DNA from: Acidobacteriota bacterium
Lineage (GTDB): Bacteria > Actinomycetota > Acidimicrobiia > Acidimicrobiales > Microtrichaceae
DNA length: 56,687 nucleotides
Direction of reading: 5' to 3'
Assembly (NCBI GenBank): GCA_003577145.1
Contig: QEUP01000021.1
Span: 1-56,687, forward strand
The translations under genes were made by a program, and so were the position numbers. Shown piece by piece: positions 1 to 56,687 of the stretch (the first letter of the stretch is position 1; each line of letters opens with the position of its first letter). The notes under the pieces were generated by a model. That model was not told the DNA's origin and did not search any database. It saw nothing but the letters and a program-made list of their open reading frames with translations.

Positions 1-1
1 C

Positions 2-91
2 GGCTACGGCCACCACACACCCGCCGCGGTCATCGCCATGATCTACCTCTGCTGCGGCGGCGTCACCATCGAACTACCCACGGAAAGGTGA
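2..91 (+). CDS. C-terminal end of an unidentified protein (partial)
   Basis: An open frame enters from the left edge and stops at a TGA at 89-91, giving a 29-residue tail that includes HHTPAAVIAMIYLCCGG and ends ELPTER. The other two plus-strand frames are less convincing over this stretch. I do not recognise the family. The tail lies on the same strand as, and 61 bp upstream of, the short-chain dehydrogenase that starts at 153, so the two may share a transcript. Confidence 0.4.
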   Translation, partial: GYGHHTPAAVIAMIYLCCGGVTIELPTER

Positions 92-152
92 GGAGAACCT
101 GAATTATCACGGTTAATGTAGCTGGGTCCCCAAGTCACATGAGGAGCGAGCA

Positions 153-1103
153 ATGGGAGCACTAGAGGGCCGGGTAGCGATCGTCACCGGCGCCGGCAGG
201 GGCCTCGGGCGGGAGCACGCGCTGCTGTTCGGTGCCGAAGGCGCCAAGGTGGTCGTCAACGATCTGGGTGGCGCCACCGACGGAACCGGCTCAGACCTCG
301 GTCCAGCCGAGGAGGTCGTCGCCGAGATCCGCGCAGCAGGTGGCGAAGCCGTGGCGAACACCGACAGCGTCGCTGACTGGGAGGGAGCACAGCGTCTGGT
401 CAACACTGCGATAGAGGAGTTCGGCGACCTCCACGTCCTCGTCAACAACGCGGGCATCCTGCGCGACCGTGTCTTGGTGAACATGACCGAAGACGAGTGG
501 GACGCGATCATGCACGTCCATCTCCGCGGCCACTTCTGCCCCACGCGTTTCGCCGCGGCCTACTGGCGCGAGCGGTCCAAGGCCGGAGACGAGGTGAAAG
601 CCTCAGTGGTCAACACATCCTCGGGAGCCGGCCTGCTGGGCAACTTCGGGCAGACCAACTACTCGGCGGCCAAGGCGGGCATCGCCGCCTTCACGATGGT
701 GGCCGCCCAAGAGCTCGGCCGCTACGGTGTTCGGGTGAACGCCCTCGCGCCGTTGGCCCGGACGCGACTCACGATGCAGACCCCCGGGCTGGAGAACGCC
801 GTCGCTGCCCCCGAGGAGGGCTTCGACGCCTGGCATCCCGGCAACGTGTCGCCGCTGGTCGCCTACCTGGCGACGGCCGACTGTCCTTTCACCGGCGGCG
901 TGTGGCATGTCGGCGGGCACGAGGTCGCCCTCTACGAAGGCTGGCGCCTGCTCGAACCGCTCACCGCCGACGACCGTTTCACGGTCGAGGAGCTCACCGA
1001 GCGCGCTCCTCAGCTCCTGGAGGGGAGGCCCGAGCTCGCTTCGACCGGCACACCTCTCCAAGAGGTGACCGTCAGCTTCCTCAAGCGCCACCGCCTCATG
1101 TGA
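153..1103 (+). CDS. short-chain dehydrogenase/reductase, 3-hydroxyacyl-CoA dehydrogenase-like
   Basis: A 316-residue classical SDR, expected to be a cytosolic NAD(P)-dependent alcohol/ketone oxidoreductase. The cofactor motif TGAGRGLG is at residues 12-19, NNAG at 98-101, the catalytic serine in the NTSSGAG region near 156, and the YxxxK pair at Y170/K174. The segment NDLGGATDGTG and the longer C-terminus resemble the SDR half of peroxisomal MFE-2/HSD17B4-type 3-hydroxyacyl-CoA dehydrogenases, so oxidation of a hydroxyacyl-CoA is the likely role; that is inference from family and neighbours. The ATG has a good ribosome site (GAGGAGCGAGCA) just upstream. The 3' end overlaps the end of the convergent thiolase gene by 8 bp. 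Confidence 0.9.
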   Translation: MGALEGRVAIVTGAGRGLGREHALLFGAEGAKVVVNDLGGATDGTGSDLGPAEEVVAEIRAAGGEAVANTDSVADWEGAQRLVNTAIEEFGDLHVLVNNAGILRDRVLVNMTEDEWDAIMHVHLRGHFCPTRFAAAYWRERSKAGDEVKASVVNTSSGAGLLGNFGQTNYSAAKAGIAAFTMVAAQELGRYGVRVNALAPLARTRLTMQTPGLENAVAAPEEGFDAWHPGNVSPLVAYLATADCPFTGGVWHVGGHEVALYEGWRLLEPLTADDRFTVEELTERAPQLLEGRPELASTGTPLQEVTVSFLKRHRLM

Positions 1104-2286
1104 CTCGGGTGCCGACGATGGAGACGAAGCTGACGCACTCGCCGGGGGCGCCACCCAGGTTGTGCGTGAGGCCCAGCGTCTTGTCGGTGTCGATCTGGCG
1201 TTCGGCGGGGGCTTCGTGCCGTAGCTGCAGCCAGCACTCGAAGAGCATCCGGAGGCCGGAGGCCCCGATGGGGTGCCCGAAGCTCTTGAGGCCACCATCG
1301 GGGTTGACGGGAAGCTCCCCGTCGAGATCGAAGGTCCCGTCGAGCACCTCTTGCCAGGCCGTTCCCCGCTCGGAGAAGCCCAGGTCCTCCATCAACACCA
1401 GCTCCGTCGGTGTGAAGCAGTCGTGCACCTCGGCGAGCGCTAGCTCTTGGCGGGGGTTCTGCACTCCGGCCTGCTGATACGCGTCGGTGGCCGAGCGGAC
1501 GACCTCCTCGAAGGTGGTGTAGTCGTAGGCGGGGTCGATCGGTCCGCTGGCCGGTCCGGCCACGAACGAGAGCGCCTTGACGTACAGCGGGTTGTCGGTC
1601 AGGCGTTCGGCGTCCTCGCTCCGTACGATCACCGCGGCGGCCGACCCGTCGCTGACCCCGGAGCAGTCGAAGATGCCCAGGGGCCCCGCTATCAGCGGGG
1701 AGCAGGCGATGGCGTCCTTGCTTACCTCCCGCCTGAACTGCGCGCGAGGGTTGAGGGCACCGTTGTGATGGTTCTTCCACGCGATGTGGGTGAGGACGTC
1801 CTTCATCTGCCCCTCGTCCACCCCGTACTTCTCGGCGTACGCAGGTGCGAGCAGGCTGAACATGGCCGGCGCCGTCATCTCCACCTGCGTACCGTCGCTC
1901 GGCGGCGGGGTCATGGCGAGGCCCGAGAAGTTGGTGTCCTTGAGCTTCTCGACCCCGACCGCCATGACCACGTCGTATGCGCCCGAGGCCACCGCGTAGC
2001 AGGCGTTGCGAAAGGCTTCCGAACCGGTGGCGCACATGTTCTCGAGGCGGCTCACGGGTCGGTAGTCGAGGTGCAGCGGGCGTGACAGGGTGAGGCCGCT
2101 GATCCCGGAACCCATGGTGCCCAACCAGAAGGCGTCGACGTCGTCGACGGTGATGCCCGCCGACTTCACGGCGTCGGTGCTGGACTCCAGGACGAGGTCG
2201 TCGACGCCCTTGTCCCAGTGCTCACCGAATGGAGTGCAGCCCATGCCGACGATCGCCACCCGATCACGGATTCCGTGTGATGCCAT
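1096..2286 (-). CDS. SCP-x-type thiolase (acetyl-CoA acetyltransferase family)
   Basis: A 396-residue thiolase of the sterol-carrier-protein-x/non-specific lipid-transfer branch. The nucleophile is Cys85 in ENMCATGSE, HDCFTPTE carries the central catalytic-loop histidine, and GHPIGASG carries the conserved GHP histidine, so all catalytic elements look intact. It would cleave a 3-ketoacyl-CoA with CoA at the end of a beta-oxidation cycle. It is the last gene of a minus-strand operon that begins at 7100, and lies 67 bp after the HMG-CoA-synthase-like/DUF35 gene. Enzymes of this branch often work with a DUF35 partner, and the upstream gene ends in exactly such a domain. Confidence 0.9.
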   Translation of the reverse strand: MASHGIRDRVAIVGMGCTPFGEHWDKGVDDLVLESSTDAVKSAGITVDDVDAFWLGTMGSGISGLTLSRPLHLDYRPVSRLENMCATGSEAFRNACYAVASGAYDVVMAVGVEKLKDTNFSGLAMTPPPSDGTQVEMTAPAMFSLLAPAYAEKYGVDEGQMKDVLTHIAWKNHHNGALNPRAQFRREVSKDAIACSPLIAGPLGIFDCSGVSDGSAAAVIVRSEDAERLTDNPLYVKALSFVAGPASGPIDPAYDYTTFEEVVRSATDAYQQAGVQNPRQELALAEVHDCFTPTELVLMEDLGFSERGTAWQEVLDGTFDLDGELPVNPDGGLKSFGHPIGASGLRMLFECWLQLRHEAPAERQIDTDKTLGLTHNLGGAPGECVSFVSIVGTRVT

Positions 2287-2353
2287 CTGTGCTGCTCCTT
2301 CATGATCTGGGACCGCTCGGTCGCGCCAGGCGGCAGTCAGCGGGCCAAGAACG

Positions 2354-3772
2354 TCAGTCCTGTCTCTTCGGGCGGGCCTTCCAGAAGTAGTTGTGTACTC
2401 CCTCGACGGTGGACACCCGCCGGAACGTCATCTCGACGCGGTCGCCGATGGCCACCGATCCGGCGTCGACGTCGGTCAACTCACATTGGTACCTACCGCC
2501 CCCGTCGAAGTCGAGCACGGCCGCGACGACCGGCGGGTTGAGCGAGGGTGCCAGCCGGTCGAGCGTGAAGGTGCGTACCGTGGCGTCGACATCGGCCAAC
2601 GGCTCCTCTTCCATCGCGTCGATCGCCCGGCAGTTGACGCACACCCGGGCCGGCGGGAGGTTGCGGGCACCGCACTCGGTGCAACGCGAACCGATGAACG
2701 CGAACTTCCAGTCCTCGGTCCGCAACGCGGGCGGCGCCGAAGGCCGGACCGGGTCGGGTCGCCGGACGGGCTCGCGGACCAGCGCACCTCTCCAGGTCAG
2801 GAACGACGCGTACGACAGGTCGTTGCATCCGGAATCGATCTGGTCGGCAACCGTCGGAGTGGCGCGCCGGCCCAAGACTGCCTCGGTGACACGGAACAGC
2901 GCGACGTCGGCGCCGTCAGCCAGCACCACGACGGCGACGAGCTCATCAGGTTCCGCCACGTCCAGGACCGACGCGAGGAGCAAACCGGCGTGTGCGGTAC
3001 CCGAGCATCCCACCGTCGCGCTCAGGTCGTCGACGATGGCCTCGGGCTTCGCGCCGCTGCGCTTGAGGAACTGCCGGACAGCGCGGGGCTGCGGGCCGGT
3101 CACCATCAACCGATCGACGGCATCGAGGCCGACTCCGGCCTCTTTGAGCGCGTCTGTGAAGGCCTGCTCGCCCAGCGGGGCGTAGGCGTGTTCGGCGAAG
3201 CGCTCCTCCCATCCCTCCGAATGATCGGTGCCGGGCTCACGCCAGCGGTCCAGGAACTCGTCGGTCGCCGAAGCCCAGCAGATCAGCTCGGCAAGCACCG
3301 GGGCGACCTCGGTCCCTTCGCCGCAGACGAAGGCTGCCGCGGCGTCTCCGCTGCCGCTCTCGTCGGCCCCACCGGCCCGACCGCTGCGGACATCTGACAG
3401 GACGACCAGCGTGGGAGGACCCGATTCCAGGCCGGCCCGCAACGCACCCGCCCCGGAACGCACCGAGCCGACCATGTCGTAGGCGGCCGCGGAGTCCGCC
3501 AGGTCGAGGGCCGCGTGGATCGCGGTGCAGTTCGTCTTGTCGAGGTAGGGAGGAGCTGATGTGGCGAAGCAGGCACTGCTCAGCTCAACCGAAGGGTCCA
3601 GACCACGCAGGGCGATCCGCGCAGCCTCGACGCCCATGCTGGTGGCATCCTCGTCGTAGGCGGCGACAGCGCGTTCCCCGGGCGCTGCCGGGACGCCCAG
3701 TGCCTCGGCGATGGCAGCTCGCTGCAGGCGGAAGTAAGGGACGTAGGCCCCGTAGGCGATGATGCCCGCCAT
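2354..3772 (-). CDS. HMG-CoA-synthase/KAS III-like protein fused to a DUF35 zinc-ribbon/OB-fold domain
   Basis: A 472-residue two-part protein. Residues 1 to about 330 resemble the hydroxymethylglutaryl-CoA synthase/ketoacyl synthase III fold, with a candidate nucleophile Cys82 in KTNCTAIHAA and GCSGTAHAG near 255-263. From about 355 there is a DUF35 module: zinc ribbon C364-x2-C367 and C378-x2-C381, followed by an OB-fold. DUF35 domains usually support thiolase-family partners, as in ChsH2 with Ltp2. The fusion probably acts on an acyl-CoA together with, or like, the thiolase encoded immediately downstream. The exact reaction is not known. It lies 15 bp after the ligase gene in the same minus-strand operon. 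Confidence 0.8.
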   Translation of the reverse strand: MAGIIAYGAYVPYFRLQRAAIAEALGVPAAPGERAVAAYDEDATSMGVEAARIALRGLDPSVELSSACFATSAPPYLDKTNCTAIHAALDLADSAAAYDMVGSVRSGAGALRAGLESGPPTLVVLSDVRSGRAGGADESGSGDAAAAFVCGEGTEVAPVLAELICWASATDEFLDRWREPGTDHSEGWEERFAEHAYAPLGEQAFTDALKEAGVGLDAVDRLMVTGPQPRAVRQFLKRSGAKPEAIVDDLSATVGCSGTAHAGLLLASVLDVAEPDELVAVVVLADGADVALFRVTEAVLGRRATPTVADQIDSGCNDLSYASFLTWRGALVREPVRRPDPVRPSAPPALRTEDWKFAFIGSRCTECGARNLPPARVCVNCRAIDAMEEEPLADVDATVRTFTLDRLAPSLNPPVVAAVLDFDGGGRYQCELTDVDAGSVAIGDRVEMTFRRVSTVEGVHNYFWKARPKRQD

Positions 3773-3787
3773 CTGCGTCTCCTTCCG

Positions 3788-5410
3788 TCAGCCGTCAGCG
3801 GCCGTTCCGGCAGTCCAGCGTGCCTCGTCGACATACCCTCCCGCTACTCGGTCCCAGGTGCGAGCATTGAGTGCGTCGTCCCGTAGCTCGACCTTGCGAA
3901 CTCGCAGGGTCGGCGTCTTGGGCAGCTCCTCGACGAGCTCGACGTAGCGGGGGAGCATGAACTTGGGCATAGCGGTGACGAGGAAGTCGAGCAACGCCGC
4001 CTCATCGAAGTCCTCACCAGGTTTGGGGATCACCAGCACCTTCACCTCGTCTTCACCGTGCCCGAACTCCGACGGGGCAGCGATGGCGGCGACCTCCTGC
4101 ACGCCGGGGTGCTCACGTACGTGCCCCTCCACCTCCAGGGACGAGATGTTCTCACCGCCCTTGCGCATGGCGTCTTTGAGTCGGTCGACGAAGTAGTAGT
4201 TGCCCTCGCCGTCCCGGCAGAAGCCGTCGCCGGTGTGGAACCAGCCGTTGCGCCAGGCCTCGGCCGTCTTCTCCGGCATGCCCCAGTAGCCCGAGTTCAG
4301 CTCCCAGGGTCGGTCGCTGCGCACGATCAGCTCACCGACCTCGCCGTCGGGCACCTCTTCGTCGTGCTCGTCGACGATGCGGAGCTCGTATCCGGGCCGG
4401 ATGCGACCGCAGCTGCGCCAGTTGACCCGGTCCTCGTAGCCGACGTAGAGGGGCGCGCCGATCTCGGTCATGCCGTAACCGGTGAAGGTCTTCACGCCGA
4501 AGCGCCGCTCGAACTCCTCGATCTCCGGGAACAGCGGTGCGGTCTGGATGGTCGTCAACGGGTTGTCGGCGTCGTCGGGCTGCGCGGGCATGGTGAGCAG
4601 CAGCTGAGCCATGATCCCAATGAGGCCGGTCGTGTTGCAGCGAAACGCCCTCACGTCGGACCAGAACTCAGAGAGGCTGAACACCTCCCGCAGCACCGCC
4701 TTGGAGGCGTGCAACGCGGTCATGTAGGCGAGGCTCTTACCGCCGACGTGGAAGGTGGGGAGGCAGGCGTAGTAGGAGCTCGACTCGTCGAGGATGCCGG
4801 GTGGCGCGGCGTTGGGGAACTGGTGGAGCTCCGCCCAGGGCACGAGCACCCCCTTGGAGGGTCCGGTCGTGCCCGAGGTGTAGATCATGCAGGACACGTC
4901 GTAGTGCGCCGGACCGTCGAGATCAGCGGCGGGTTCGGCCAGGTCGAGGAACTCGCCACCGCCGATGACCGGTGGTCCGAGCTGGGGGGGCTCGCCGGAC
5001 AGGTCGGGGACGATGACAGATCGGAGCCTGCTGAGGACCTGGGGTCGGACCTCACCCAGCTGCCCCAGGAACCGCTCGCTGGTGACCATGAGCTCGGCGC
5101 GTGAGTTCTCGATCAGGTACTCCAGCATCCGACCGCGGAACTGGGTGTTGATCGGCACTTCGATCGCCCTCAGCCAGGCGAGGCCCAGCCAGCAGTGGAG
5201 TGACTCGAAGGAGTTGGGGAAGAAGGTGAGCACCGTCTGGCCGGGTTGGACCCCTTGGCGCCGGAAGGCGTCGGCCCAGCGGCGATTGGCCTCGTCGTAG
5301 CCCCGATAGGTGCAGGCTCGGCCGCCAACGTCTTGGAGGGCCACCTGGTCGCCATGGGTCTCGGCTCTCCGGCTGATGGTGAAGGGAAGGATCCTGTCTT
5401 GCTCGAGCAC
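3788..5410 (-). CDS. AMP-forming acyl-CoA ligase (FadD/CaiC-like)
   Basis: A 540-residue ANL-superfamily ligase that would activate a free carboxylic acid to its CoA thioester with ATP. The P-loop-like motif YTSGTTGPSKG is at 177-187. GYGMTEIGAP follows near 315, the HTGDGF hinge region near 393, and MRKGGENIS near 412. In the C-terminal A10 segment the usual Gly-Lys reads Leu-Arg (PTLRVRKVELR), so the normal adenylation lysine is not in its standard place; related CaiC-like enzymes vary here. Co-transcription with two enoyl-CoA hydratases and a thiolase suggests it feeds the island's substrate into beta-oxidation. The substrate cannot be read from sequence. Confidence 0.88.
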   Translation of the reverse strand: MLEQDRILPFTISRRAETHGDQVALQDVGGRACTYRGYDEANRRWADAFRRQGVQPGQTVLTFFPNSFESLHCWLGLAWLRAIEVPINTQFRGRMLEYLIENSRAELMVTSERFLGQLGEVRPQVLSRLRSVIVPDLSGEPPQLGPPVIGGGEFLDLAEPAADLDGPAHYDVSCMIYTSGTTGPSKGVLVPWAELHQFPNAAPPGILDESSSYYACLPTFHVGGKSLAYMTALHASKAVLREVFSLSEFWSDVRAFRCNTTGLIGIMAQLLLTMPAQPDDADNPLTTIQTAPLFPEIEEFERRFGVKTFTGYGMTEIGAPLYVGYEDRVNWRSCGRIRPGYELRIVDEHDEEVPDGEVGELIVRSDRPWELNSGYWGMPEKTAEAWRNGWFHTGDGFCRDGEGNYYFVDRLKDAMRKGGENISSLEVEGHVREHPGVQEVAAIAAPSEFGHGEDEVKVLVIPKPGEDFDEAALLDFLVTAMPKFMLPRYVELVEELPKTPTLRVRKVELRDDALNARTWDRVAGGYVDEARWTAGTAADG

Positions 5411-5434
5411 CTCGAAGTTCCTTTCCGGCGGGGA

Positions 5435-6274
5435 TCAGCGGAGATCCTCGGGGATGCCCACGTGCTTGGACCCCGACCATTTCGGCTGGCGCCTCTCGAA
5501 GAAGGCCACGACCCCCTCAACGGCGTCAGCCTGCTCCCCGATCCACCAGGTCAGCCTGGTCTCCCGCTGCATCGCCGCCAGCCGGTCCGTCTCACCCAGT
5601 CCCTCGTGCACGAGCTTCTTGGTTATGGCGACCGGAGTAGGTGCGCAGTTGACCGCGATGTCCCGGGCCAGCTCGAGCGCCTCGTCCAGCACCTGATCGC
5701 GAGGCACCGCTCTGGAGACGAGGCCGATCCGCGCCGCTTCTGTCCCACTGATCGTCTTCCCGGTGAGCAGCAACTCCAGCGCCCGCGACAATCCCACGAG
5801 TCGCGGGAGCAGCCATGTCGAGTTGGCCTCCGGAAGGATCCCCCGCCGCGGGAAGATGAACGCCAGCTTGGCGTCCTCGGCGGCGATGCGGATGTCGAAC
5901 AGGAGCGGCAGGGTCAGGCCGGCGCCGACTGCGGCGCCGTTGATAGCGGCGATCACCGGAGTGCGCATGTTCCAGAAAGCGGCTCGTTCGGCGACCGAGT
6001 CGGAGTCGACACCGAGCTGTTGGTCGTGGGCCTCGTGGGTGGCCCTGCCGAAGGCCTCCCCCCCCGCACTGATGTCGAAGCCGGAACAGAACGCCTTGCC
6101 GGCACCGGTCACGACGATGGCACGCACATCGTCGTCGGCATCGAAGCTCCACATCGCATCGTGGAAGGCCCGGTCCATCTCGAAGTTGATGGCGTTTCGT
6201 TGCTCCGGCCGGTTCAGGGTGATCGTGGCGATTCCTACCTCGTCGACCTCGGTGATGATCGTGTTGTTGCTCAC
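5435..6274 (-). CDS. enoyl-CoA hydratase/isomerase (crotonase family)
   Basis: A 279-residue crotonase-fold protein. The oxyanion-hole segments are AFCSGFDIS and INGAAVGAGLTL, and LPEANSTWLLPRLVG carries the usual acidic active-site region. A longer open frame extends upstream to 6361, but it would overlap the preceding gene. The GTG at 6274 (VSNNTIITEVDE) gives the normal family N-terminus and a 28-bp gap after the upstream hydratase, so I chose it. It would hydrate or isomerise a 2-enoyl-CoA. It is the second gene of the operon controlled by the palindrome at 7109-7126. Confidence 0.88.
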   Translation of the reverse strand: MSNNTIITEVDEVGIATITLNRPEQRNAINFEMDRAFHDAMWSFDADDDVRAIVVTGAGKAFCSGFDISAGGEAFGRATHEAHDQQLGVDSDSVAERAAFWNMRTPVIAAINGAAVGAGLTLPLLFDIRIAAEDAKLAFIFPRRGILPEANSTWLLPRLVGLSRALELLLTGKTISGTEAARIGLVSRAVPRDQVLDEALELARDIAVNCAPTPVAITKKLVHEGLGETDRLAAMQRETRLTWWIGEQADAVEGVVAFFERRQPKWSGSKHVGIPEDLR

Positions 6275-6302
6275 GTTTGCGCCTCGGCTCCTTGATCTGA
6301 GG

Positions 6303-7100
6303 TCATCGGCCGGTGAACCCGGGTGCACGTCTCTCCTTGAAAGCCTGCACCGCCTCGGCATGGTCCTGCGTGCCGAACAGGTGGATCAGGCCGCGGGCTA
6401 CGAACTCGCCGAGCCCCGCCAGGTCGGCCGGCGTCATCTGGGTCCCCTTGGCGAGCCCTGCCTTGAGGTAGCGGAGCGCCTCGGGTGGTTTCGACGCGAT
6501 CCTCGCCGCCAGGTCTGTCGTCTCGCCCAGGACATCGTCGACCACCTTCGACACCAGCCCGATGCGATCGGCCTCGGCCGCGTCGATCACCTCACCGGTG
6601 AACAACATCTCCGCAGTACGGGAGGGTCCGATGAGCTGGGGTAGCCGTCGCAGGCAGGCGAAGTCCGACATGAGGTTGAAGTTCACGTAGAGGGCACCGA
6701 ACAGCGCCCCCGGACCGGCGTAGCGGATGTCGGCGAGCAGGGCGAGGTCGAGTCCCACACCGACGGCGATGCCGTTGACCGCGGCCAGCAACGGCTTCTC
6801 GAATTGCAGGATCCGCGTCGTCTCGGGCGTCGTTGCCGGTATCACCCGCTGCAGTGGCGCCAGCCCCGCCGCCAAAGCAGCGGGCTCCCATGCCTCCTTG
6901 ACGTCGTCACCGGCGCAGAAGGCTTCGCCCGCCCCAGTCAGGACCGCACAGCTCACGCCCGGGTCGCGGTCGGCCTCGGCGAGCGCCTCGCTGAGCTGCT
7001 CGCCCAGTGCCAGGGTGAGCGCGTTCATGGCATCTGGCCGGTTGAGGGTGATCGTCGCCACCCGCGCGTGGACCTCGTACAGCACGAGCCCGTCACTCAT
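6303..7100 (-). CDS. enoyl-CoA hydratase/isomerase (crotonase family)
   Basis: A 265-residue crotonase with the oxyanion-hole segments AFCAGDD and NGIAVGVGLDLALLADIR. The position that is often Glu in the PE/SS active-site segment reads SDFACLRRLPQLIG, so it may be an isomerase or have altered acid-base residues. It is the first gene of a five-gene minus-strand operon (hydratase, hydratase, ligase, HMGCS-like/DUF35, thiolase). The start ATG lies 7 nt after a TAACAT -10 element embedded in the operator palindrome, which suggests a leaderless transcript under direct control of the regulon repressor. Confidence 0.88.
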   Translation of the reverse strand: MSDGLVLYEVHARVATITLNRPDAMNALTLALGEQLSEALAEADRDPGVSCAVLTGAGEAFCAGDDVKEAWEPAALAAGLAPLQRVIPATTPETTRILQFEKPLLAAVNGIAVGVGLDLALLADIRYAGPGALFGALYVNFNLMSDFACLRRLPQLIGPSRTAEMLFTGEVIDAAEADRIGLVSKVVDDVLGETTDLAARIASKPPEALRYLKAGLAKGTQMTPADLAGLGEFVARGLIHLFGTQDHAEAVQAFKERRAPGFTGR

Positions 7101-7108
7101 CGCGCTGA

Positions 7109-7126
7109 TGTTAACGTATGTTCACA
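7109..7126. promoter_or_regulatory. 18-bp regulon operator (copy 1), between divergent units
   Basis: TGTTAACGTATGTTCACA is a 7+4+7 palindrome whose minus-strand reading is TGTGAAC-ATAC-GTTAACA, a full match to the consensus seen at five other places in this window. On the minus strand its right arm forms TAACAT, followed after 7 nt by the ATG at 7100. It lies between the five-gene catabolic operon and the TIGR03084 gene and could control both. Confidence 0.8.
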
Positions 7127-7151
7127 CCCAAGGTTGACGGAGTACCTCCGG

Positions 7152-7934
7152 ATGGCCCCATCGCTCGACGACATCGCGACCGAACTCGTCGCCGAACAGC
7201 AGCGGCTCGACGACCTGGTCTCCCCGCTGGGCGAAGGCGAGTGGTCGCGGCCCTGCATCGTCGGGCCCTGGACCATCAGGGCTCAGGTGGCGCACCTAGC
7301 CGACAGCGAGCGCCTGGCGACCCTGGCCGCCACCGACGAGGCGGCCTTCGCCGAGGCCCTCGCCCAAGCCATCGCCAACAGCGAGAGGCTCGAAGCGGGC
7401 GATCCGCCTGACCTCACGGGACTCGAACCAGCGGCGCTGCTCGAGCAGTGGCGCCTGCGCCGTCGTGCAACCGTCAACGCGGTGCTCGAGCGTGGTCAGC
7501 AGAGCCGCATCCCATGGGTCACCGGATCCTTGAGCAGTCGGAGCTTCCTCACGGCCCGGCTCATGGAGACGTGGGCCCACAGCCAGGACGTCCACGACGC
7601 GCTGGGCGCCACCCATGCGGAATCGAACGCACTGTTGCACGTCGCCCACCTCGGAGTCGCCACCCGAGCGTTCTCCTTCGGCAATCGCGGCCTGGAGCCC
7701 CCCGCCGACGACCTCCGGGTCGAGCTGGTCGCACCCGACGGAACGATCTGGGCCTGGGGTCCACCTGGCGCTGGCGGGAGCGTGGAGGGACCCGCCGTGG
7801 ACTTCTGCCTCGTCGTCACCCGCCGCCGCCACGTCGACGACACCGGCCTCTCCGCCACCGGTGGGGCCCGACGCTGGCTAGACATCGCCCAGGCCTTTGC
7901 CGGACCGCCCGTCGACCCGGCTCGCTGGCCCTGA
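7152..7934 (+). CDS. TIGR03084-type DinB/maleylpyruvate-isomerase-like protein
   Basis: A 260-residue protein matching what I know of the TIGR03084 family: an N-terminal four-helix DinB/MDMPI-N domain (GEWSRPCIVGPWTIRAQVAHLADSE) with candidate metal ligands such as H288-equivalent histidines in VAHLAD and in METWAHSQDVHDAL, then a short C-terminal domain. Members are actinobacterial and often sit next to acyl-CoA catabolism genes; some relatives are mycothiol-dependent isomerases. The reaction is unknown. The frame is open further upstream, but the ATG at 7152 places the operator at 7109-7126 in its promoter region. It is transcribed away from the hydratase operon and ends 66 bp before the convergent transporter gene. 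Confidence 0.75.
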   Translation: MAPSLDDIATELVAEQQRLDDLVSPLGEGEWSRPCIVGPWTIRAQVAHLADSERLATLAATDEAAFAEALAQAIANSERLEAGDPPDLTGLEPAALLEQWRLRRRATVNAVLERGQQSRIPWVTGSLSSRSFLTARLMETWAHSQDVHDALGATHAESNALLHVAHLGVATRAFSFGNRGLEPPADDLRVELVAPDGTIWAWGPPGAGGSVEGPAVDFCLVVTRRRHVDDTGLSATGGARRWLDIAQAFAGPPVDPARWP

Positions 7935-7956
7935 CGGCGCGCCGACGGCTCGCCGT
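7934..7956. terminator. inverted repeat between convergent genes
   Basis: ACGGCG and CGCCGT form a 6-bp stem around an 11-nt GC-rich loop immediately after the TGA of the TIGR03084 gene. There is no clear U tract on either strand, so the terminator role is tentative. Confidence 0.35.
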
Positions 7957-7999
7957 GGCCGTGGCCATGCGTGGGGGCGCAGCTGTGACGAGGCATCGA

Positions 8000-10900
8000 T
8001 CACAGGTCGCCGCGGTGGAGGTAGACCCGTTCGACTTCCTCGAAGGAGTCAGCCACCTCGGATGCGGCACCTCGCATGACGATCTCACCTCGCTGCATGA
8101 CATACACCCGGTCGGCCACGTCGAGCACGGCCCGGCCGTGCTGCTCCACCAGGAGCACACCGAGACCACGGTCCGCCGAATCCCTCAAGGAGCGCAGCAG
8201 TCGCATGACCACCATCGGCGCCAGTCCGAGCGAGAGCTCGTCGGCCAGCAGCAGGCGGGGCTCGGCTGCCAGAGCACGGGCCAACGTGAGGATCTGCTGC
8301 TCACCGCCCGAGCACAGCCCGGCCCGGCGTCCCAGCAGGGGCTCCAGCTCGGGGAACAGCTCCAGAGCCGTGTCGCGCCGGCCCTGTCCGAGACGGAGGT
8401 TGGCCCCGACCGTGAGCGCGGAGATGACCGCGCGCTCCTCGGGCACGTAGGAGAGCCCCTGACGCGCCCGACGGTGCAGCGGTGTGGGCTTGTCCCTGCC
8501 CAGCCAGCAGACCCGGCCCGTCATGGGCGTGAGCTCACCGGCGAGTGCCAGCAGCGTCGTGCTCTTGCCGGCACCGTTGGGACCGAGCAGCACGACGACC
8601 TCACCGGTGCGGACCTCGAGATCGACACCTCTGACCGCAGCCAGCTCGCCGTAACCCGCGGAGAGGTCCATGGCGCTGATGAGCGGGCCCGACCCGTCAC
8701 CGGCAGGCGGTCCCACCCGGACGGGAACCGCTGCCTCTCCCTTCACGATGGGTGCGCCCAGGTAGGCCTCGCGGACCGTTTCGTTGCACTGGATCTCCGC
8801 GGGGCTCCCCTCGGCGATGCCGGCACCGGCGTCGAGCACGACCACCCGGTCGCAGATGTCGAAGACGAGGGCAGTGTCGTGCTCGACCAGCAGGACGGCC
8901 AGCCCCCACTCGTGCGCGAGGCGGCCGAGTATCGCCCCCAGCTCGGCTGTCTCCCGGCTGTCGAGGCCCGCGGCGGGCTCGTCGAGCAGCACGACCGACG
9001 GTTCCGCAGCGAGAGCTCTGGCAATCGCTACCAGACGTCGCTGCCCGTAGGGCAGCTCACTCGGTCTCCGGTCGAGGACGCCTTCCAAGCCCAGATCCCG
9101 TGCCGCCGCGACCGCCCGCGGACTGAGGCTCGACCGGCGCGGCACGACCAGGTCGCTCAGGTACGCCAGGGGGTCCTTGCGATCGCAGGCAGCCCGCAGG
9201 TTGTCCCGCACCGTCATGCTGTCGAACAGCTCGAGGCCCTGGAAGGACCGCCCGATACCGGCCGAAGCCCGCCTGCGGGGGCCCCAGCGGTCGATCGTGC
9301 GCCCGTCGAGGGTGACGGCTCCGGCGCTGCACCTGACGAAGCCCGTCAGCGCGTCGATCAGGGTGGTCTTGCCGGCGCCGTTGGGGCCGATCAGGCCGAC
9401 TATCTCCCCCGGCCGCAGCTCCAGCGAGACGTCGTGCACCGCTTCGACACCGCCGAAGCGAACCGTCACCCCTTCGGCAGACAACGTTGCCGGTCGTACC
9501 GGATCTGGAACCGGATCCCGAGGCAGTTCCTCCCCGCGGCGACCCCTCCGGAGTCGAGGCCATCTCCTGGTGATTCGCGCGGGCAGGCACAGGCTCACCA
9601 ACCCGTCGGGCACCACAACCAGCACGATGAGAAGGATGAGCCCGAGCCCGGCGAGGACCATGAGGTCGTTGTCGAGGACGCCGCCGAGCATCGAAGGTAT
9701 GAGGTTCCCGGGTGCGACACTGGCACCGACGAGTGCCCCCGCCACGTAGCCCACTCCACCGATGACCGCATAGACGACGCTGTAGATGGAATCGAACACC
9801 GAGAAGGTGGGGAAGAACGTCACCGTCGGCCGGCGGTACGCCAGGAGGATCCCGCCGACGGCGGCTATGGCCGAGGCCAGGCCGAAGGCGTAGAGCTTGG
9901 CGCCGAAGACGCTGATCCCGAGAGCGGCGGCGGCTCGCTCGTTGGTGCGGACGGCGATCAGGCGACGACCCGCCCGGCCGCGGCGCAGGTTCGCCACCAC
10001 CAGAGCGCACGCGACGAACAGGCCAAGGCCCAGCAAGGCATAGCGCTCCGGGTGGGTGAAGCTGTCGAAGTCGACGCCGAAGAGGCGCGGCGGCCCGATC
10101 CTCGTGCCGGTGATGCCGCCTGTACGGGAGGCGTTGGCCAGGATCATGCTCTCGAGGACCAGTGCTAGGCCCAGGGTTGCCACTGCGAGGTTCACCCCCC
10201 TGGTTCGCAGGGCGGGCAGACCGACGAGCAGGCCGATGGGGACGGCAACGGCTATGCCGAGGAGGAACGCCGGCTCGAAGCCGAGGTCGTAGTTGACGAT
10301 CGAGCGCGCGGCCACCCACGCCCCCATCCCGGCCAGCGACCACTGGGCGAGCGACAACTGCCCGGTGTAGCCGGTCACCACAACGAGCGAGAGGAGCACG
10401 ATCGCCAGGGCAAAGGTCGTCGTGGCCGCATCGACCGCGCTGTCGGACAGCACCAGCGCCAACAGCAGGGCAGCCGCTATGACCGCCGGGACGACCAGGG
10501 CGGGGCGGATCATCCCTGCACCGACCTCCGGCGGGCGTTGGGAGGCCTCGTCACGCAAAGGGAGGGCCCTCCCGCGGATCACCAGCACGGCAACGATCAC
10601 GATGAACGGAACCGACCGTGCCCACCCGTCGAGGGCCACGTCGAAGTTGATCTGGGCGAAGGCGATCTCGGATTCGAGTATCCCGATCAGGAGGCCACCC
10701 GCGAAGGTGAGAGGGAAGGAGCGGAACTGCCCTACGAGGGCCGCGGCCAGCGCGGGAACGACGAGAAGAGTCAGGCCGATGACGTCGAGGCCGGTGAGGT
10801 TGACGATGAGGATCGCGGCCAGGACCCCCAGCGCACCTCCGAGCGCCCAATTGACCGTGGCGATCAGATCGGGGGAGATCCCCTGTGCCGCGGTGACCCG

Positions 10901-11425
10901 CCGGCTCTCGGCCACCGCGGTGGTGGCCAGCCCGAAACGGGCCAGCCTGTACACGACTCCGAGCAGGACCGTGAGCCCGGCGCCGATACCCAGCAGGATC
11001 AACCTGTCCTCGCCTATGGTGACATCCCCCCACAGCGTGACTCCCCGGACGGGCAACAGCTTGGACACCAACTGGGCCAGGTCGCCCCAACGGTTCTGCC
11101 CCACACCGAGCAGGAGGGTGAGCAGGCCCAGCGTCGCCACCAGGCGCGACAGCGCAGGGGCGCTGCGGAGCGGGCGCATCACCAGCAGATGGGTGGCCGC
11201 ACCGATGACGGCACCCGCCGCCAGGGCCTCGGCGAACGCCAGCGGCGTCGCCATGCCGGCCTCGCGCGCGTTGTAGAAGATGAACGCCCCGACCATGCCG
11301 ACCGCGCCCTGGGCGAAGTTGACCACTCCCGATCCGCGATAGACCAGGACGATGCCCAGTGCAGCGAGTCCGTAGACGGCACCCGCCCCCAGACCCAGAA
11401 CCGCGAACCGCAAGAACTCGCTCAT
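8000..11425 (-). CDS. four-domain LivH-LivM-LivG-LivF fusion ABC importer
   Basis: One uninterrupted frame encodes both permeases and both ATPases of a hydrophobic/branched-chain-amino-acid-type (HAAT) importer. Numbering from the TTG at 11440 (ATG at 11425 preferred, adding five residues): LivH-like membrane domain about 6-295, LivM-like membrane domain about 310-620 with the GLPALRTRG signature, LivG-like ATPase about 650-895 (Walker A GPNGAGKT 685-692, signature ELPYGQRR 795-802, Walker B near 816-822, H-loop 854), and LivF-like ATPase about 918-1146 (Walker A 953-960, CSGGEQQ signature 1043-1049, LLLADE 1063-1068, H1101). These four are normally separate genes. No substrate-binding protein is adjacent; the one at 33977 carries the same operator. 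The substrate may be a carboxylate or amide rather than an amino acid. Confidence 0.9.
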   Translation of the reverse strand: MSEFLRFAVLGLGAGAVYGLAALGIVLVYRGSGVVNFAQGAVGMVGAFIFYNAREAGMATPLAFAEALAAGAVIGAATHLLVMRPLRSAPALSRLVATLGLLTLLLGVGQNRWGDLAQLVSKLLPVRGVTLWGDVTIGEDRLILLGIGAGLTVLLGVVYRLARFGLATTAVAESRRVTAAQGISPDLIATVNWALGGALGVLAAILIVNLTGLDVIGLTLLVVPALAAALVGQFRSFPLTFAGGLLIGILESEIAFAQINFDVALDGWARSVPFIVIVAVLVIRGRALPLRDEASQRPPEVGAGMIRPALVVPAVIAAALLLALVLSDSAVDAATTTFALAIVLLSLVVVTGYTGQLSLAQWSLAGMGAWVAARSIVNYDLGFEPAFLLGIAVAVPIGLLVGLPALRTRGVNLAVATLGLALVLESMILANASRTGGITGTRIGPPRLFGVDFDSFTHPERYALLGLGLFVACALVVANLRRGRAGRRLIAVRTNERAAAALGISVFGAKLYAFGLASAIAAVGGILLAYRRPTVTFFPTFSVFDSIYSVVYAVIGGVGYVAGALVGASVAPGNLIPSMLGGVLDNDLMVLAGLGLILLIVLVVVPDGLVSLCLPARITRRWPRLRRGRRGEELPRDPVPDPVRPATLSAEGVTVRFGGVEAVHDVSLELRPGEIVGLIGPNGAGKTTLIDALTGFVRCSAGAVTLDGRTIDRWGPRRRASAGIGRSFQGLELFDSMTVRDNLRAACDRKDPLAYLSDLVVPRRSSLSPRAVAAARDLGLEGVLDRRPSELPYGQRRLVAIARALAAEPSVVLLDEPAAGLDSRETAELGAILGRLAHEWGLAVLLVEHDTALVFDICDRVVVLDAGAGIAEGSPAEIQCNETVREAYLGAPIVKGEAAVPVRVGPPAGDGSGPLISAMDLSAGYGELAAVRGVDLEVRTGEVVVLLGPNGAGKSTTLLALAGELTPMTGRVCWLGRDKPTPLHRRARQGLSYVPEERAVISALTVGANLRLGQGRRDTALELFPELEPLLGRRAGLCSGGEQQILTLARALAAEPRLLLADELSLGLAPMVVMRLLRSLRDSADRGLGVLLVEQHGRAVLDVADRVYVMQRGEIVMRGAASEVADSFEEVERVYLHRGDL

Positions 11426-11505
11426 GGCACCCCCGACCAAGGTTGTGCGGTACCCACGCGATGGGACCCGAGCCGGCTCACGATTCCGACTGCGGGGACC
11501 CGAGA

Positions 11506-11523
11506 AGTTAGCCTTGGTTCACA
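11506..11523. promoter_or_regulatory. 18-bp regulon operator (copy 2), TetR/transporter intergenic region
   Basis: AGTTAGC-CTTG-GTTCACA reads on the minus strand as TGTGAAC-CAAG-GCTAACT: a perfect left arm and a right arm with two differences from GTTAACA. It lies between the divergent transporter gene and the TetR gene, 44 bp upstream of the TetR ATG, as expected for autoregulation plus control of the importer. Confidence 0.7.
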
Positions 11524-11567
11524 TTAACGAAACACGACCGTTTCCCGGCGATCTGCGAGCACACACC

Positions 11568-12161
11568 ATGGCCGAGCCGGCAACTGACACGACAGGGGGC
11601 GATCGCCGCAACCGCCGCGCCCTCATCCTCGACGCCGCGATCGAGTTGTTCCGCCGGCACGGCTTCGAGGCCACGGGCATAGACGACATCGGCGCGGCCG
11701 CAGGGATAAGCGGGCCCGGCGTGTACCGCCACTTCGAGGGCAAGCAGGACATCCTCGATGCTGCCGTCGGGTACGGGAGCGAGCGGCTACTCGTCCACTC
11801 GGAGGAGATCCTCGGGGCCGAGCGAGCTCCCCGGGACACCCTGGACGCGCTCGTGCGAAGCATGGTCAGCGACGTCCTGGATGAGCCTGCTCTGGTCACA
11901 GTGCTTCTGAGAGAACGCCGCAACCTCAGCGAGCGCGGCAGGCAGGCGTGGGACCGCGCACTGCAGACCTTCCTCGCTGAATGGGTCGAGGCGCTGCGTA
12001 GGCTGATGCCCGACGTCGATGAGGCGGCGGCACGGACCAGGATCTGGGTCGCCATGGGAATGGTGCTTTCGGCTGCACAGTACGACTCGGAAGTCGACCG
12101 GGATGACATGGCGGAGCTCTTGCAGCAGATGCTGCTCGGGGCTCTCACGGCCGGGGGTTGA
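11568..12161 (+). CDS. TetR-family repressor, candidate master of the regulon
   Basis: A 197-residue TetR/AcrR regulator. The N-terminal helix-turn-helix is about residues 17-62 (ALILDAAIELFRRHGF, then GISGPGVYRHFEGK). The C-terminal ligand-binding domain is divergent, as is normal for the family. The frame is open upstream to 11424, but ATG at 11568 gives the standard N-terminus and leaves the palindrome at 11506-11523 in the promoter. TetR proteins bind short palindromes as dimers and release them on ligand binding, often an acyl-CoA in catabolic islands. It is the only regulator inside the island, which makes it the best candidate to bind the repeated 18-bp site. Direct binding is inference. 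Confidence 0.9.
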   Translation: MAEPATDTTGGDRRNRRALILDAAIELFRRHGFEATGIDDIGAAAGISGPGVYRHFEGKQDILDAAVGYGSERLLVHSEEILGAERAPRDTLDALVRSMVSDVLDEPALVTVLLRERRNLSERGRQAWDRALQTFLAEWVEALRRLMPDVDEAAARTRIWVAMGMVLSAAQYDSEVDRDDMAELLQQMLLGALTAGG

Positions 12162-12200
12162 TGCTCGGCCCAGCGCCGGCCCCATGCTCCCTGCGCGTCC

Positions 12201-12229
12201 TTGTCCGACCTGTGAACCGTCGTTAATAT
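12201..12229 (+). promoter_or_regulatory. leaderless promoter overlapping regulon operator (copy 3)
   Basis: TTGTCC at 12201-12206 and TAATAT at 12224-12229 are separated by 17 bp, and the GTG start follows 7 nt later at 12237, so transcription probably begins at the start codon. The operator TGTGAAC-CGTC-GTTAATA spans 12211-12228 and covers the spacer and the -10, so a bound repressor would block polymerase. Confidence 0.75.
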
Positions 12230-12236
12230 CCCCGCG

Positions 12237-13688
12237 GTGGCCGACGACCTCGCGTTGCTCGATGCGACCGGGCAGGCAGATCTGGTGGCATCCGGCTCAT
12301 GTCAGCCTGCGGACCTGGTCGACGCAGCGATACGACGGATAGAGCGGCTCGACGGCGAGCTGAACTCGGTGATCGCCGAGCGCTTCCAGCAAGCGAGCGA
12401 CGAAGCGCTCTCGGCGCAGCTTCCCAGCGGGCCTTTTCGAGGTGTGCCGATCCTTGTGAAGGATCTCGGCGCCGGCCAGATCGACGGCCTCGCGTACCAT
12501 CGGGGCAACCGGGCGTTGAAGGAGGCCGGTTACCGGCAGAAGGGCGACTCCTGGCTGGTGCAGCGCCTGAAGCGGGCCGGCTTCGTGATCTGCGGCAAGA
12601 CCAACGTCCCCGAGCTCGGCTTCTCCTGCACCACCGAGCCCGTCGCCTACCCCTCCACCCGCAACCCGTGGGATACCATGCGCAGCCCAGCCGGCTCCAG
12701 CGGGGGGTCAGCCGCGGCTGTAGCCGCCGGGCTGGTGCCGGTAGCCACGGCCAGCGACGGCGGGGGTTCGATCCGCATGCCGGCAAGCGTGTGCGGCCTG
12801 GTCGGCCTGAAACCGTCTCGAGGGCGGGTCTCGTCCGGCCCTTTCATCGGAGAAGCGGGGGGTGGTCGCGCAGTCGAGCACGTCGTGACGAGGACGGTGC
12901 GGGATTGCGCCGCCTTGTTGGACGTCCTCGCCGGCGAGGAGGCGGGCGACCCGATCGTCGCTCCGCCCCCGCTGAGGCCCTTCCGCCAGGAGGTCGGTGC
13001 AGACCCCGGGAGGCTGAAGGTGGGGATGATCATCGATGCCTTGGTACCTTTCGGCGGGCCCGACCCCGACGTGGTCGACACGACCAGTGCGGTTTGCCAT
13101 CAGCTCGCTGAGATGGGACATCACATCGAGGCGGCGTGCCCGGTCGCACTCACATCCGGCGACGAGCGTGCCCTGTCCGTCATCACCATCCACGCCGCGA
13201 CGATCGCTGCCTCGGCTGATGTCATCGCCGGCCAGGTCGGACGCGAGGTGGGTCCCGACGACTTCGAGCCCAGGACCTGGGAGCAGATCGCGCTGGGACG
13301 GTCAATCACCGGCACCCAGCTCGCCGGCGCGCGCGAACAGGTGATCGCTTGGTCGAGAGACATGGCAAGGTGGTGGGCCGGCGGGTTCGACCTGCTGGTA
13401 ACGCCGACCGTCGGCACGCCGGCTGCTCCTCTCGGCCGGCTGCAGTTCTCCGAGGGAGACCGTGACGGATCGATGGCGCGCGTGCTGCGGTTCAACCAGT
13501 ACGCTCCCGCGTTCAACTGGACCGGTCAGCCGGCCATCTCGTTACCACTGGGCGAAAGCGGCGAGGGGCTGCCGATCGGCGTACAGATCGTCGCCGCCTA
13601 CGGCCGTGAGGATCTGCTGATCCGCATCGCCTCTCAGCTCGAAGTCGCCAGGCCCTGGTCGGCGAGGCGCCCGGGAATCCACGCGTGA
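12237..13688 (+). CDS. amidase signature-family hydrolase
   Basis: A 483-residue amidase signature enzyme with its Lys-Ser-Ser triad visible: Lys75 in ILVKDLG, cis-Ser154 in AGSSGGS and nucleophile Ser178 in DGGGSIR, with the 24-residue serine spacing typical of the family. It would hydrolyse an amide (or ester) to a free acid, which could then be activated by the ligase at 3788. The start is a GTG directly downstream of a promoter/operator, with no Shine-Dalgarno sequence, consistent with a leaderless message. A second amidase with the same triad (17540-18952) belongs to the same regulon. Confidence 0.9.
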
Positions 13689-13825
13689 TGGCAACTACGC
13701 GACATCCGGGCGTGATCGTGTCCGAGCAGCACCGCGGCGAACCCGTGGACTGGGCCGAAACCCGGCTCTGCAGACGCCGACCCTGGAGGGCCTGGCCCCC
13801 AGGGACATCCCCGCCCTCGTCGTGA
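13688..13825 (+). pseudogene. short remnant between amidase and sulfatase-like gene
   Basis: A 45-codon frame opens at an ATG overlapping the amidase stop (TGATG) and begins [19 protein letters not shown]. After DWAET the sense appears to continue in another frame (LEGLAPRDIPALVVTEEPPQ), which ends at the TGA that overlaps the next start. This pattern suggests a frameshifted C-terminal fragment of a lost gene. I cannot name the family. Confidence 0.3.
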
Positions 13826-13841
13826 CGGAGGAGCCGCCGCA

Positions 13842-14600
13842 GTGACGACCGGAGCGAGAGACATCCTCGAGATCTCGAAGGGGGTCATCGACGGCACCGT
13901 GCCGGGCGATCTGGACCGGATCCACAACATCTCCCCGCTGATCCACGAGCTGCAACCTGGACTCGCGCTAGTCGAGGCATGGGCCCACGTCGTGGCGCTG
14001 GAGACCGACGACGGACTCGTGCTCTTCGACACGGGGGCCGCCTTCCTCGCCGACGCCATCCGTTCCGAGCTGCGGTCCTGGTCCGACGCACCCGTTCACA
14101 CCATCCGTGTGATCACGGGTGAACGTCTGCGTCGGCGGTTCCGCCCGCTGGGGTCGCCCGAGAACCGTCGACTGGAACTGTCGCTCGTTGATGATGCGGT
14201 CATAGCCGCCCACCAGATCCGGTCGACGGAGCCCGTCTACGACGAACCCGAGTTCGCTGTTCACAACGTCTGGCGCCAGTTCGGGGGTTGGTGGGACGGC
14301 AATCCCGCGCACCTGAGGCCGGCACCTGAGGCGGCTCTCGCATCCGAGATCGCCCGCCTCGCAGGCGGAGCCGACCGTCTGGCACAACGGGCCGCGCAGG
14401 TCGCCGATTCCGGCAACCTGCGCCTCGCCGCCCACCTGGCCGAGGACGCTGCACCGGCTGCTCCTGAAGACAGCGCGGTCCACGATGTCCGCAGCGAGGT
14501 CTTCGCGCGCCTGCGCGACGAAGCCCGCTCGCAGATGGCGAGGGGGATCTACGCATGGGCCGCTGGCGAGTCCGTCTCACAGGGCGCCAGCGACGACTGA
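13842..14600 (+). pseudogene. rearranged alkyl-sulfatase-like (metallo-beta-lactamase) gene, active site missing
   Basis: The frame (GTG start, 252 residues) is open, but it looks like two ends of an alkyl sulfatase-type metallo-beta-lactamase joined without the middle. Residues 1 to about 88 match the family N-terminus (HVVALETDDGLVLFDTG, then SWSDAPVHT). From about 128 it resumes with the C-terminal dimerisation domain (YDEPEFAVHNVWRQFGGWWDGNPAHL). The HxHxDH metal motif that should follow SDAPVHT is absent, as are some 150-190 residues. The minus strand of the intervening 120 bp (about 14106-14223) encodes GGYDRIINERQFQ, which resembles a conserved stretch of the missing middle, suggesting a small inversion plus deletions. 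Hydrolase activity is unlikely. It lies between regulon units. Confidence 0.6.
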
Positions 14601-14626
14601 GCCTGAGGGAGTGGATGGCACCAGGT

Positions 14627-14644
14627 TGTGAACCGCTGTTAACA
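14627..14644. promoter_or_regulatory. 18-bp regulon operator (copy 4)
   Basis: TGTGAACCGCTGTTAACA matches the consensus in both arms. TAACAT at 14640-14645 is a likely -10. The operator overlaps an upstream in-frame ATG at 14644, which argues that the acyl-CoA dehydrogenase really starts at 14689. Confidence 0.8.
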
Positions 14645-14688
14645 TGCTGTCCCACCCAGTCACCAACCGCGACCCGGGTGGAACGGAG

Positions 14689-15924
14689 ATGGAATTCACC
14701 GACACCGCCGAAGAGGCGGCCTTCAGAGCCGAATGCCGAGAGTGGCTCGAAGCCAACGCCGAGCGTCGACCCCGGACCTCGGGTGTCCTGAGCATTCTCG
14801 GCGAGGGGCTCGACGGCGGAGGCGAGCTGGCCCGCGCCCGCGATTGGCAGGCGAAGGCCGCCGCCGAAGGCTGGGCGGGGATCCACTGGCCCCCGGAGTA
14901 CGGAGGACGCGGGGCTTCGCTGATCGAGCAGGTGATCTGGGCCCAGGAGGCGGCTCGATTCGAGATACCCGACCACGTGTTCAGGATCGGCATCGCCATG
15001 GGGGGCCCCACCGTCATCGCCCACGGGTCCGACGACCAGAAGCGACGCTGGCTGCCACCGCTGCTCACCGGCGAGGAGATCTGGTGCCAGCTCTTCAGCG
15101 AGCCAGGAGCCGGGTCGGATCTGGCGTCGTTGCGCACAACCGCCGTGCGCGACGGCGACGCGTGGGTCGTGGACGGTCAGAAGGTCTGGTCATCGGGGGC
15201 GCACTACTCGAAGTGGGGGATGCTCGTCGCCAGGACGGACATGGATGCCCCCAAGCACTCTGGCATCACCTACTTCCTGCTCGAAATGAACTCGCCCGGA
15301 ATCGACATCAGACCACTCAAGCAGATGACCGGTGCGTCCCATTTCAGCGAGGTCTTCTTCGATGATGTCAGGCTTCCCGACACCGATCGGCTGGGCGGGG
15401 TCAACGAGGGTTGGAAGGTTGCGCAGACGACCCTGCTCAACGAACGGGCCGCGCTGGGGGAACTACTCGGGGGCCAGGCCCTGGCAGACGGACTCGTCGA
15501 TGTGGCGCGTCGCGCCGGCACCGACGGCCGCAGTGGCCTCTCCGACCCACGGGTCCGCCAGGAGATCGCCGAGGTCTACGCCAACTCGGAGATCCTGCGA
15601 TACCTCGGCCTGCGAATAGTCACTGCCATCTCGCGAGGCGGGATCCCCGGGGGTGAGGCGTCGGTCATCAAGATCGCCATGGCACGCCTGCTCAACCGTG
15701 CCGCCGGCCTCGGCGTGCGGCTCGGAGGGCCCTCGGGCCTCGCGGGTCCGAACGAGTGGTGGCACACCCTGCTGGCCGCTCCTGCGGTCCGGATTGCCGG
15801 CGGTTCCGACGAGATCCAGCGCAACATCATCGGCGAGCGCGTCCTGGGTCTGCCCAAAGAGCCCGGCAGCGACAGGGACACGCCCTTCAACGAGCTGCCG
15901 CACTCGGTAGGGTCCTTACGGTGA
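14689..15924 (+). CDS. acyl-CoA dehydrogenase (FadE-like)
   Basis: A 411-residue FAD-dependent acyl-CoA dehydrogenase that would introduce an alpha-beta double bond and pass electrons to ETF. Recognisable blocks are LFSEPGAGSDLAS (flavin/substrate loop), VDGQKVWSSGAHYSKWG, and GGSDEIQRNIIGERVLGLP at the C-terminus. The ATG at 14689 is preceded by ACGGAG and lies downstream of operator copy 4; an earlier in-frame ATG at 14644 falls inside the operator. It is the first gene of a tight operon with a DUF35 protein and a thiolase-like enzyme, with start/stop overlaps implying translational coupling. It may pair with the second dehydrogenase at 19783. Confidence 0.92.
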   Translation: MEFTDTAEEAAFRAECREWLEANAERRPRTSGVLSILGEGLDGGGELARARDWQAKAAAEGWAGIHWPPEYGGRGASLIEQVIWAQEAARFEIPDHVFRIGIAMGGPTVIAHGSDDQKRRWLPPLLTGEEIWCQLFSEPGAGSDLASLRTTAVRDGDAWVVDGQKVWSSGAHYSKWGMLVARTDMDAPKHSGITYFLLEMNSPGIDIRPLKQMTGASHFSEVFFDDVRLPDTDRLGGVNEGWKVAQTTLLNERAALGELLGGQALADGLVDVARRAGTDGRSGLSDPRVRQEIAEVYANSEILRYLGLRIVTAISRGGIPGGEASVIKIAMARLLNRAAGLGVRLGGPSGLAGPNEWWHTLLAAPAVRIAGGSDEIQRNIIGERVLGLPKEPGSDRDTPFNELPHSVGSLR

Positions 15925-16370
15925 CTCGACAGGTGGCGATAGCCGAAGGGCTGCTGTCTTGGGCATCCGGCGAGGCGCGGCTCATCGGCTCGCGCTGTGA
16001 GACGTGCGGGGTTGTCGTGTTCCCGTCGCAGCGGGGCTGCCCGGCCTGCACCGGCGAGGAGACCGAGGTGATCGAGCTCGGCACCCGCGGAACCCTGTGG
16101 ACCTTCACCACCCAGGGCTTCCTCCCCAAGTGGCCCTATGCGGGACCCGGGACCGACGAGGCCTTCGAGCCCTACGCAGTCGGCTACGTCGAGCTCCCCG
16201 GGCAGGTCAGGGTCGAGGCCCGCCTCGTCGAGGTCGAGGTGGACGATCTGCACATCGGCATGGACATGGAGCTGTGCGTGGTCCCGTTCATCACCGACGA
16301 CGGCGGTGACGAGGTCGTCGTACCCGCGTTCAGGCCCAGCGGTGCAAGCGTGGACGGGGCGAGCGCATGA
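15921..16370 (+). CDS. DUF35 zinc-ribbon/OB-fold protein
   Basis: A 149-residue protein with an N-terminal rubredoxin-like zinc ribbon (two CxxC pairs, in SRCETCG and GCPACTG) and a C-terminal OB-fold, the usual DUF35 layout. Stand-alone DUF35 proteins bind acyl-CoA-acting thiolase-like partners, as in the ChsH2-Ltp2 aldolase of steroid side-chain degradation. The GTG start overlaps the dehydrogenase stop (GTGA), and its own stop overlaps the next start (ATGA), so it is translationally coupled to both. The thiolase-like protein that follows is its probable partner. Confidence 0.85.
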   Translation: MTRQVAIAEGLLSWASGEARLIGSRCETCGVVVFPSQRGCPACTGEETEVIELGTRGTLWTFTTQGFLPKWPYAGPGTDEAFEPYAVGYVELPGQVRVEARLVEVEVDDLHIGMDMELCVVPFITDDGGDEVVVPAFRPSGASVDGASA

Positions 16371-17530
16371 ACGTAGCGATAGTCGGCATCGGCATCCACC
16401 CGTTCGGTCGGCACGAGGGAGTCTCCTCACTGGACATGGGTGGGTACGCGGTACGGCAAGCCCTGCGCGACGCAGGGATCCCGTGGCAGGATCTGCAGTT
16501 CGCGTTCGGCGGGAGCCTCGGTGCGCACCTGCCGGGCAACGATCCGGCGACGGCTGACACGCTCGTCAGCCGGCTCGGGCTCACGGGCCTGCCCTTCGTC
16601 AACGTCCACAACGGCTGTGCCACCGCGGGGAGTGCGCTGTCGCTGGCAGCGAGCACCATCGAATCGGGAGCTTTCGACGTCGGCCTGGCAGTTGGCTTCG
16701 ACAAGCATCCGCGAGGCCATTTCAGCTCCGATCCCGAGATCCTCGGGCTGCCACCTTGGTACGGCGAGATGGGCTTCCTGGTCACCACGCAGTTCTTCGC
16801 CATGAAGATCAACCGCTACATGCACGACTACGGGATATCCAGTTCAACGCTGGCCAAGGTGGCCGCCAAGGCGTACCGCAACGGATCGATGAACCCCAAC
16901 GCATGGCGACGCAAGCCGTTCAGCGAAGAGGAGATCCTGTCTTCGCGGATGCTCAACTACCCGCTGACCCAGTACATGTTCTGCTCGCCCGACGAGGGCG
17001 CCGCGGCGGTCGTGCTGTGCCGTGCCGACCGGGCAAGAGAGTTCACCGAGCGGCCTGTCTATTTGCGGGCCGCCACGATCAGGACCAGGCGTTTCGGCTC
17101 CTTCGAGGTGTTCAGCCCCTGGCTCCCGCTGACCCGAACCGACAGCCCCACCGTCGATGCGTCCCGAGCGGCCTACGAAGCTGCCGGGCTGGGGCCCGAC
17201 GACATCGACGTGGCGCAGATCCAGGACAGCGAGGCCGGCGCCGAGGTGATGCACATGGCCGAGAACGGCCTGTGTGCCGACGGCGAGCAGGAGGCGCTCA
17301 TCCAGGCGGGCGAGACCGAGATCGGGGGGCGCCTGCCCATCAACACCGATGGGGGCCTCATCGCCAACGGCGAGCCGATCGGCGCGTCGGGGATGCGCCA
17401 GGTGTACGAGACCGTGCTCCAGTTGCGCGGAGACGCCGGCGAACGCCAGGTGCCCGGCAGACCGCGCGTGGGGTTCACCCAGGTCTACGGCGCGCCCGGT
17501 GTCGGCTCCTGCACCATCCTCACAACTTGA
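16367..17530 (+). CDS. thiolase-like enzyme with altered catalytic loops (possible Ltp2-type aldolase)
   Basis: A 387-residue thiolase-fold protein of the SCP-x/lipid-transfer branch. The nucleophile region is present (HNGCATAGSALS), but two other catalytic loops differ: the GHP motif reads GEPIGASG and the usual HDCF-type loop reads QDSEAGAEV. The thiolase at 1096-2286 keeps both. Loss of these histidines argues against ordinary thiolysis. Ltp2-type retro-aldolases are thiolase homologues that act on side-chain CoA thioesters together with DUF35 proteins, and the gene here overlaps a DUF35 gene. Aldolase function is inference. It ends 9 bp from the convergent amidase. Confidence 0.82.
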   Translation: MNVAIVGIGIHPFGRHEGVSSLDMGGYAVRQALRDAGIPWQDLQFAFGGSLGAHLPGNDPATADTLVSRLGLTGLPFVNVHNGCATAGSALSLAASTIESGAFDVGLAVGFDKHPRGHFSSDPEILGLPPWYGEMGFLVTTQFFAMKINRYMHDYGISSSTLAKVAAKAYRNGSMNPNAWRRKPFSEEEILSSRMLNYPLTQYMFCSPDEGAAAVVLCRADRAREFTERPVYLRAATIRTRRFGSFEVFSPWLPLTRTDSPTVDASRAAYEAAGLGPDDIDVAQIQDSEAGAEVMHMAENGLCADGEQEALIQAGETEIGGRLPINTDGGLIANGEPIGASGMRQVYETVLQLRGDAGERQVPGRPRVGFTQVYGAPGVGSCTILTT

Positions 17531-17539
17531 GAGGCTCGA

Positions 17540-18952
17540 TCAGGAGACCGGTGGCCTCCGCTCAGCCCATGGCCGCGCCGACTCCAACTGAGCGCACACC
17601 TGGATCAGCGTCGACTCCGCCGCGGGTCCGGCCACCAGCTGCACGCCCACCGGAAGGCCGTTCTCGTCCAGCCCGACCGGCAGGGAGGCTGCCGGTTGAC
17701 CGGTGGTGTTCCACATCGACGTGAACGGGGTCATGGCGAAGATCGCCGCCATGTCCTCAACCCCGACTCCCTCCAGGGAGCCGACCGGCGGCGGGGCCTG
17801 TGCAACCGTGGGAGTGACCAACAGGTCGAAGTCGCCGAAGAACGCCAGCGCCTTGCGGCTCGCCGTCTGCAACGATCGCATCGCCTGGACGTAGATCGTG
17901 CCGGGTATTCCCGTTCCCATCTCCATGAGCGTCCTGGTCCAGGGATCCAGGGTCTCCGGGGGAGGGCGTTCGGCGGCACGTGAAGCGTGGTCGACGGCAA
18001 ACGCGGTTGCCGCGGCCATCAAGTCGTCCGGGCCGAAGATCGGCGGCTCCACCAACTCGACTCGATGGCCCAGCTCGCCGAGCAGCTCCGCCGCCTCCTC
18101 GGCGGCGCGCAGGTGGGCGGGCTCAACCGCCGAGGCCTGCACCCCGGGGTGGGGATGGTAGGCGATCCGGAGGGGTGGCGGCTCGGTCTGCGCGTCCTGT
18201 AGGAAGGGGTGGTCGGCCGGCGGAGCCCAGTAGGCGTCGCCGGTTTCGTAGCCTGCCATCACATCGAGCAGAGCCGAGGCGTCAGCCACGGTCCGGGCGA
18301 TGGGGCCGTCGATGCTGAAGAAGCGCTGCGGCTCCGGTGCCGCAGAGACCCTGCCTCGTGAGGGCTTCAGCCCGAAGACTCCACACCAGGCGGACGGATT
18401 TCGGATCGAGCCCCCGCCGTCTGAACCGTGAGCCAACGGACACAGGCCCGCCACCACCGACGCCGCCGCCCCACCCGAAGAACCGCCGGCTGACCTGGTC
18501 GGATCCCAGGGATTGCGGCCAGGTGGGTAGCCGGGAGGTTCGCTGATGCTCAACGGCCCGAACTCGGGCACGATCGTCTTGCCGAGCAACGGCATCCCCG
18601 CCCTCTTGATCCGCGCCACGACGGCGTCGTCGCGGTCCGGAACCCGGTCGTGCCATTCAGCAGTCCCGTGGGTGGTGCGGATCCCCGCAGTGTCGGCCAG
18701 GTCCTTGATCGAGATGGGGACTCCGAACAGCGGGGGTAGGTCCTCGACCGCCTGCAGTGCCGCATCCGCGACCTCCGCCTGGACGCCGGCGACGTCCGCG
18801 GCGACCGTGACATAGGCGCCCAGCCGGTCGTTGAGCGCCTCGATTCGGCGGAGGTAGACCTCCACCAGCTCCGAGGAGGTGACCTCACGCTTCCGGAGCA
18901 GCCCTCCCAGCTCCAGGGCAGGCATGAAAGCCACCTCTCGATCGTCGATCAT
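17540..18952 (-). CDS. amidase signature-family hydrolase
   Basis: A 470-residue amidase with the complete triad: Lys83 in ISIKDLA, cis-Ser158 in GGSSGG and Ser182 in DGGGSIR (24 residues apart). It would release a free acid from an amide. It is the last gene of a minus-strand operon after an acyl-CoA dehydrogenase and an enoyl-CoA hydratase (28 bp gap), under operator copy 5. The presence of two divergent amidases in one regulon suggests that the imported compound or an intermediate carries an amide, or that two related amides are used. Confidence 0.9.
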   Translation of the reverse strand: MIDDREVAFMPALELGGLLRKREVTSSELVEVYLRRIEALNDRLGAYVTVAADVAGVQAEVADAALQAVEDLPPLFGVPISIKDLADTAGIRTTHGTAEWHDRVPDRDDAVVARIKRAGMPLLGKTIVPEFGPLSISEPPGYPPGRNPWDPTRSAGGSSGGAAASVVAGLCPLAHGSDGGGSIRNPSAWCGVFGLKPSRGRVSAAPEPQRFFSIDGPIARTVADASALLDVMAGYETGDAYWAPPADHPFLQDAQTEPPPLRIAYHPHPGVQASAVEPAHLRAAEEAAELLGELGHRVELVEPPIFGPDDLMAAATAFAVDHASRAAERPPPETLDPWTRTLMEMGTGIPGTIYVQAMRSLQTASRKALAFFGDFDLLVTPTVAQAPPPVGSLEGVGVEDMAAIFAMTPFTSMWNTTGQPAASLPVGLDENGLPVGVQLVAGPAAESTLIQVCAQLESARPWAERRPPVS

Positions 18953-18980
18953 CGAAGGACCCCCTTTCGCCAGCTCGGTC

Positions 18981-19766
18981 TCACATCCCGTCGAAGCACG
19001 GAGGCCGCTTCTCGAGAAACGCTGCTATCCCCTCGTGGGCATCGTGGCGCCCGGCGGCCCGCGCCAGCTCCTCGCTCTCGGCCGCGAGATGCGGCTCGAG
19101 CCCTCGGGTCCAGGCGCTCCTCACGAGGCGCTTGGCGGCGCCGAACGCCTGCATCGGACCCGCAGCAAGCGAGCGGGCGAGTTCAGCGCCGGCCTCGGCC
19201 GTCTCCCCATCGCGCACCACGCTGGTCACCAGACCCCAGTCGAGCGCCTCGCCGGCATCGAGCACACGGTTGGTGAGGACGAGCTCCATGGCGCGACGTT
19301 CGCCCACCAGGCGAGGTAGGAACCAGCTCGACGAGCCGTCCGGTGTCAGGCCGACAGCGGTGTAGGCCATGACGAAACGGGCCGACTCGGACGCGACCAC
19401 CAGGTCCCCCGCCGACACGAGCCCGAGCCCAGCGCCTGCTGCGCTGCCCTCGACGGCGACCACGAGTGGCGCTTCGAGTCGAACAAGCTCCGAGACGGCC
19501 TCGTGCAGGTGAGAAGTGATCTCGCGCAGCAGCGCCGGTAGGTCATCGCTGCGGGCGAAGGCCTTCAGGTCCCCGCCGGCGCAGAAGACACCTCCGGCGC
19601 CCGTCAACAGGACCGCTCGTACTGCCGGATCGTCCCTCAACCGACGGGCCGCGCGCGCCAGTCCCTTGGCCACGTCGAGGTCGATCGTGTTGGCTGCCTC
19701 GGGGCGGGACAGCTCGATTCGAGCGACGCCCCTGCTGACGTCGACGACAACCTGCGTTTCACTCAC
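18981..19766 (-). CDS. enoyl-CoA hydratase/isomerase
   Basis: A 261-residue crotonase with oxyanion segments VFCAGGDLKAF and VEGSAAGAGLGLVSAGD, and TPDGSSSWFLPRLVGERRAMEL following. An upstream extension of the frame overlaps the preceding gene; the GTG at 19766 (VSETQVVVDVSRG) is preceded by a GGGGG ribosome site and leaves 16 bp after the dehydrogenase stop. It is the second gene of the operon under operator copy 5, likely acting on the enoyl-CoA made by the dehydrogenase encoded just upstream. Confidence 0.88.
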   Translation of the reverse strand: MSETQVVVDVSRGVARIELSRPEAANTIDLDVAKGLARAARRLRDDPAVRAVLLTGAGGVFCAGGDLKAFARSDDLPALLREITSHLHEAVSELVRLEAPLVVAVEGSAAGAGLGLVSAGDLVVASESARFVMAYTAVGLTPDGSSSWFLPRLVGERRAMELVLTNRVLDAGEALDWGLVTSVVRDGETAEAGAELARSLAAGPMQAFGAAKRLVRSAWTRGLEPHLAAESEELARAAGRHDAHEGIAAFLEKRPPCFDGM

Positions 19767-19782
19767 GTCGAACCCCCGATAC

Positions 19783-21015
19783 TCAGTTCCGCGGCACCTG
19801 ACTCCAGGGCAGGTCGCGATCGACCGACGGCTCCTTGGGCAGGCCGAGCACCCGCTCGCCGATGACGTTCTTGGCGATCTCGGTGGTTCCGCCTCCGATG
19901 GTGGCGCCCACGGCGGTGAGGAAGGCCTTCTGGGTGTCGGAGGTGTCGGCCTCGCCGAGGATGGCGGGCGACACCGTCGCCGGGCGGCGCATCTCGTAGT
20001 CGGAGATGAGCATTGCCTCCGGCCCCAGCAGATCCATGCACAAGCCGAACAACCGCTGATGGTGCGGGGACACGGCAACTTTGCCGAGCGAGCTCTCGGG
20101 GCCGGGCGTTCCCTGCTTGCGGAGGCTTTCGGCTCGCATCATGAGCAAGCGGATGATCTCGTCCTCGATCCACACCTGCACCACGCGGTCGCGCAGCAGG
20201 GGGTCCTTGTCGTCCTTGTCGACCCACAGATCGAGGACGTGGTCGATCAGGTTGCCCGAACGGCTCGGGTCGGCCAGGCGGCCCAGCATCGTCCGCTCGT
20301 TCATGAGCGTGGCGATGGCGACAGCCCACCCCTGGCCCACCTCACCTATTCGTCCGGAATCCGGAACCCTGACATCGGTGAGGTAGACCTCGTTGAACTC
20401 GGCTTCCCCCGTCAGTTGGCGCAGTGGTCTGACCTCCACGCCGGGCGAGTGCATGTCGATCCAGAAGTAGGTGAGGCCCTGGTGCTTGGGTACATCCGGA
20501 TCCGATCGGGCCAGCAGCAGCCCCTTGTCGGCCACATGGGCGATGGTCGTCCAGACCTTCTGGCCGTTGACCACCCACTCGTCACCGTCACGGACCGCCC
20601 GCGTCGAGAGCGACGCGATGTCCGAACCGGCGCCCGGTTCGGAGAACATCTGACACCAGATGTCCTCGCAGGTGAATATGCGCCTGAGGTGTTGCTGTTG
20701 CTGCTCGTCGGTGCCGAAGGCGATCAGCGTGGGCGCCGCCATCCCGACCCCCATCATGTTACGGGCGATGTTGGACGGCACGCCCGCTTCGACAAAGCGT
20801 CGATCGATCAGCTCCTGCAGGTCGGGGGACAGGCCCAGGCCCCCGCGACCCTCCGGGAAGTCGACCCAGGCGAGGCCGGCGTCGTACATCGCCCCCCAGG
20901 TGAGCGACGGGTCCTCCCGCTCGTCGTGACGGGCCAGGACCTGCTCGATCAGACGGCCGAGCCGCTCGACCTCTCCACCCCGCGTCGCCGCCACCTTCGC
21001 TGAGGTCACTGCCAT
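19783..21015 (-). CDS. acyl-CoA dehydrogenase (FadE-like)
   Basis: A 410-residue acyl-CoA dehydrogenase: MFSEPGAGSDIASL, VNGQKVWTTIAHVADKG, LTGEAEFNEVYL and the C-terminal GGGTTEIAKNVIGERVLGLP blocks are all present. I chose the ATG at 21015 because GGAGG lies 5 nt upstream; an alternative GTG at 21033 has no usable spacing. It heads a minus-strand operon (dehydrogenase, hydratase, amidase) and has operator copy 5 about 35 bp upstream. It differs clearly from the dehydrogenase at 14689, so the two may form a heteromeric enzyme, as some actinobacterial steroid FadE pairs do, or act at different steps. Confidence 0.92.
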   Translation of the reverse strand: MAVTSAKVAATRGGEVERLGRLIEQVLARHDEREDPSLTWGAMYDAGLAWVDFPEGRGGLGLSPDLQELIDRRFVEAGVPSNIARNMMGVGMAAPTLIAFGTDEQQQQHLRRIFTCEDIWCQMFSEPGAGSDIASLSTRAVRDGDEWVVNGQKVWTTIAHVADKGLLLARSDPDVPKHQGLTYFWIDMHSPGVEVRPLRQLTGEAEFNEVYLTDVRVPDSGRIGEVGQGWAVAIATLMNERTMLGRLADPSRSGNLIDHVLDLWVDKDDKDPLLRDRVVQVWIEDEIIRLLMMRAESLRKQGTPGPESSLGKVAVSPHHQRLFGLCMDLLGPEAMLISDYEMRRPATVSPAILGEADTSDTQKAFLTAVGATIGGGTTEIAKNVIGERVLGLPKEPSVDRDLPWSQVPRN

Positions 21016-21048
21016 GGCTGCCTCCGACCGCACCCTTCACGACCTAGA

Positions 21049-21066
21049 TGTGAACGGAGATTAACA
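21049..21066. promoter_or_regulatory. 18-bp regulon operator (copy 5)
   Basis: TGTGAAC-GGAG-ATTAACA matches the consensus with one change in the right arm. It lies in front of the minus-strand acyl-CoA dehydrogenase operon. Confidence 0.75.
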
Positions 21067-21102
21067 GCGAATCGGTCCTCCTACCTCGTGCCGCCAGGTC
21101 CT

Positions 21103-21132
21103 TTGGATGTGACCGCCGTCACGGGGTAGCCT
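21103..21132 (+). promoter_or_regulatory. promoter with internal CRP-like palindrome
   Basis: TTGGAT (21103-21108) and TAGCCT (21127-21132) are 18 bp apart, pointing at the secreted protein gene at 21219. Within the spacer, TGTGA-CCGCCG-TCACG (21108-21123) fits the CRP/FNR-family layout of TGTGA-N6-TCACA with one mismatch. Confidence 0.45.
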
Positions 21133-21218
21133 GTTGGTGAGCCGGCATCCCGGGCGAAATCCGCGGTCACCGCGGATCGGGTTGCCGGCGGGCGGAATTG
21201 CCGAGACAGGGAGAGGCA

Positions 21219-22364
21219 ATGAGTAGATCGGCGGGAACCAAACGCGGTCGCTTCGCGCGCCTATTGGCGGCAGTTGCGGTGATCGCGGTGATAGCTGTTA
21301 CAGGTCTGCCCACCCCCGCGGGTGCGGCCGACCACGAGTGGGCGATCCTCACCAACGACCCCGACCCTTGCAACGAGTTGCTGGGTGTCTGCGTCGGAGG
21401 TGAACCGGACGCGAGGCAAGACGACGCCATCACGATGAGCGCCGAGCTGTGTTACGACAGCGGGTTCTTCGATGTGTGCACCGACCTGACGGTGGGCTGG
21501 AACAACCTCGCAGACGACGGCGCGTCGAGCGTGAACGTCCAGTACGACCTCGACGGCAACGGTACGGCCGACGCGACCGAAGGTCCCTACTCCAGTGGGA
21601 CGATCGACAGTTGCGACAACGACGCAACCGGCTACGGCTGTACGATCAACCACACGTTTGCGCCCAACACGGTGGGGCCCGGCGCCTACGACTCGGCGAC
21701 CCGGGTCTGCAGTGCCAGCAACCCGTCGAGCTGCTCGAGCTGGGAGACGTGGTCGATACTCGGCATCCAGACCGACTACGACGTCACGTGCGCGCCGGGC
21801 GTCGACAACGACGGTGACGGGGTCCCGTGCGAGTTCGATCCCGACGGCGATACCCAGTACTTCGCCGGGAGCAACCTGAACTGTGTCAACAGCGATATCG
21901 GTGGCACACCCGTCGACATCGAGCACCTGGGCAGCTTGAACTTCTCCACGGCTACGACCAACGGCTTCTGCGCCGCCTCGTTCCTGGGCCTGTTCAAGTT
22001 CATGGCGGGTCAGTTCCTCTGGGTCGACGTCGACTTCATCGGCCAGACCGGTCTCAAGGACACCCTCGCCAAGTTCTGGGCGACCACGGTGATCCTGAGC
22101 CAGGACAGCGGCGACGTGAAGGAGGCCTACATCGGCGGAATCGGGCTCTGCATCGGCCCCGACGCCGGCTCGATCTTCGGGTTCAAGCTGGCCGTCTGCA
22201 ACTTCCAGGCCTCGTTCCAGGATGACGACAACCTCCTCGGCGTGGACGAGTTCCAGATAAAGGCGGTCGGCACCGGCTTCAACATCGCCTACGGCTTCGA
22301 CGGCGACGGCAACCGCGATCCTGCGATCAGCCTGTTGAACGGTTGGGACATCACCACCAACTGA
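21219..22364 (+). CDS. secreted cysteine-rich protein with Asp-rich calcium-type loops
   Basis: A 381-residue exported protein of unknown family. The ATG at 21219 follows GGGAGAGG. The signal peptide is about residues 1-37 (Arg/Lys N-region, AAVAVIAVIAVTG core, cleavage after PAGA). The mature part is acidic, has more than a dozen cysteines (for example 51, 58, 78, 87, 132, 141, 164, 172, 191, 204 and 222) and contains loops DLDGNGTAD (110-118), DNDGDGVPCEFDPDGD (196-211) and FDGDGNRDP near the end, like thrombospondin type 3 or dockerin calcium loops. There is no sorting signal or membrane anchor, so it is probably released or loosely wall-associated. It is divergent from the dehydrogenase operon. 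Confidence 0.75.
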   Translation: MSRSAGTKRGRFARLLAAVAVIAVIAVTGLPTPAGAADHEWAILTNDPDPCNELLGVCVGGEPDARQDDAITMSAELCYDSGFFDVCTDLTVGWNNLADDGASSVNVQYDLDGNGTADATEGPYSSGTIDSCDNDATGYGCTINHTFAPNTVGPGAYDSATRVCSASNPSSCSSWETWSILGIQTDYDVTCAPGVDNDGDGVPCEFDPDGDTQYFAGSNLNCVNSDIGGTPVDIEHLGSLNFSTATTNGFCAASFLGLFKFMAGQFLWVDVDFIGQTGLKDTLAKFWATTVILSQDSGDVKEAYIGGIGLCIGPDAGSIFGFKLAVCNFQASFQDDDNLLGVDEFQIKAVGTGFNIAYGFDGDGNRDPAISLLNGWDITTN

Positions 22365-22381
22365 CGCCGAGCAACTCGGCG
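22365..22381. terminator. short hairpin after secreted protein gene
   Basis: CGCCGAG and CTCGGCG form a perfect 7-bp stem with a 3-nt loop, directly after the stop codon. There is no U tract. Confidence 0.45.
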
Positions 22382-22401
22382 GGGCTCACATCCACAGGGG
22401 T

Positions 22402-22436
22402 GAGTGGGGGACGTCAGAGCGCGACGCCCCCCACTC
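22402..22436. terminator. bidirectional terminator-like hairpin
   Basis: GAGTGGGGG with CGTC pairs with GACG and CCCCCACTC across a 7-nt loop, with one mismatch: a 14-position stem between the convergent secreted protein and enoyl-CoA hydratase genes. Confidence 0.6.
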
Positions 22437-22439
22437 GTC

Positions 22440-23231
22440 TCAGGAGAACCGGGGTGGGCGCTTCTCCTCGATCGCGGCCACGCCCTCGTGCACGTCGGGT
22501 CCGCTGAACCCGAGCATCTCCAGGGCAACCGAGGTGTCGAAGATCGGACCGGCGTGGCGGTACCAGTTGTTGAGCGCGTACTTGGTCCAGCGGATCGCGG
22601 ACTGGCTGCCGGCGGCCAACTTCCTGGCCACCTCGAAGGCGGTCTCGATCACCTCGTCGTCCTCCACTGCAAGGGACACGAGGCCGAGTCGCTCGGCCTC
22701 TTGACCGCTCAGGCGATCGCAGGTGAGCAGGTAGTACTTGGCCTTGGCCATCCCGCAGAGGATCGGCCAGCAGATGGCGGCATGGTCGCCGGCAGCCACG
22801 CCCAGGCGGGTGTGGCCGTCGATGAGCAAGGCATTTCGCCCCGCGACGGAGATGTCGGCCAGTAGCGCTACCGCCAACCCGGCGCCCACGGTCGGACCTT
22901 CGATAGCCGAGACGACCGGCTTGGAGCAGTTGACGATGTTGTAGACGATGTCCCTGGCTTCGCGCATGACCTCGCTGCGGTAGGCGAAGTCGGCGGTCAT
23001 GGCTTTCACCATCTCGAGATCACCGCCGGCGGAGAACGCCCCGCCGGCTCCGTGGACCACCGCCACCCGTGCGTCAGGATCGGCATCCACCGACTTCCAG
23101 ACCTCGGCCAGCTGGCGATGCTTCACCCGGTCGACCGCGTTGAGCTTCCCGGGGGTGTCGAGCACGATCCGTACGAGGCCCTCTGCGGGCCGGTCGATCG
23201 CGAGACTGTCGAATTCGGCGTAGCGCTGCAT
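22440..23231 (-). CDS. enoyl-CoA hydratase/isomerase
   Basis: A 263-residue crotonase with oxyanion segments [11 protein letters not shown] and [18 protein letters not shown]. The usual acid-base region reads [15 protein letters not shown], which resembles hydratase-like proteins that act on unusual acyl-CoAs. The ATG at 23231 gives a normal family N-terminus; an in-frame GTG at 23261 is possible, and neither has a good ribosome site. It stands alone, convergent to the secreted protein gene, and no copy of the 18-bp operator lies near it, so it is probably outside the catabolic regulon. Confidence 0.85.
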
Positions 23232-23272
23232 GCGGACTTGGTAGCCCAGACAGCTCGTCACCGTTCAATCGA

Positions 23273-23403
23273 GCCCGGGTCCGGGAAGCGGTGAGGCTCC
23301 CGGGCGCCTGAGGTGACCGGCAGCGGGCACTGGCAAAGCCCGTAGTCGGGGGTGGTCCGAAAGTCCCGGTTGCCTGCCTGACAAAATCCTCTGGCCGATC
23401 GGG
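23273..23403 (+). ncRNA. candidate structured leader, weakly cobalamin-riboswitch-like
   Basis: This lies in a 372-bp non-coding stretch (23232-23603) upstream of the thioester surface protein. It has a GCCCGGG...CCCGGGC stem around 23274-23312, GGGAAGCGGTGA at 23283-23294, a CGGGC...GCCCG hairpin around 23324-23343 containing ACTG, and AAGTCCCGGTTGCCTGCC at 23361-23378. The order GGGAA, GGTG, TCC, ACTG, GTCCxGG..CCTGCC recalls the cobalamin riboswitch core, but it is shorter than usual and several conserved bases differ. The other possibility is simply GC-rich hairpins. The rest of the gap shows nothing further I can name. Confidence 0.25.
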
Positions 23404-23582
23404 AACTCCGGCCCATGCGGGGACGTGGTAACAGGTGAAACACTCTTTGTAGTCAATCCACCACGGTGAGTAGGGGAAGCTCTGAAGCGCCGGCCTTATC
23501 TGGTCGCTTGGTCGGCGTGGAGCTAGCAGCGAACCCGGCCCTCGGTCACCACCGCCGGGGTCGCGACGCGGCCACTCGGCGG

Positions 23583-23598
23583 ATCACCCAGAGGTGAT
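23583..23598 (+). promoter_or_regulatory. hairpin sequestering the ribosome-binding site
   Basis: ATCACC (23583-23588) pairs perfectly with GGTGAT (23593-23598) over a 4-nt loop. The Shine-Dalgarno GAGGTGA (23591-23597) lies in the right arm, 6 nt before the ATG at 23604, so folding would hide it. This looks like a translational switch or expression platform. Confidence 0.55.
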
Positions 23599-23603
23599 TC
23601 GCA

Positions 23604-25478
23604 ATGACAACCCCACCCCCCACGCCCAATACCCGGACGATCACGCCCCGACCCACGCGCCGGCCGAGGCTGCTGGCTCTACTGGTGGCCCTGGCGACCT
23701 TGGCGGCAGCGCTGTTCGCCCTCTCCGGAACGGCCAACGCCGAGAGCGTTGTCCAACCCAATTCCGGTCCCAGCGGCCACAAGGTCTACGGCCATCTCGG
23801 TGGGAGCGCCAAGAGCTACTCGACGATGCTCTTCAAGGTGAGCATGGGAGACGGCTCGACCGCCTACATGTTCTGTACCGACATCCAGCACTACATCGCC
23901 CTCGGCAAGGACTACACCGAGACTTCCTGGGATTCGTCCAACGTCGCCAACGTCGAGTTCGTCACGGCGGTGCTGCACGCGACGAACGCAACCTCGACCC
24001 TCGACAAGACCGAGATCGCCGCCGCACAGGCTGCGATCTGGCACTTCAGCGACGGCTTCGAGCTCGACCCGGCCAACCCGAACAACAGCGCGGCGGTGAT
24101 CGCGAGGTACAACGAGCTGGTTGCGTACGCCACAGCCAATCCCGTCCACGAGGAGCCCGCGCCGACCCTGGACGTCACTCCAGCGGACCAGAGTGGTGTC
24201 GAGGGCACATCCCTCATCTATGACGTGACCACCACTGCCGCCGGCCCGCTCTCGCTTTCCGTCGACAGCCCGGCGGTGAGCATCCATCCCGTGAGCGGAG
24301 GAACCTGCGACACGTCCTCGACCATCTCCCAGATGACCGGGTCGGGCCAGGTGTGCCTGGCCAGCGCTGACCCGCTGAGCGGAGTGACGCTGACGGTCAC
24401 GACCGAAGCTGCCACGATCAACCGTGGCCGGGTCTTCGTCAGGGCCGGCAACCAGACGCTCGTGATGGCCAGCGAGGGGATCGCGCAGTCCAGCGCCAGC
24501 GCCACTGCCAACTGGACCGTGAACCAGCCGCCCGCGGTCTCGGTCGCATGCCCGCCGACCCTCGTCTACGGCGAGCCGGCCACATTCACTGCCGTGGCCT
24601 CCGATGACTCGGGCCTGCCGCTCACCTACCGCTGGTACGTCAACGGCAACCTGGTGCAAGAAGGCGGCAGCCCGAGCCTCACGACCGCCGTCGACTCCGA
24701 CGACGAGATCCTGGTCGAGGTCGTGGACCACGAAGGGCTCACGGCGCAGGCTGCAGCGGACTGCGCGGGTCTACACCGGCCCCAGGTCTCCATCGAGTGC
24801 CCCCCTGAGCTCGTGTACGGCGAGCCCGCCGAGTGGCACGCCGTCGTCACCGATCCCGACAGCGACAGCCATGAGATCACCTGGTACGTCGACGGTCAGC
24901 CAGTTGCCAACGGCGAGACGGCAACGCTCACCGTCCAAGCAGGCCAGAGCGTGTCGGTCATCGCCGTCGATCAGTCCGGGCTCGCCGGTGGTGCCGAATC
25001 TGAATGCGTCGGAAACCACCGTCCGGCCGTGACACTCACCTGCCCGACAGACCTGGTCTATGGCGAGCCGGCAACCTTTACTGCAACTGGTAGCGATGCG
25101 GACGGTGGCGAGCTGACCTACCGCTGGTACATCAACGGTGAGGAGGTCGAAGGCGAGACCTCCTCCACCGCCGAGCTCACCATTGACGAGGGCGACGTCG
25201 TCAGCGTCGTCGCCGTCGATGAGCACGGTGTTGCCAGCGAAGAGGCCGGCTTCAGCTGCACTGGTACCTATCCGCCTGCCGAGGTTCTTCCCAACGAGAC
25301 ACAGGCTCCCAGCACCTCGGTCGGCGGAAAGGTCCAGACCACCTCAGGAGCGAGCACGGGGACGCTCGCCTTCACGGGCGGCGAGAGCCGCACCCTCGCC
25401 CTGGCAGCGGCTGTGCTCTTGCTGCTCGGCTCACTGGCTCTGCTGGTCCGCCCCGCGGTGGCCAGGAACAAGGACTGA
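23604..25478 (+). CDS. cell-wall-anchored thioester-domain surface protein with Ig-like repeats
   Basis: A 624-residue exported adhesin-like protein. Signal peptide about 1-46 (PRLLALLVALATLAAALFAL core). Residues about 47-178 match the TQXA/thioester domain of Gram-positive surface proteins: Cys91 in MFCTDIQ and Gln142 in IAAAQAAIWHFSDG are the residues expected to form the internal Cys-Gln thioester used for covalent attachment to targets. After a linker domain come three Ig/PKD-like repeats beginning near 307, 391 and 472, each with a Cys and LVYGEPA. The C-terminus has LAFTG at 588-592, a hydrophobic helix and a basic tail, a class E-type LAXTG sorting signal. No sortase gene is in the window. 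A hairpin covers the ribosome site. Confidence 0.85.
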   Translation: MTTPPPTPNTRTITPRPTRRPRLLALLVALATLAAALFALSGTANAESVVQPNSGPSGHKVYGHLGGSAKSYSTMLFKVSMGDGSTAYMFCTDIQHYIALGKDYTETSWDSSNVANVEFVTAVLHATNATSTLDKTEIAAAQAAIWHFSDGFELDPANPNNSAAVIARYNELVAYATANPVHEEPAPTLDVTPADQSGVEGTSLIYDVTTTAAGPLSLSVDSPAVSIHPVSGGTCDTSSTISQMTGSGQVCLASADPLSGVTLTVTTEAATINRGRVFVRAGNQTLVMASEGIAQSSASATANWTVNQPPAVSVACPPTLVYGEPATFTAVASDDSGLPLTYRWYVNGNLVQEGGSPSLTTAVDSDDEILVEVVDHEGLTAQAAADCAGLHRPQVSIECPPELVYGEPAEWHAVVTDPDSDSHEITWYVDGQPVANGETATLTVQAGQSVSVIAVDQSGLAGGAESECVGNHRPAVTLTCPTDLVYGEPATFTATGSDADGGELTYRWYINGEEVEGETSSTAELTIDEGDVVSVVAVDEHGVASEEAGFSCTGTYPPAEVLPNETQAPSTSVGGKVQTTSGASTGTLAFTGGESRTLALAAAVLLLLGSLALLVRPAVARNKD

Positions 25479-25499
25479 CGGACCCCTGACACCACGCCT

Positions 25500-25535
25500 C
25501 GCCGTGGCACCCTCACCTCCCTGGGTGCCACGGCG
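25500..25535. terminator. strong terminator hairpin between convergent genes
   Basis: CGCCGTGGCACCC (25500-25512) pairs perfectly with GGGTGCCACGGCG (25523-25535) around a 10-nt loop, followed by TT. A 13-bp perfect stem just after the surface protein gene and before the end of the convergent dehydrogenase gene. Confidence 0.8.
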
Positions 25536-25553
25536 TTGCGCGTGCTGGGCCGC

Positions 25554-26405
25554 TCAGGTGTAGTCGAAGAAGCCCTTCCCCGTCTTGCGGCCGAGGTGCC
25601 CGGCGGTGTTGAGGCGCCGCAGACGCGGATGGCAGGCGAAGCGCGATTCGCCGTACTCGGCGTGCAGCGCATCGAACACGCCAACCACTACGTCGAGCCC
25701 GATGAGATCCATCAGGGCGAACGGACCCATGGGGTAGTTGCACCCCTTCTGCATCGCGGTATCGATGTCCTCGGCACTCGCCATGCCGTTCTCGAGCATC
25801 CTCACTGCGTCGCCGAAGTAGCCGAACAGCAGGCGGTTCACTATGAAGCCCGCCCGGTCCTCTACCTCGACCGGGCTCTTGCCGCAGCCCTCGGCAAAAG
25901 CGATCACCGCCCCGATCGTCTCGTCGCTGGCCGTGACAGGCCTGACGACTTCGACCAGCTTCATGACCGGCGCCGGGTTGAAGAAGTGCATTCCGCAAAC
26001 CCGATCGGGTCTGGCGGTACGCGTCGCCAACTCCACGATCGGGAAGGTCGACGTGTTGGAGACGAGGATCGCCCGCTCGTCCATCAAGTCGTCCAACTCG
26101 GCGAACATCTCCCTCTTGAGGTCGAGGTCCTCCACGATGCACTCGACGACGATGTCGCTCTCCAAGAGGTCGCCCAGGTGGTCCGTGGCGACGACGCGAC
26201 CCAACACCGCGGTCATCTCAGCCGAGTCGAGCTTCTCCCTCTCCACCTGCTTGGCCAGCGACTTCTCCAGCCGGGAGACGAAGGCGTCCGCCGTGTCCTG
26301 CTGCCGGGACCGGAGGACCACGTCGTGGCCGGCCTTGGCGGCCACCTCGGCGATGCCGGTCCCCATCACCCCGGACCCCACTATTCCCACTTTCGCGATA
26401 CCCAT
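25554..26405 (-). CDS. 3-hydroxyacyl-CoA dehydrogenase (3-hydroxybutyryl-CoA dehydrogenase type)
   Basis: A 283-residue stand-alone 3-hydroxyacyl-CoA dehydrogenase, the usual length for this type. The NAD motif GSGVMGTG starts at residue 10, followed by SNTSTFPI and the catalytic GMHFFNPAPVMKLVEVV block; the C-terminal domain has NYPMGPFALMDLIGLD and ends GKTGKGFFDY. It would oxidise a 3-hydroxyacyl-CoA to the 3-keto form with NAD. It is transcribed alone and lacks the 18-bp operator, so it is likely part of general short-chain acyl-CoA metabolism and available to the island's pathway. Confidence 0.93.
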   Translation of the reverse strand: MGIAKVGIVGSGVMGTGIAEVAAKAGHDVVLRSRQQDTADAFVSRLEKSLAKQVEREKLDSAEMTAVLGRVVATDHLGDLLESDIVVECIVEDLDLKREMFAELDDLMDERAILVSNTSTFPIVELATRTARPDRVCGMHFFNPAPVMKLVEVVRPVTASDETIGAVIAFAEGCGKSPVEVEDRAGFIVNRLLFGYFGDAVRMLENGMASAEDIDTAMQKGCNYPMGPFALMDLIGLDVVVGVFDALHAEYGESRFACHPRLRRLNTAGHLGRKTGKGFFDYT

Positions 26406-26566
26406 ACCGGCGATGGTACGGCGCCCGGGGGACCGGTGGTATGTGACGCCCAGTCAGATCGAGCTGCAGCCCGCCGGTGCCGGGATGCGGCCTCCTCGGG
26501 ACCTTCGCACCCTTGACGCTGGTCCCGCTGGGAGGGAGCTTTAGATCATGCCGAGAGGAGATCGTG

Positions 26567-26776
26567 ATGGCTGACAGCGTGTACAAGGTCATTCAGCTGG
26601 TCGGGACCAGCACCGAGAGTTGGGAGCAGGCGGCAGCAGCTGCGATCGACCGGGCTTCGGGCAGCCTGCGGGACCTGCGAGTGGCCGAGATAGCCGAGCT
26701 CGATGTCGTGATCGACAACGGTGCCGTGTCCGCCTACCGCGCCAAGGTCAACGTGTCGTTCAAGTACGAGGACTAG
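26567..26776 (+). CDS. dodecin (flavin-binding storage protein)
   Basis: A 69-residue dodecin, full length for the family. It starts MADSVYKVIQLVGTSTESWEQA and ends AKVNVSFKYED, matching bacterial dodecins closely; W32-equivalent tryptophan (in ESWEQ) is the residue that stacks on bound flavin. Dodecins form hollow dodecamers that buffer FMN/FAD or CoA. The ATG at 26567 has GAGAGGAG upstream. It stands alone between the hydroxyacyl-CoA dehydrogenase and the molybdoenzyme. It is too short to stand out in an ORF scan, but the identity is clear. Confidence 0.92.
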   Translation: MADSVYKVIQLVGTSTESWEQAAAAAIDRASGSLRDLRVAEIAELDVVIDNGAVSAYRAKVNVSFKYED

Positions 26777-26843
26777 GCGGGAGGCGACCAGCCCTCACCG
26801 GGCTCTCCATCCTGGCGTCCTCACCCACTGTGACATCTGCCGC

Positions 26844-26871
26844 TGTTAATCATCGCAAAACTAGCTAGGAT
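26844..26871 (+). promoter_or_regulatory. promoter region of molybdoenzyme with operator half-site
   Basis: CGCTGTTAATC (26841-26851) repeats the right half of the regulon operator (copy 4 has CGCTGTTAACA), but the TGTGAAC left arm is missing. TAGGAT at 26866-26871 is a plausible -10. Membership in the regulon is doubtful. Confidence 0.3.
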
Positions 26872-26934
26872 AGCGAGGTCTTGGCTTCGCTTCCGGACCC
26901 GCGGGGCCCATCCGCGAGGGACAGTGGGGGAGCG

Positions 26935-29718
26935 ATGACCGATCTCGATGTGGCCGGCAACGGGATCCGTGGGTTCGAGAGTTCCTACAGGCATCGCACC
27001 GAGTTCGACTCGGTCGCCTGGGGCTCGCATTGCGTCGACTGCTACCCGGGCTCTTGCCCCTACCACGTCTACATCAAGGACGGCAGGATCATCCGGGAGG
27101 AGATAGCCACACCGCATCTGCACGAGTGGGGACGTCATGACATCCCGGACAACTTCCCACTTGGCTGCAACAAGGGTGCGGCTTGGAGCCGGCAGCTCGA
27201 CTCGCCCGACCGGTTGAAGTGGCCCATGCGCCGGGTGGGCCCGCGCGGCTCCGGGGAGTGGGAGCGGATCTCCTGGGACGAAGCACTCGACGAGATCGCT
27301 GCCAGGATCGTCGACACGATCGAGACCTCTGGTAGCGAGGCGATCATGAAGGAGGGGACCCCTGAGGCAGCGGCGATCGTCGCCGTCGACCGCCTGCTCG
27401 GCCTCCTCGGCGGCACCATCACCGACCTGAACGGGTCGATCAACGACTTCGCGCCCGGCCATCACCTCACGCTGGGCAAGTTCTTCCCGATCTTCGGGTT
27501 CGACGAAGGCGAGCACTTCACCTCCGACGTGCTGGTCTTCTGGCACACCAACCCGACCTACACGACCATCGCCATCTACCACTGGTTCGCCGAGGCCCGC
27601 TACAAGGGCGCCGAGTTGGTGCTGTTCGCCCCCGACGTCTCGCCCACCCATACCCACGTCGACTACCACGTACCGGTGAACTGGGGATCCGATCCCGCCG
27701 TGGCACTGGCGATGTGTCAGGCGATCGTCGAGGAGGATCTCGTCGACTGGGACTTCGTCCGGACTCAGACGGATCTGTCGCTGCTCGTACGGAGCGACAC
27801 CGAGAGGTTCCTCCGGGCCTCTGACATCGAAGAGGGCGCTGCCCCGGACCAGTTCTTCCACCTCGATCCCGACTCCGACGTCGTCGAGGCGAGCCGGGCC
27901 AACCTGCTGTGCGACTACGAACCCACCCTCGAAGGATCTGTCACCGTCGACCTGAAGGACGGCACTCGCGTCGAGGTCCGGCCACTCTTCTCGCGGCTCC
28001 GGGAGCACCTCGAGGACTACACGCCCGAGAAGGTGCAGGGCCTGACCGGTTGTCACCCCGACACGCTGCGCACCGTCGCCCGCAAGATCGCCAACGGACG
28101 TACCCGGATCCTGATGGGCATGGGAGCCAACAAGGCCTACCACTCGGATCTGTACCAGCGGACGATGCTGCTGCTCCTCGCTCTGACCGGCAACTGGGGA
28201 CGGGTCGGTGCGGGGATCAACTGCTGGGCCGCCACCCAGGTCGACGGCCAGGTGATGCTCGGTGCCAAGCAGAAGGCAGGCGTGGAAGCGACCGAGCAGG
28301 TCATGTCAGCGCTCGACGCCATCTCCTCTGCCGTCCGCGAGCAGGACCCCACCATGACCGAGGAGCTCGTGTCGCTCGAGCTCTGGCGAGGCTTCGGCGG
28401 GCGGGGCGGCTTCGGCGGAATGGTCCCGCCGGTCTTCTTCTGGTATTGGCACGCGGGCTTCCGGGACCGCTTCAACAACCCCGCCTTCAACGATCCCGCC
28501 ATGCCCAGATCATTCGACGAGTACTTCCAGGAAGCCCTCGACAAGGGATGGTGGGCCGGTGTCGAGCGGCCGGCGCCCGACTGCCCACCCAAGGTCCTCA
28601 TCGAATGCGGCGGCAACATGTTGCGCCGAACCCGCGGCGGTCGCGGCGTGCTGCTCGAGACCCTCTGGCCCAAGCTCGACCTGATCGTCACGGTGGACAT
28701 GCGCATGTCCACCACCGCGCTGCACTCCGACCTCGTCCTCCCGGCAGCGCAGCACTACGAGAAGGCGACCATGCACATACCGATCATGGCCATGGTCTTC
28801 TCCGACAAGGCCGCCGAGCCGCTCGAGGAGTCGAAGCCGGAATGGGAGATCTTCTCCCTGCTCTGCAAAGCCATCGAGAAGCAGGCCGCCGATCGTGGCC
28901 TGGAGTCGTTCACCCACAGGGACGGCCTCGAGCACCGCTACGACGAGTTGTGGGACCGCTTCACCCTCGACGGCGCGCTCGACTGCCAGGAGCGGGTGCT
29001 GGACGAGATCCTCCGCGACTCCGCCTACGTCGGCGTACTCCCCGACGGCACCGACATCGACAAGGCTCGCCGCGACGGCGTCATCAGGTTCACCGACTGG
29101 GGCAGGATGGGGATGGCCCAGGGTCAATCGACCCCCTGGCCCGCAGAGCGCGGCGACCCCCTCAACGTCTTCTCCAACCACGTGGAGAGAGGCGACCCTT
29201 ACCCCACGCTCACGCGCCGGGCCCAGTTCCTCATCGAGCATCCATGGTTCGTGGAGGTGGGTGAGGACCTCCCTGTCCACAAGGACCCACCCGACATGGG
29301 TGGGAGCTACCCGTTCCGCATGACCACCGGCCACAACCGCTGGTCGATCCACGCCATGAACACGGCCAACCCGGTTCTGCTGGGCACCCATCGGGGCGAG
29401 CCGCATGCGGTGATCCACCCCGCTGACGCCGCCGAACGGGGCATCGCCGACAACGACGAGGTCCTCGTGTTCAACGACGTGGGTAGCTTCACCGTGCGGG
29501 CGAAGCTGTCACCGGGTCAGCGTCCGGGGGGCGTCACCGTCTACAACGGCTGGGACCCCCACATGTTCAAGGACTGGACCGGCCCAAACGACGTCGAGCC
29601 GGGCATGGTCAAGTACCTCGGCCTTGCCGGCGGCTACGGTCACCTGCGCTACGGGCCCATGGAGTGGCAACCGGTCCCGATCGACAGGGCGGTGAACGTC
29701 GACATCAAGCGGGCCTAG
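26935..29718 (+). CDS. type II DMSO-reductase-family molybdopterin oxidoreductase, catalytic subunit
   Basis: A 927-residue molybdo-bis-MGD enzyme. The N-terminal Fe-S motif is H32-x3-C36-x4-C41-x36-C78, of the His-plus-three-Cys kind seen in type II enzymes (nitrate reductase NarG, ethylbenzene dehydrogenase, steroid C25 dehydrogenase), and Asp171 in SINDFAPGHH is a candidate molybdenum ligand. The C-terminal MGD-binding domain (TTGHNRWSIHAMNT) is complete. No Tat signal is visible, and no electron-transfer beta subunit, haem subunit or chaperone gene is adjacent, which is unusual. ATG at 26935 follows GGGGAGCG; the frame is open from 26881. The substrate may be a hydrocarbon, sterol or oxyanion. 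Confidence 0.82.
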   Translation: MTDLDVAGNGIRGFESSYRHRTEFDSVAWGSHCVDCYPGSCPYHVYIKDGRIIREEIATPHLHEWGRHDIPDNFPLGCNKGAAWSRQLDSPDRLKWPMRRVGPRGSGEWERISWDEALDEIAARIVDTIETSGSEAIMKEGTPEAAAIVAVDRLLGLLGGTITDLNGSINDFAPGHHLTLGKFFPIFGFDEGEHFTSDVLVFWHTNPTYTTIAIYHWFAEARYKGAELVLFAPDVSPTHTHVDYHVPVNWGSDPAVALAMCQAIVEEDLVDWDFVRTQTDLSLLVRSDTERFLRASDIEEGAAPDQFFHLDPDSDVVEASRANLLCDYEPTLEGSVTVDLKDGTRVEVRPLFSRLREHLEDYTPEKVQGLTGCHPDTLRTVARKIANGRTRILMGMGANKAYHSDLYQRTMLLLLALTGNWGRVGAGINCWAATQVDGQVMLGAKQKAGVEATEQVMSALDAISSAVREQDPTMTEELVSLELWRGFGGRGGFGGMVPPVFFWYWHAGFRDRFNNPAFNDPAMPRSFDEYFQEALDKGWWAGVERPAPDCPPKVLIECGGNMLRRTRGGRGVLLETLWPKLDLIVTVDMRMSTTALHSDLVLPAAQHYEKATMHIPIMAMVFSDKAAEPLEESKPEWEIFSLLCKAIEKQAADRGLESFTHRDGLEHRYDELWDRFTLDGALDCQERVLDEILRDSAYVGVLPDGTDIDKARRDGVIRFTDWGRMGMAQGQSTPWPAERGDPLNVFSNHVERGDPYPTLTRRAQFLIEHPWFVEVGEDLPVHKDPPDMGGSYPFRMTTGHNRWSIHAMNTANPVLLGTHRGEPHAVIHPADAAERGIADNDEVLVFNDVGSFTVRAKLSPGQRPGGVTVYNGWDPHMFKDWTGPNDVEPGMVKYLGLAGGYGHLRYGPMEWQPVPIDRAVNVDIKRA

Positions 29719-29734
29719 CCCATCGGGGCCGTGG

Positions 29735-29749
29735 GCCGGCTCAGCCGGC
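29735..29749. terminator. short GC hairpin at convergent gene ends
   Basis: GCCGGC-TCA-GCCGGC lies between the molybdoenzyme and the convergent esterase gene, overlapping the latter's stop. The stem is short and has no U tract. Confidence 0.35.
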
Positions 29750-30727
29750 GGCGGTGATGGTCGCCGAGTCGAAGGCCTCCACCTGTTCGAAGAGCACCTC
29801 GGCGTTCTCCTCCGAGGTCAACAGGAACTGGTCCCAGAACGCCAGCGAGATGGCCTCGACGAAGTCGTCGAAAGGTGACTCGCTGTCCTCGAAGGGCTCG
29901 GAGTGACCGGCGCCTTCGAGCGTCACCAGGTAGGCGGGCGGATTGAGCAACTCGAACGCCTCTCCCCCCGTCTGATAGGGGATCCAGGGATCCCCTGTGC
30001 CGTGGAACACCAGCGTGGGCACACCCTCGACGGCGGTGAACTCCTCGCCCTCGCCCATGTTGGGTGTTGTGCCGGCGAAGATCTCCACCGCCACCGCGCG
30101 GTCGTCACGGCAGCACTCGCTCAACGCCATGGTGTAGGTGGTCAAGCCGCCGAGGGAGAGCCCCGCCGCGCCGAGGCGGCCGCCATCGATCTTGCCGGCC
30201 AGAGGGCCCTCAGCGGCTGCTGAGAGCTCCAGGACCTCGTCGAGCACGAAGCTCATGTCGGCGGGCTGATTGGCGGCGTCGGTGAAGTTGAGGGCCGACC
30301 CCGGTGTCTGGTCGTTGGTCAACGGGAAGACGGGCGCGACCACTACATAGCCTGCTTCAGCCCACGTCGCGAAGAGGCCGGTGAACTTGTCCGGGTGGCC
30401 CGAGATGCCGTGGGCGAACACGATCAGCGGGAGTGATCCGGTCGCGTCGGGGAGGTAGATGCGCGTCTCCAGCGTCCGCTCCGGCGCCGCCGGCGTCGAC
30501 GCGCCGGCGGGTGTCTGCCGGGAGGTGTCGACGAAGGTCTCGGTGAGCACCTCGTACCCGTACGGCCTGGCGGCCGCCAGCGTGGTGACCGGGTCGGTCC
30601 CCGGCGCGGCGTCGGCCACATCTGATTGGATGCCCGTCGAGGTGTCCTCGGACCGGCTGTCGGTCGAACACGAGACCGCCCCGACCAGGACGCAGAGACC
30701 GAGAGCCAACGGGCCAACGAGGCGCAC
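29741..30727 (-). CDS. lipoprotein alpha/beta-hydrolase (dienelactone hydrolase/PAF-acetylhydrolase-like)
   Basis: A 328-residue exported lipoprotein: lipobox VGAVSC with lipidated Cys20, then a Ser/Thr-rich linker and an alpha/beta-hydrolase fold. Catalytic elements are the nucleophile elbow AGLSLGG, an Asp in HGTGDPWIPY and a His in EGAGHSEP. The segment LIVFAHGISGHPDKF is typical of chlorophyllase/PAF-acetylhydrolase-like enzymes, so it probably cleaves a small ester outside the membrane. The substrate is unknown. It is divergent from the MmpL transporter gene. Confidence 0.85.
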   Translation of the reverse strand: MRLVGPLALGLCVLVGAVSCSTDSRSEDTSTGIQSDVADAAPGTDPVTTLAAARPYGYEVLTETFVDTSRQTPAGASTPAAPERTLETRIYLPDATGSLPLIVFAHGISGHPDKFTGLFATWAEAGYVVVAPVFPLTNDQTPGSALNFTDAANQPADMSFVLDEVLELSAAAEGPLAGKIDGGRLGAAGLSLGGLTTYTMALSECCRDDRAVAVEIFAGTTPNMGEGEEFTAVEGVPTLVFHGTGDPWIPYQTGGEAFELLNPPAYLVTLEGAGHSEPFEDSESPFDDFVEAISLAFWDQFLLTSEENAEVLFEQVEAFDSATITAAG

Positions 30728-30812
30728 GGCCGGTTTCTACCCGCTCCTGACCTGCGGGGGCCAACCAAAGCCGAACCGTTATGACCCATTTCACACCCCG
30801 AGCGCCCTGCAA

Positions 30813-30846
30813 ATGCTTGGTCATCTCAAGCATCGGCCCGTAGCTT
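30813..30846 (+). promoter_or_regulatory. leaderless promoter with 21-bp palindrome, likely MarR operator
   Basis: TTGGTC (30817-30822) and TAGCTT (30841-30846) are 18 bp apart, and the GTG start lies 6 nt further on. The palindrome ATGCTTG-gtcatct-CAAGCAT (30813-30833) overlaps the -35. A MarR gene overlaps the end of the transporter gene driven from here, so this is a natural autoregulatory site. Confidence 0.6.
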
Positions 30847-30852
30847 GGCGAT

Positions 30853-33339
30853 GTGACCGCTGCCCTTCCCCCCTCGGCCGATCCCTCGGAGACATCGCGG
30901 CATCGCCGCGGCTCGGCCCTGCGCCGCTTCGGGCGGACGATGCACGATCGAAGGGGCCTGGTCGTCCTCGTCTGGTTGGGGGTCCTGATCGCCGGCGGTG
31001 CCATCGCCTCGGCGGTCGGATCGGACTTCCGGACCGAGTTCAAGTCACCCGGTGAGTCCGAGGTCGGGTTCGATCTGCTCGAGGAGCACTTCGGCGAAGA
31101 GTCCGCCAGCATGTTCGGGAGCATCGTCTACCGGGCCGAACAGGGCGTTGACGATCCCGTGGTGGTCGGGGAGATGACCGAGTTCTTCGATGCGGTCGAC
31201 GGGCTCGACGACGTCTCGGTCACCAGCCCCTACAGCCTCGAAGGCCAACTGCAGATAGCCACTGAAGGAGACGAGGCTGGTCGGATCGCCTACGCCAAGG
31301 TGGCCGTTCCCCGGGACTTCTCGGTGGACCAGGGGTCCGATGTCGCTGACGCGATGTGGGACCTCGCTCCCGAAATCGAGGGCGTGCAGATAGAGATCGG
31401 CGGCGAGATCTTCGCGGAGTTCGAGCCACCGGCATCCGAGGTCATCGGCATCGCCTTCGCGGTGGTCATCCTCATCCTCGCCTTCGGCTCCGTACTCGCG
31501 ATGGGCCTTCCCATCGGCACCGCGCTGGCGGGAATCGGCCTCGGCTCGATGCTGGTCATGCTCAGCTCGAACTTCTTGGCGATGCCCGACTTCACCTCGA
31601 CGATGTCGATGATGATCGGTCTCGGGGTCGGGATCGACTACGCACTGTTCATCGTCACCCGTTACCGCGAGGAACTGCACCGGGGCCGTGGCTTCGCCGA
31701 TGCGACCGCCGTGGCCATCGACACCGCCGGCCGCGCTGTTCTCTTCGCCGGGACGACCGTCGTCATCTCGCTGCTCGGAATGCTCATCATCGGCCTCGAC
31801 TTCATCAACGGCCTGAGTCTGGGAACGTCAGCGGTCGTCGCGGTGACGATGCTGGCATCGGTCACCCTGCTCCCCGCGCTACTGGGGTTCGCCGCGCACC
31901 GCGTAGAGGTGACCCGCTGGCGTGGCCTCATCGCAGCCGGCCTCGTCGCCCTGGCCCTCCTGGGTGTCGGTGCCCACATCGATGTCCTGCTCGTCGCGCT
32001 ACCACTGGCAGCCGTCGTCGTGATAGCCGGCTTCTTCGTGGGCCCACTGCGCAAGCAGTTGCCCCCCAGGCCCCCCAAGCCTGCTGATCAAACGGTTGCC
32101 TTCCGCTGGAGCAGGTTCGTGCAGGCCCATCCGAGCTGGATGGTGGTCCTTGGCCTGACACTGCTCGTGGTGCTTGCCCTGCCGGTGTTCGCCCTCCGCC
32201 TCGGTTTCTCCGACGAGGGCAACTACCCCGAGGACACCACCACCCGCCGGGCCTACGACCTGCTCAGCCAAGGCTTCGGTCCCGGCTTCAACGGTCAGCT
32301 CATAGTGGTCAGCGAGGTCCCCGACGGCGTCACCGCCGAGACGCTGATCGATACCACCGAAGCGCTCTGCGCAGACGAGGGAATCGAGCTCGCGGTCGGT
32401 CCGATCCCCGCTGACCTCGAAGACCCGCTGGAGCTGGCGGGCATGACCCAGACCCTCGTGACCGGGGACTGCGCCGCGCTCGATTCCCTGCCCGTTCCTG
32501 ACGGACTCGACAGCCCGGAAGCCGTGCTGTGGCAGATCACGCCCACCACCGCTCCCCAGGCGGCCGAGACCGGCGAGCTCGTCGACCGGTTGCGCAACGA
32601 GCTGCTCCCCCAGACGATGGGCGAGTCCGCCGACCCGGTGGTCACCGGGTTCACCGCCGTCGCCATCGACTTCTCCCAGTACCTCGGTGACCGGATTCCC
32701 ATGTTCTTCACCGTGGTGCTGGTGCTGTCGTTCCTCCTGCTGATGGCGGTCTTCCGCTCGCTGCTGGTACCCCTGAAGGCCGTCATCATGAACCTGCTCT
32801 CCATCGGTGCCGCCTACGGGCTGGTGGTGGCGGTGTTCCAGTGGGGTTGGTTCGGCGACCAGTGGGGCATCGAACCGGCTCCGATCGAGCCGTTCATCCC
32901 CATGATGCTGTTCGCCATCGTCTTCGGGCTGTCGATGGACTACGAGGTCTTCCTCTTGTCCCGCGTGAAGGAGGAGTACGACCGTACCGGCGACAACGCC
33001 GGTGCAGTCGCCGACGGGCTGGCCTCCACCGCCCGGGTCATCACTGCTGCCGCGGCGATCATGGTCTTCATATTCGGGAGCTTCCTGCTCGAGGACAACA
33101 GGATCGTGAAGCTCTTCGGCCTCGGCCTGGCCCTGGCCGTCTTCCTCGACGCAACCGTCGTCCGCATGCTGCTGGTGCCGGCGACCATGGAGCTCCTCGG
33201 CGATCGGAACTGGTGGCTGCCGAGGTGGCTCGACCGGATCCTGCCCGACATCCACGTCGAGGGGCACACCGAGGCGGTCGAGATCGAGCCCCCCGAGGAA
33301 GACCAACCCGACGCCGAGCGCGAACCGGTCGGTGTGTGA
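30853..33339 (+). CDS. MmpL/RND-superfamily transporter
   Basis: An 828-residue inner-membrane MMPL protein with the duplicated RND layout: TM1 near 36-56, an extracytoplasmic loop, a six-helix block around 195-350, TM7 near 430, a second loop, and a last helix block around 615-800. The paired Asp-Tyr motifs of MmpL proton relays are present in both halves (GVGIDYALFIVTRYREE near 263 and LSMDYEVFLLSRVKEE near 696). Such proteins export lipids or efflux hydrophobic drugs. The GTG start is close to the promoter and has no ribosome site. The downstream MarR gene overlaps its stop (TGATG), suggesting drug- or ligand-responsive control. Confidence 0.9.
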   Translation: MTAALPPSADPSETSRHRRGSALRRFGRTMHDRRGLVVLVWLGVLIAGGAIASAVGSDFRTEFKSPGESEVGFDLLEEHFGEESASMFGSIVYRAEQGVDDPVVVGEMTEFFDAVDGLDDVSVTSPYSLEGQLQIATEGDEAGRIAYAKVAVPRDFSVDQGSDVADAMWDLAPEIEGVQIEIGGEIFAEFEPPASEVIGIAFAVVILILAFGSVLAMGLPIGTALAGIGLGSMLVMLSSNFLAMPDFTSTMSMMIGLGVGIDYALFIVTRYREELHRGRGFADATAVAIDTAGRAVLFAGTTVVISLLGMLIIGLDFINGLSLGTSAVVAVTMLASVTLLPALLGFAAHRVEVTRWRGLIAAGLVALALLGVGAHIDVLLVALPLAAVVVIAGFFVGPLRKQLPPRPPKPADQTVAFRWSRFVQAHPSWMVVLGLTLLVVLALPVFALRLGFSDEGNYPEDTTTRRAYDLLSQGFGPGFNGQLIVVSEVPDGVTAETLIDTTEALCADEGIELAVGPIPADLEDPLELAGMTQTLVTGDCAALDSLPVPDGLDSPEAVLWQITPTTAPQAAETGELVDRLRNELLPQTMGESADPVVTGFTAVAIDFSQYLGDRIPMFFTVVLVLSFLLLMAVFRSLLVPLKAVIMNLLSIGAAYGLVVAVFQWGWFGDQWGIEPAPIEPFIPMMLFAIVFGLSMDYEVFLLSRVKEEYDRTGDNAGAVADGLASTARVITAAAAIMVFIFGSFLLEDNRIVKLFGLGLALAVFLDATVVRMLLVPATMELLGDRNWWLPRWLDRILPDIHVEGHTEAVEIEPPEEDQPDAEREPVGV

Positions 33340-33830
33340 TGTCGACCAAGTTCGAGGAGGCGACGTCGCTCGCACCCGAGCGTGGGACCCGACAGCGAAG
33401 GGCTCGCCACAACTCGGCCGATCTCGATGCGGCGAAGTCGTTCATGCAGCTCGCCGACCTGATGCAGGTGCGCCTGAACGAGGTCTCCAACGCCCACGAC
33501 ATGACACCCCAGCAGGGTCACTTGCTCCTCCTCGCCGAGGGGCTGGCGATGGGCGCGGTGGCCGAGAGGATGGGGTGCGACCCGTCCAACGTCACCGGCC
33601 TGGCCGACCGGCTCCAGGAACGTGGCCTCGTCGAGAGACACCGCTCGTCCTCGGACAGGCGCGTCAGCGAGTTGACCCGCACACCCGCCGGTGAGCGCCT
33701 GCTGCTGGCGATGGAGACCGAGCTGTTCGCCGACCTGCCCATCTACCAGGGTCTCACCGGCCGCGAGAGGGCAGAGCTCCAGAGGATTCTCGGCAAGGTG
33801 GCCGCCAGCCACAACCTGGCTCCGCTCTGA
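33339..33830 (+). CDS. MarR-family transcriptional regulator
   Basis: A 163-residue winged-helix regulator. The DNA-binding wHTH spans about 55-115: MTPQQGHLLLLAEG, then GAVAERMGCDPSNVTGLADRLQERGLVER and the wing RSSSDRRVSELTRT. The ATG overlaps the transporter stop codon, so the two are translationally coupled. MarR proteins usually repress their own operon and respond to small hydrophobic ligands. The 21-bp palindrome over the operon's -35 box is the likely site. There is no reason to link it to the 18-bp catabolic operator. Confidence 0.9.
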   Translation: MSTKFEEATSLAPERGTRQRRARHNSADLDAAKSFMQLADLMQVRLNEVSNAHDMTPQQGHLLLLAEGLAMGAVAERMGCDPSNVTGLADRLQERGLVERHRSSSDRRVSELTRTPAGERLLLAMETELFADLPIYQGLTGRERAELQRILGKVAASHNLAPL

Positions 33831-33898
33831 GGGCCCTCCCCAGCGCAGGCGCCGGTCTCCTCGGGGGGGAACCTCCCGTGTCCGGCAAGCGCCGTCGC

Positions 33899-33927
33899 TT
33901 GAAGCGAATGTGAACAGTCGCTAACGT
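33899..33927 (+). promoter_or_regulatory. promoter overlapping regulon operator (copy 6)
   Basis: TTGAAG (33899-33904) and TAACGT (33922-33927) are separated by exactly 17 bp. The operator TGTGAAC-AGTC-GCTAACG (33909-33926) has a perfect left arm and two changes in the right arm, and covers the spacer and -10 exactly as in copy 3. This ties the substrate-binding protein gene to the catabolic island 13-27 kb away. Confidence 0.75.
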
Positions 33928-33976
33928 CCTGCCGGGTTTCGCAGCGCTGCCGGGAGGCGGCCGTCAGGAGGTCCCG

Positions 33977-35221
33977 ATGAAGGTTCGCCGATCGACACTC
34001 CGGCTGGTGGCGGCGCTGGTCGCGCTGAGCAGCGTTGCCTCGGCCTGCTCGGACGACGGTGGTGATGACGACGGCGAAGACGAAGGGGCCACCACAACGG
34101 CCAGTGTCCCGGAGCTGACCGGTGATCCTGTGAAGCTGATGGTGATCGCCGAGATCGAGGCCGGCGTCGCCAATCCCGAGATCCCCGAGGGCGCCGAGGC
34201 CGCCGCGCAGGCGCTCAACCGTGACGGCGGGTTCAACGGCGGCCCCTACGAGATCATCGTCTGTGACACCCAGAACGACCCCAACACGGCGGCCGAATGC
34301 GGTAGGCAGGCCGTCGAAGAGGGTGTGGTCGCCGTGGTGGGAGCGCTCACACCGCACGCCGGCGAGTACATGCCCCTGCTGGAGGAGAACAGCATCCCTG
34401 CGGTGGGCCTGGTTCCGGCGAGTGCCGCCGACTTCACCAGCCCGATGGCATTCCCGATCTCGGGCGGGCTGCCGACCGCCTCGGCAGGTCTGGCGGCGAG
34501 CCTGGCCGAGAACGGGTCGGAGACCATCTCACTCGCCCGTATCGATCTGCTCGCGGCGGCCGCGATCGCCGGTTTCGCCGACATGGGGTTGGAGCGATAC
34601 GACCAGACCGTGGCCAACGACGTGGCGATTCCCGAGGGTGCTCCTGACATGTCGACGTACGTGGCCGCCGCCGAGGAGGGCGGGACCGACGGGATCCTCG
34701 TCGGCCTGAGCGGCCAGGACGCCACCAACTTCGTCATCGCCGCCCGCCAGTCGAGCCCGGACATGGCCATCTCGATGACGACGACCGACATCGGCGGGGC
34801 CATCGAGGCACTCGGCGACACGGCCGAGGGGATCATCACCAACAACACCTATCTGCCGCCCACCTCCGATACCGCGGCGATCGAGAAGTACCGGGAGGAC
34901 ATGGACGCCGTCGGCTATGGCGACGACCTGACGGGTTTCCGCCTCAACTCCTATGTCTCGGTGATGGTGGTCGCCGACCTGATCACCAAGATCAACGCTG
35001 CCGACCCGGTTGAGCTGGTCGCCGAGTTGAACGCCACCGATGGCCTCGAGACGGGCTATCTTCCCCCGATCCAGTTCGTCGAAGGCGGTGTCGGCGGCAT
35101 CCCGCGGGTGTTCAACCCGTGCGGCATGTCGATGGAGGTCAAAGACGGCAGCCCTACTCCCATCACCGGCAAGTTCATCAACGCCTTCACCGGCGACGAG
35201 TGCGAGCAACCGACCGACTGA
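33977..35221 (+). CDS. LivJ/LivK-type substrate-binding lipoprotein
   Basis: A 414-residue periplasmic-binding-fold (type I, HAAT) protein. Signal peptide with lipobox ASAC and lipidated Cys24, an acidic/Thr-rich linker, then the two-lobed ligand domain (GAEAAAQALNRDGGFNGGPYEIIVCDTQ, VVAVVGALTPHAGEY). Strong ribosome site AGGAGGT before the ATG. No permease or ATPase gene is nearby. The promoter carries the same 18-bp operator as the four-domain importer at 8000-11425, so it is probably that importer's binding protein; that pairing is inference. Confidence 0.88.
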   Translation: MKVRRSTLRLVAALVALSSVASACSDDGGDDDGEDEGATTTASVPELTGDPVKLMVIAEIEAGVANPEIPEGAEAAAQALNRDGGFNGGPYEIIVCDTQNDPNTAAECGRQAVEEGVVAVVGALTPHAGEYMPLLEENSIPAVGLVPASAADFTSPMAFPISGGLPTASAGLAASLAENGSETISLARIDLLAAAAIAGFADMGLERYDQTVANDVAIPEGAPDMSTYVAAAEEGGTDGILVGLSGQDATNFVIAARQSSPDMAISMTTTDIGGAIEALGDTAEGIITNNTYLPPTSDTAAIEKYREDMDAVGYGDDLTGFRLNSYVSVMVVADLITKINAADPVELVAELNATDGLETGYLPPIQFVEGGVGGIPRVFNPCGMSMEVKDGSPTPITGKFINAFTGDECEQPTD

Positions 35222-35238
35222 CCCCCTCGGACCCACAG

Positions 35239-35288
35239 GATTTGTGAACGCGGATGGCCCCTATGGGGGCCACAACCGTTCACAAATC
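35239..35288. terminator. large cruciform/bidirectional terminator containing operator half-sites
   Basis: GATTTGTGAACG (35239-35250) pairs perfectly with CGTTCACAAATC (35277-35288), enclosing a second stem, GGCCCC-TATG-GGGGCC. It sits between the convergent binding-protein and ileS genes, so termination is the simplest role. The outer arms include TGTGAAC and GTTCACA, the conserved operator arm in inverted orientation, but 28 bp apart instead of 4. Confidence 0.6.
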
Positions 35289-35298
35289 GTGTTTCGGG

Positions 35299-38466
<3,168 letters not shown>

Positions 38467-38525
38467 GGGTGCTCACGGCGAGAGGCGATCCGACGACCAA
38501 GCCTACCGTCGGCGCCGGATGGTGC

Positions 38526-39254
38526 TCAGCAGTTTCGCTCGTAGAGCCAGCGGTCGCCGAGCCAGAGCCGGTGGCGAGGCCCGGCGAGCTCGGCGTCACA
38601 GGACTCGTAGCCCGCGTCGCCGTGGTAGAGCGCGACGAAGCTCTCTCCGTAGGGTGAGACCCGGGTGGCGAACTCCTCGACCTCCCGTTGGACGCTGTCG
38701 GCCAACGCGTCTGCAACGCTCCGGTAGCCGGCGAGCCGGTGCAAGGTTATGAAGGTGGGTGGTGCCAACTCGATCTCTCCGGCGTCGCGGCGGGCCATGG
38801 CCTCGGTGGCATGGATCCACAGGTGGGCACGGATCTCGCGGTCGTCCACGGTGACCTCGATGCCGTCGGGTGCGGCGGTGATGAAGAACGCAGTCGAGAA
38901 CCGCTTGGGCGCCTCCGGCGGCGGGATCCAGTGCGAGAAGCGCACCAGGGCGGTGGGCTCGATCTCGACGTTGGCCTCCTCGGCGGCCTCGCGTGCCGCG
39001 GCGTTGCGCTCGGCTGTCCCGAGGTCCTCGGGGTGACCCGCGGGGTAGTCGCCGGGGTCGACGCGACCACCGGGGAAGACCCACATGCCTCCGGCGAAGG
39101 CCAAACTGGAGTCCCGTCGCAGCATCAGGCATTCGAGACCGCTTACCGTGTCGCGCACGACGATCACGGTCGCGGCCGGTACCAGCTCCGCCCCCGAGGG
39201 CTCTCGCGGCCCGCGCACCCAGGCGCCGAACTTCCCAGTGTCTTCGGTTGGCAT
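38526..39254 (-). CDS. NUDIX hydrolase (NUDT19-like)
   Basis: A 242-residue NUDIX protein. The Nudix box is present with a stretched first half: GGRVDPGDYPAGH, then REAAEEANVEI supplying the metal-binding glutamates. The arrangement, with a long insert and the C-terminal HRLAGYRSVADAL segment, resembles the NUDT19/RP2 group, some of which hydrolyse CoA or acyl-CoA. The frame is open upstream to 39422, but the ATG at 39254 (MPTEDTGKFG) gives a normal N-terminus. It is upstream of ileS on the same strand and may be cotranscribed. Confidence 0.83.
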   Translation of the reverse strand: MPTEDTGKFGAWVRGPREPSGAELVPAATVIVVRDTVSGLECLMLRRDSSLAFAGGMWVFPGGRVDPGDYPAGHPEDLGTAERNAAAREAAEEANVEIEPTALVRFSHWIPPPEAPKRFSTAFFITAAPDGIEVTVDDREIRAHLWIHATEAMARRDAGEIELAPPTFITLHRLAGYRSVADALADSVQREVEEFATRVSPYGESFVALYHGDAGYESCDAELAGPRHRLWLGDRWLYERNC

Positions 39255-39351
39255 GGTCGTCCGGAGCCTACCCGCGGGGAGGTCGTAGACGGCTGTGTAG
39301 TTCCACCGCTGCAATTCGAGGAGGTTCCGGCACGCCTCGAACGCGTTCGGC

Positions 39352-39380
39352 TTGGGTCCGACGCCTCGTTCGGGTACAAC
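39352..39380 (+). promoter_or_regulatory. leaderless promoter of small lipoprotein gene
   Basis: TTGGGT (39352-39357) and TACAAC (39375-39380) with a 17-bp spacer, followed 8 nt later by the GTG at 39389. Confidence 0.5.
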
Positions 39381-39388
39381 TGCGGCTC

Positions 39389-39775
39389 GTGCGTGCGTCC
39401 GTGTGCTTCGTCGTTGCAGCACTGCTCATGTTCGGCTGCGCCGGAGACGAGCGGGATTGGACGGGGACCGTCACAACTGACGGTGTGGCGACCGACCTGG
39501 AGGTCAGCGAGTGCGACTACGCGGGAGGCAAGTACACGCTCGCAGGCCGTGATCCAGGGGGCGACGTGGTGATCAGGGCGGTCACGACCGAGGAGACACC
39601 CATCAACGAGGTGCATCTGCTGGTCAAGGACAGGCAGCAGATCTGGCAGGCCGTAGAGGTCGGCGTCACCAACCTGGGCACGACCTACAGCGGTGATGCC
39701 GTCGCCATCTCGGCGGTCGACGGTCAGTCGAATGCCACGATCTCGTTCACCTTCACCTGTCGCGGCCAGCGGTGA
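39389..39775 (+). CDS. small lipoprotein of unknown function
   Basis: A 128-residue exported protein. The N-terminus VRASVCFVVAALLMFGC is a short lipoprotein signal with Cys at about residue 17. The mature part is beta-rich (LEVSECDYAGGKYTLAG, then DAVAISAVDGQSNATISFTFTC) with two cysteines that could form a disulphide. The family is not recognised. The GTG lies 8 nt after a TACAAC -10, consistent with a leaderless message. It is divergent from the NUDIX gene, and its last 23 bp overlap the convergent gene. Confidence 0.65.
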   Translation: MRASVCFVVAALLMFGCAGDERDWTGTVTTDGVATDLEVSECDYAGGKYTLAGRDPGGDVVIRAVTTEETPINEVHLLVKDRQQIWQAVEVGVTNLGTTYSGDAVAISAVDGQSNATISFTFTCRGQR

Positions 39776-40388
39776 CGTGGTCAGGGCCAGCGGCAGGCAC
39801 GACGGCCATCACGCCCTCGCCGGTCAGGCTCAGCGTGTACGCCTGACGAACGCCCCTTGGTCGGTCGCCGTGGAGCTCCCAGCGTAGGATCTCCGAGTTC
39901 TGGTCAGGTGACCCGAGGAGCTCGCCGACCACCCGCAGGAACAGCCTCAGCGTCTCCTCCCGGCCGAGGCGGCGGATCGACTCCACGAACTTCCAGGCGA
40001 AGCCGAAGCCCGGTCGCGGTGCGCGACGGACATAGAAGGGCCTACTGCCTCCGGCAGTTGTCCACCACTCGAACGGTCCGACACCGGGCGAGAACGACAG
40101 CTCGGGCTGCTCAGGGCCGCGGAACCCGTGTCGGCGGGACGGGAGTGCCAGGCGGTGGTTCCTCCAGTCGAAGGACCAGCCGTAGAACTCGTCGACGGTG
40201 ACGGCCCGTGGGTTCTTCGGGACTGCCCCGATGGTCCCGGCATCCGCTAGTGCCATGCGACAGGCCGTGTCGTGCAACCCGGGGTCGGCGACCTCCTCGG
40301 AACCTGATGACAGGAGGGTGAAGCGCGTTCCTGCACCCGAGTGCTCGACATCGGCCAGGAGCCCGGCGACCGATTCCCCGAGTGGCAT
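39753..40388 (-). CDS. hypothetical protein
   Basis: A 211-residue, Arg- and Trp-containing soluble protein with no signal peptide or membrane segment. I do not recognise the family. The segment FYGWSFDWRNHRLALP and the central PFEWWTTAGGSRPFYVRR look like a conserved domain rather than a chance frame, and codon use is normal for the window. The start ATG at 40388 lacks a strong ribosome site. Its 3' end overlaps the small lipoprotein gene by 23 bp, so one of the two ends may be mis-set. Confidence 0.6.
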   Translation of the reverse strand: MPLGESVAGLLADVEHSGAGTRFTLLSSGSEEVADPGLHDTACRMALADAGTIGAVPKNPRAVTVDEFYGWSFDWRNHRLALPSRRHGFRGPEQPELSFSPGVGPFEWWTTAGGSRPFYVRRAPRPGFGFAWKFVESIRRLGREETLRLFLRVVGELLGSPDQNSEILRWELHGDRPRGVRQAYTLSLTGEGVMAVVPAAGPDHVTAGRDR

Positions 40389-40454
40389 GGTCCTCGCAGC
40401 AGATCACCAAACCGATCGCCGCGCAAGTGCCCGGCGGGCGCCCCCGGGGTGGCC

Positions 40455-41858
40455 TCAGTGAGCGCGGCGCAGCTCGGCGTAGCCCGGCAAGGTGCGGACC
40501 GGCGCCAGGTCAGGCTCGGCGTCAGCTGTCGCGAGCTGATCGAAGCCAGCCGAGACCGCGGCGCGGAGCCAGCCGAGCGCCCCCTGGGCGTCACCCAGCC
40601 GGGCCTGGCTGCGGGCCAGCACGTAGGCGATCGTGCGGTCGTGCAGTCCCGTGCCCCAGGCCCGGCTTCCGGTCGCGGCGGCGTCGGCGTATCGACCGGC
40701 CTCGTGCAGCGTCACCTGGAGCAGCAGAAGCCCCGCGCGACGTGACCCCGTGTCTTCGAGCTCGCAGATCCAGTCGCCCAACTCGGCGATGTCGGCCCGG
40801 GTCATGCCGATCGCGTCCCAGAGGAACGGCGGGATCGGCGTACGTTCGACTGCCAGTCCGTGGGTGATCTCGGCCATGGCCTGGTCGCGCGAACCGGCTG
40901 CGAAGTCCACCGCACCCCTCAGAAGGCTGTGACCGCTCGCGTGCTCGGGACGACGTGCCAACTCCGCCGCCTGCCGATTGCGACCTTCGGCCAGGAGAGC
41001 GAACCCCAGGACGTTGACCGTCCAAGCTCGCAGCTGTGGGGACGGCTTGCGGGCCAGCACCTCGCGCAGGCCCTCGATCCCCTTGGCGCGGTCTCCACTC
41101 ATGACCGCCCGCACGGCCCGCTCCGCCCGTACCTGCAGGTCGTTCAGCTCCCTGCGCTGCCGGCCGGCCTGCAACTGGCGGTAGTTCATCAGTGCGAAGA
41201 AGGCCGCGAACATGGCGGCGAACCAGAGTTGATATGTCACCGCCAGCACCGCGCCGGCCACCGCGACCGCAACCGAGACAGCCGCCGCCGTACGCCGGCC
41301 CTTGGAGCCCTGCACCGCCTCGAGAGCCGCCGCCATGACGTTGCCCCCGTCGAGGGGGAGCACCGGCAGCAGGTTCAGAGCGCCCCAGCCGACGTTCACC
41401 CAGACGATCGCCGAGAGGATCCAAAGCGTCTCGTACGAGAGGTCGGCGTTGCTCCCGCTCTGGCTCAGCCAGATCCAAACCGGTGCTCCGATGAGAAAGC
41501 CGGCACAGGGGCCCGCAAGGCTGACGACCACCGATCTGGCCGGCCCGAGCGGCCGTCCACCGGCGGAGGTGAGTCCGCCGAAGCCGTGGAGCAGGATCTC
41601 GGGCTTGCGCTGGAACGCCAGGAAGGCAACGGCGTGGCCCACCTCGTGCACGAGGATGGACACCACGACGATCGCGATCCATGCTGCCAGCAGGACGGCG
41701 ACGGTCTGCCACGGGAAGATGCCGATGCCGTCCTGCAGTGAGGCGAGCCCTATGAGGAAGGCGATCAACAGGAGGGTCGCCTCAATGGTGACGGGGACTC
41801 CGAAGATGGCGAATCGCAGTCCGGGCGATGATTTGGGGGTGCTCGGCTCAGCAGTCAT
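40455..41858 (-). CDS. site-2-type membrane metalloprotease (M50) with TPR-like C-terminal tail
   Basis: A 467-residue polytopic protease. The zinc motif HEVGH (His71, Glu72, His75) lies in an early membrane helix, and the third ligand is Asp170 in LPVLPLDGGN, the usual M50/S2P spacing. Membrane helices run to about residue 230. From about 240 a long soluble helical region with Ala-rich repeat pairs (SPQLRAWTVNVLGFALLAEG, then HDRTIAYVLARSQARLGDAQGALGWL) looks like TPR repeats, which could recruit substrates. S2P enzymes cut membrane-spanning anti-sigma factors or signal peptides; the substrate is unknown. No PDZ domain or adjacent sigma-factor gene is visible. Confidence 0.85.
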   Translation of the reverse strand: MTAEPSTPKSSPGLRFAIFGVPVTIEATLLLIAFLIGLASLQDGIGIFPWQTVAVLLAAWIAIVVVSILVHEVGHAVAFLAFQRKPEILLHGFGGLTSAGGRPLGPARSVVVSLAGPCAGFLIGAPVWIWLSQSGSNADLSYETLWILSAIVWVNVGWGALNLLPVLPLDGGNVMAAALEAVQGSKGRRTAAAVSVAVAVAGAVLAVTYQLWFAAMFAAFFALMNYRQLQAGRQRRELNDLQVRAERAVRAVMSGDRAKGIEGLREVLARKPSPQLRAWTVNVLGFALLAEGRNRQAAELARRPEHASGHSLLRGAVDFAAGSRDQAMAEITHGLAVERTPIPPFLWDAIGMTRADIAELGDWICELEDTGSRRAGLLLLQVTLHEAGRYADAAATGSRAWGTGLHDRTIAYVLARSQARLGDAQGALGWLRAAVSAGFDQLATADAEPDLAPVRTLPGYAELRRAH

Positions 41859-41948
41859 TTCCGGGGTGATCGAAGCCTCGTTCAGAGGCCACCATTTTGG
41901 CCCGTCAGCGGCGGCCGGGGGTTCCGGGGGCTCGCGTGCTCGGGCGTG

Positions 41949-42683
41949 TCAACCGATTCGATACCAGAGTCCGCAACCGGAGGACTCGAAGACCTCGACC
42001 TCGGGTCCTATGTCGACGATCACGGGCGCGCCGTCGGTTCGGCTGCCGCTCAGGTGGTCCAGCTCGAGACCAGCGTGGTCGGTGGAGGCCCAGTTGCATT
42101 CACTCGACTCCGGTTCCACTCGGTACTGGCCGACCTCTATGTCGCGGCCGACGGTGTGAGCGCCCGGCCCGAAGGAGACCTCAGCGAGCTCGTACTCCAG
42201 CGCGTTGAGCTCAGCCTCGAGGTCGGCCAACTCCTGCTCGCGTCGCTCGAGCTCCTCGGCTCGGGCCTGTAGCTGCTCACTGGAGAGCTCCTGGCCGGTC
42301 GCGGTGCCGTCGTCCAGCCAGGGAACGATCGGATCCTGCTCTGCCTCGGCCTGTAGCTCGGCGAGTGCCTGCTCGCTGTCCTCCTTCATGCTTCGGAGCT
42401 CGGCCTCGAGCTGAGCGATCTGGCCGTCCTTGTCGCCGAGAGCCCCCAGCATCACCACCAGGGCGATGAACAATCCGAGGGCGAGCCCCAGGCCACCGTA
42501 GGTGCTCCACCGCCGCCATACCGATCTGTGCGGAATCGAAGTCGGCCCTAGCGCCGCGAGCTCTTTTGTCGGAACGACCCGCTTCAACCGCTTCTGCTCA
42601 GAGCTCGGCCTTGGCGCGGTTCCGGATCTTTGTGCCGGATGGTGGCCGTTGGTGCCGTTCGACCCGTTTGTGCCAGGGCTCAT
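41949..42683 (-). CDS. membrane-anchored coiled-coil protein with C-terminal extracytoplasmic domain
   Basis: A 244-residue protein: Asn/Gly-rich cytoplasmic N-terminus, one membrane helix near residues 66-87 (GLGLALGLFIALVVMLG), a Glu-rich coiled coil about 90-170, and a small C-terminal domain (TVGRDIEVGQYRVEP, SECNWASTDHAG, SGCGLWYRI) with a conserved Cys pair. That C-terminal module is common in actinobacterial secreted and lipoproteins but has no known function. The frame is open upstream to 43019; the ATG at 42683 with GGGGA upstream is preferred because the extension is low-quality sequence. Confidence 0.72.
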   Translation of the reverse strand: MSPGTNGSNGTNGHHPAQRSGTAPRPSSEQKRLKRVVPTKELAALGPTSIPHRSVWRRWSTYGGLGLALGLFIALVVMLGALGDKDGQIAQLEAELRSMKEDSEQALAELQAEAEQDPIVPWLDDGTATGQELSSEQLQARAEELERREQELADLEAELNALEYELAEVSFGPGAHTVGRDIEVGQYRVEPESSECNWASTDHAGLELDHLSGSRTDGAPVIVDIGPEVEVFESSGCGLWYRIG

Positions 42684-43103
42684 CACCGCATCCCCTTCAC
42701 AGCTCCGCCCTCGAGCCCGATCGTTCACGGTTTGACCCCGCCTGTCGAAACCGACCCAACTCGGGTCCTCACCGTGGTCAACCGGGTTTGATGAAACTGC
42801 GCCCGAGCCCAAGTATTGCCCGAAACCGGTGGCGGCCCAAAACGGATCTCGCCCGGACCGTCGGGGGGGAAGGAACGTTCCGGGCGAGTCCTGATTTGAG
42901 TCCGGATCGCGGGCTGGATCTGACCCGCAACCCAGACATCTGTGGATGGGAGTCCATGAAGCCCCGTGACGAGAGCCGGACAGGCGTCTGGCGGGACGCA
43001 GGTCCGGCGTTTCTCCCACAGCACTTCACTCAATCTGGTCGGCGCCGTTCCGGCAGACTTGAGGTGTTCGGAAGAAGATCGGGGACAGCTCGCCTCTCGG
43101 GCG
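42684..43103. other. 420-bp stretch without a convincing gene
   Basis: It lies between the coiled-coil membrane protein and the LLM oxidoreductase, both on the minus strand. The open frame through it lacks family features. I see no tRNA, repeat or clear promoter; GTTCACG at about 42724 is only a half-match to the regulon operator arm. Confidence 0.5.
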
Positions 43104-44042
43104 TCAGCTGCCGGTGAGGCTGTCGACAACCGGCGCGAGGGACTCGACGGCGTCACCTTGAATCACGACATAGGAGATGTCCCAGCGACTGCGGCGGTCC
43201 TGGAGAGCCTCGAGGACCTCCCCGATCGTGCCGATCAGCACCAAGGGGCTCCCGAGAACGTCCTCGCCGGGAACACCGAAGAGCGATCCCATGTTCTCGG
43301 CAGCCTGCGTGCGGTCGTCGGTGACAGCGACCATGAAGACCAGCACACTGAGCTCGATCTGCTCGAACCGCTCACCGGCGTCGGCGCGGACCCATGCGAG
43401 CTTGCGGTCCGTCGCCTCAGCCGTGGCGTCCCTCACCAGCTCCGCACTGACCTCTCCCGATGCGAGATTGGGGTTGATCCCCACGATGTCGGCCTCGCGC
43501 GCGGCGATCGCCAGCATGCGGCGCCCTCCGGCTCCGATCAGCAGCGGCGGCCCGCCGGCCGACACGGGCTTGGGCTGACCGTCGAGGCCGGCGATCGAGT
43601 AGTGGTCGCCGTCGAAGTCCACCGGAGCGTCACCGAAGAGGGCCTTCATCACCTGGATGGACTCCTCGAAGCGATCCACCCGCCGCGCCGGCGGGTCGAG
43701 GGTCAGACCGGACTGCTCGTAGTCGGAGGTCATCCAGCCTGCACCGAGGCCGAACTCCACCCTGCCGCCCGACAGGACATCGAGCGTGGCGATCTCTTTG
43801 GCGAGTACGGCGGGATGTCGGTAGTCGTTCCCCAGGACGAGCGTCCCCACCCTGAGCTCGGTGGTGGCATCCGCCGCCGCCATGAGGGCGGTCAAAGGCG
43901 CGAGCTGATCGGTCAAGTGGTCTGGCATCATCAGGGACGAGTAGCCGAGGTCCTCGAGCTTGCGGGCGCTGCCTGCCCAGGTCTCGCCGGGGAGTGGGCC
44001 TGACAGCTGGACACCGAAGCGGAAGGGTCGATCTGGGGCCAT
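43104..44042 (-). CDS. LLM-class F420-dependent oxidoreductase
   Basis: A 312-residue luciferase-like TIM-barrel protein. FRFGVQLSGPL at the N-terminus, LGYSSLMMPDHLTDQLAPL, the LATLDVLSGGRVEFGLGAGW block and the PLLIGAGGRRMLAIAAREADIVGIN segment are all typical of the TIGR03621/MSMEG-type actinobacterial LLM group, which uses F420 rather than flavin. The substrate and reaction are not known. It is transcribed alone on the minus strand and is divergent from the penicillin-binding protein operon. Confidence 0.88.
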   Translation of the reverse strand: MAPDRPFRFGVQLSGPLPGETWAGSARKLEDLGYSSLMMPDHLTDQLAPLTALMAAADATTELRVGTLVLGNDYRHPAVLAKEIATLDVLSGGRVEFGLGAGWMTSDYEQSGLTLDPPARRVDRFEESIQVMKALFGDAPVDFDGDHYSIAGLDGQPKPVSAGGPPLLIGAGGRRMLAIAAREADIVGINPNLASGEVSAELVRDATAEATDRKLAWVRADAGERFEQIELSVLVFMVAVTDDRTQAAENMGSLFGVPGEDVLGSPLVLIGTIGEVLEALQDRRSRWDISYVVIQGDAVESLAPVVDSLTGS

Positions 44043-44129
44043 GGTTGATCACGGTAGCCTGATGATCGACGGTGGAATGATCCGGGCCAAACGGCCGGGT
44101 CGCGCCCAGGAGAACTTCGGTCCGGGGCG

Positions 44130-44160
44130 TTGAGGATTCTGCGCAAGTGCCGACTAGCGT
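44130..44160 (+). promoter_or_regulatory. candidate promoter of the penicillin-binding protein operon
   Basis: TTGAGG (44130-44135) and TAGCGT (44155-44160) with a 19-bp spacer. The GTG codons at 44164 and 44170 follow closely with no ribosome site, so a leaderless start at 44170 is possible. Confidence 0.35.
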
Positions 44161-44163
44161 GAC

Positions 44164-46323
44164 GTGACTGTGCGGATGCTCAACGGGATTCTCCGAGCCG
44201 GATCGCTCTCACTCCGCTTCATCCTTGTGGTCGTCGCCTCGGCGTTGGGGCTGTTCCTCGTCGTACTGGCGCTGTCGCCTCAGGCCGCGGGGTTCCTCCA
44301 CATCGGTACCTCCGCTGAGCCCGAGGACATCAACCTCGACCCGCTGGCGCAACGATCGGTTGTCTATGACCGCTACGGCAACGAGATCGCGGTGTTCCAC
44401 GCCGAGGAGGATCGTGAGGAAGTGCCTCTCGACAAGGTCCCTGAGGCGGTGGTGCGCACGATCCTGGTGGTCGAGGACGAGGACTTCTACAGCCACAACG
44501 GCGTGAACCTGAAGGCCACCTTCCGGGCTCTGTTCGAGAACGTGGCCGCCGGAGAGATCGCCCAGGGCGGGTCGACGATCACGCAGCAGTTGGTGAAGAA
44601 CGCACTGCTCACCCCCGCGCAGGATCTCAATCGCAAGACCAAGGAGGCGGCGCTGGCGGTCCGCCTGGAGCGCGAGATGGGGAAGGACGAGATCCTCGAG
44701 CGCTACCTGAACACCATCTACTTCGGGAACGGTGCATACGGTGTCCAGGCCGGCGCCGAGACCTACTTCAACAAGAACGTCGAAGATCTCAACTGGGCCG
44801 ATGCGGCGTTGTTGGCGGCCCTCATCCGCAACCCCGTCGGCTACGACCCCATCGCGTATCCCGACGTCGCCAAGGAGCGACGATCGATCGTCTTCGACCG
44901 GCTCGTCGAGACCGGTGATCTGACCGAGGAGGAGGCCATCACGCTTGACGCCACGCCCCTTCCTGAGCAGGTGTACGAGCCGGTGCAGCCGGTGCAGGAG
45001 ATCCTCGCTGGCACCGAGTACTTCGTAGAGGAGGTCAAGCAGTCCCTTCTCGACGATCCGCGGATGGGTACGACACCGATCGAACGCTTCAACGCGGTGT
45101 TCAAGGGTGGTCTCGAGATCCACACGACCTTCGATCCGTTGGCGCAGAGTGCCGCCGAGTACGGGGTCCGGGAGGAGCTGCCCGACACAGGTGGCCGCTT
45201 CACCGCGGCGGTCGCCTCGGTCGAACCGTCGAACGGCGCCGTTCGCTCCATGGTCGGTGGCACCGACTTCGAGACGGAGAAGTTCAATCTTGCTACCCAA
45301 GGCAAGCGCCAGCCAGGCTCGTCGTTCAAGGTCTTCGTCCTGGTCACGGCTCTCGAGCAGGGGTGGATCCCGTCGGACACGATCTCGGGTTCGAGTCCGT
45401 GCAGCATCCCGAATCCGGGAGGCGAGGCCTACGTCGCCCAGAACTTCGGCGGCAGCTCAGGCGGCACCAAATCGCTGACCGCTCAGACGACGGCTTCGTC
45501 GAACTGCGCCTACCTGCGTCTGGGCCAGGTCGTCGGCATCGACAACGTGATCGACACCGCTCGCAAGCTCGGCCTCACCACCCCTCTGGACAAGGTCCCG
45601 TCGATGCCCCTGGGCTCGGAGGAGGTCATTCCCCTGGAGATGGCCGCGGCGTATGCCACGCTGGCCAATGACGGCATCTACAACAAGCCCTACTACGTGG
45701 AACGAGTGGCGGATCGCCATGGCAACCTCCTGTTCGAGCACGAGGCACTGGGGACTCGTGCGGTGAGCACCCAGACCGCGCGGCTGGCGACGCAGATCCT
45801 CGAGGAGAACGTCCAGAACGGCACTGGCACCAAGGCGCAGATTCCCGGCCACTTCGCGGCCGGCAAGACAGGAACCGCCGAGAACTTCGAGGACGCCTGG
45901 TTCGTGGGCTACACCGAGTACCTCGCGACCGCGGTGTGGATGGGCAACAAGTACGAGAAGATCCCCATGCGCAGCGTCGGGGGCGTGAGCGTCACCGGCG
46001 GGTCCTACCCCGCCGAGATCTGGGGGGCCTACATGACTGAATACCACAAGCTTCTTCCGCCGGTCCCGTTCCCGCCGCCGGCGCCCACGCGCTCGGGGAA
46101 GCACATCAGCGGCTCCTCGTCGAACGACTCCTCGGGCTACGACAGCGACTCGTCCGACGACTACTACTACGACGACGACTACGACGACGACGACTACTAC
46201 GGCGGCACGACTACGACGACCGGTGGCTTCGACGAGGCCCCCCCTCCCACGGATCCGCCCACGACAGATCCGCCCACGACCGATCCGCCCACGACCGATC
46301 CACCGGCGGAGCTCCCTCCATGA
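44164..46323 (+). CDS. class A penicillin-binding protein (bifunctional transglycosylase/transpeptidase)
   Basis: A 719-residue membrane-anchored peptidoglycan synthase. TM helix about 19-38. Transglycosylase domain about 70-240 with Glu104 in EDEDFYSHNG and QGGSTITQQLVKN (134-146). Transpeptidase domain about 330-640: SxxK at Ser386-Lys389 (QPGSSFK), the SxN element in TTASSNCAY, and KTG at 568-570. The C-terminus is unusual: a Ser/Asp/Tyr-rich acidic stretch (about 655-680), a Thr run and TDPP repeats. The start is GTG at 44164; 44170 or ATG 44176 are alternatives. It heads an operon, and its stop overlaps the next start (ATGA). Confidence 0.92.
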   Translation: MTVRMLNGILRAGSLSLRFILVVVASALGLFLVVLALSPQAAGFLHIGTSAEPEDINLDPLAQRSVVYDRYGNEIAVFHAEEDREEVPLDKVPEAVVRTILVVEDEDFYSHNGVNLKATFRALFENVAAGEIAQGGSTITQQLVKNALLTPAQDLNRKTKEAALAVRLEREMGKDEILERYLNTIYFGNGAYGVQAGAETYFNKNVEDLNWADAALLAALIRNPVGYDPIAYPDVAKERRSIVFDRLVETGDLTEEEAITLDATPLPEQVYEPVQPVQEILAGTEYFVEEVKQSLLDDPRMGTTPIERFNAVFKGGLEIHTTFDPLAQSAAEYGVREELPDTGGRFTAAVASVEPSNGAVRSMVGGTDFETEKFNLATQGKRQPGSSFKVFVLVTALEQGWIPSDTISGSSPCSIPNPGGEAYVAQNFGGSSGGTKSLTAQTTASSNCAYLRLGQVVGIDNVIDTARKLGLTTPLDKVPSMPLGSEEVIPLEMAAAYATLANDGIYNKPYYVERVADRHGNLLFEHEALGTRAVSTQTARLATQILEENVQNGTGTKAQIPGHFAAGKTGTAENFEDAWFVGYTEYLATAVWMGNKYEKIPMRSVGGVSVTGGSYPAEIWGAYMTEYHKLLPPVPFPPPAPTRSGKHISGSSSNDSSGYDSDSSDDYYYDDDYDDDDYYGGTTTTTGGFDEAPPPTDPPTTDPPTTDPPTTDPPAELPP
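46252..46310 (+). repeat. 15-bp tandem repeat encoding TDPPT units
   Basis: GATCCGCCCACGACM is repeated at 46252, 46267 and 46282, with a degenerate fourth copy at 46297. It encodes the DPPTT repeats at the end of the penicillin-binding protein. Just upstream, 46140-46200, a GACGAC/TACTAC-rich stretch encodes the Asp/Tyr run. Confidence 0.85.
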
Positions 46324-47030
46324 GCCCGGCCGAGAGGCTGCTGGCCGTGCAGGAGCTCGATACACGCAGCGACCAGCTGCATCACCGGCGCCAGACGCTG
46401 GAGGTGCGCGAACGGCTCTCGCGCGCCTCGGCCGTCGTGCAGGACCTGGATGAGCGCCTGGGCGAACTGGAGGGGCGACGAGACGAGTTGGCGAGGAGCC
46501 AGCGGCGCCTGGAGGACGAGGTCTCGGCCCTCGCCGCAAAGCGCGTCGAGGTCGACACGTCCATGTACTCCGGACAGGTGCGCGGACCGCGCGAGCTGGA
46601 GGCGTTGCAGCTCGAAGCTGCCTCGCTGAAGCGACGTCAGGACGAGGTGGAGGATCAGATAATCGAGGTCATGGAACTGACCGAGCCGGTGGTGGCGGAA
46701 CGCAACCGCCTCGTCGAGGAGCGCTCGAGCGCTGCCGCAGACCTCGGCTCCTTCGAGGCCGAGCTGCAAGCAGCGGAGGCCGAGATCGATGCGGAGCTCG
46801 CCGAGGTCGACGAGCAGAGGGTCTCGGCGAGCGAGCCGATCGACGCCGCTCTGCTCGACAGCTACGAGAAGCTGCGTTCGCGGCTCGGCGGTGTCGCCGT
46901 CGCTCGACTCGTCGGGTCGAACTGCACCGGGTGCCATCTGACCATCCCGGCTGTGGAGGTCGATCGGATCAAGCGCGCCCCGGAGAACGAGGTCGTCTAC
47001 TGCGATTGCGGGCGGATGCTCGTCCGCTGA
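46320..47030 (+). CDS. coiled-coil zinc-ribbon protein (DUF164/CT398-like)
   Basis: A 236-residue protein with a long antiparallel coiled coil (about 5-175, Glu/Arg/Leu heptads, including the conserved MYSGQVRGPRELEALQ region) and a C-terminal zinc ribbon built from CTGCH and CDCGRM. This is the usual C4-type zinc ribbon/DUF164 layout. Members are found widely in actinobacteria next to a phosphatase or RNase H gene, and the gene that follows here is a histidine phosphatase. The function is not established; roles in RNA handling or secretion have been proposed. Its ATG overlaps the upstream stop. Confidence 0.88.
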   Translation: MSPAERLLAVQELDTRSDQLHHRRQTLEVRERLSRASAVVQDLDERLGELEGRRDELARSQRRLEDEVSALAAKRVEVDTSMYSGQVRGPRELEALQLEAASLKRRQDEVEDQIIEVMELTEPVVAERNRLVEERSSAAADLGSFEAELQAAEAEIDAELAEVDEQRVSASEPIDAALLDSYEKLRSRLGGVAVARLVGSNCTGCHLTIPAVEVDRIKRAPENEVVYCDCGRMLVR

Positions 47031-47036
47031 TGCCGC

Positions 47037-47603
47037 GTGTTGATCTTCATCCGCCACGGACGTACTGAGGCCAACGCCAGGGGCCTGCTGCTCGGACATG
47101 CCGATCCGGGGCTGGACGAGCACGGAATGGAGCAGGCGGCTCGCCTGTCGGAGATGGTGGGCCCGGTCGACGTCGTGATCAGCAGCCCACTGCGCCGGGC
47201 TCGTGAAACCGCCGCCTACATCGGCGTCGACGTCGAGATCGACGACCGGTTCATCGAATTGGACTACGGCGAATACGACGGCAGGCCGGTGAATGAGGTA
47301 CCGGCGTCGGTGTGGGCCGCATGGAAGAGCGACGTCGGCTTCCGGCCACCCGGTGGCGAGAGCCTCGCCGAGCTGGGGGTTCGTGTACGTGCCGCCTGCG
47401 AGGACTGGGCCCTCGCGGGTGCCGAGCGCGATGTGGCGATCGTGAGTCACGTCTCGCCCATCAAGGCGGCGACCGCGTGGGCCCTGGGTGTCACCGATGA
47501 GATCGGCTGGCGAACCTTCTTGTCACCTGCCAGCGTCACCCGGGTCGGTGTCGCCGGGGGGGCACCCTTGCTGAGATCCTTCAACGAGACTGTGCGCATC
47601 TGA
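47037..47603 (+). CDS. histidine phosphatase-family (phosphoglycerate-mutase-like) protein
   Basis: A 188-residue branch 1 histidine phosphatase. The RHG motif (FIRHGRTEAN) at residues 4-13 supplies the phospho-histidine, SSPLRRARETA, the LDYGEYDG acid region, and IVSHVSPIKA the second histidine. In many actinobacteria the equivalent phosphatase is fused to RNase H after the DUF164 gene; here it stands alone. The substrate is unknown, a cobalamin-precursor phosphatase (CobC-like) or general phosphomonoesterase being possible. The GTG start lies 6 bp after the zinc-ribbon gene, so it is cotranscribed. Confidence 0.85.
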   Translation: MLIFIRHGRTEANARGLLLGHADPGLDEHGMEQAARLSEMVGPVDVVISSPLRRARETAAYIGVDVEIDDRFIELDYGEYDGRPVNEVPASVWAAWKSDVGFRPPGGESLAELGVRVRAACEDWALAGAERDVAIVSHVSPIKAATAWALGVTDEIGWRTFLSPASVTRVGVAGGAPLLRSFNETVRI

Positions 47604-47610
47604 CGAGCTC

Positions 47611-49668
47611 ATGACGGATCTGGCCAGCGAGGTCTCGTCCGGCTACGACGCTGGTGAAACCGGTAGTACGGCAGGGAGCACCCGTGAGCTGCGCTGGACC
47701 GAGCGTGCCTGGGTACGGCGCACGGGTTTGGGCGCGCTCGCTGCACTGCTGGCTGTGATGACCTGGCCCGATGTCAGCCCGGCGGTCGGCACCGGGCTCG
47801 ACAACTCGTACCTGGGTGGGTTGGCGATGGCCCAGAAGATGGGGCTCGATTTCGGCTCCGAGATCCTCTTCACCTACGGCCCGCTCGGATTTCTCACCGC
47901 CAACGACTTCTATTCGGCCGAGACCAGCCTGCTGGCGTTCGTCGCGGTCGCAGGTGTTCAGCTCTCAGCAGCGTGCACCTACCTGTGGCTGTTTCGTGAG
48001 CGGCTGCACTGGTGGGGAGCGGCGGTGTTCGCACTGGTCCTTCTCGCCCTGGGCAGCACCAGCTACACCAGCTTCTCGGTCATCGCAGGCGGGTTGGTCA
48101 CGACGTGGAGCTTGACGCTGCTCCTGAGGTCGAGGACCCTGAGCCGGGCTCAATGGTGGCTGCTGGCTGCGGCGGTGTCGACCATGACCGCCGTGTTGTT
48201 GCTGCACAAGTTCAACTACGGCTTCTTCGCCTTCGTCATCGCTCTGGGCGCGCTACCCGTGGCCGCCACCCTCAGGTGGGCCGGCGATGGTGCCGGCTGG
48301 TGGCGGATCCTCCGTCTGGCTGTTGTCGCTGCTGTGTCACTGGCCGGAGCTGTGTTCACAACCGGTCTGCTGCTGTGGCTCCTCACCGGTCAGGCGTGGA
48401 GCTCGTTGGCCGACTACCTGCGGTTCTCCTGGCAGATCTCCGAGGCGTTCGCCGCGAACAACTCCGCGCTCGACGGGATCGTCGGGGCCTCCCGCCCGCT
48501 GTCGGAGGCCCGGGTCCTGGTGGCGCTTCTCGTGATCGGCGTCACAACGGTCGTGGTGCTCTCGACGAAGGCGCAGGAGACGTTGCCACACCGGCTTCGA
48601 TTGCTGGCGGTCGGCGCGCTTGGCGGTTGCGTGCTGATCGCGCTGTTCGCCCTCTTCAAACAGGGCTTCGTGCGTCATCAAGGTGACGAGTTCTACCGGG
48701 GCGTAGCCTTCGTCGTGGCAGCCCCGCTCGCCTCAGTACGGGCGCGGCTGGCCGTTCCCGTCGCGGCGATGATCGGACTGCTCCTCTTCGCCGGTCTGAG
48801 CCGGCCGGTGGAGGAGCTGGCCGCGGTGCCCGGCGGTATGGCGTCACTGGCCCGTGCGTCGGCTGTTCTCGTCGACCCTTCCGGCTGGGAGGCGGAACGA
48901 GAAGCTCAACAGGCCGAGCTCCGCGCTCAGTACGGGATCCCGGACACGATGATCGATCGGATCGGCAACGGCACGGTGCAGGTCCTGCCCTGGGAGACCA
49001 ATGCTGTCTGGGCCTACGACCTGAACTGGAAGCCGGTCCCCGTGTTCCAGAGCTACCACGCTTACACCGAGGCGCTCGACGACCTGAATGCGGACTCACT
49101 GGTGAACGCCGGCTCCCGGTTCATCCTGTGGCAGGAGCTGGGTGAGCAGTACAAGCAGCCCACCTGGCAGTCGCCACGGCTGATGTACGAGGTGGTCTGC
49201 CGCTACGGCGTCGTGGAATCGTCACCGACCTGGCAGCTGCTCGAACGCCTGCCTGAGTCACGGTGTGGTGAACCCGAGGTCGTGGCAACGGTCGACACCG
49301 GTTCGGGGAACGTGGCCGAGATAGGTGATGCTCTGGCTGAGGTGGACGACTCGGATCTCGTGGTGGCGACGTTCGAGGGCCTCGATCCGGGAAGGCTTCG
49401 GTCCATCCTGATGGAGGGCGAGCAGTTCTACGTGCGGTGGGGAGACCAGGGTGCCGACTTCCGGTTTGTTCCCGGCACCAAGGGGCAGTTCCACCTCCTC
49501 CGCCTGCCGGATGAGTGGGACGCGGTCGCCGGCCGAAGCCTCGAGGTCGTCGACCGGATCTCGTTCCTCTCGGGATCGATCGATCCGGGGGAGGCCGCCG
49601 AGCACGAGCGCGGGGCAACCCCCCTCAACGGCGTGATCGTCACCCTCTGGAGGGTGCCCTACGGGTGA
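47611..49668 (+). CDS. polytopic membrane protein, GT-C-like
   Basis: A 685-residue membrane protein with about ten hydrophobic helices between residues 38 and 410, and a soluble C-terminal domain of about 270 residues outside the membrane. The pattern DNSYLGGLAMAQKMGLDFGSEILFTYGPLGFL early on, with acidic residues after TM1, resembles GT-C membrane glycosyltransferases, but I cannot name the family. It is the last gene of the penicillin-binding protein operon (7 bp gap), which suggests a cell-envelope role. The 3' end overlaps the convergent GGDEF/EAL gene by 10 bp. Confidence 0.75.
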   Translation: MTDLASEVSSGYDAGETGSTAGSTRELRWTERAWVRRTGLGALAALLAVMTWPDVSPAVGTGLDNSYLGGLAMAQKMGLDFGSEILFTYGPLGFLTANDFYSAETSLLAFVAVAGVQLSAACTYLWLFRERLHWWGAAVFALVLLALGSTSYTSFSVIAGGLVTTWSLTLLLRSRTLSRAQWWLLAAAVSTMTAVLLLHKFNYGFFAFVIALGALPVAATLRWAGDGAGWWRILRLAVVAAVSLAGAVFTTGLLLWLLTGQAWSSLADYLRFSWQISEAFAANNSALDGIVGASRPLSEARVLVALLVIGVTTVVVLSTKAQETLPHRLRLLAVGALGGCVLIALFALFKQGFVRHQGDEFYRGVAFVVAAPLASVRARLAVPVAAMIGLLLFAGLSRPVEELAAVPGGMASLARASAVLVDPSGWEAEREAQQAELRAQYGIPDTMIDRIGNGTVQVLPWETNAVWAYDLNWKPVPVFQSYHAYTEALDDLNADSLVNAGSRFILWQELGEQYKQPTWQSPRLMYEVVCRYGVVESSPTWQLLERLPESRCGEPEVVATVDTGSGNVAEIGDALAEVDDSDLVVATFEGLDPGRLRSILMEGEQFYVRWGDQGADFRFVPGTKGQFHLLRLPDEWDAVAGRSLEVVDRISFLSGSIDPGEAAEHERGATPLNGVIVTLWRVPYG

Positions 49669-51956
49669 GCGAGGTGGGTGGTGTCGGTCCCCTCGGCGAG
49701 CCGGGCCGCCTCGTGAGCGCTCATCGGGCGGGCGAAGAGGTGGCCCTGAGCGAGGTGGCAGCCGAGGTCTTTCAGTGCGGTCGCCTGGTCGGGCGTCTCG
49801 ACGCCTTCGGCCACCGCGACGATCCCGATCGTCTCTGCGACCCTGAGCGTCGCCGCGGCAAGGCTGCGCTTGTAGGTGGCGCGGGACAGGTCGTGAACGA
49901 ACATCCGGTCGATCTTGATGGTGTCCACCGGATAGCGCAGCACCGATGCCAGGGAGGAGAACCCCGTGCCGAAGTCGTCCACTGCGATCCGCACGCCGAG
50001 ATCGTGGACTGCCGTGAGCATCTCCACCGCCTGGTCAGCATCGATGGCAAGCGAACTCTCGGTCAGCTCGATCATCAGCCATTCCGGGGAGATGGAGGTC
50101 GAGTCGAGGATCGAACGCACCTGGTCGGGGAAGTCGCCGAACGCCAGACTGCCGAGGGATACGTTGACCGAGACCCAAAGGGGGGCGCGGTCGAGTCGAT
50201 GATCGTTCCAGGCGCCCACGCGTTGGCAGGCCTGCTGCATCACGCGACGGTCGATCTCTCCGACCAACCCTGTCATCTCGGCCACTTCGATGAACTCAGC
50301 CGCCTCGTGCACGACGTCGTGCTTCTCCGGCCACCGGGCGAGTGCTTCGAATCCCACCACTGATTCGTCCGAGAGGTCGACCACCGGCTGGAAGGCGGGG
50401 ATGATCTCGTCGTTCTCGAGCGAGCAGCGCAGGGCGACCTCGATGCGGCGCCGTCCTTCGGCGTCCGCCCGCATGGCGGGTTCGAAGACCCTCACCGCGT
50501 GCCTGCCGTCGCGCTTGGCGGCATACATCGCCAGGTCGGCGTCGCTCAGGATGCGTTCGGGATCGAGATCCTCGTCGCGGTGGGTGAACGCGATGCCGAT
50601 GCTCGCCCCTACGAAGATGCTCGACTCTCCGACGGTGAAGGGGTCTCGCAGAGCGTCGCTGATGCGTGTCGCCACCGATTCGGCTTCATCGCCACGACTC
50701 ATCCCGCTGCACAGGACGACGAACTCGTCGCCGGCGAGGCGGAACACTCGGTCGCCGGCCCGCACGCAACTCTCGACTCGTGCAGCTGACTCTCGGAGCA
50801 CGTCGTCGCCGGCCTGATGGCCGGCGGTGTCGTTGACCAGCTTGAATCGGTCCAGATCGATGAACAGCAGGGCGCCCCGGTGGTCCAGGTCACACAGTAC
50901 GGTGGGGATCTCCTCGACCAGGGCGTTGCGGTTCGGTAACCCGGTGACCACGTCGGTGAGCGCGCTTCGTGCCAGCAGATCGGTGGCCGCCTCGGCTCTG
51001 GCGCGCGCCTGTTGCTCCGAGGCCATCATCCGGGCGATTCGGACACTCACCACCGTGGCAATGACGACGGTCGCGCCGACGAGCACGACGGCGTTGAAAT
51101 CGCCCAGCACCGTGACCAGCACCGCGACCGTGATGCTGGGCGCAACGATCGCCGCACCGATGAGCACGTAGCGCACGCGGCCGTCACCATCGCCTGTTTG
51201 CGGGTCGGCGATCCTCTTGGCGGAGGGATCGAGAACGGCGACCCCGAGAGCCAGATAGGCGAGGAGGAAGCCCACGTCGGTCCACTGCATTGTGTCCGTG
51301 CTGGCGTTGGCCATGGCGGCGTAGGCGATGTCCGACGCCAGGAACAAGAAGGCGTAGGCGAACAGCCCCCAGAGGGCAACTGTTCGCCTGCCCGGGGAGA
51401 CGAGCAGACCGACGACCGCGGCCAGGAGCAGGACGTCGAGGGCAGGGTAGGCGACGATCACAAGTTGCTGGAGCGTGCCACCGGCCTCGGACAGCACACC
51501 CGGGCTCACCACCGCGACCTGCCAGGCGAGCAGGGCCACGCTGGCTGCCACCGCCAGGCCCTCGGCGAGCCCTCCCCGGTGCAGCTTGATGTCCCGGCCG
51601 TGGGCAATCACGAACAGGGCTGCGAAGAGGAACGGGTAGACCAGCATGTAGAGGAAGTCCGCCGGCGAGACGTATGGGGTCTCCCCCCGGGCCTTGAGCA
51701 CCACCCAGCCGACGTCAGCAGCGGTGCTGAGGAGACTCGCGATGAGCACCAGGGCCCACGCGACCTTGGCCAGGCCGCGCGACAACCTGACCGTTGCGGC
51801 GACGGCAACAGTGGCGAGAGCGCCCACGGCGAGGAAGGGGACGTCAGCGACATCGATCCACCAGTTGTGGAGCTGATCGGGTCGGGCGACGTTCCAGATG
51901 GTCAGGGCGAGTGCCACCGCACCAAGGCAGAGGAAGGAGATCTGCAGCTTGCGCAT
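49659..51956 (-). CDS. membrane GGDEF/EAL cyclic-di-GMP enzyme
   Basis: A 765-residue protein: nine or so N-terminal membrane helices (about 1-320) as sensor, a GGDEF domain with AGDEF at 408-412 and an inhibitory RxxD site (RAGD) five residues before it, then an EAL domain with EAL at 537-539, DDFGTGFSSL and AEGVET all intact. It should hydrolyse c-di-GMP; the AGDEF variant can still be cyclase-active. I chose the ATG at 51956 because AAGGAG lies 4 nt upstream and it leads straight into the first helix; ATG 52076 or TTG 52112 would add a polar tail. Confidence 0.9.
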   Translation of the reverse strand: MRKLQISFLCLGAVALALTIWNVARPDQLHNWWIDVADVPFLAVGALATVAVAATVRLSRGLAKVAWALVLIASLLSTAADVGWVVLKARGETPYVSPADFLYMLVYPFLFAALFVIAHGRDIKLHRGGLAEGLAVAASVALLAWQVAVVSPGVLSEAGGTLQQLVIVAYPALDVLLLAAVVGLLVSPGRRTVALWGLFAYAFLFLASDIAYAAMANASTDTMQWTDVGFLLAYLALGVAVLDPSAKRIADPQTGDGDGRVRYVLIGAAIVAPSITVAVLVTVLGDFNAVVLVGATVVIATVVSVRIARMMASEQQARARAEAATDLLARSALTDVVTGLPNRNALVEEIPTVLCDLDHRGALLFIDLDRFKLVNDTAGHQAGDDVLRESAARVESCVRAGDRVFRLAGDEFVVLCSGMSRGDEAESVATRISDALRDPFTVGESSIFVGASIGIAFTHRDEDLDPERILSDADLAMYAAKRDGRHAVRVFEPAMRADAEGRRRIEVALRCSLENDEIIPAFQPVVDLSDESVVGFEALARWPEKHDVVHEAAEFIEVAEMTGLVGEIDRRVMQQACQRVGAWNDHRLDRAPLWVSVNVSLGSLAFGDFPDQVRSILDSTSISPEWLMIELTESSLAIDADQAVEMLTAVHDLGVRIAVDDFGTGFSSLASVLRYPVDTIKIDRMFVHDLSRATYKRSLAAATLRVAETIGIVAVAEGVETPDQATALKDLGCHLAQGHLFARPMSAHEAARLAEGTDTTHLAHP

Positions 51957-52187
51957 CCAACTCCTTCGGCCCTGGGCCGGCTCGTGTTGAGGAAGGCGCG
52001 TGGCCTGTCCCGCCGCCCGATCGACCTCGGTCCCGAAGGTCAGGTCGGTCCGTGCCCCGTTTCTCCGCCGCCGCATATGTCGCTCACCCGTGTCCGTCGG
52101 ACACCCCGCCAAAGAGTGTCGCCACCGAAACGAAGGGTGTCACGGATCGGGGCGGATGTCGAGTCCTCCCGTGGGCAGGGGTAGTCC

Positions 52188-53246
52188 TCAGAGGGGGTTG
52201 GCATCGAAGAAGTCCAGCAACAGGTCCGAAGCGCTGATCTCGGTGGTCGTCGGGCCCGCGATCGAGGTGGGTAGGCCCGCAGTGGCACCGGGCCAGGTGT
52301 GGCCTGCCCCCTCCACGACGTAGAGCACCACCTCGTCTTCGCAGCCGCCGTAAGCGAGGCGCCGAACGTGATCGGTTACCTGCTCCTCGCTCGGAGTCGG
52401 CTCGCAGCCGTTCCGTTCGGCCCAGCCGGCCGCTGCAGCGGGTGCAGACTGGACCTCGACGCTCTGTAGCGCCCGCAGCAGCCGTAGCCGGTCCGGGAAG
52501 TCCTCGAACAGAGCTCCGCCCTCGTAGGGCACGACGGAATCCTCGGTGCCGTGGAAGGCGACGAGTGGGACCGCAGGCTGCTCGGTGCAGGGCCGGTAGG
52601 TGTTGGGCCCGGCGACCATGGCCACCGCCGCGATGCGGTCGGCCAGCACACAGGAGAGGCCCCCGGCCATGCCCGCCCCGTTGGAGATCCCGTCGACGAA
52701 GACGCGACTGGTGTCGATGCAGAGCGTCGCCTCGAGGTGATCGAGCAGGGCGGTGATGAAGCCGGTGTCGTCGACCGACTCGAAGGGTGGGAGCACCCAC
52801 ATGGGGGGCGTACCGGTGCCCTGGGGTTCGACCACGACGTAGCCTCGCTCACCTGCCTTGGCGGGAAGCTGGGAGTAGGAGGCCTGCACCGAGGCTGGTT
52901 CGGCCAGGCCGTGGAGGTCGAACAGCAAGGGAGCGGGGACGCCGGGCTCGTAAGACGCCGGGACGGCGAGTAGGTAGGTCCGCTCGGTGCCGTCCCAATC
53001 CAGGGCCTGGGCTCCGGTCGGGGCTTCGTTGGCAGTACCGCAACCGGCGGAGGGTGCAGCGGCCACGGTAGGAGCCGGTGAGGTTGTCGAAGTCGGCGCG
53101 GCGGTCGTGGCGGTGTCGGGGGACGAGTCGAGCGACGAGGTGGCATCGCGTCCCTCATCGCCCCGATCCTCGTCCTCACCGTTGCCACATGACGCGAGCA
53201 TGGCCAATGCGACTCCGATTGCAGCGGCGCGCCTTGCAGTGATCAC
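52188..53246 (-). CDS. lipoprotein esterase (LpqC/polyhydroxybutyrate-depolymerase-like)
   Basis: A 352-residue exported lipoprotein: lipobox LASC with Cys20, Ser/Thr/Pro-rich linker to about residue 65, then a CE1-type alpha/beta-hydrolase. Catalytic elements: DLHGLAEPA oxyanion region, nucleophile in DGISNGAGM, Asp in HGTEDSVVPY and His in EGAGHTWPG. It resembles LpqC/feruloyl-esterase-like and PHB-depolymerase proteins. The GTG start lies 9 bp after the secreted protein gene, in an operon headed by the TetR gene at 55456. Confidence 0.87.
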   Translation of the reverse strand: MITARRAAAIGVALAMLASCGNGEDEDRGDEGRDATSSLDSSPDTATTAAPTSTTSPAPTVAAAPSAGCGTANEAPTGAQALDWDGTERTYLLAVPASYEPGVPAPLLFDLHGLAEPASVQASYSQLPAKAGERGYVVVEPQGTGTPPMWVLPPFESVDDTGFITALLDHLEATLCIDTSRVFVDGISNGAGMAGGLSCVLADRIAAVAMVAGPNTYRPCTEQPAVPLVAFHGTEDSVVPYEGGALFEDFPDRLRLLRALQSVEVQSAPAAAAGWAERNGCEPTPSEEQVTDHVRRLAYGGCEDEVVLYVVEGAGHTWPGATAGLPTSIAGPTTTEISASDLLLDFFDANPL

Positions 53247-53255
53247 GGTTGAACC

Positions 53256-54644
53256 TCAGGATCTGGTGGCCGACGACGGCACCACACAGGTGCCGTGCTC
53301 GTAGTCATCGCGTGAGCAGTAGGAAGCTGCCGGGAAGTATGGGCCCATGTGCTCGGCGAGGGATTCTCCTCCCCCAGGGTCGAAGTAGTGAGGAGACTCC
53401 TCGAAGGTCGGCTCGGCTCGCAGGTGTCGGATGAGGATCATCGGGTTGTCGCTGGCGAGTGGAAGCCAGTTGTCCACCACGCTGGGTCGGTCACCGGGCT
53501 CGGACACGACGAGGCTCACCCACCGGGAACCGTCCTCGGCTGTCTCGGTGACCAGCTCGCCGTCGTGGAGGCAGTCGACGAGATACCCGCCGTTTTCGAG
53601 TTGGTAGGTGCACACCGAGAGGTAACGGGTCTGGGTGAGCCCTCCCGGCGGCTCCAAGCCCGGCGTGACGGGCAGCCGGAAGCGAGTGACATAGAGCGGA
53701 TGCGAGATGCCGGGGGGAAGGGGGTCGAGGTGGTTGACGAGGTACTTGTTGTCGGGGTTGGGGTAGGGCACGAGTCGATCCCATACGCGGCCTCGGCCTC
53801 GGCAAGGCCAGGTGTCGGCATAGGGATCCGTGGCGGGGTCACGAGCGCCGTCGGACACGAACCAGCCGTTCGGCTCCCGCGGAACCCAACAGGGGTCGAC
53901 CGCTCGGGTGGCGGATGAGATCTGCTCGAACCGCTGATCGGCACCGGTGGCGAACCTCACGGGCTCGGTATGGCCGGCCAGGACCTTGCGGGTGTCGAAG
54001 AGCCGGCATGCCTCGCCGATGCTCTGTGGCAACCCTGGCGGGTTGCCTTCGACCACATACCAGAGACGGGGTGGCTCGGGCTCTCCGCCCAGGTAGGTGC
54101 GGAAGATCACTGCTGTGTCCTCCAGGGCGACACCTTCTTCGTAACCGGTGTAGAGGACGTTCGGCTCCGAAGGTGGCCGCGGTGGCTCTGGTAGGTCTCG
54201 TAGCTCCACCGAGTAGAAGCCCGACTCGTCGAGGGTGATCTGATCGTCGGGGAGGCCGTCGAGCACGCCGCCGTCGGGCCCATAGCTGGTGAGCGACCAG
54301 TACCGAGCTGTGCCGGCGGTGCCGCGCACCTCGAAATGGGCGCTGTTCTCGGGGCCGAGGAAGGGGATCCACGCGGTGGAGTACATCGCGTACTCGTCCG
54401 GGGCGAAGGCCCAGCGGTCTTCGTCGCCGTCGATAGGTAGCGACCAGATCCCGCCGAGGCATCCGGTCACGTCGAGCTCTTGTCGCTCCGGGCTCAGGGC
54501 GAAGGCGGCGGGCGAGGTCGACGAGGCCATGAGCACGCTGCAAGCGGCAAATCGCAGGAAGTTGCGCGCCGACGCAGGCCCCCGGTTACATCCCGTCGAG
54601 TTCCCGCCGGCCATCGTCGTTGCCGATTGAGTATGGGAATGCAT
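53256..54644 (-). CDS. secreted protein, DUF1214-like
   Basis: A 462-residue exported protein of uncertain family. The N-terminal signal is unusual in length (about 50 residues; core FLRFAACSVLMASSTSPAAFA). The mature part includes ARYWSLTSYGPDGG and VELRDLPEPP, which recall the DUF1214 fold found with DUF1254 proteins, and many tryptophans and cysteines. I cannot give a reaction. The frame is open far upstream to 55355 because of GC bias, but the ATG at 54644 is the sensible start. It lies between the TetR gene and the esterase, 9 bp from the latter, so the three probably form one unit. Confidence 0.7.
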   Translation of the reverse strand: MHSHTQSATTMAGGNSTGCNRGPASARNFLRFAACSVLMASSTSPAAFALSPERQELDVTGCLGGIWSLPIDGDEDRWAFAPDEYAMYSTAWIPFLGPENSAHFEVRGTAGTARYWSLTSYGPDGGVLDGLPDDQITLDESGFYSVELRDLPEPPRPPSEPNVLYTGYEEGVALEDTAVIFRTYLGGEPEPPRLWYVVEGNPPGLPQSIGEACRLFDTRKVLAGHTEPVRFATGADQRFEQISSATRAVDPCWVPREPNGWFVSDGARDPATDPYADTWPCRGRGRVWDRLVPYPNPDNKYLVNHLDPLPPGISHPLYVTRFRLPVTPGLEPPGGLTQTRYLSVCTYQLENGGYLVDCLHDGELVTETAEDGSRWVSLVVSEPGDRPSVVDNWLPLASDNPMILIRHLRAEPTFEESPHYFDPGGGESLAEHMGPYFPAASYCSRDDYEHGTCVVPSSATRS

Positions 54645-54678
54645 TGCTTCGATCTCCGCCTCGGGCCGAAGCCCTCTG

Positions 54679-54697
54679 TCGGGGGCGCAGCCCCCGA
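54679..54697. terminator. hairpin between TetR gene and secreted protein gene
   Basis: TCGGGGG-CGCAG-CCCCCGA is a perfect 7-bp stem. On the minus strand it lies 16 bp after the TetR stop. It could attenuate expression of the downstream genes or act as a partial terminator. Confidence 0.45.
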
Positions 54698-54712
54698 ATG
54701 GAGTCACTCCTT

Positions 54713-55456
54713 TCAATCCTGTGTCGACGCCGCCTGCTTCAGGTTCGAAGGGGTCTTCGAGGAGTCCCCGGCTACTCCGCTGGTGGCGTCGCTCTCCGCC
54801 GGAACCAGCCGGGCCAAGATGGACTTGTCGAGGCCCACGAGCCCTACGGAGGTGATTCCAGTCAGCAGGTCCACGACTGCGTCGGCGTCCACGCCAGGGC
54901 TGATCTCGGTGGCCCGGACGCCGGCCTCGGCCATGCCGATCAGGACAGTGGCCAGGATCTCGGCGACGGTGCCGGTGGCCATGCCCGCCACCGCCATGTC
55001 CGATGCCAGGGCCTGGGTGAGCGTTCGGCGGACCTCCCTGGCCAGGGCGGCGACAGGTCCCACCTTGTTGTCCCGCAGCATGATGAGGAAGGCGAATCCG
55101 TGAGGCCGTTCCCGTGCGTAGCCGAACACGGCAGCGAAACGGGCCCTGGCCCGAGCCAGTCGGGGCTCTTGGGCGTGGCGGGCCTGTGAGGCGAGGAGCG
55201 AGTTGACGAACCGGTCGAACTCCTCGCGTGCAGCCACCTCGAGCAACTCGTCCTTGGAGCGCACGACGCCGTAGATCGACGCCTTCGAGACCGCCGCCTT
55301 CTCGGCCACCGAGTCGACAGTGGTCGCCGCGAGCCCCTCGTTGGCGAAGACCCACACAGCAGCCTCGATGACGAGGCTCCGGCGGACCTCCAGCGGCATC
55401 AGCCGAGGCCGGCCGCGCGAGCGACCGGTGGTCGGGAGTGTCGAATTAGTGACCAA
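54713..55456 (-). CDS. TetR-family transcriptional regulator
   Basis: A 247-residue TetR regulator. HTH region about 22-70: RRSLVIEAAVWVFANEG, then TTVDSVAEKAAVSKASIYGVVRSKDEL. The C-terminal ligand domain is followed by a Ser/Thr-rich tail. The frame begins at a TTG at 55456; an ATG at 55399 (MPLEVRRSL) is an alternative, but it would remove the GRSRGRPR lead that TetR proteins often have. It heads a minus-strand unit with a secreted protein and an esterase. The 130 bp upstream is noticeably AT-rich, with repeated GCTAAT elements that could be its operator. Confidence 0.87.
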   Translation of the reverse strand: MVTNSTLPTTGRSRGRPRLMPLEVRRSLVIEAAVWVFANEGLAATTVDSVAEKAAVSKASIYGVVRSKDELLEVAAREEFDRFVNSLLASQARHAQEPRLARARARFAAVFGYARERPHGFAFLIMLRDNKVGPVAALAREVRRTLTQALASDMAVAGMATGTVAEILATVLIGMAEAGVRATEISPGVDADAVVDLLTGITSVGLVGLDKSILARLVPAESDATSGVAGDSSKTPSNLKQAASTQD

Positions 55457-55589
55457 GGAGTTGCTAATAACCTCAGATCAATAACAGCTAATGAGGTATG
55501 CAGTCAAGAGAAATAATGACCGGACAGTCAGAAATTCAGGATGACATGTGGCCGCAGAACGGCAGACGAGAGCGAGCTGACGTCGGGCA

Positions 55590-56096
55590 TCAGAGCTCGG
55601 TGGCGAAGACCGCCTCGTCGGAGAGGTCGGTGATGCTGATGGACAGGTCTTCGAGCGCGGGATCGCTGAAGGCGGACAAGCCGCACGAGACGACCACATC
55701 CACGGACTCACCCGGCGGTGTGGGCTCATCGACGTCGGCCACGCAGTTTGTCGTCGTCTCGCCCTCCATCTCGACGGTCACGACGAGCGAGCCGGCGAGG
55801 CTCGGTGTCGTCGGTTTCGTTACGGCCGAGAACGTGAGGTCGAGGACCGACCCGGCATATTCCTCGCTACTTCGGAGCTCTGCTGAGGTGAGCGTGTAGG
55901 TCCACCCGTCAGCGTCGAAGGATTCGGTGTCGATGACTGCCGAAGTGTCTCCGGTAGTCGGCTCGGTGGTGGTCGAGTCCTCAGCTTCGGCGGCAGTGGT
56001 CGTGGTATCGCCGCTGTCGTCGTCCGAGCAGGCCACCAGGGACAACGTCACCGCGGTGGGCAGCATCAGGCTGATCAGCGGTCGCGCACGGCTCAT
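55590..56096 (-). CDS. small lipoprotein of unknown function
   Basis: A 168-residue exported lipoprotein: signal with lipobox LVAC and Cys23, a Thr/Asp/Glu-rich linker (about 24-55), then a beta-rich domain (DGWTYTLTSAELRSS, VLDLTFSAVTKP, CVADVDEPTPPGES, VVVSCGLSAF) with a probable disulphide between the two internal cysteines. This resembles Telokin-like/DUF4352 domains of actinobacterial lipoproteins, but the match is loose. The ATG lies at 56096, upstream of a repeat-rich non-coding region. Confidence 0.72.
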   Translation of the reverse strand: MSRARPLISLMLPTAVTLSLVACSDDDSGDTTTTAAEAEDSTTTEPTTGDTSAVIDTESFDADGWTYTLTSAELRSSEEYAGSVLDLTFSAVTKPTTPSLAGSLVVTVEMEGETTTNCVADVDEPTPPGESVDVVVSCGLSAFSDPALEDLSISITDLSDEAVFATEL

Positions 56097-56355
56097 GGGT
56101 AACGCGTTCCACCCGGATGCTACTAGCCCTGATTATTCACGGTGAGGGCCCGAGCCCCGCCAGACCCCGACAGCACAAGCGTTCTTGGACGGCGTGACGC
56201 TCGAGAGCATTCACCTCCGAGGTGCTCCGACCCGTTGGCATCTCTTGTGTTGCCCAACTTGGATCCTCCAAGGCTGAGAGGGTTGTAACCGTCCTGCTGC
56301 GAGTTGCTCGTGCGAGCTCGTGAATCTGGTCTGCCCGAAGCAGGGAGAAGTAGAA
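56097..56355. other. non-coding spacer before the repeat array
   Basis: About 260 bp upstream of the small lipoprotein. I see no gene, tRNA or clear promoter. Frames through it on either strand lack family features and continue into the repeats. Confidence 0.5.
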
Positions 56356-56687
56356 CGCCCCGCTTCGCGGATCGGGTGCTCTGCTGGCTTGGCGTCACCG
56401 CGGGTGACGCCCCGCTTCGCGGATCGGGTGCTCTGCTGGCTTGGCGTCACCGCGGGTGACGCCCCGCTTCGCGGATCCGGTTCTCACCTCCCGCTGCTGC
56501 GGCTGGCGCCTCCGCAGCGCTGCTGGCTTGGCTCTGCTGGCTTGGCGTCACCGCAGGTGACACCCCGCTTCGCGGATCGGGTGCTCCCTACCCGCTGCTG
56601 CGGCTGGCGCCTCCGCAGTGCTGGCTTGGCCCTGCTGGCTTGGCGTCACCGCAGGTGACACCCCGCTTCGCGGATCCCGTTCTCGGG
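56356..56687 (+). repeat. tandem hairpin-rich repeat array, cut by the window end
   Basis: Units begin with CGCCCCGCTTCGCGGATC at 56356, 56408 and 56460 (52-bp period), then with CACCCCGCTTCGCGGATC at 56561 and 56659 (101 and 98 bp). The longer units insert a CTGCTGCGG...CCGCAG segment. Each unit holds nested inverted repeats: CCGC-TTC-GCGG, GCGTCACC-GCG-GGTGACGC (one mismatch in later copies) and, in the long units, GCTGCGG...CCGCAGC. Open frames here are by-products of the repeat. It is an intergenic repeat family, not a gene. Confidence 0.85.

Follow-up and report, generated by a model that had tools for sequence, protein, structure and literature searches.

A four-domain LivH-LivM-LivG-LivF gene, predicted to encode a one-chain HAAT importer core, in a small group of related bacteria

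Introduction

Liv-type importers of the HAAT class (TC 3.A.1.4) combine two BPD_transp_2 permeases with the two ATPases LivG and LivF and a Peripla_BP_6 partner, and they take up branched-chain or other amino acids, amides or related solutes. As in ABC systems generally, each ATP is sandwiched by the Walker motifs of one ATPase and the signature of its partner. According to an excerpt of PMC8276074, the ATPases of importers can sometimes be joined to a permease domain. Among the matches listed in a search of the open-licence PMC literature, no title or abstract opening dealt with a four-domain LivHMGF chain or with an asymmetry of the LivG and LivF sites. Here we describe a gene of this kind in a stretch of 56,687 nucleotides of contig QEUP01000021.1 (hereafter the window), together with its homologs in other genomes.

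Results

A single open frame with four HAAT domains

An earlier note, made from the letters of the window, had claimed a complete HAAT core in one polypeptide of 1141 codons in the order LivH, LivM, LivG, LivF, and both Pfam matches and relatives bore this out, on the minus strand, which the note had left unstated. The gene (8003..11425, minus strand), recognized from its open frame, Pfam domains, homologs and an AlphaFold2 model, runs from an ATG at 11425 to a stop codon at 8002-8000 and encodes 1141 amino acids without interruption; because the open frame reaches back to 11518 (1172 codons), an alternative TTG start at 11440 is possible. Read from 8000 on the plus strand, the span 8000-11425 meets a stop, and four overlapping plus-strand frames, one of them of 906 residues, matched no Pfam family at an E-value of 0.001. 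Third-position GC lies between 0.78 and 0.91 in each 100-codon block of the gene. An NG86 comparison with the homolog L147 gave dN values of 0.19–0.29 and dS values of 1.04–1.17 for the four domains, each of which is, judged from these substitution rates, under purifying selection.

Pfam searches with the minus-strand protein found BPD_transp_2 in two stretches (E-value of 2.3e-40 for the protein) and ABC_tran in two stretches (5.5e-57). Each quarter of the protein matches the corresponding part of the H-M-G and F proteins of relatives, and it is from this comparison that we read the domain order as LivH, LivM, LivG, LivF. The LivH-like permease domain comprises residues 1-290 (10556..11425, minus strand, with BPD_transp_2 at 10583-11395) and the LivM-like permease domain residues 307-612 (9590..10507, minus strand, with BPD_transp_2 at residues 331-570). 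The LivG-like ATPase domain, residues 647-891 (8753..9487, minus strand), has its ABC_tran match at residues 664-818 and the LivG-type C-terminal element BCA_ABC_TP_C at residues 870-891 (38.2 bits against a cut-off of 25.5); it is followed by a linker of residues 892-914 (8684..8752, minus strand) and by the LivF-like ATPase domain, residues 915-1136 (8018..8683, minus strand).

Motifs of the two ATP sites

The LivG half carries the signature PYGQ and the H-loop VEHD, and the LivF half the signature SGGEQQ together with a Gln at the H-loop position (VEQH). The earlier note had described all motif elements as readable, which is right for the LivG-half H-loop but passes over the LivF Gln, and it had treated PYGQ as peculiar to the fusion, which it is not. 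We compared 90 unique loci having both a LivG and a LivF half, all of which except the E. coli control were found by similarity to the fusion or in its own genome, so that the counts lean to the relatives of the fusion: SGG is the LivG signature in 0 of the 90 LivG halves, and the LivF H-loop residue is Gln in 88, with Glu in L094 and His in L142. The same departures are present in E. coli (AYGD as LivG signature, SGGEQ and VEQN in LivF), and the solved chain 1ji0, which aligns to residues 917-1136 in the LivF half of the fusion, also has VEQN at the H-loop position. The LivF signature SGG and the LivG H-loop His are each kept in 90 of 90. An earlier, less filtered count agrees: the LivF H-loop position was occupied in 66 matches and was Gln in 65, the H-loop residue of G-type matches was His in 81 of 82, and GG stood at signature positions 2-3 in 6 of 82 G-type matches, the set for this last figure including other ABC ATPases.

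As both departures fall in the same composite ATP site, the asymmetry looks family-wide. Unequal ATP sites, which the earlier note had proposed for the fusion, are plausible on these motif counts, as a trait of the whole LivG/LivF set compared here and not of the fusion in particular, and with the LivF Gln for His as a second departure that the note had missed. The alternative is that both sites hydrolyze ATP and that the changes in the LivG signature and the LivF H-loop are tolerated and have no effect. All 90 pairs retain the Walker A Lys and the Walker B Glu in each half, which favors this alternative given that an excerpt of PMC7544095 names loss of the catalytic Glu as a hallmark of degenerate sites; we nevertheless find it rather doubtful, if still a serious contender, as the non-consensus residues are confined to one composite site in 89 of the 90 pairs while the other site is intact in all 90.

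Predicted fold and the G-F linker

An AlphaFold2 model of the full chain, built with 59 related sequences, reached a mean pLDDT of 90.7 and a pTM of 0.89, the stretches of low confidence being the H-M, M-G and G-F joints and the C-terminus; within the G-F linker block the pLDDT was 46 and 57 for residues 891-910. The top Foldseek match of the model was DppD from the DppABCD complex of Mycobacterium tuberculosis in its ATP-bound state (8wdb), with a TM-score of 0.68 by target length, 545 columns (longer than one ATPase) and an rmsd of 6.7, a match in keeping with the paired ATPases predicted in the fusion chain; the permease fold was barely covered by the structure comparison, because the alignment rows mostly span residues 645-898, and no HAAT permease structure was among the best 50 rows of each structure search.

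A G-F linker of 22–31 residues is found in six of six four-domain proteins though its sequence is not conserved (4 of 23 aligned residues identical between the window protein and L147). A linker of low model confidence and unconserved sequence would allow cleavage or swapping, and several kinds of shorter fusions coexist in the genome of the window; both points fit a reading in which the chain is made but then processed, or its domains are swapped between chains, so that fusion would be neutral packaging with no effect on stoichiometry or control. We consider this unlikely, since one chain already has two permease and two ATPase domains, the model of that chain scores well as a whole, and the fusion persisted while six genomes diverged. 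The remark in the earlier note that the H-M-G-F order fixes stoichiometry is trivially true of a single chain, and 1:1:1:1 is expected of HAAT importers with separate subunits as well.

Assignment to the Liv branch

The protein has two BPD_transp_2 domains, of the LivH and LivM kinds, a LivG ATPase with BCA_ABC_TP_C and a LivF ATPase, and by homology it has a Peripla_BP_6 partner, which is adjacent in four relatives and has a homolog in the window. Its scores stayed below the NCBIfam equivalog cut-offs for LivG (297.6 against 362) and LivF (250.8 against 441). A place in the urea importer branch UrtBCDE instead of the Liv branch would draw on the UrtE model TIGR03410, which scored 307.5 bits against a cut-off of 285.8. 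However, this is a whole-protein score over two matching stretches, and LptB, an identity ruled out for the fusion, passes its cut-off in the same way (291.8 against 240). UrtD fell below its cut-off (266.7 against 304.1), and the Pfam matches of 20 scanned window frames included no urease families, leaving membership of UrtBCDE unsupported and very improbable.

Homologs in other genomes

The earlier note had suggested searching databases for the same domain order and length; searches of other genomes found the same four-domain protein in one open frame in five other genomes, at 1144–1185 codons and 57–68% identity to the window protein, the six proteins being mutually 55–68% identical. One, L044 (1147 codons), from a Lake Baikal Acidimicrobiia MAG, came to light when GTDB genomes were scanned with short peptide patterns requiring exact matches; L064 (1185 codons), L147 (1160 codons, on a 3.0-Mb contig), L148 (1144 codons) and L149 (1163 codons) came from whole-genome samples. 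The samples, which may overlap, comprised 397 genomes at the level of the order (E-value of 1e-150), with the four-domain span in one frame in G000 and G171, at most two candidates being scored per listed genome and some places yielding no locus; 58 genomes of the order of G778 (1e-240), with four such frames, that of G778 included; 396 genomes at the level of the phylum (1e-115), with G000 alone; and 349 genomes of the phylum of G780 (1e-100), where 14 had a match and 0 the four-domain frame. The four-domain chain is thus genuine and has been conserved within a small set of related bacteria. An error of assembly or sequencing, in which a missed stop or a false base joined separate genes into the long frame, would fit the relatives whose LivF is encoded on its own in an overlapping frame, a single indel away, but is rejected as next to impossible by the same unbroken frame in the five further genomes, one of them on so long a contig, and by a G-F linker that is always present though its sequence differs.

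A tblastn search of the fusion against 72,556 plasmid records (E-value of 1e-80) returned 3 records at 41–43% query cover; as none covers at least 80% of the query, we rejected spread of the fusion on plasmids.

A graded series of fusions

Frames in the loci fetched by similarity comprised 45 H-M-G, 11 M-G-F, 13 H-M, 6 M-G, 6 G-F and 3 H-M-G-F, a tally in which some shorter frames are cut by locus ends and in which the four-domain genomes, later six, number three. Fusion of four domains is therefore rare, as the earlier note had held, whereas three domains are common among the loci sampled. Its further statement, that fusions commonly join no more than two subunits, is incorrect: the four-domain clade usually has three-domain H-M-G proteins as its tree neighbors, and M-G-F proteins occur in another sampled phylum. 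In a midpoint-rooted tree of 64 concatenated units the six four-domain members form one clade (support 0.997) nested inside a larger H-M-G group, and in a 47-unit tree with three of them the support for their clade is 1.0; both trees are of chosen loci, those without H, M and G together having been dropped.

Of 26 unique loci in which LivF lies near the end of H-M-G, 24 have it in the frame that a 4-base overlap of stop and start would give. This is stronger evidence than the gene ends themselves: ATGA or GTGA closes 28 of the 42 H-M-G genes whose stop is visible, a count (exact repeats removed, near-identical rows kept, some loci having LivF elsewhere or beyond the stretch read) that is weak alone because 38 of the 42 stops are TGA and a preceding purine is expected about half the time. 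Because LivF of the relatives sits in an overlapping frame, we infer that the fusion was the last join in a series and needed a frame change at the junction. The four-domain chain thus looks like the final step of a fusion series that is far advanced in the relatives, and not like a new type of machine. In-frame neighbors parted by a single stop codon were found as well, for example H-M and G-F in L087/L114, H-M-G and F in L089/L115, and H and M-G-F in L142.

The window's own genome also has M-G-F, H-M-F, H-M and M-G fusions. Elsewhere, the search of the G780 phylum yielded 15 loci, 11 of them with an M-G-F fusion, and as M-G-F falls on a distant tree branch its G-F join is probably independent. 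Fusions in this lineage are graded in extent, and gene overlaps mark the places at which a join can arise. We also observed, in the genome of the window, a chain in which a major-facilitator domain is combined with LivF- and LivG-like ATPases.

Neighboring genes, binding protein and cargo

The fusion gene stands alone, with a divergent TetR regulator upstream and a convergent gene downstream that ends at 7934 and belongs to the mycothiol maleylpyruvate isomerase (MDMPI) family. A promoter and terminator scan of 7850-11700 gave no promoter-like site and one terminator-like site, equal to the chance expectation. The TetR-family gene (11568..12161, plus strand; TetR_N E-value of 6.9e-17; start picked by eye at an internal ATG) has a homolog in L150 that is likewise divergent from and adjoining the fusion, and its product may regulate the fusion.

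A binding-protein gene immediately precedes the fusion in L044, L092, L151 and L152. When the binding protein of L044 was compared with the whole genome of the window, its best match was in the window itself (C48:34112-35212; 48% identity, E-value of 9.3e-102), the runner-up being far weaker (28%, 9.7e-15), and on this ground we propose the Peripla_BP_6 protein encoded at 33977..35221 (plus strand), recognized also by Pfam and located 22.6 kb from the fusion, as probably the cognate substrate-binding protein, the pairing being by homology. L150 has a binding-protein gene close to the fusion, but there it is split over two frames, being either broken or affected by an assembly slip.

The window has two amidase genes. 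One (17540..18952, minus strand; Amidase E-value of 1.6e-102), 6 kb away, is the closest homolog of most of the relatives' amidases, with 62%, 61% and 60% identity to those after the fusions of L044, L151 and L152; the second (12237..13688, plus strand; 2.9e-90) is closest to the amidase directly after the L092 fusion (47% identity). An amidase gene lies at most 1.3 kb after the fusion in L044, L092, L151 and L152, and within 1.3 kb of it in five of six four-domain loci, counting the window (across the TetR gene); the exception is L150, with no amidase in the 19.9 kb read. By a search that recovers the four known amidases of L044, L092, L151 and L152, an amidase was found in 0 of 23 neighborhoods that have no four-domain chain (22 H-M-G and 1 H-M/G-F; 9.9–19.0 kb). 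The window also has, at 1096..7100 (minus strand), a series of acyl-CoA catabolism genes (a thiolase, an HMG-CoA-synthase-like/OB-fold protein, an acyl-CoA synthetase and two enoyl-CoA hydratases), several of which have homologs close to the fusion in relatives. Differing sets of genes for acyl-CoA synthetase, enoyl-CoA hydratase, thiolase and acyl-CoA dehydrogenase occur alongside the cassette. Because amidase and acyl-CoA catabolism genes accompany the fusion, we speculate that the cargo is perhaps an amide-type carbon source, or an acid freed from an amide.

Discussion

We consider it highly probable that the gene encodes a single-chain HAAT importer core whose mechanism and origin are broadly as follows. 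The LivH and LivM parts would form the membrane pathway, below which the LivG and LivF parts, with the flexible linker of 22–31 residues between them, are predicted from the AlphaFold2 model to pair head to tail and to close on ATP, while a lipoprotein-like binding protein, probably that of 33977-35221, would hand over the substrate. Counting against this reading are the scattered positions, in the window, of the binding-protein gene and of the closest homolog of most relatives' amidases (22.6 kb and 6 kb away), and, in L150, the binding-protein gene split over two frames and the lack of an amidase in 19.9 kb. One composite site, made up of the LivG Walker motifs and H-loop with the SGGE signature of LivF, appears intact; the other, combining the LivF Walker motifs and the Gln that replaces the H-loop His with PYGQ of LivG, departs on both sides and would probably hydrolyze slowly or only bind ATP. 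As to origin, the fusion would have formed when LivF became continuous, in frame, with an H-M-G gene that probably had its stop codon overlapping the start of LivF.

On the stronger reading, this is a natural one-chain, binding-protein-dependent importer with its four domains locked at 1:1:1:1 and, as in the whole LivG/LivF set compared here, with one consensus and one non-consensus ATP site, a proposition that we hold in even balance. If true, it would offer a ready-made single-chain construct in which to test site-specific ATP hydrolysis in HAAT importers: with all of a Liv-type core on a single polypeptide, mutations could be placed in one ATP site or one permease half at a time, without any mixing of subunits. 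The pattern across the 90 loci, in which the LivG signature and the LivF H-loop are changed in the same site, also makes a division of labor between LivG and LivF testable.

Comparison with known systems

Two ATPase domains per importer chain are also found in Mycobacterium tuberculosis DppD and OppD (8wdb, 8j5q), which were among the best Foldseek matches; unlike the window fusion these are not HAAT systems but peptide importers with their permeases on separate chains. The M-G-F fusions (C26 in the window's genome, and those of the G780 phylum) likewise have three HAAT domains per chain, the G-F join included, but keep LivH separate and belong to a distant tree branch. Closer are the H-M-G fusions (L021, L065-L086), which have the same H-M-G chain, with 51–59% identity in the LivG part, and in most of which LivF is nearby; in these, LivF has a gene of its own, usually in the frame given by a 4-base overlap of stop and start, and nearby binding proteins are more distant (23–38% where matched). 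In the E. coli liv region, unlike the window, the 12 kb read include 13 features, none of them an amidase. The E. coli LivHMGF system (HAAT, TC 3.A.1.4) is binding-protein dependent and has the same four domains in the same order as the fusion, encoded there by four separate adjacent genes and in the window by one.

Other window genes and HAAT loci

Elsewhere in the window, the gene at 2354-3772 (-) encodes, in one chain, an HMG-CoA-synthase-like protein (118.4 bits, below the cut-off of 244) and a C-terminal OB-fold ChsH2_C domain, and is adjoined by a thiolase gene; the frame at 23604-25478 (+) is surface-protein-like, with matches to thioester, Ig and PKD domains. In the closest relative, the binding-protein gene near the four-domain fusion is split over two frames (L150:13305-14371 (-)), which reflects either a broken gene or an assembly slip.

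Some adjacent HAAT genes share a frame, with one stop codon between them, the stop falling between H-M and G-F (L114:8404-8408), between H-M-G and F (L115:9386-9390) or between H and M-G-F (L142:2343-2347). The window's own genome encodes a 1040-residue frame on contig C63 (L093:1582-4701 (-)) in which a Major Facilitator domain (E-value 1.1e-36) is joined to LivF-like and LivG-like ATPases, in the order F-G, and which is adjoined by a fused H-M permease. On contig C10 of the same genome there is an H-M-F fusion (L094:862-3678 (-)), LivG being encoded by a separate gene; this differs from the E. coli operon order, as the ATPase fused here is not the one that comes next in E. coli.
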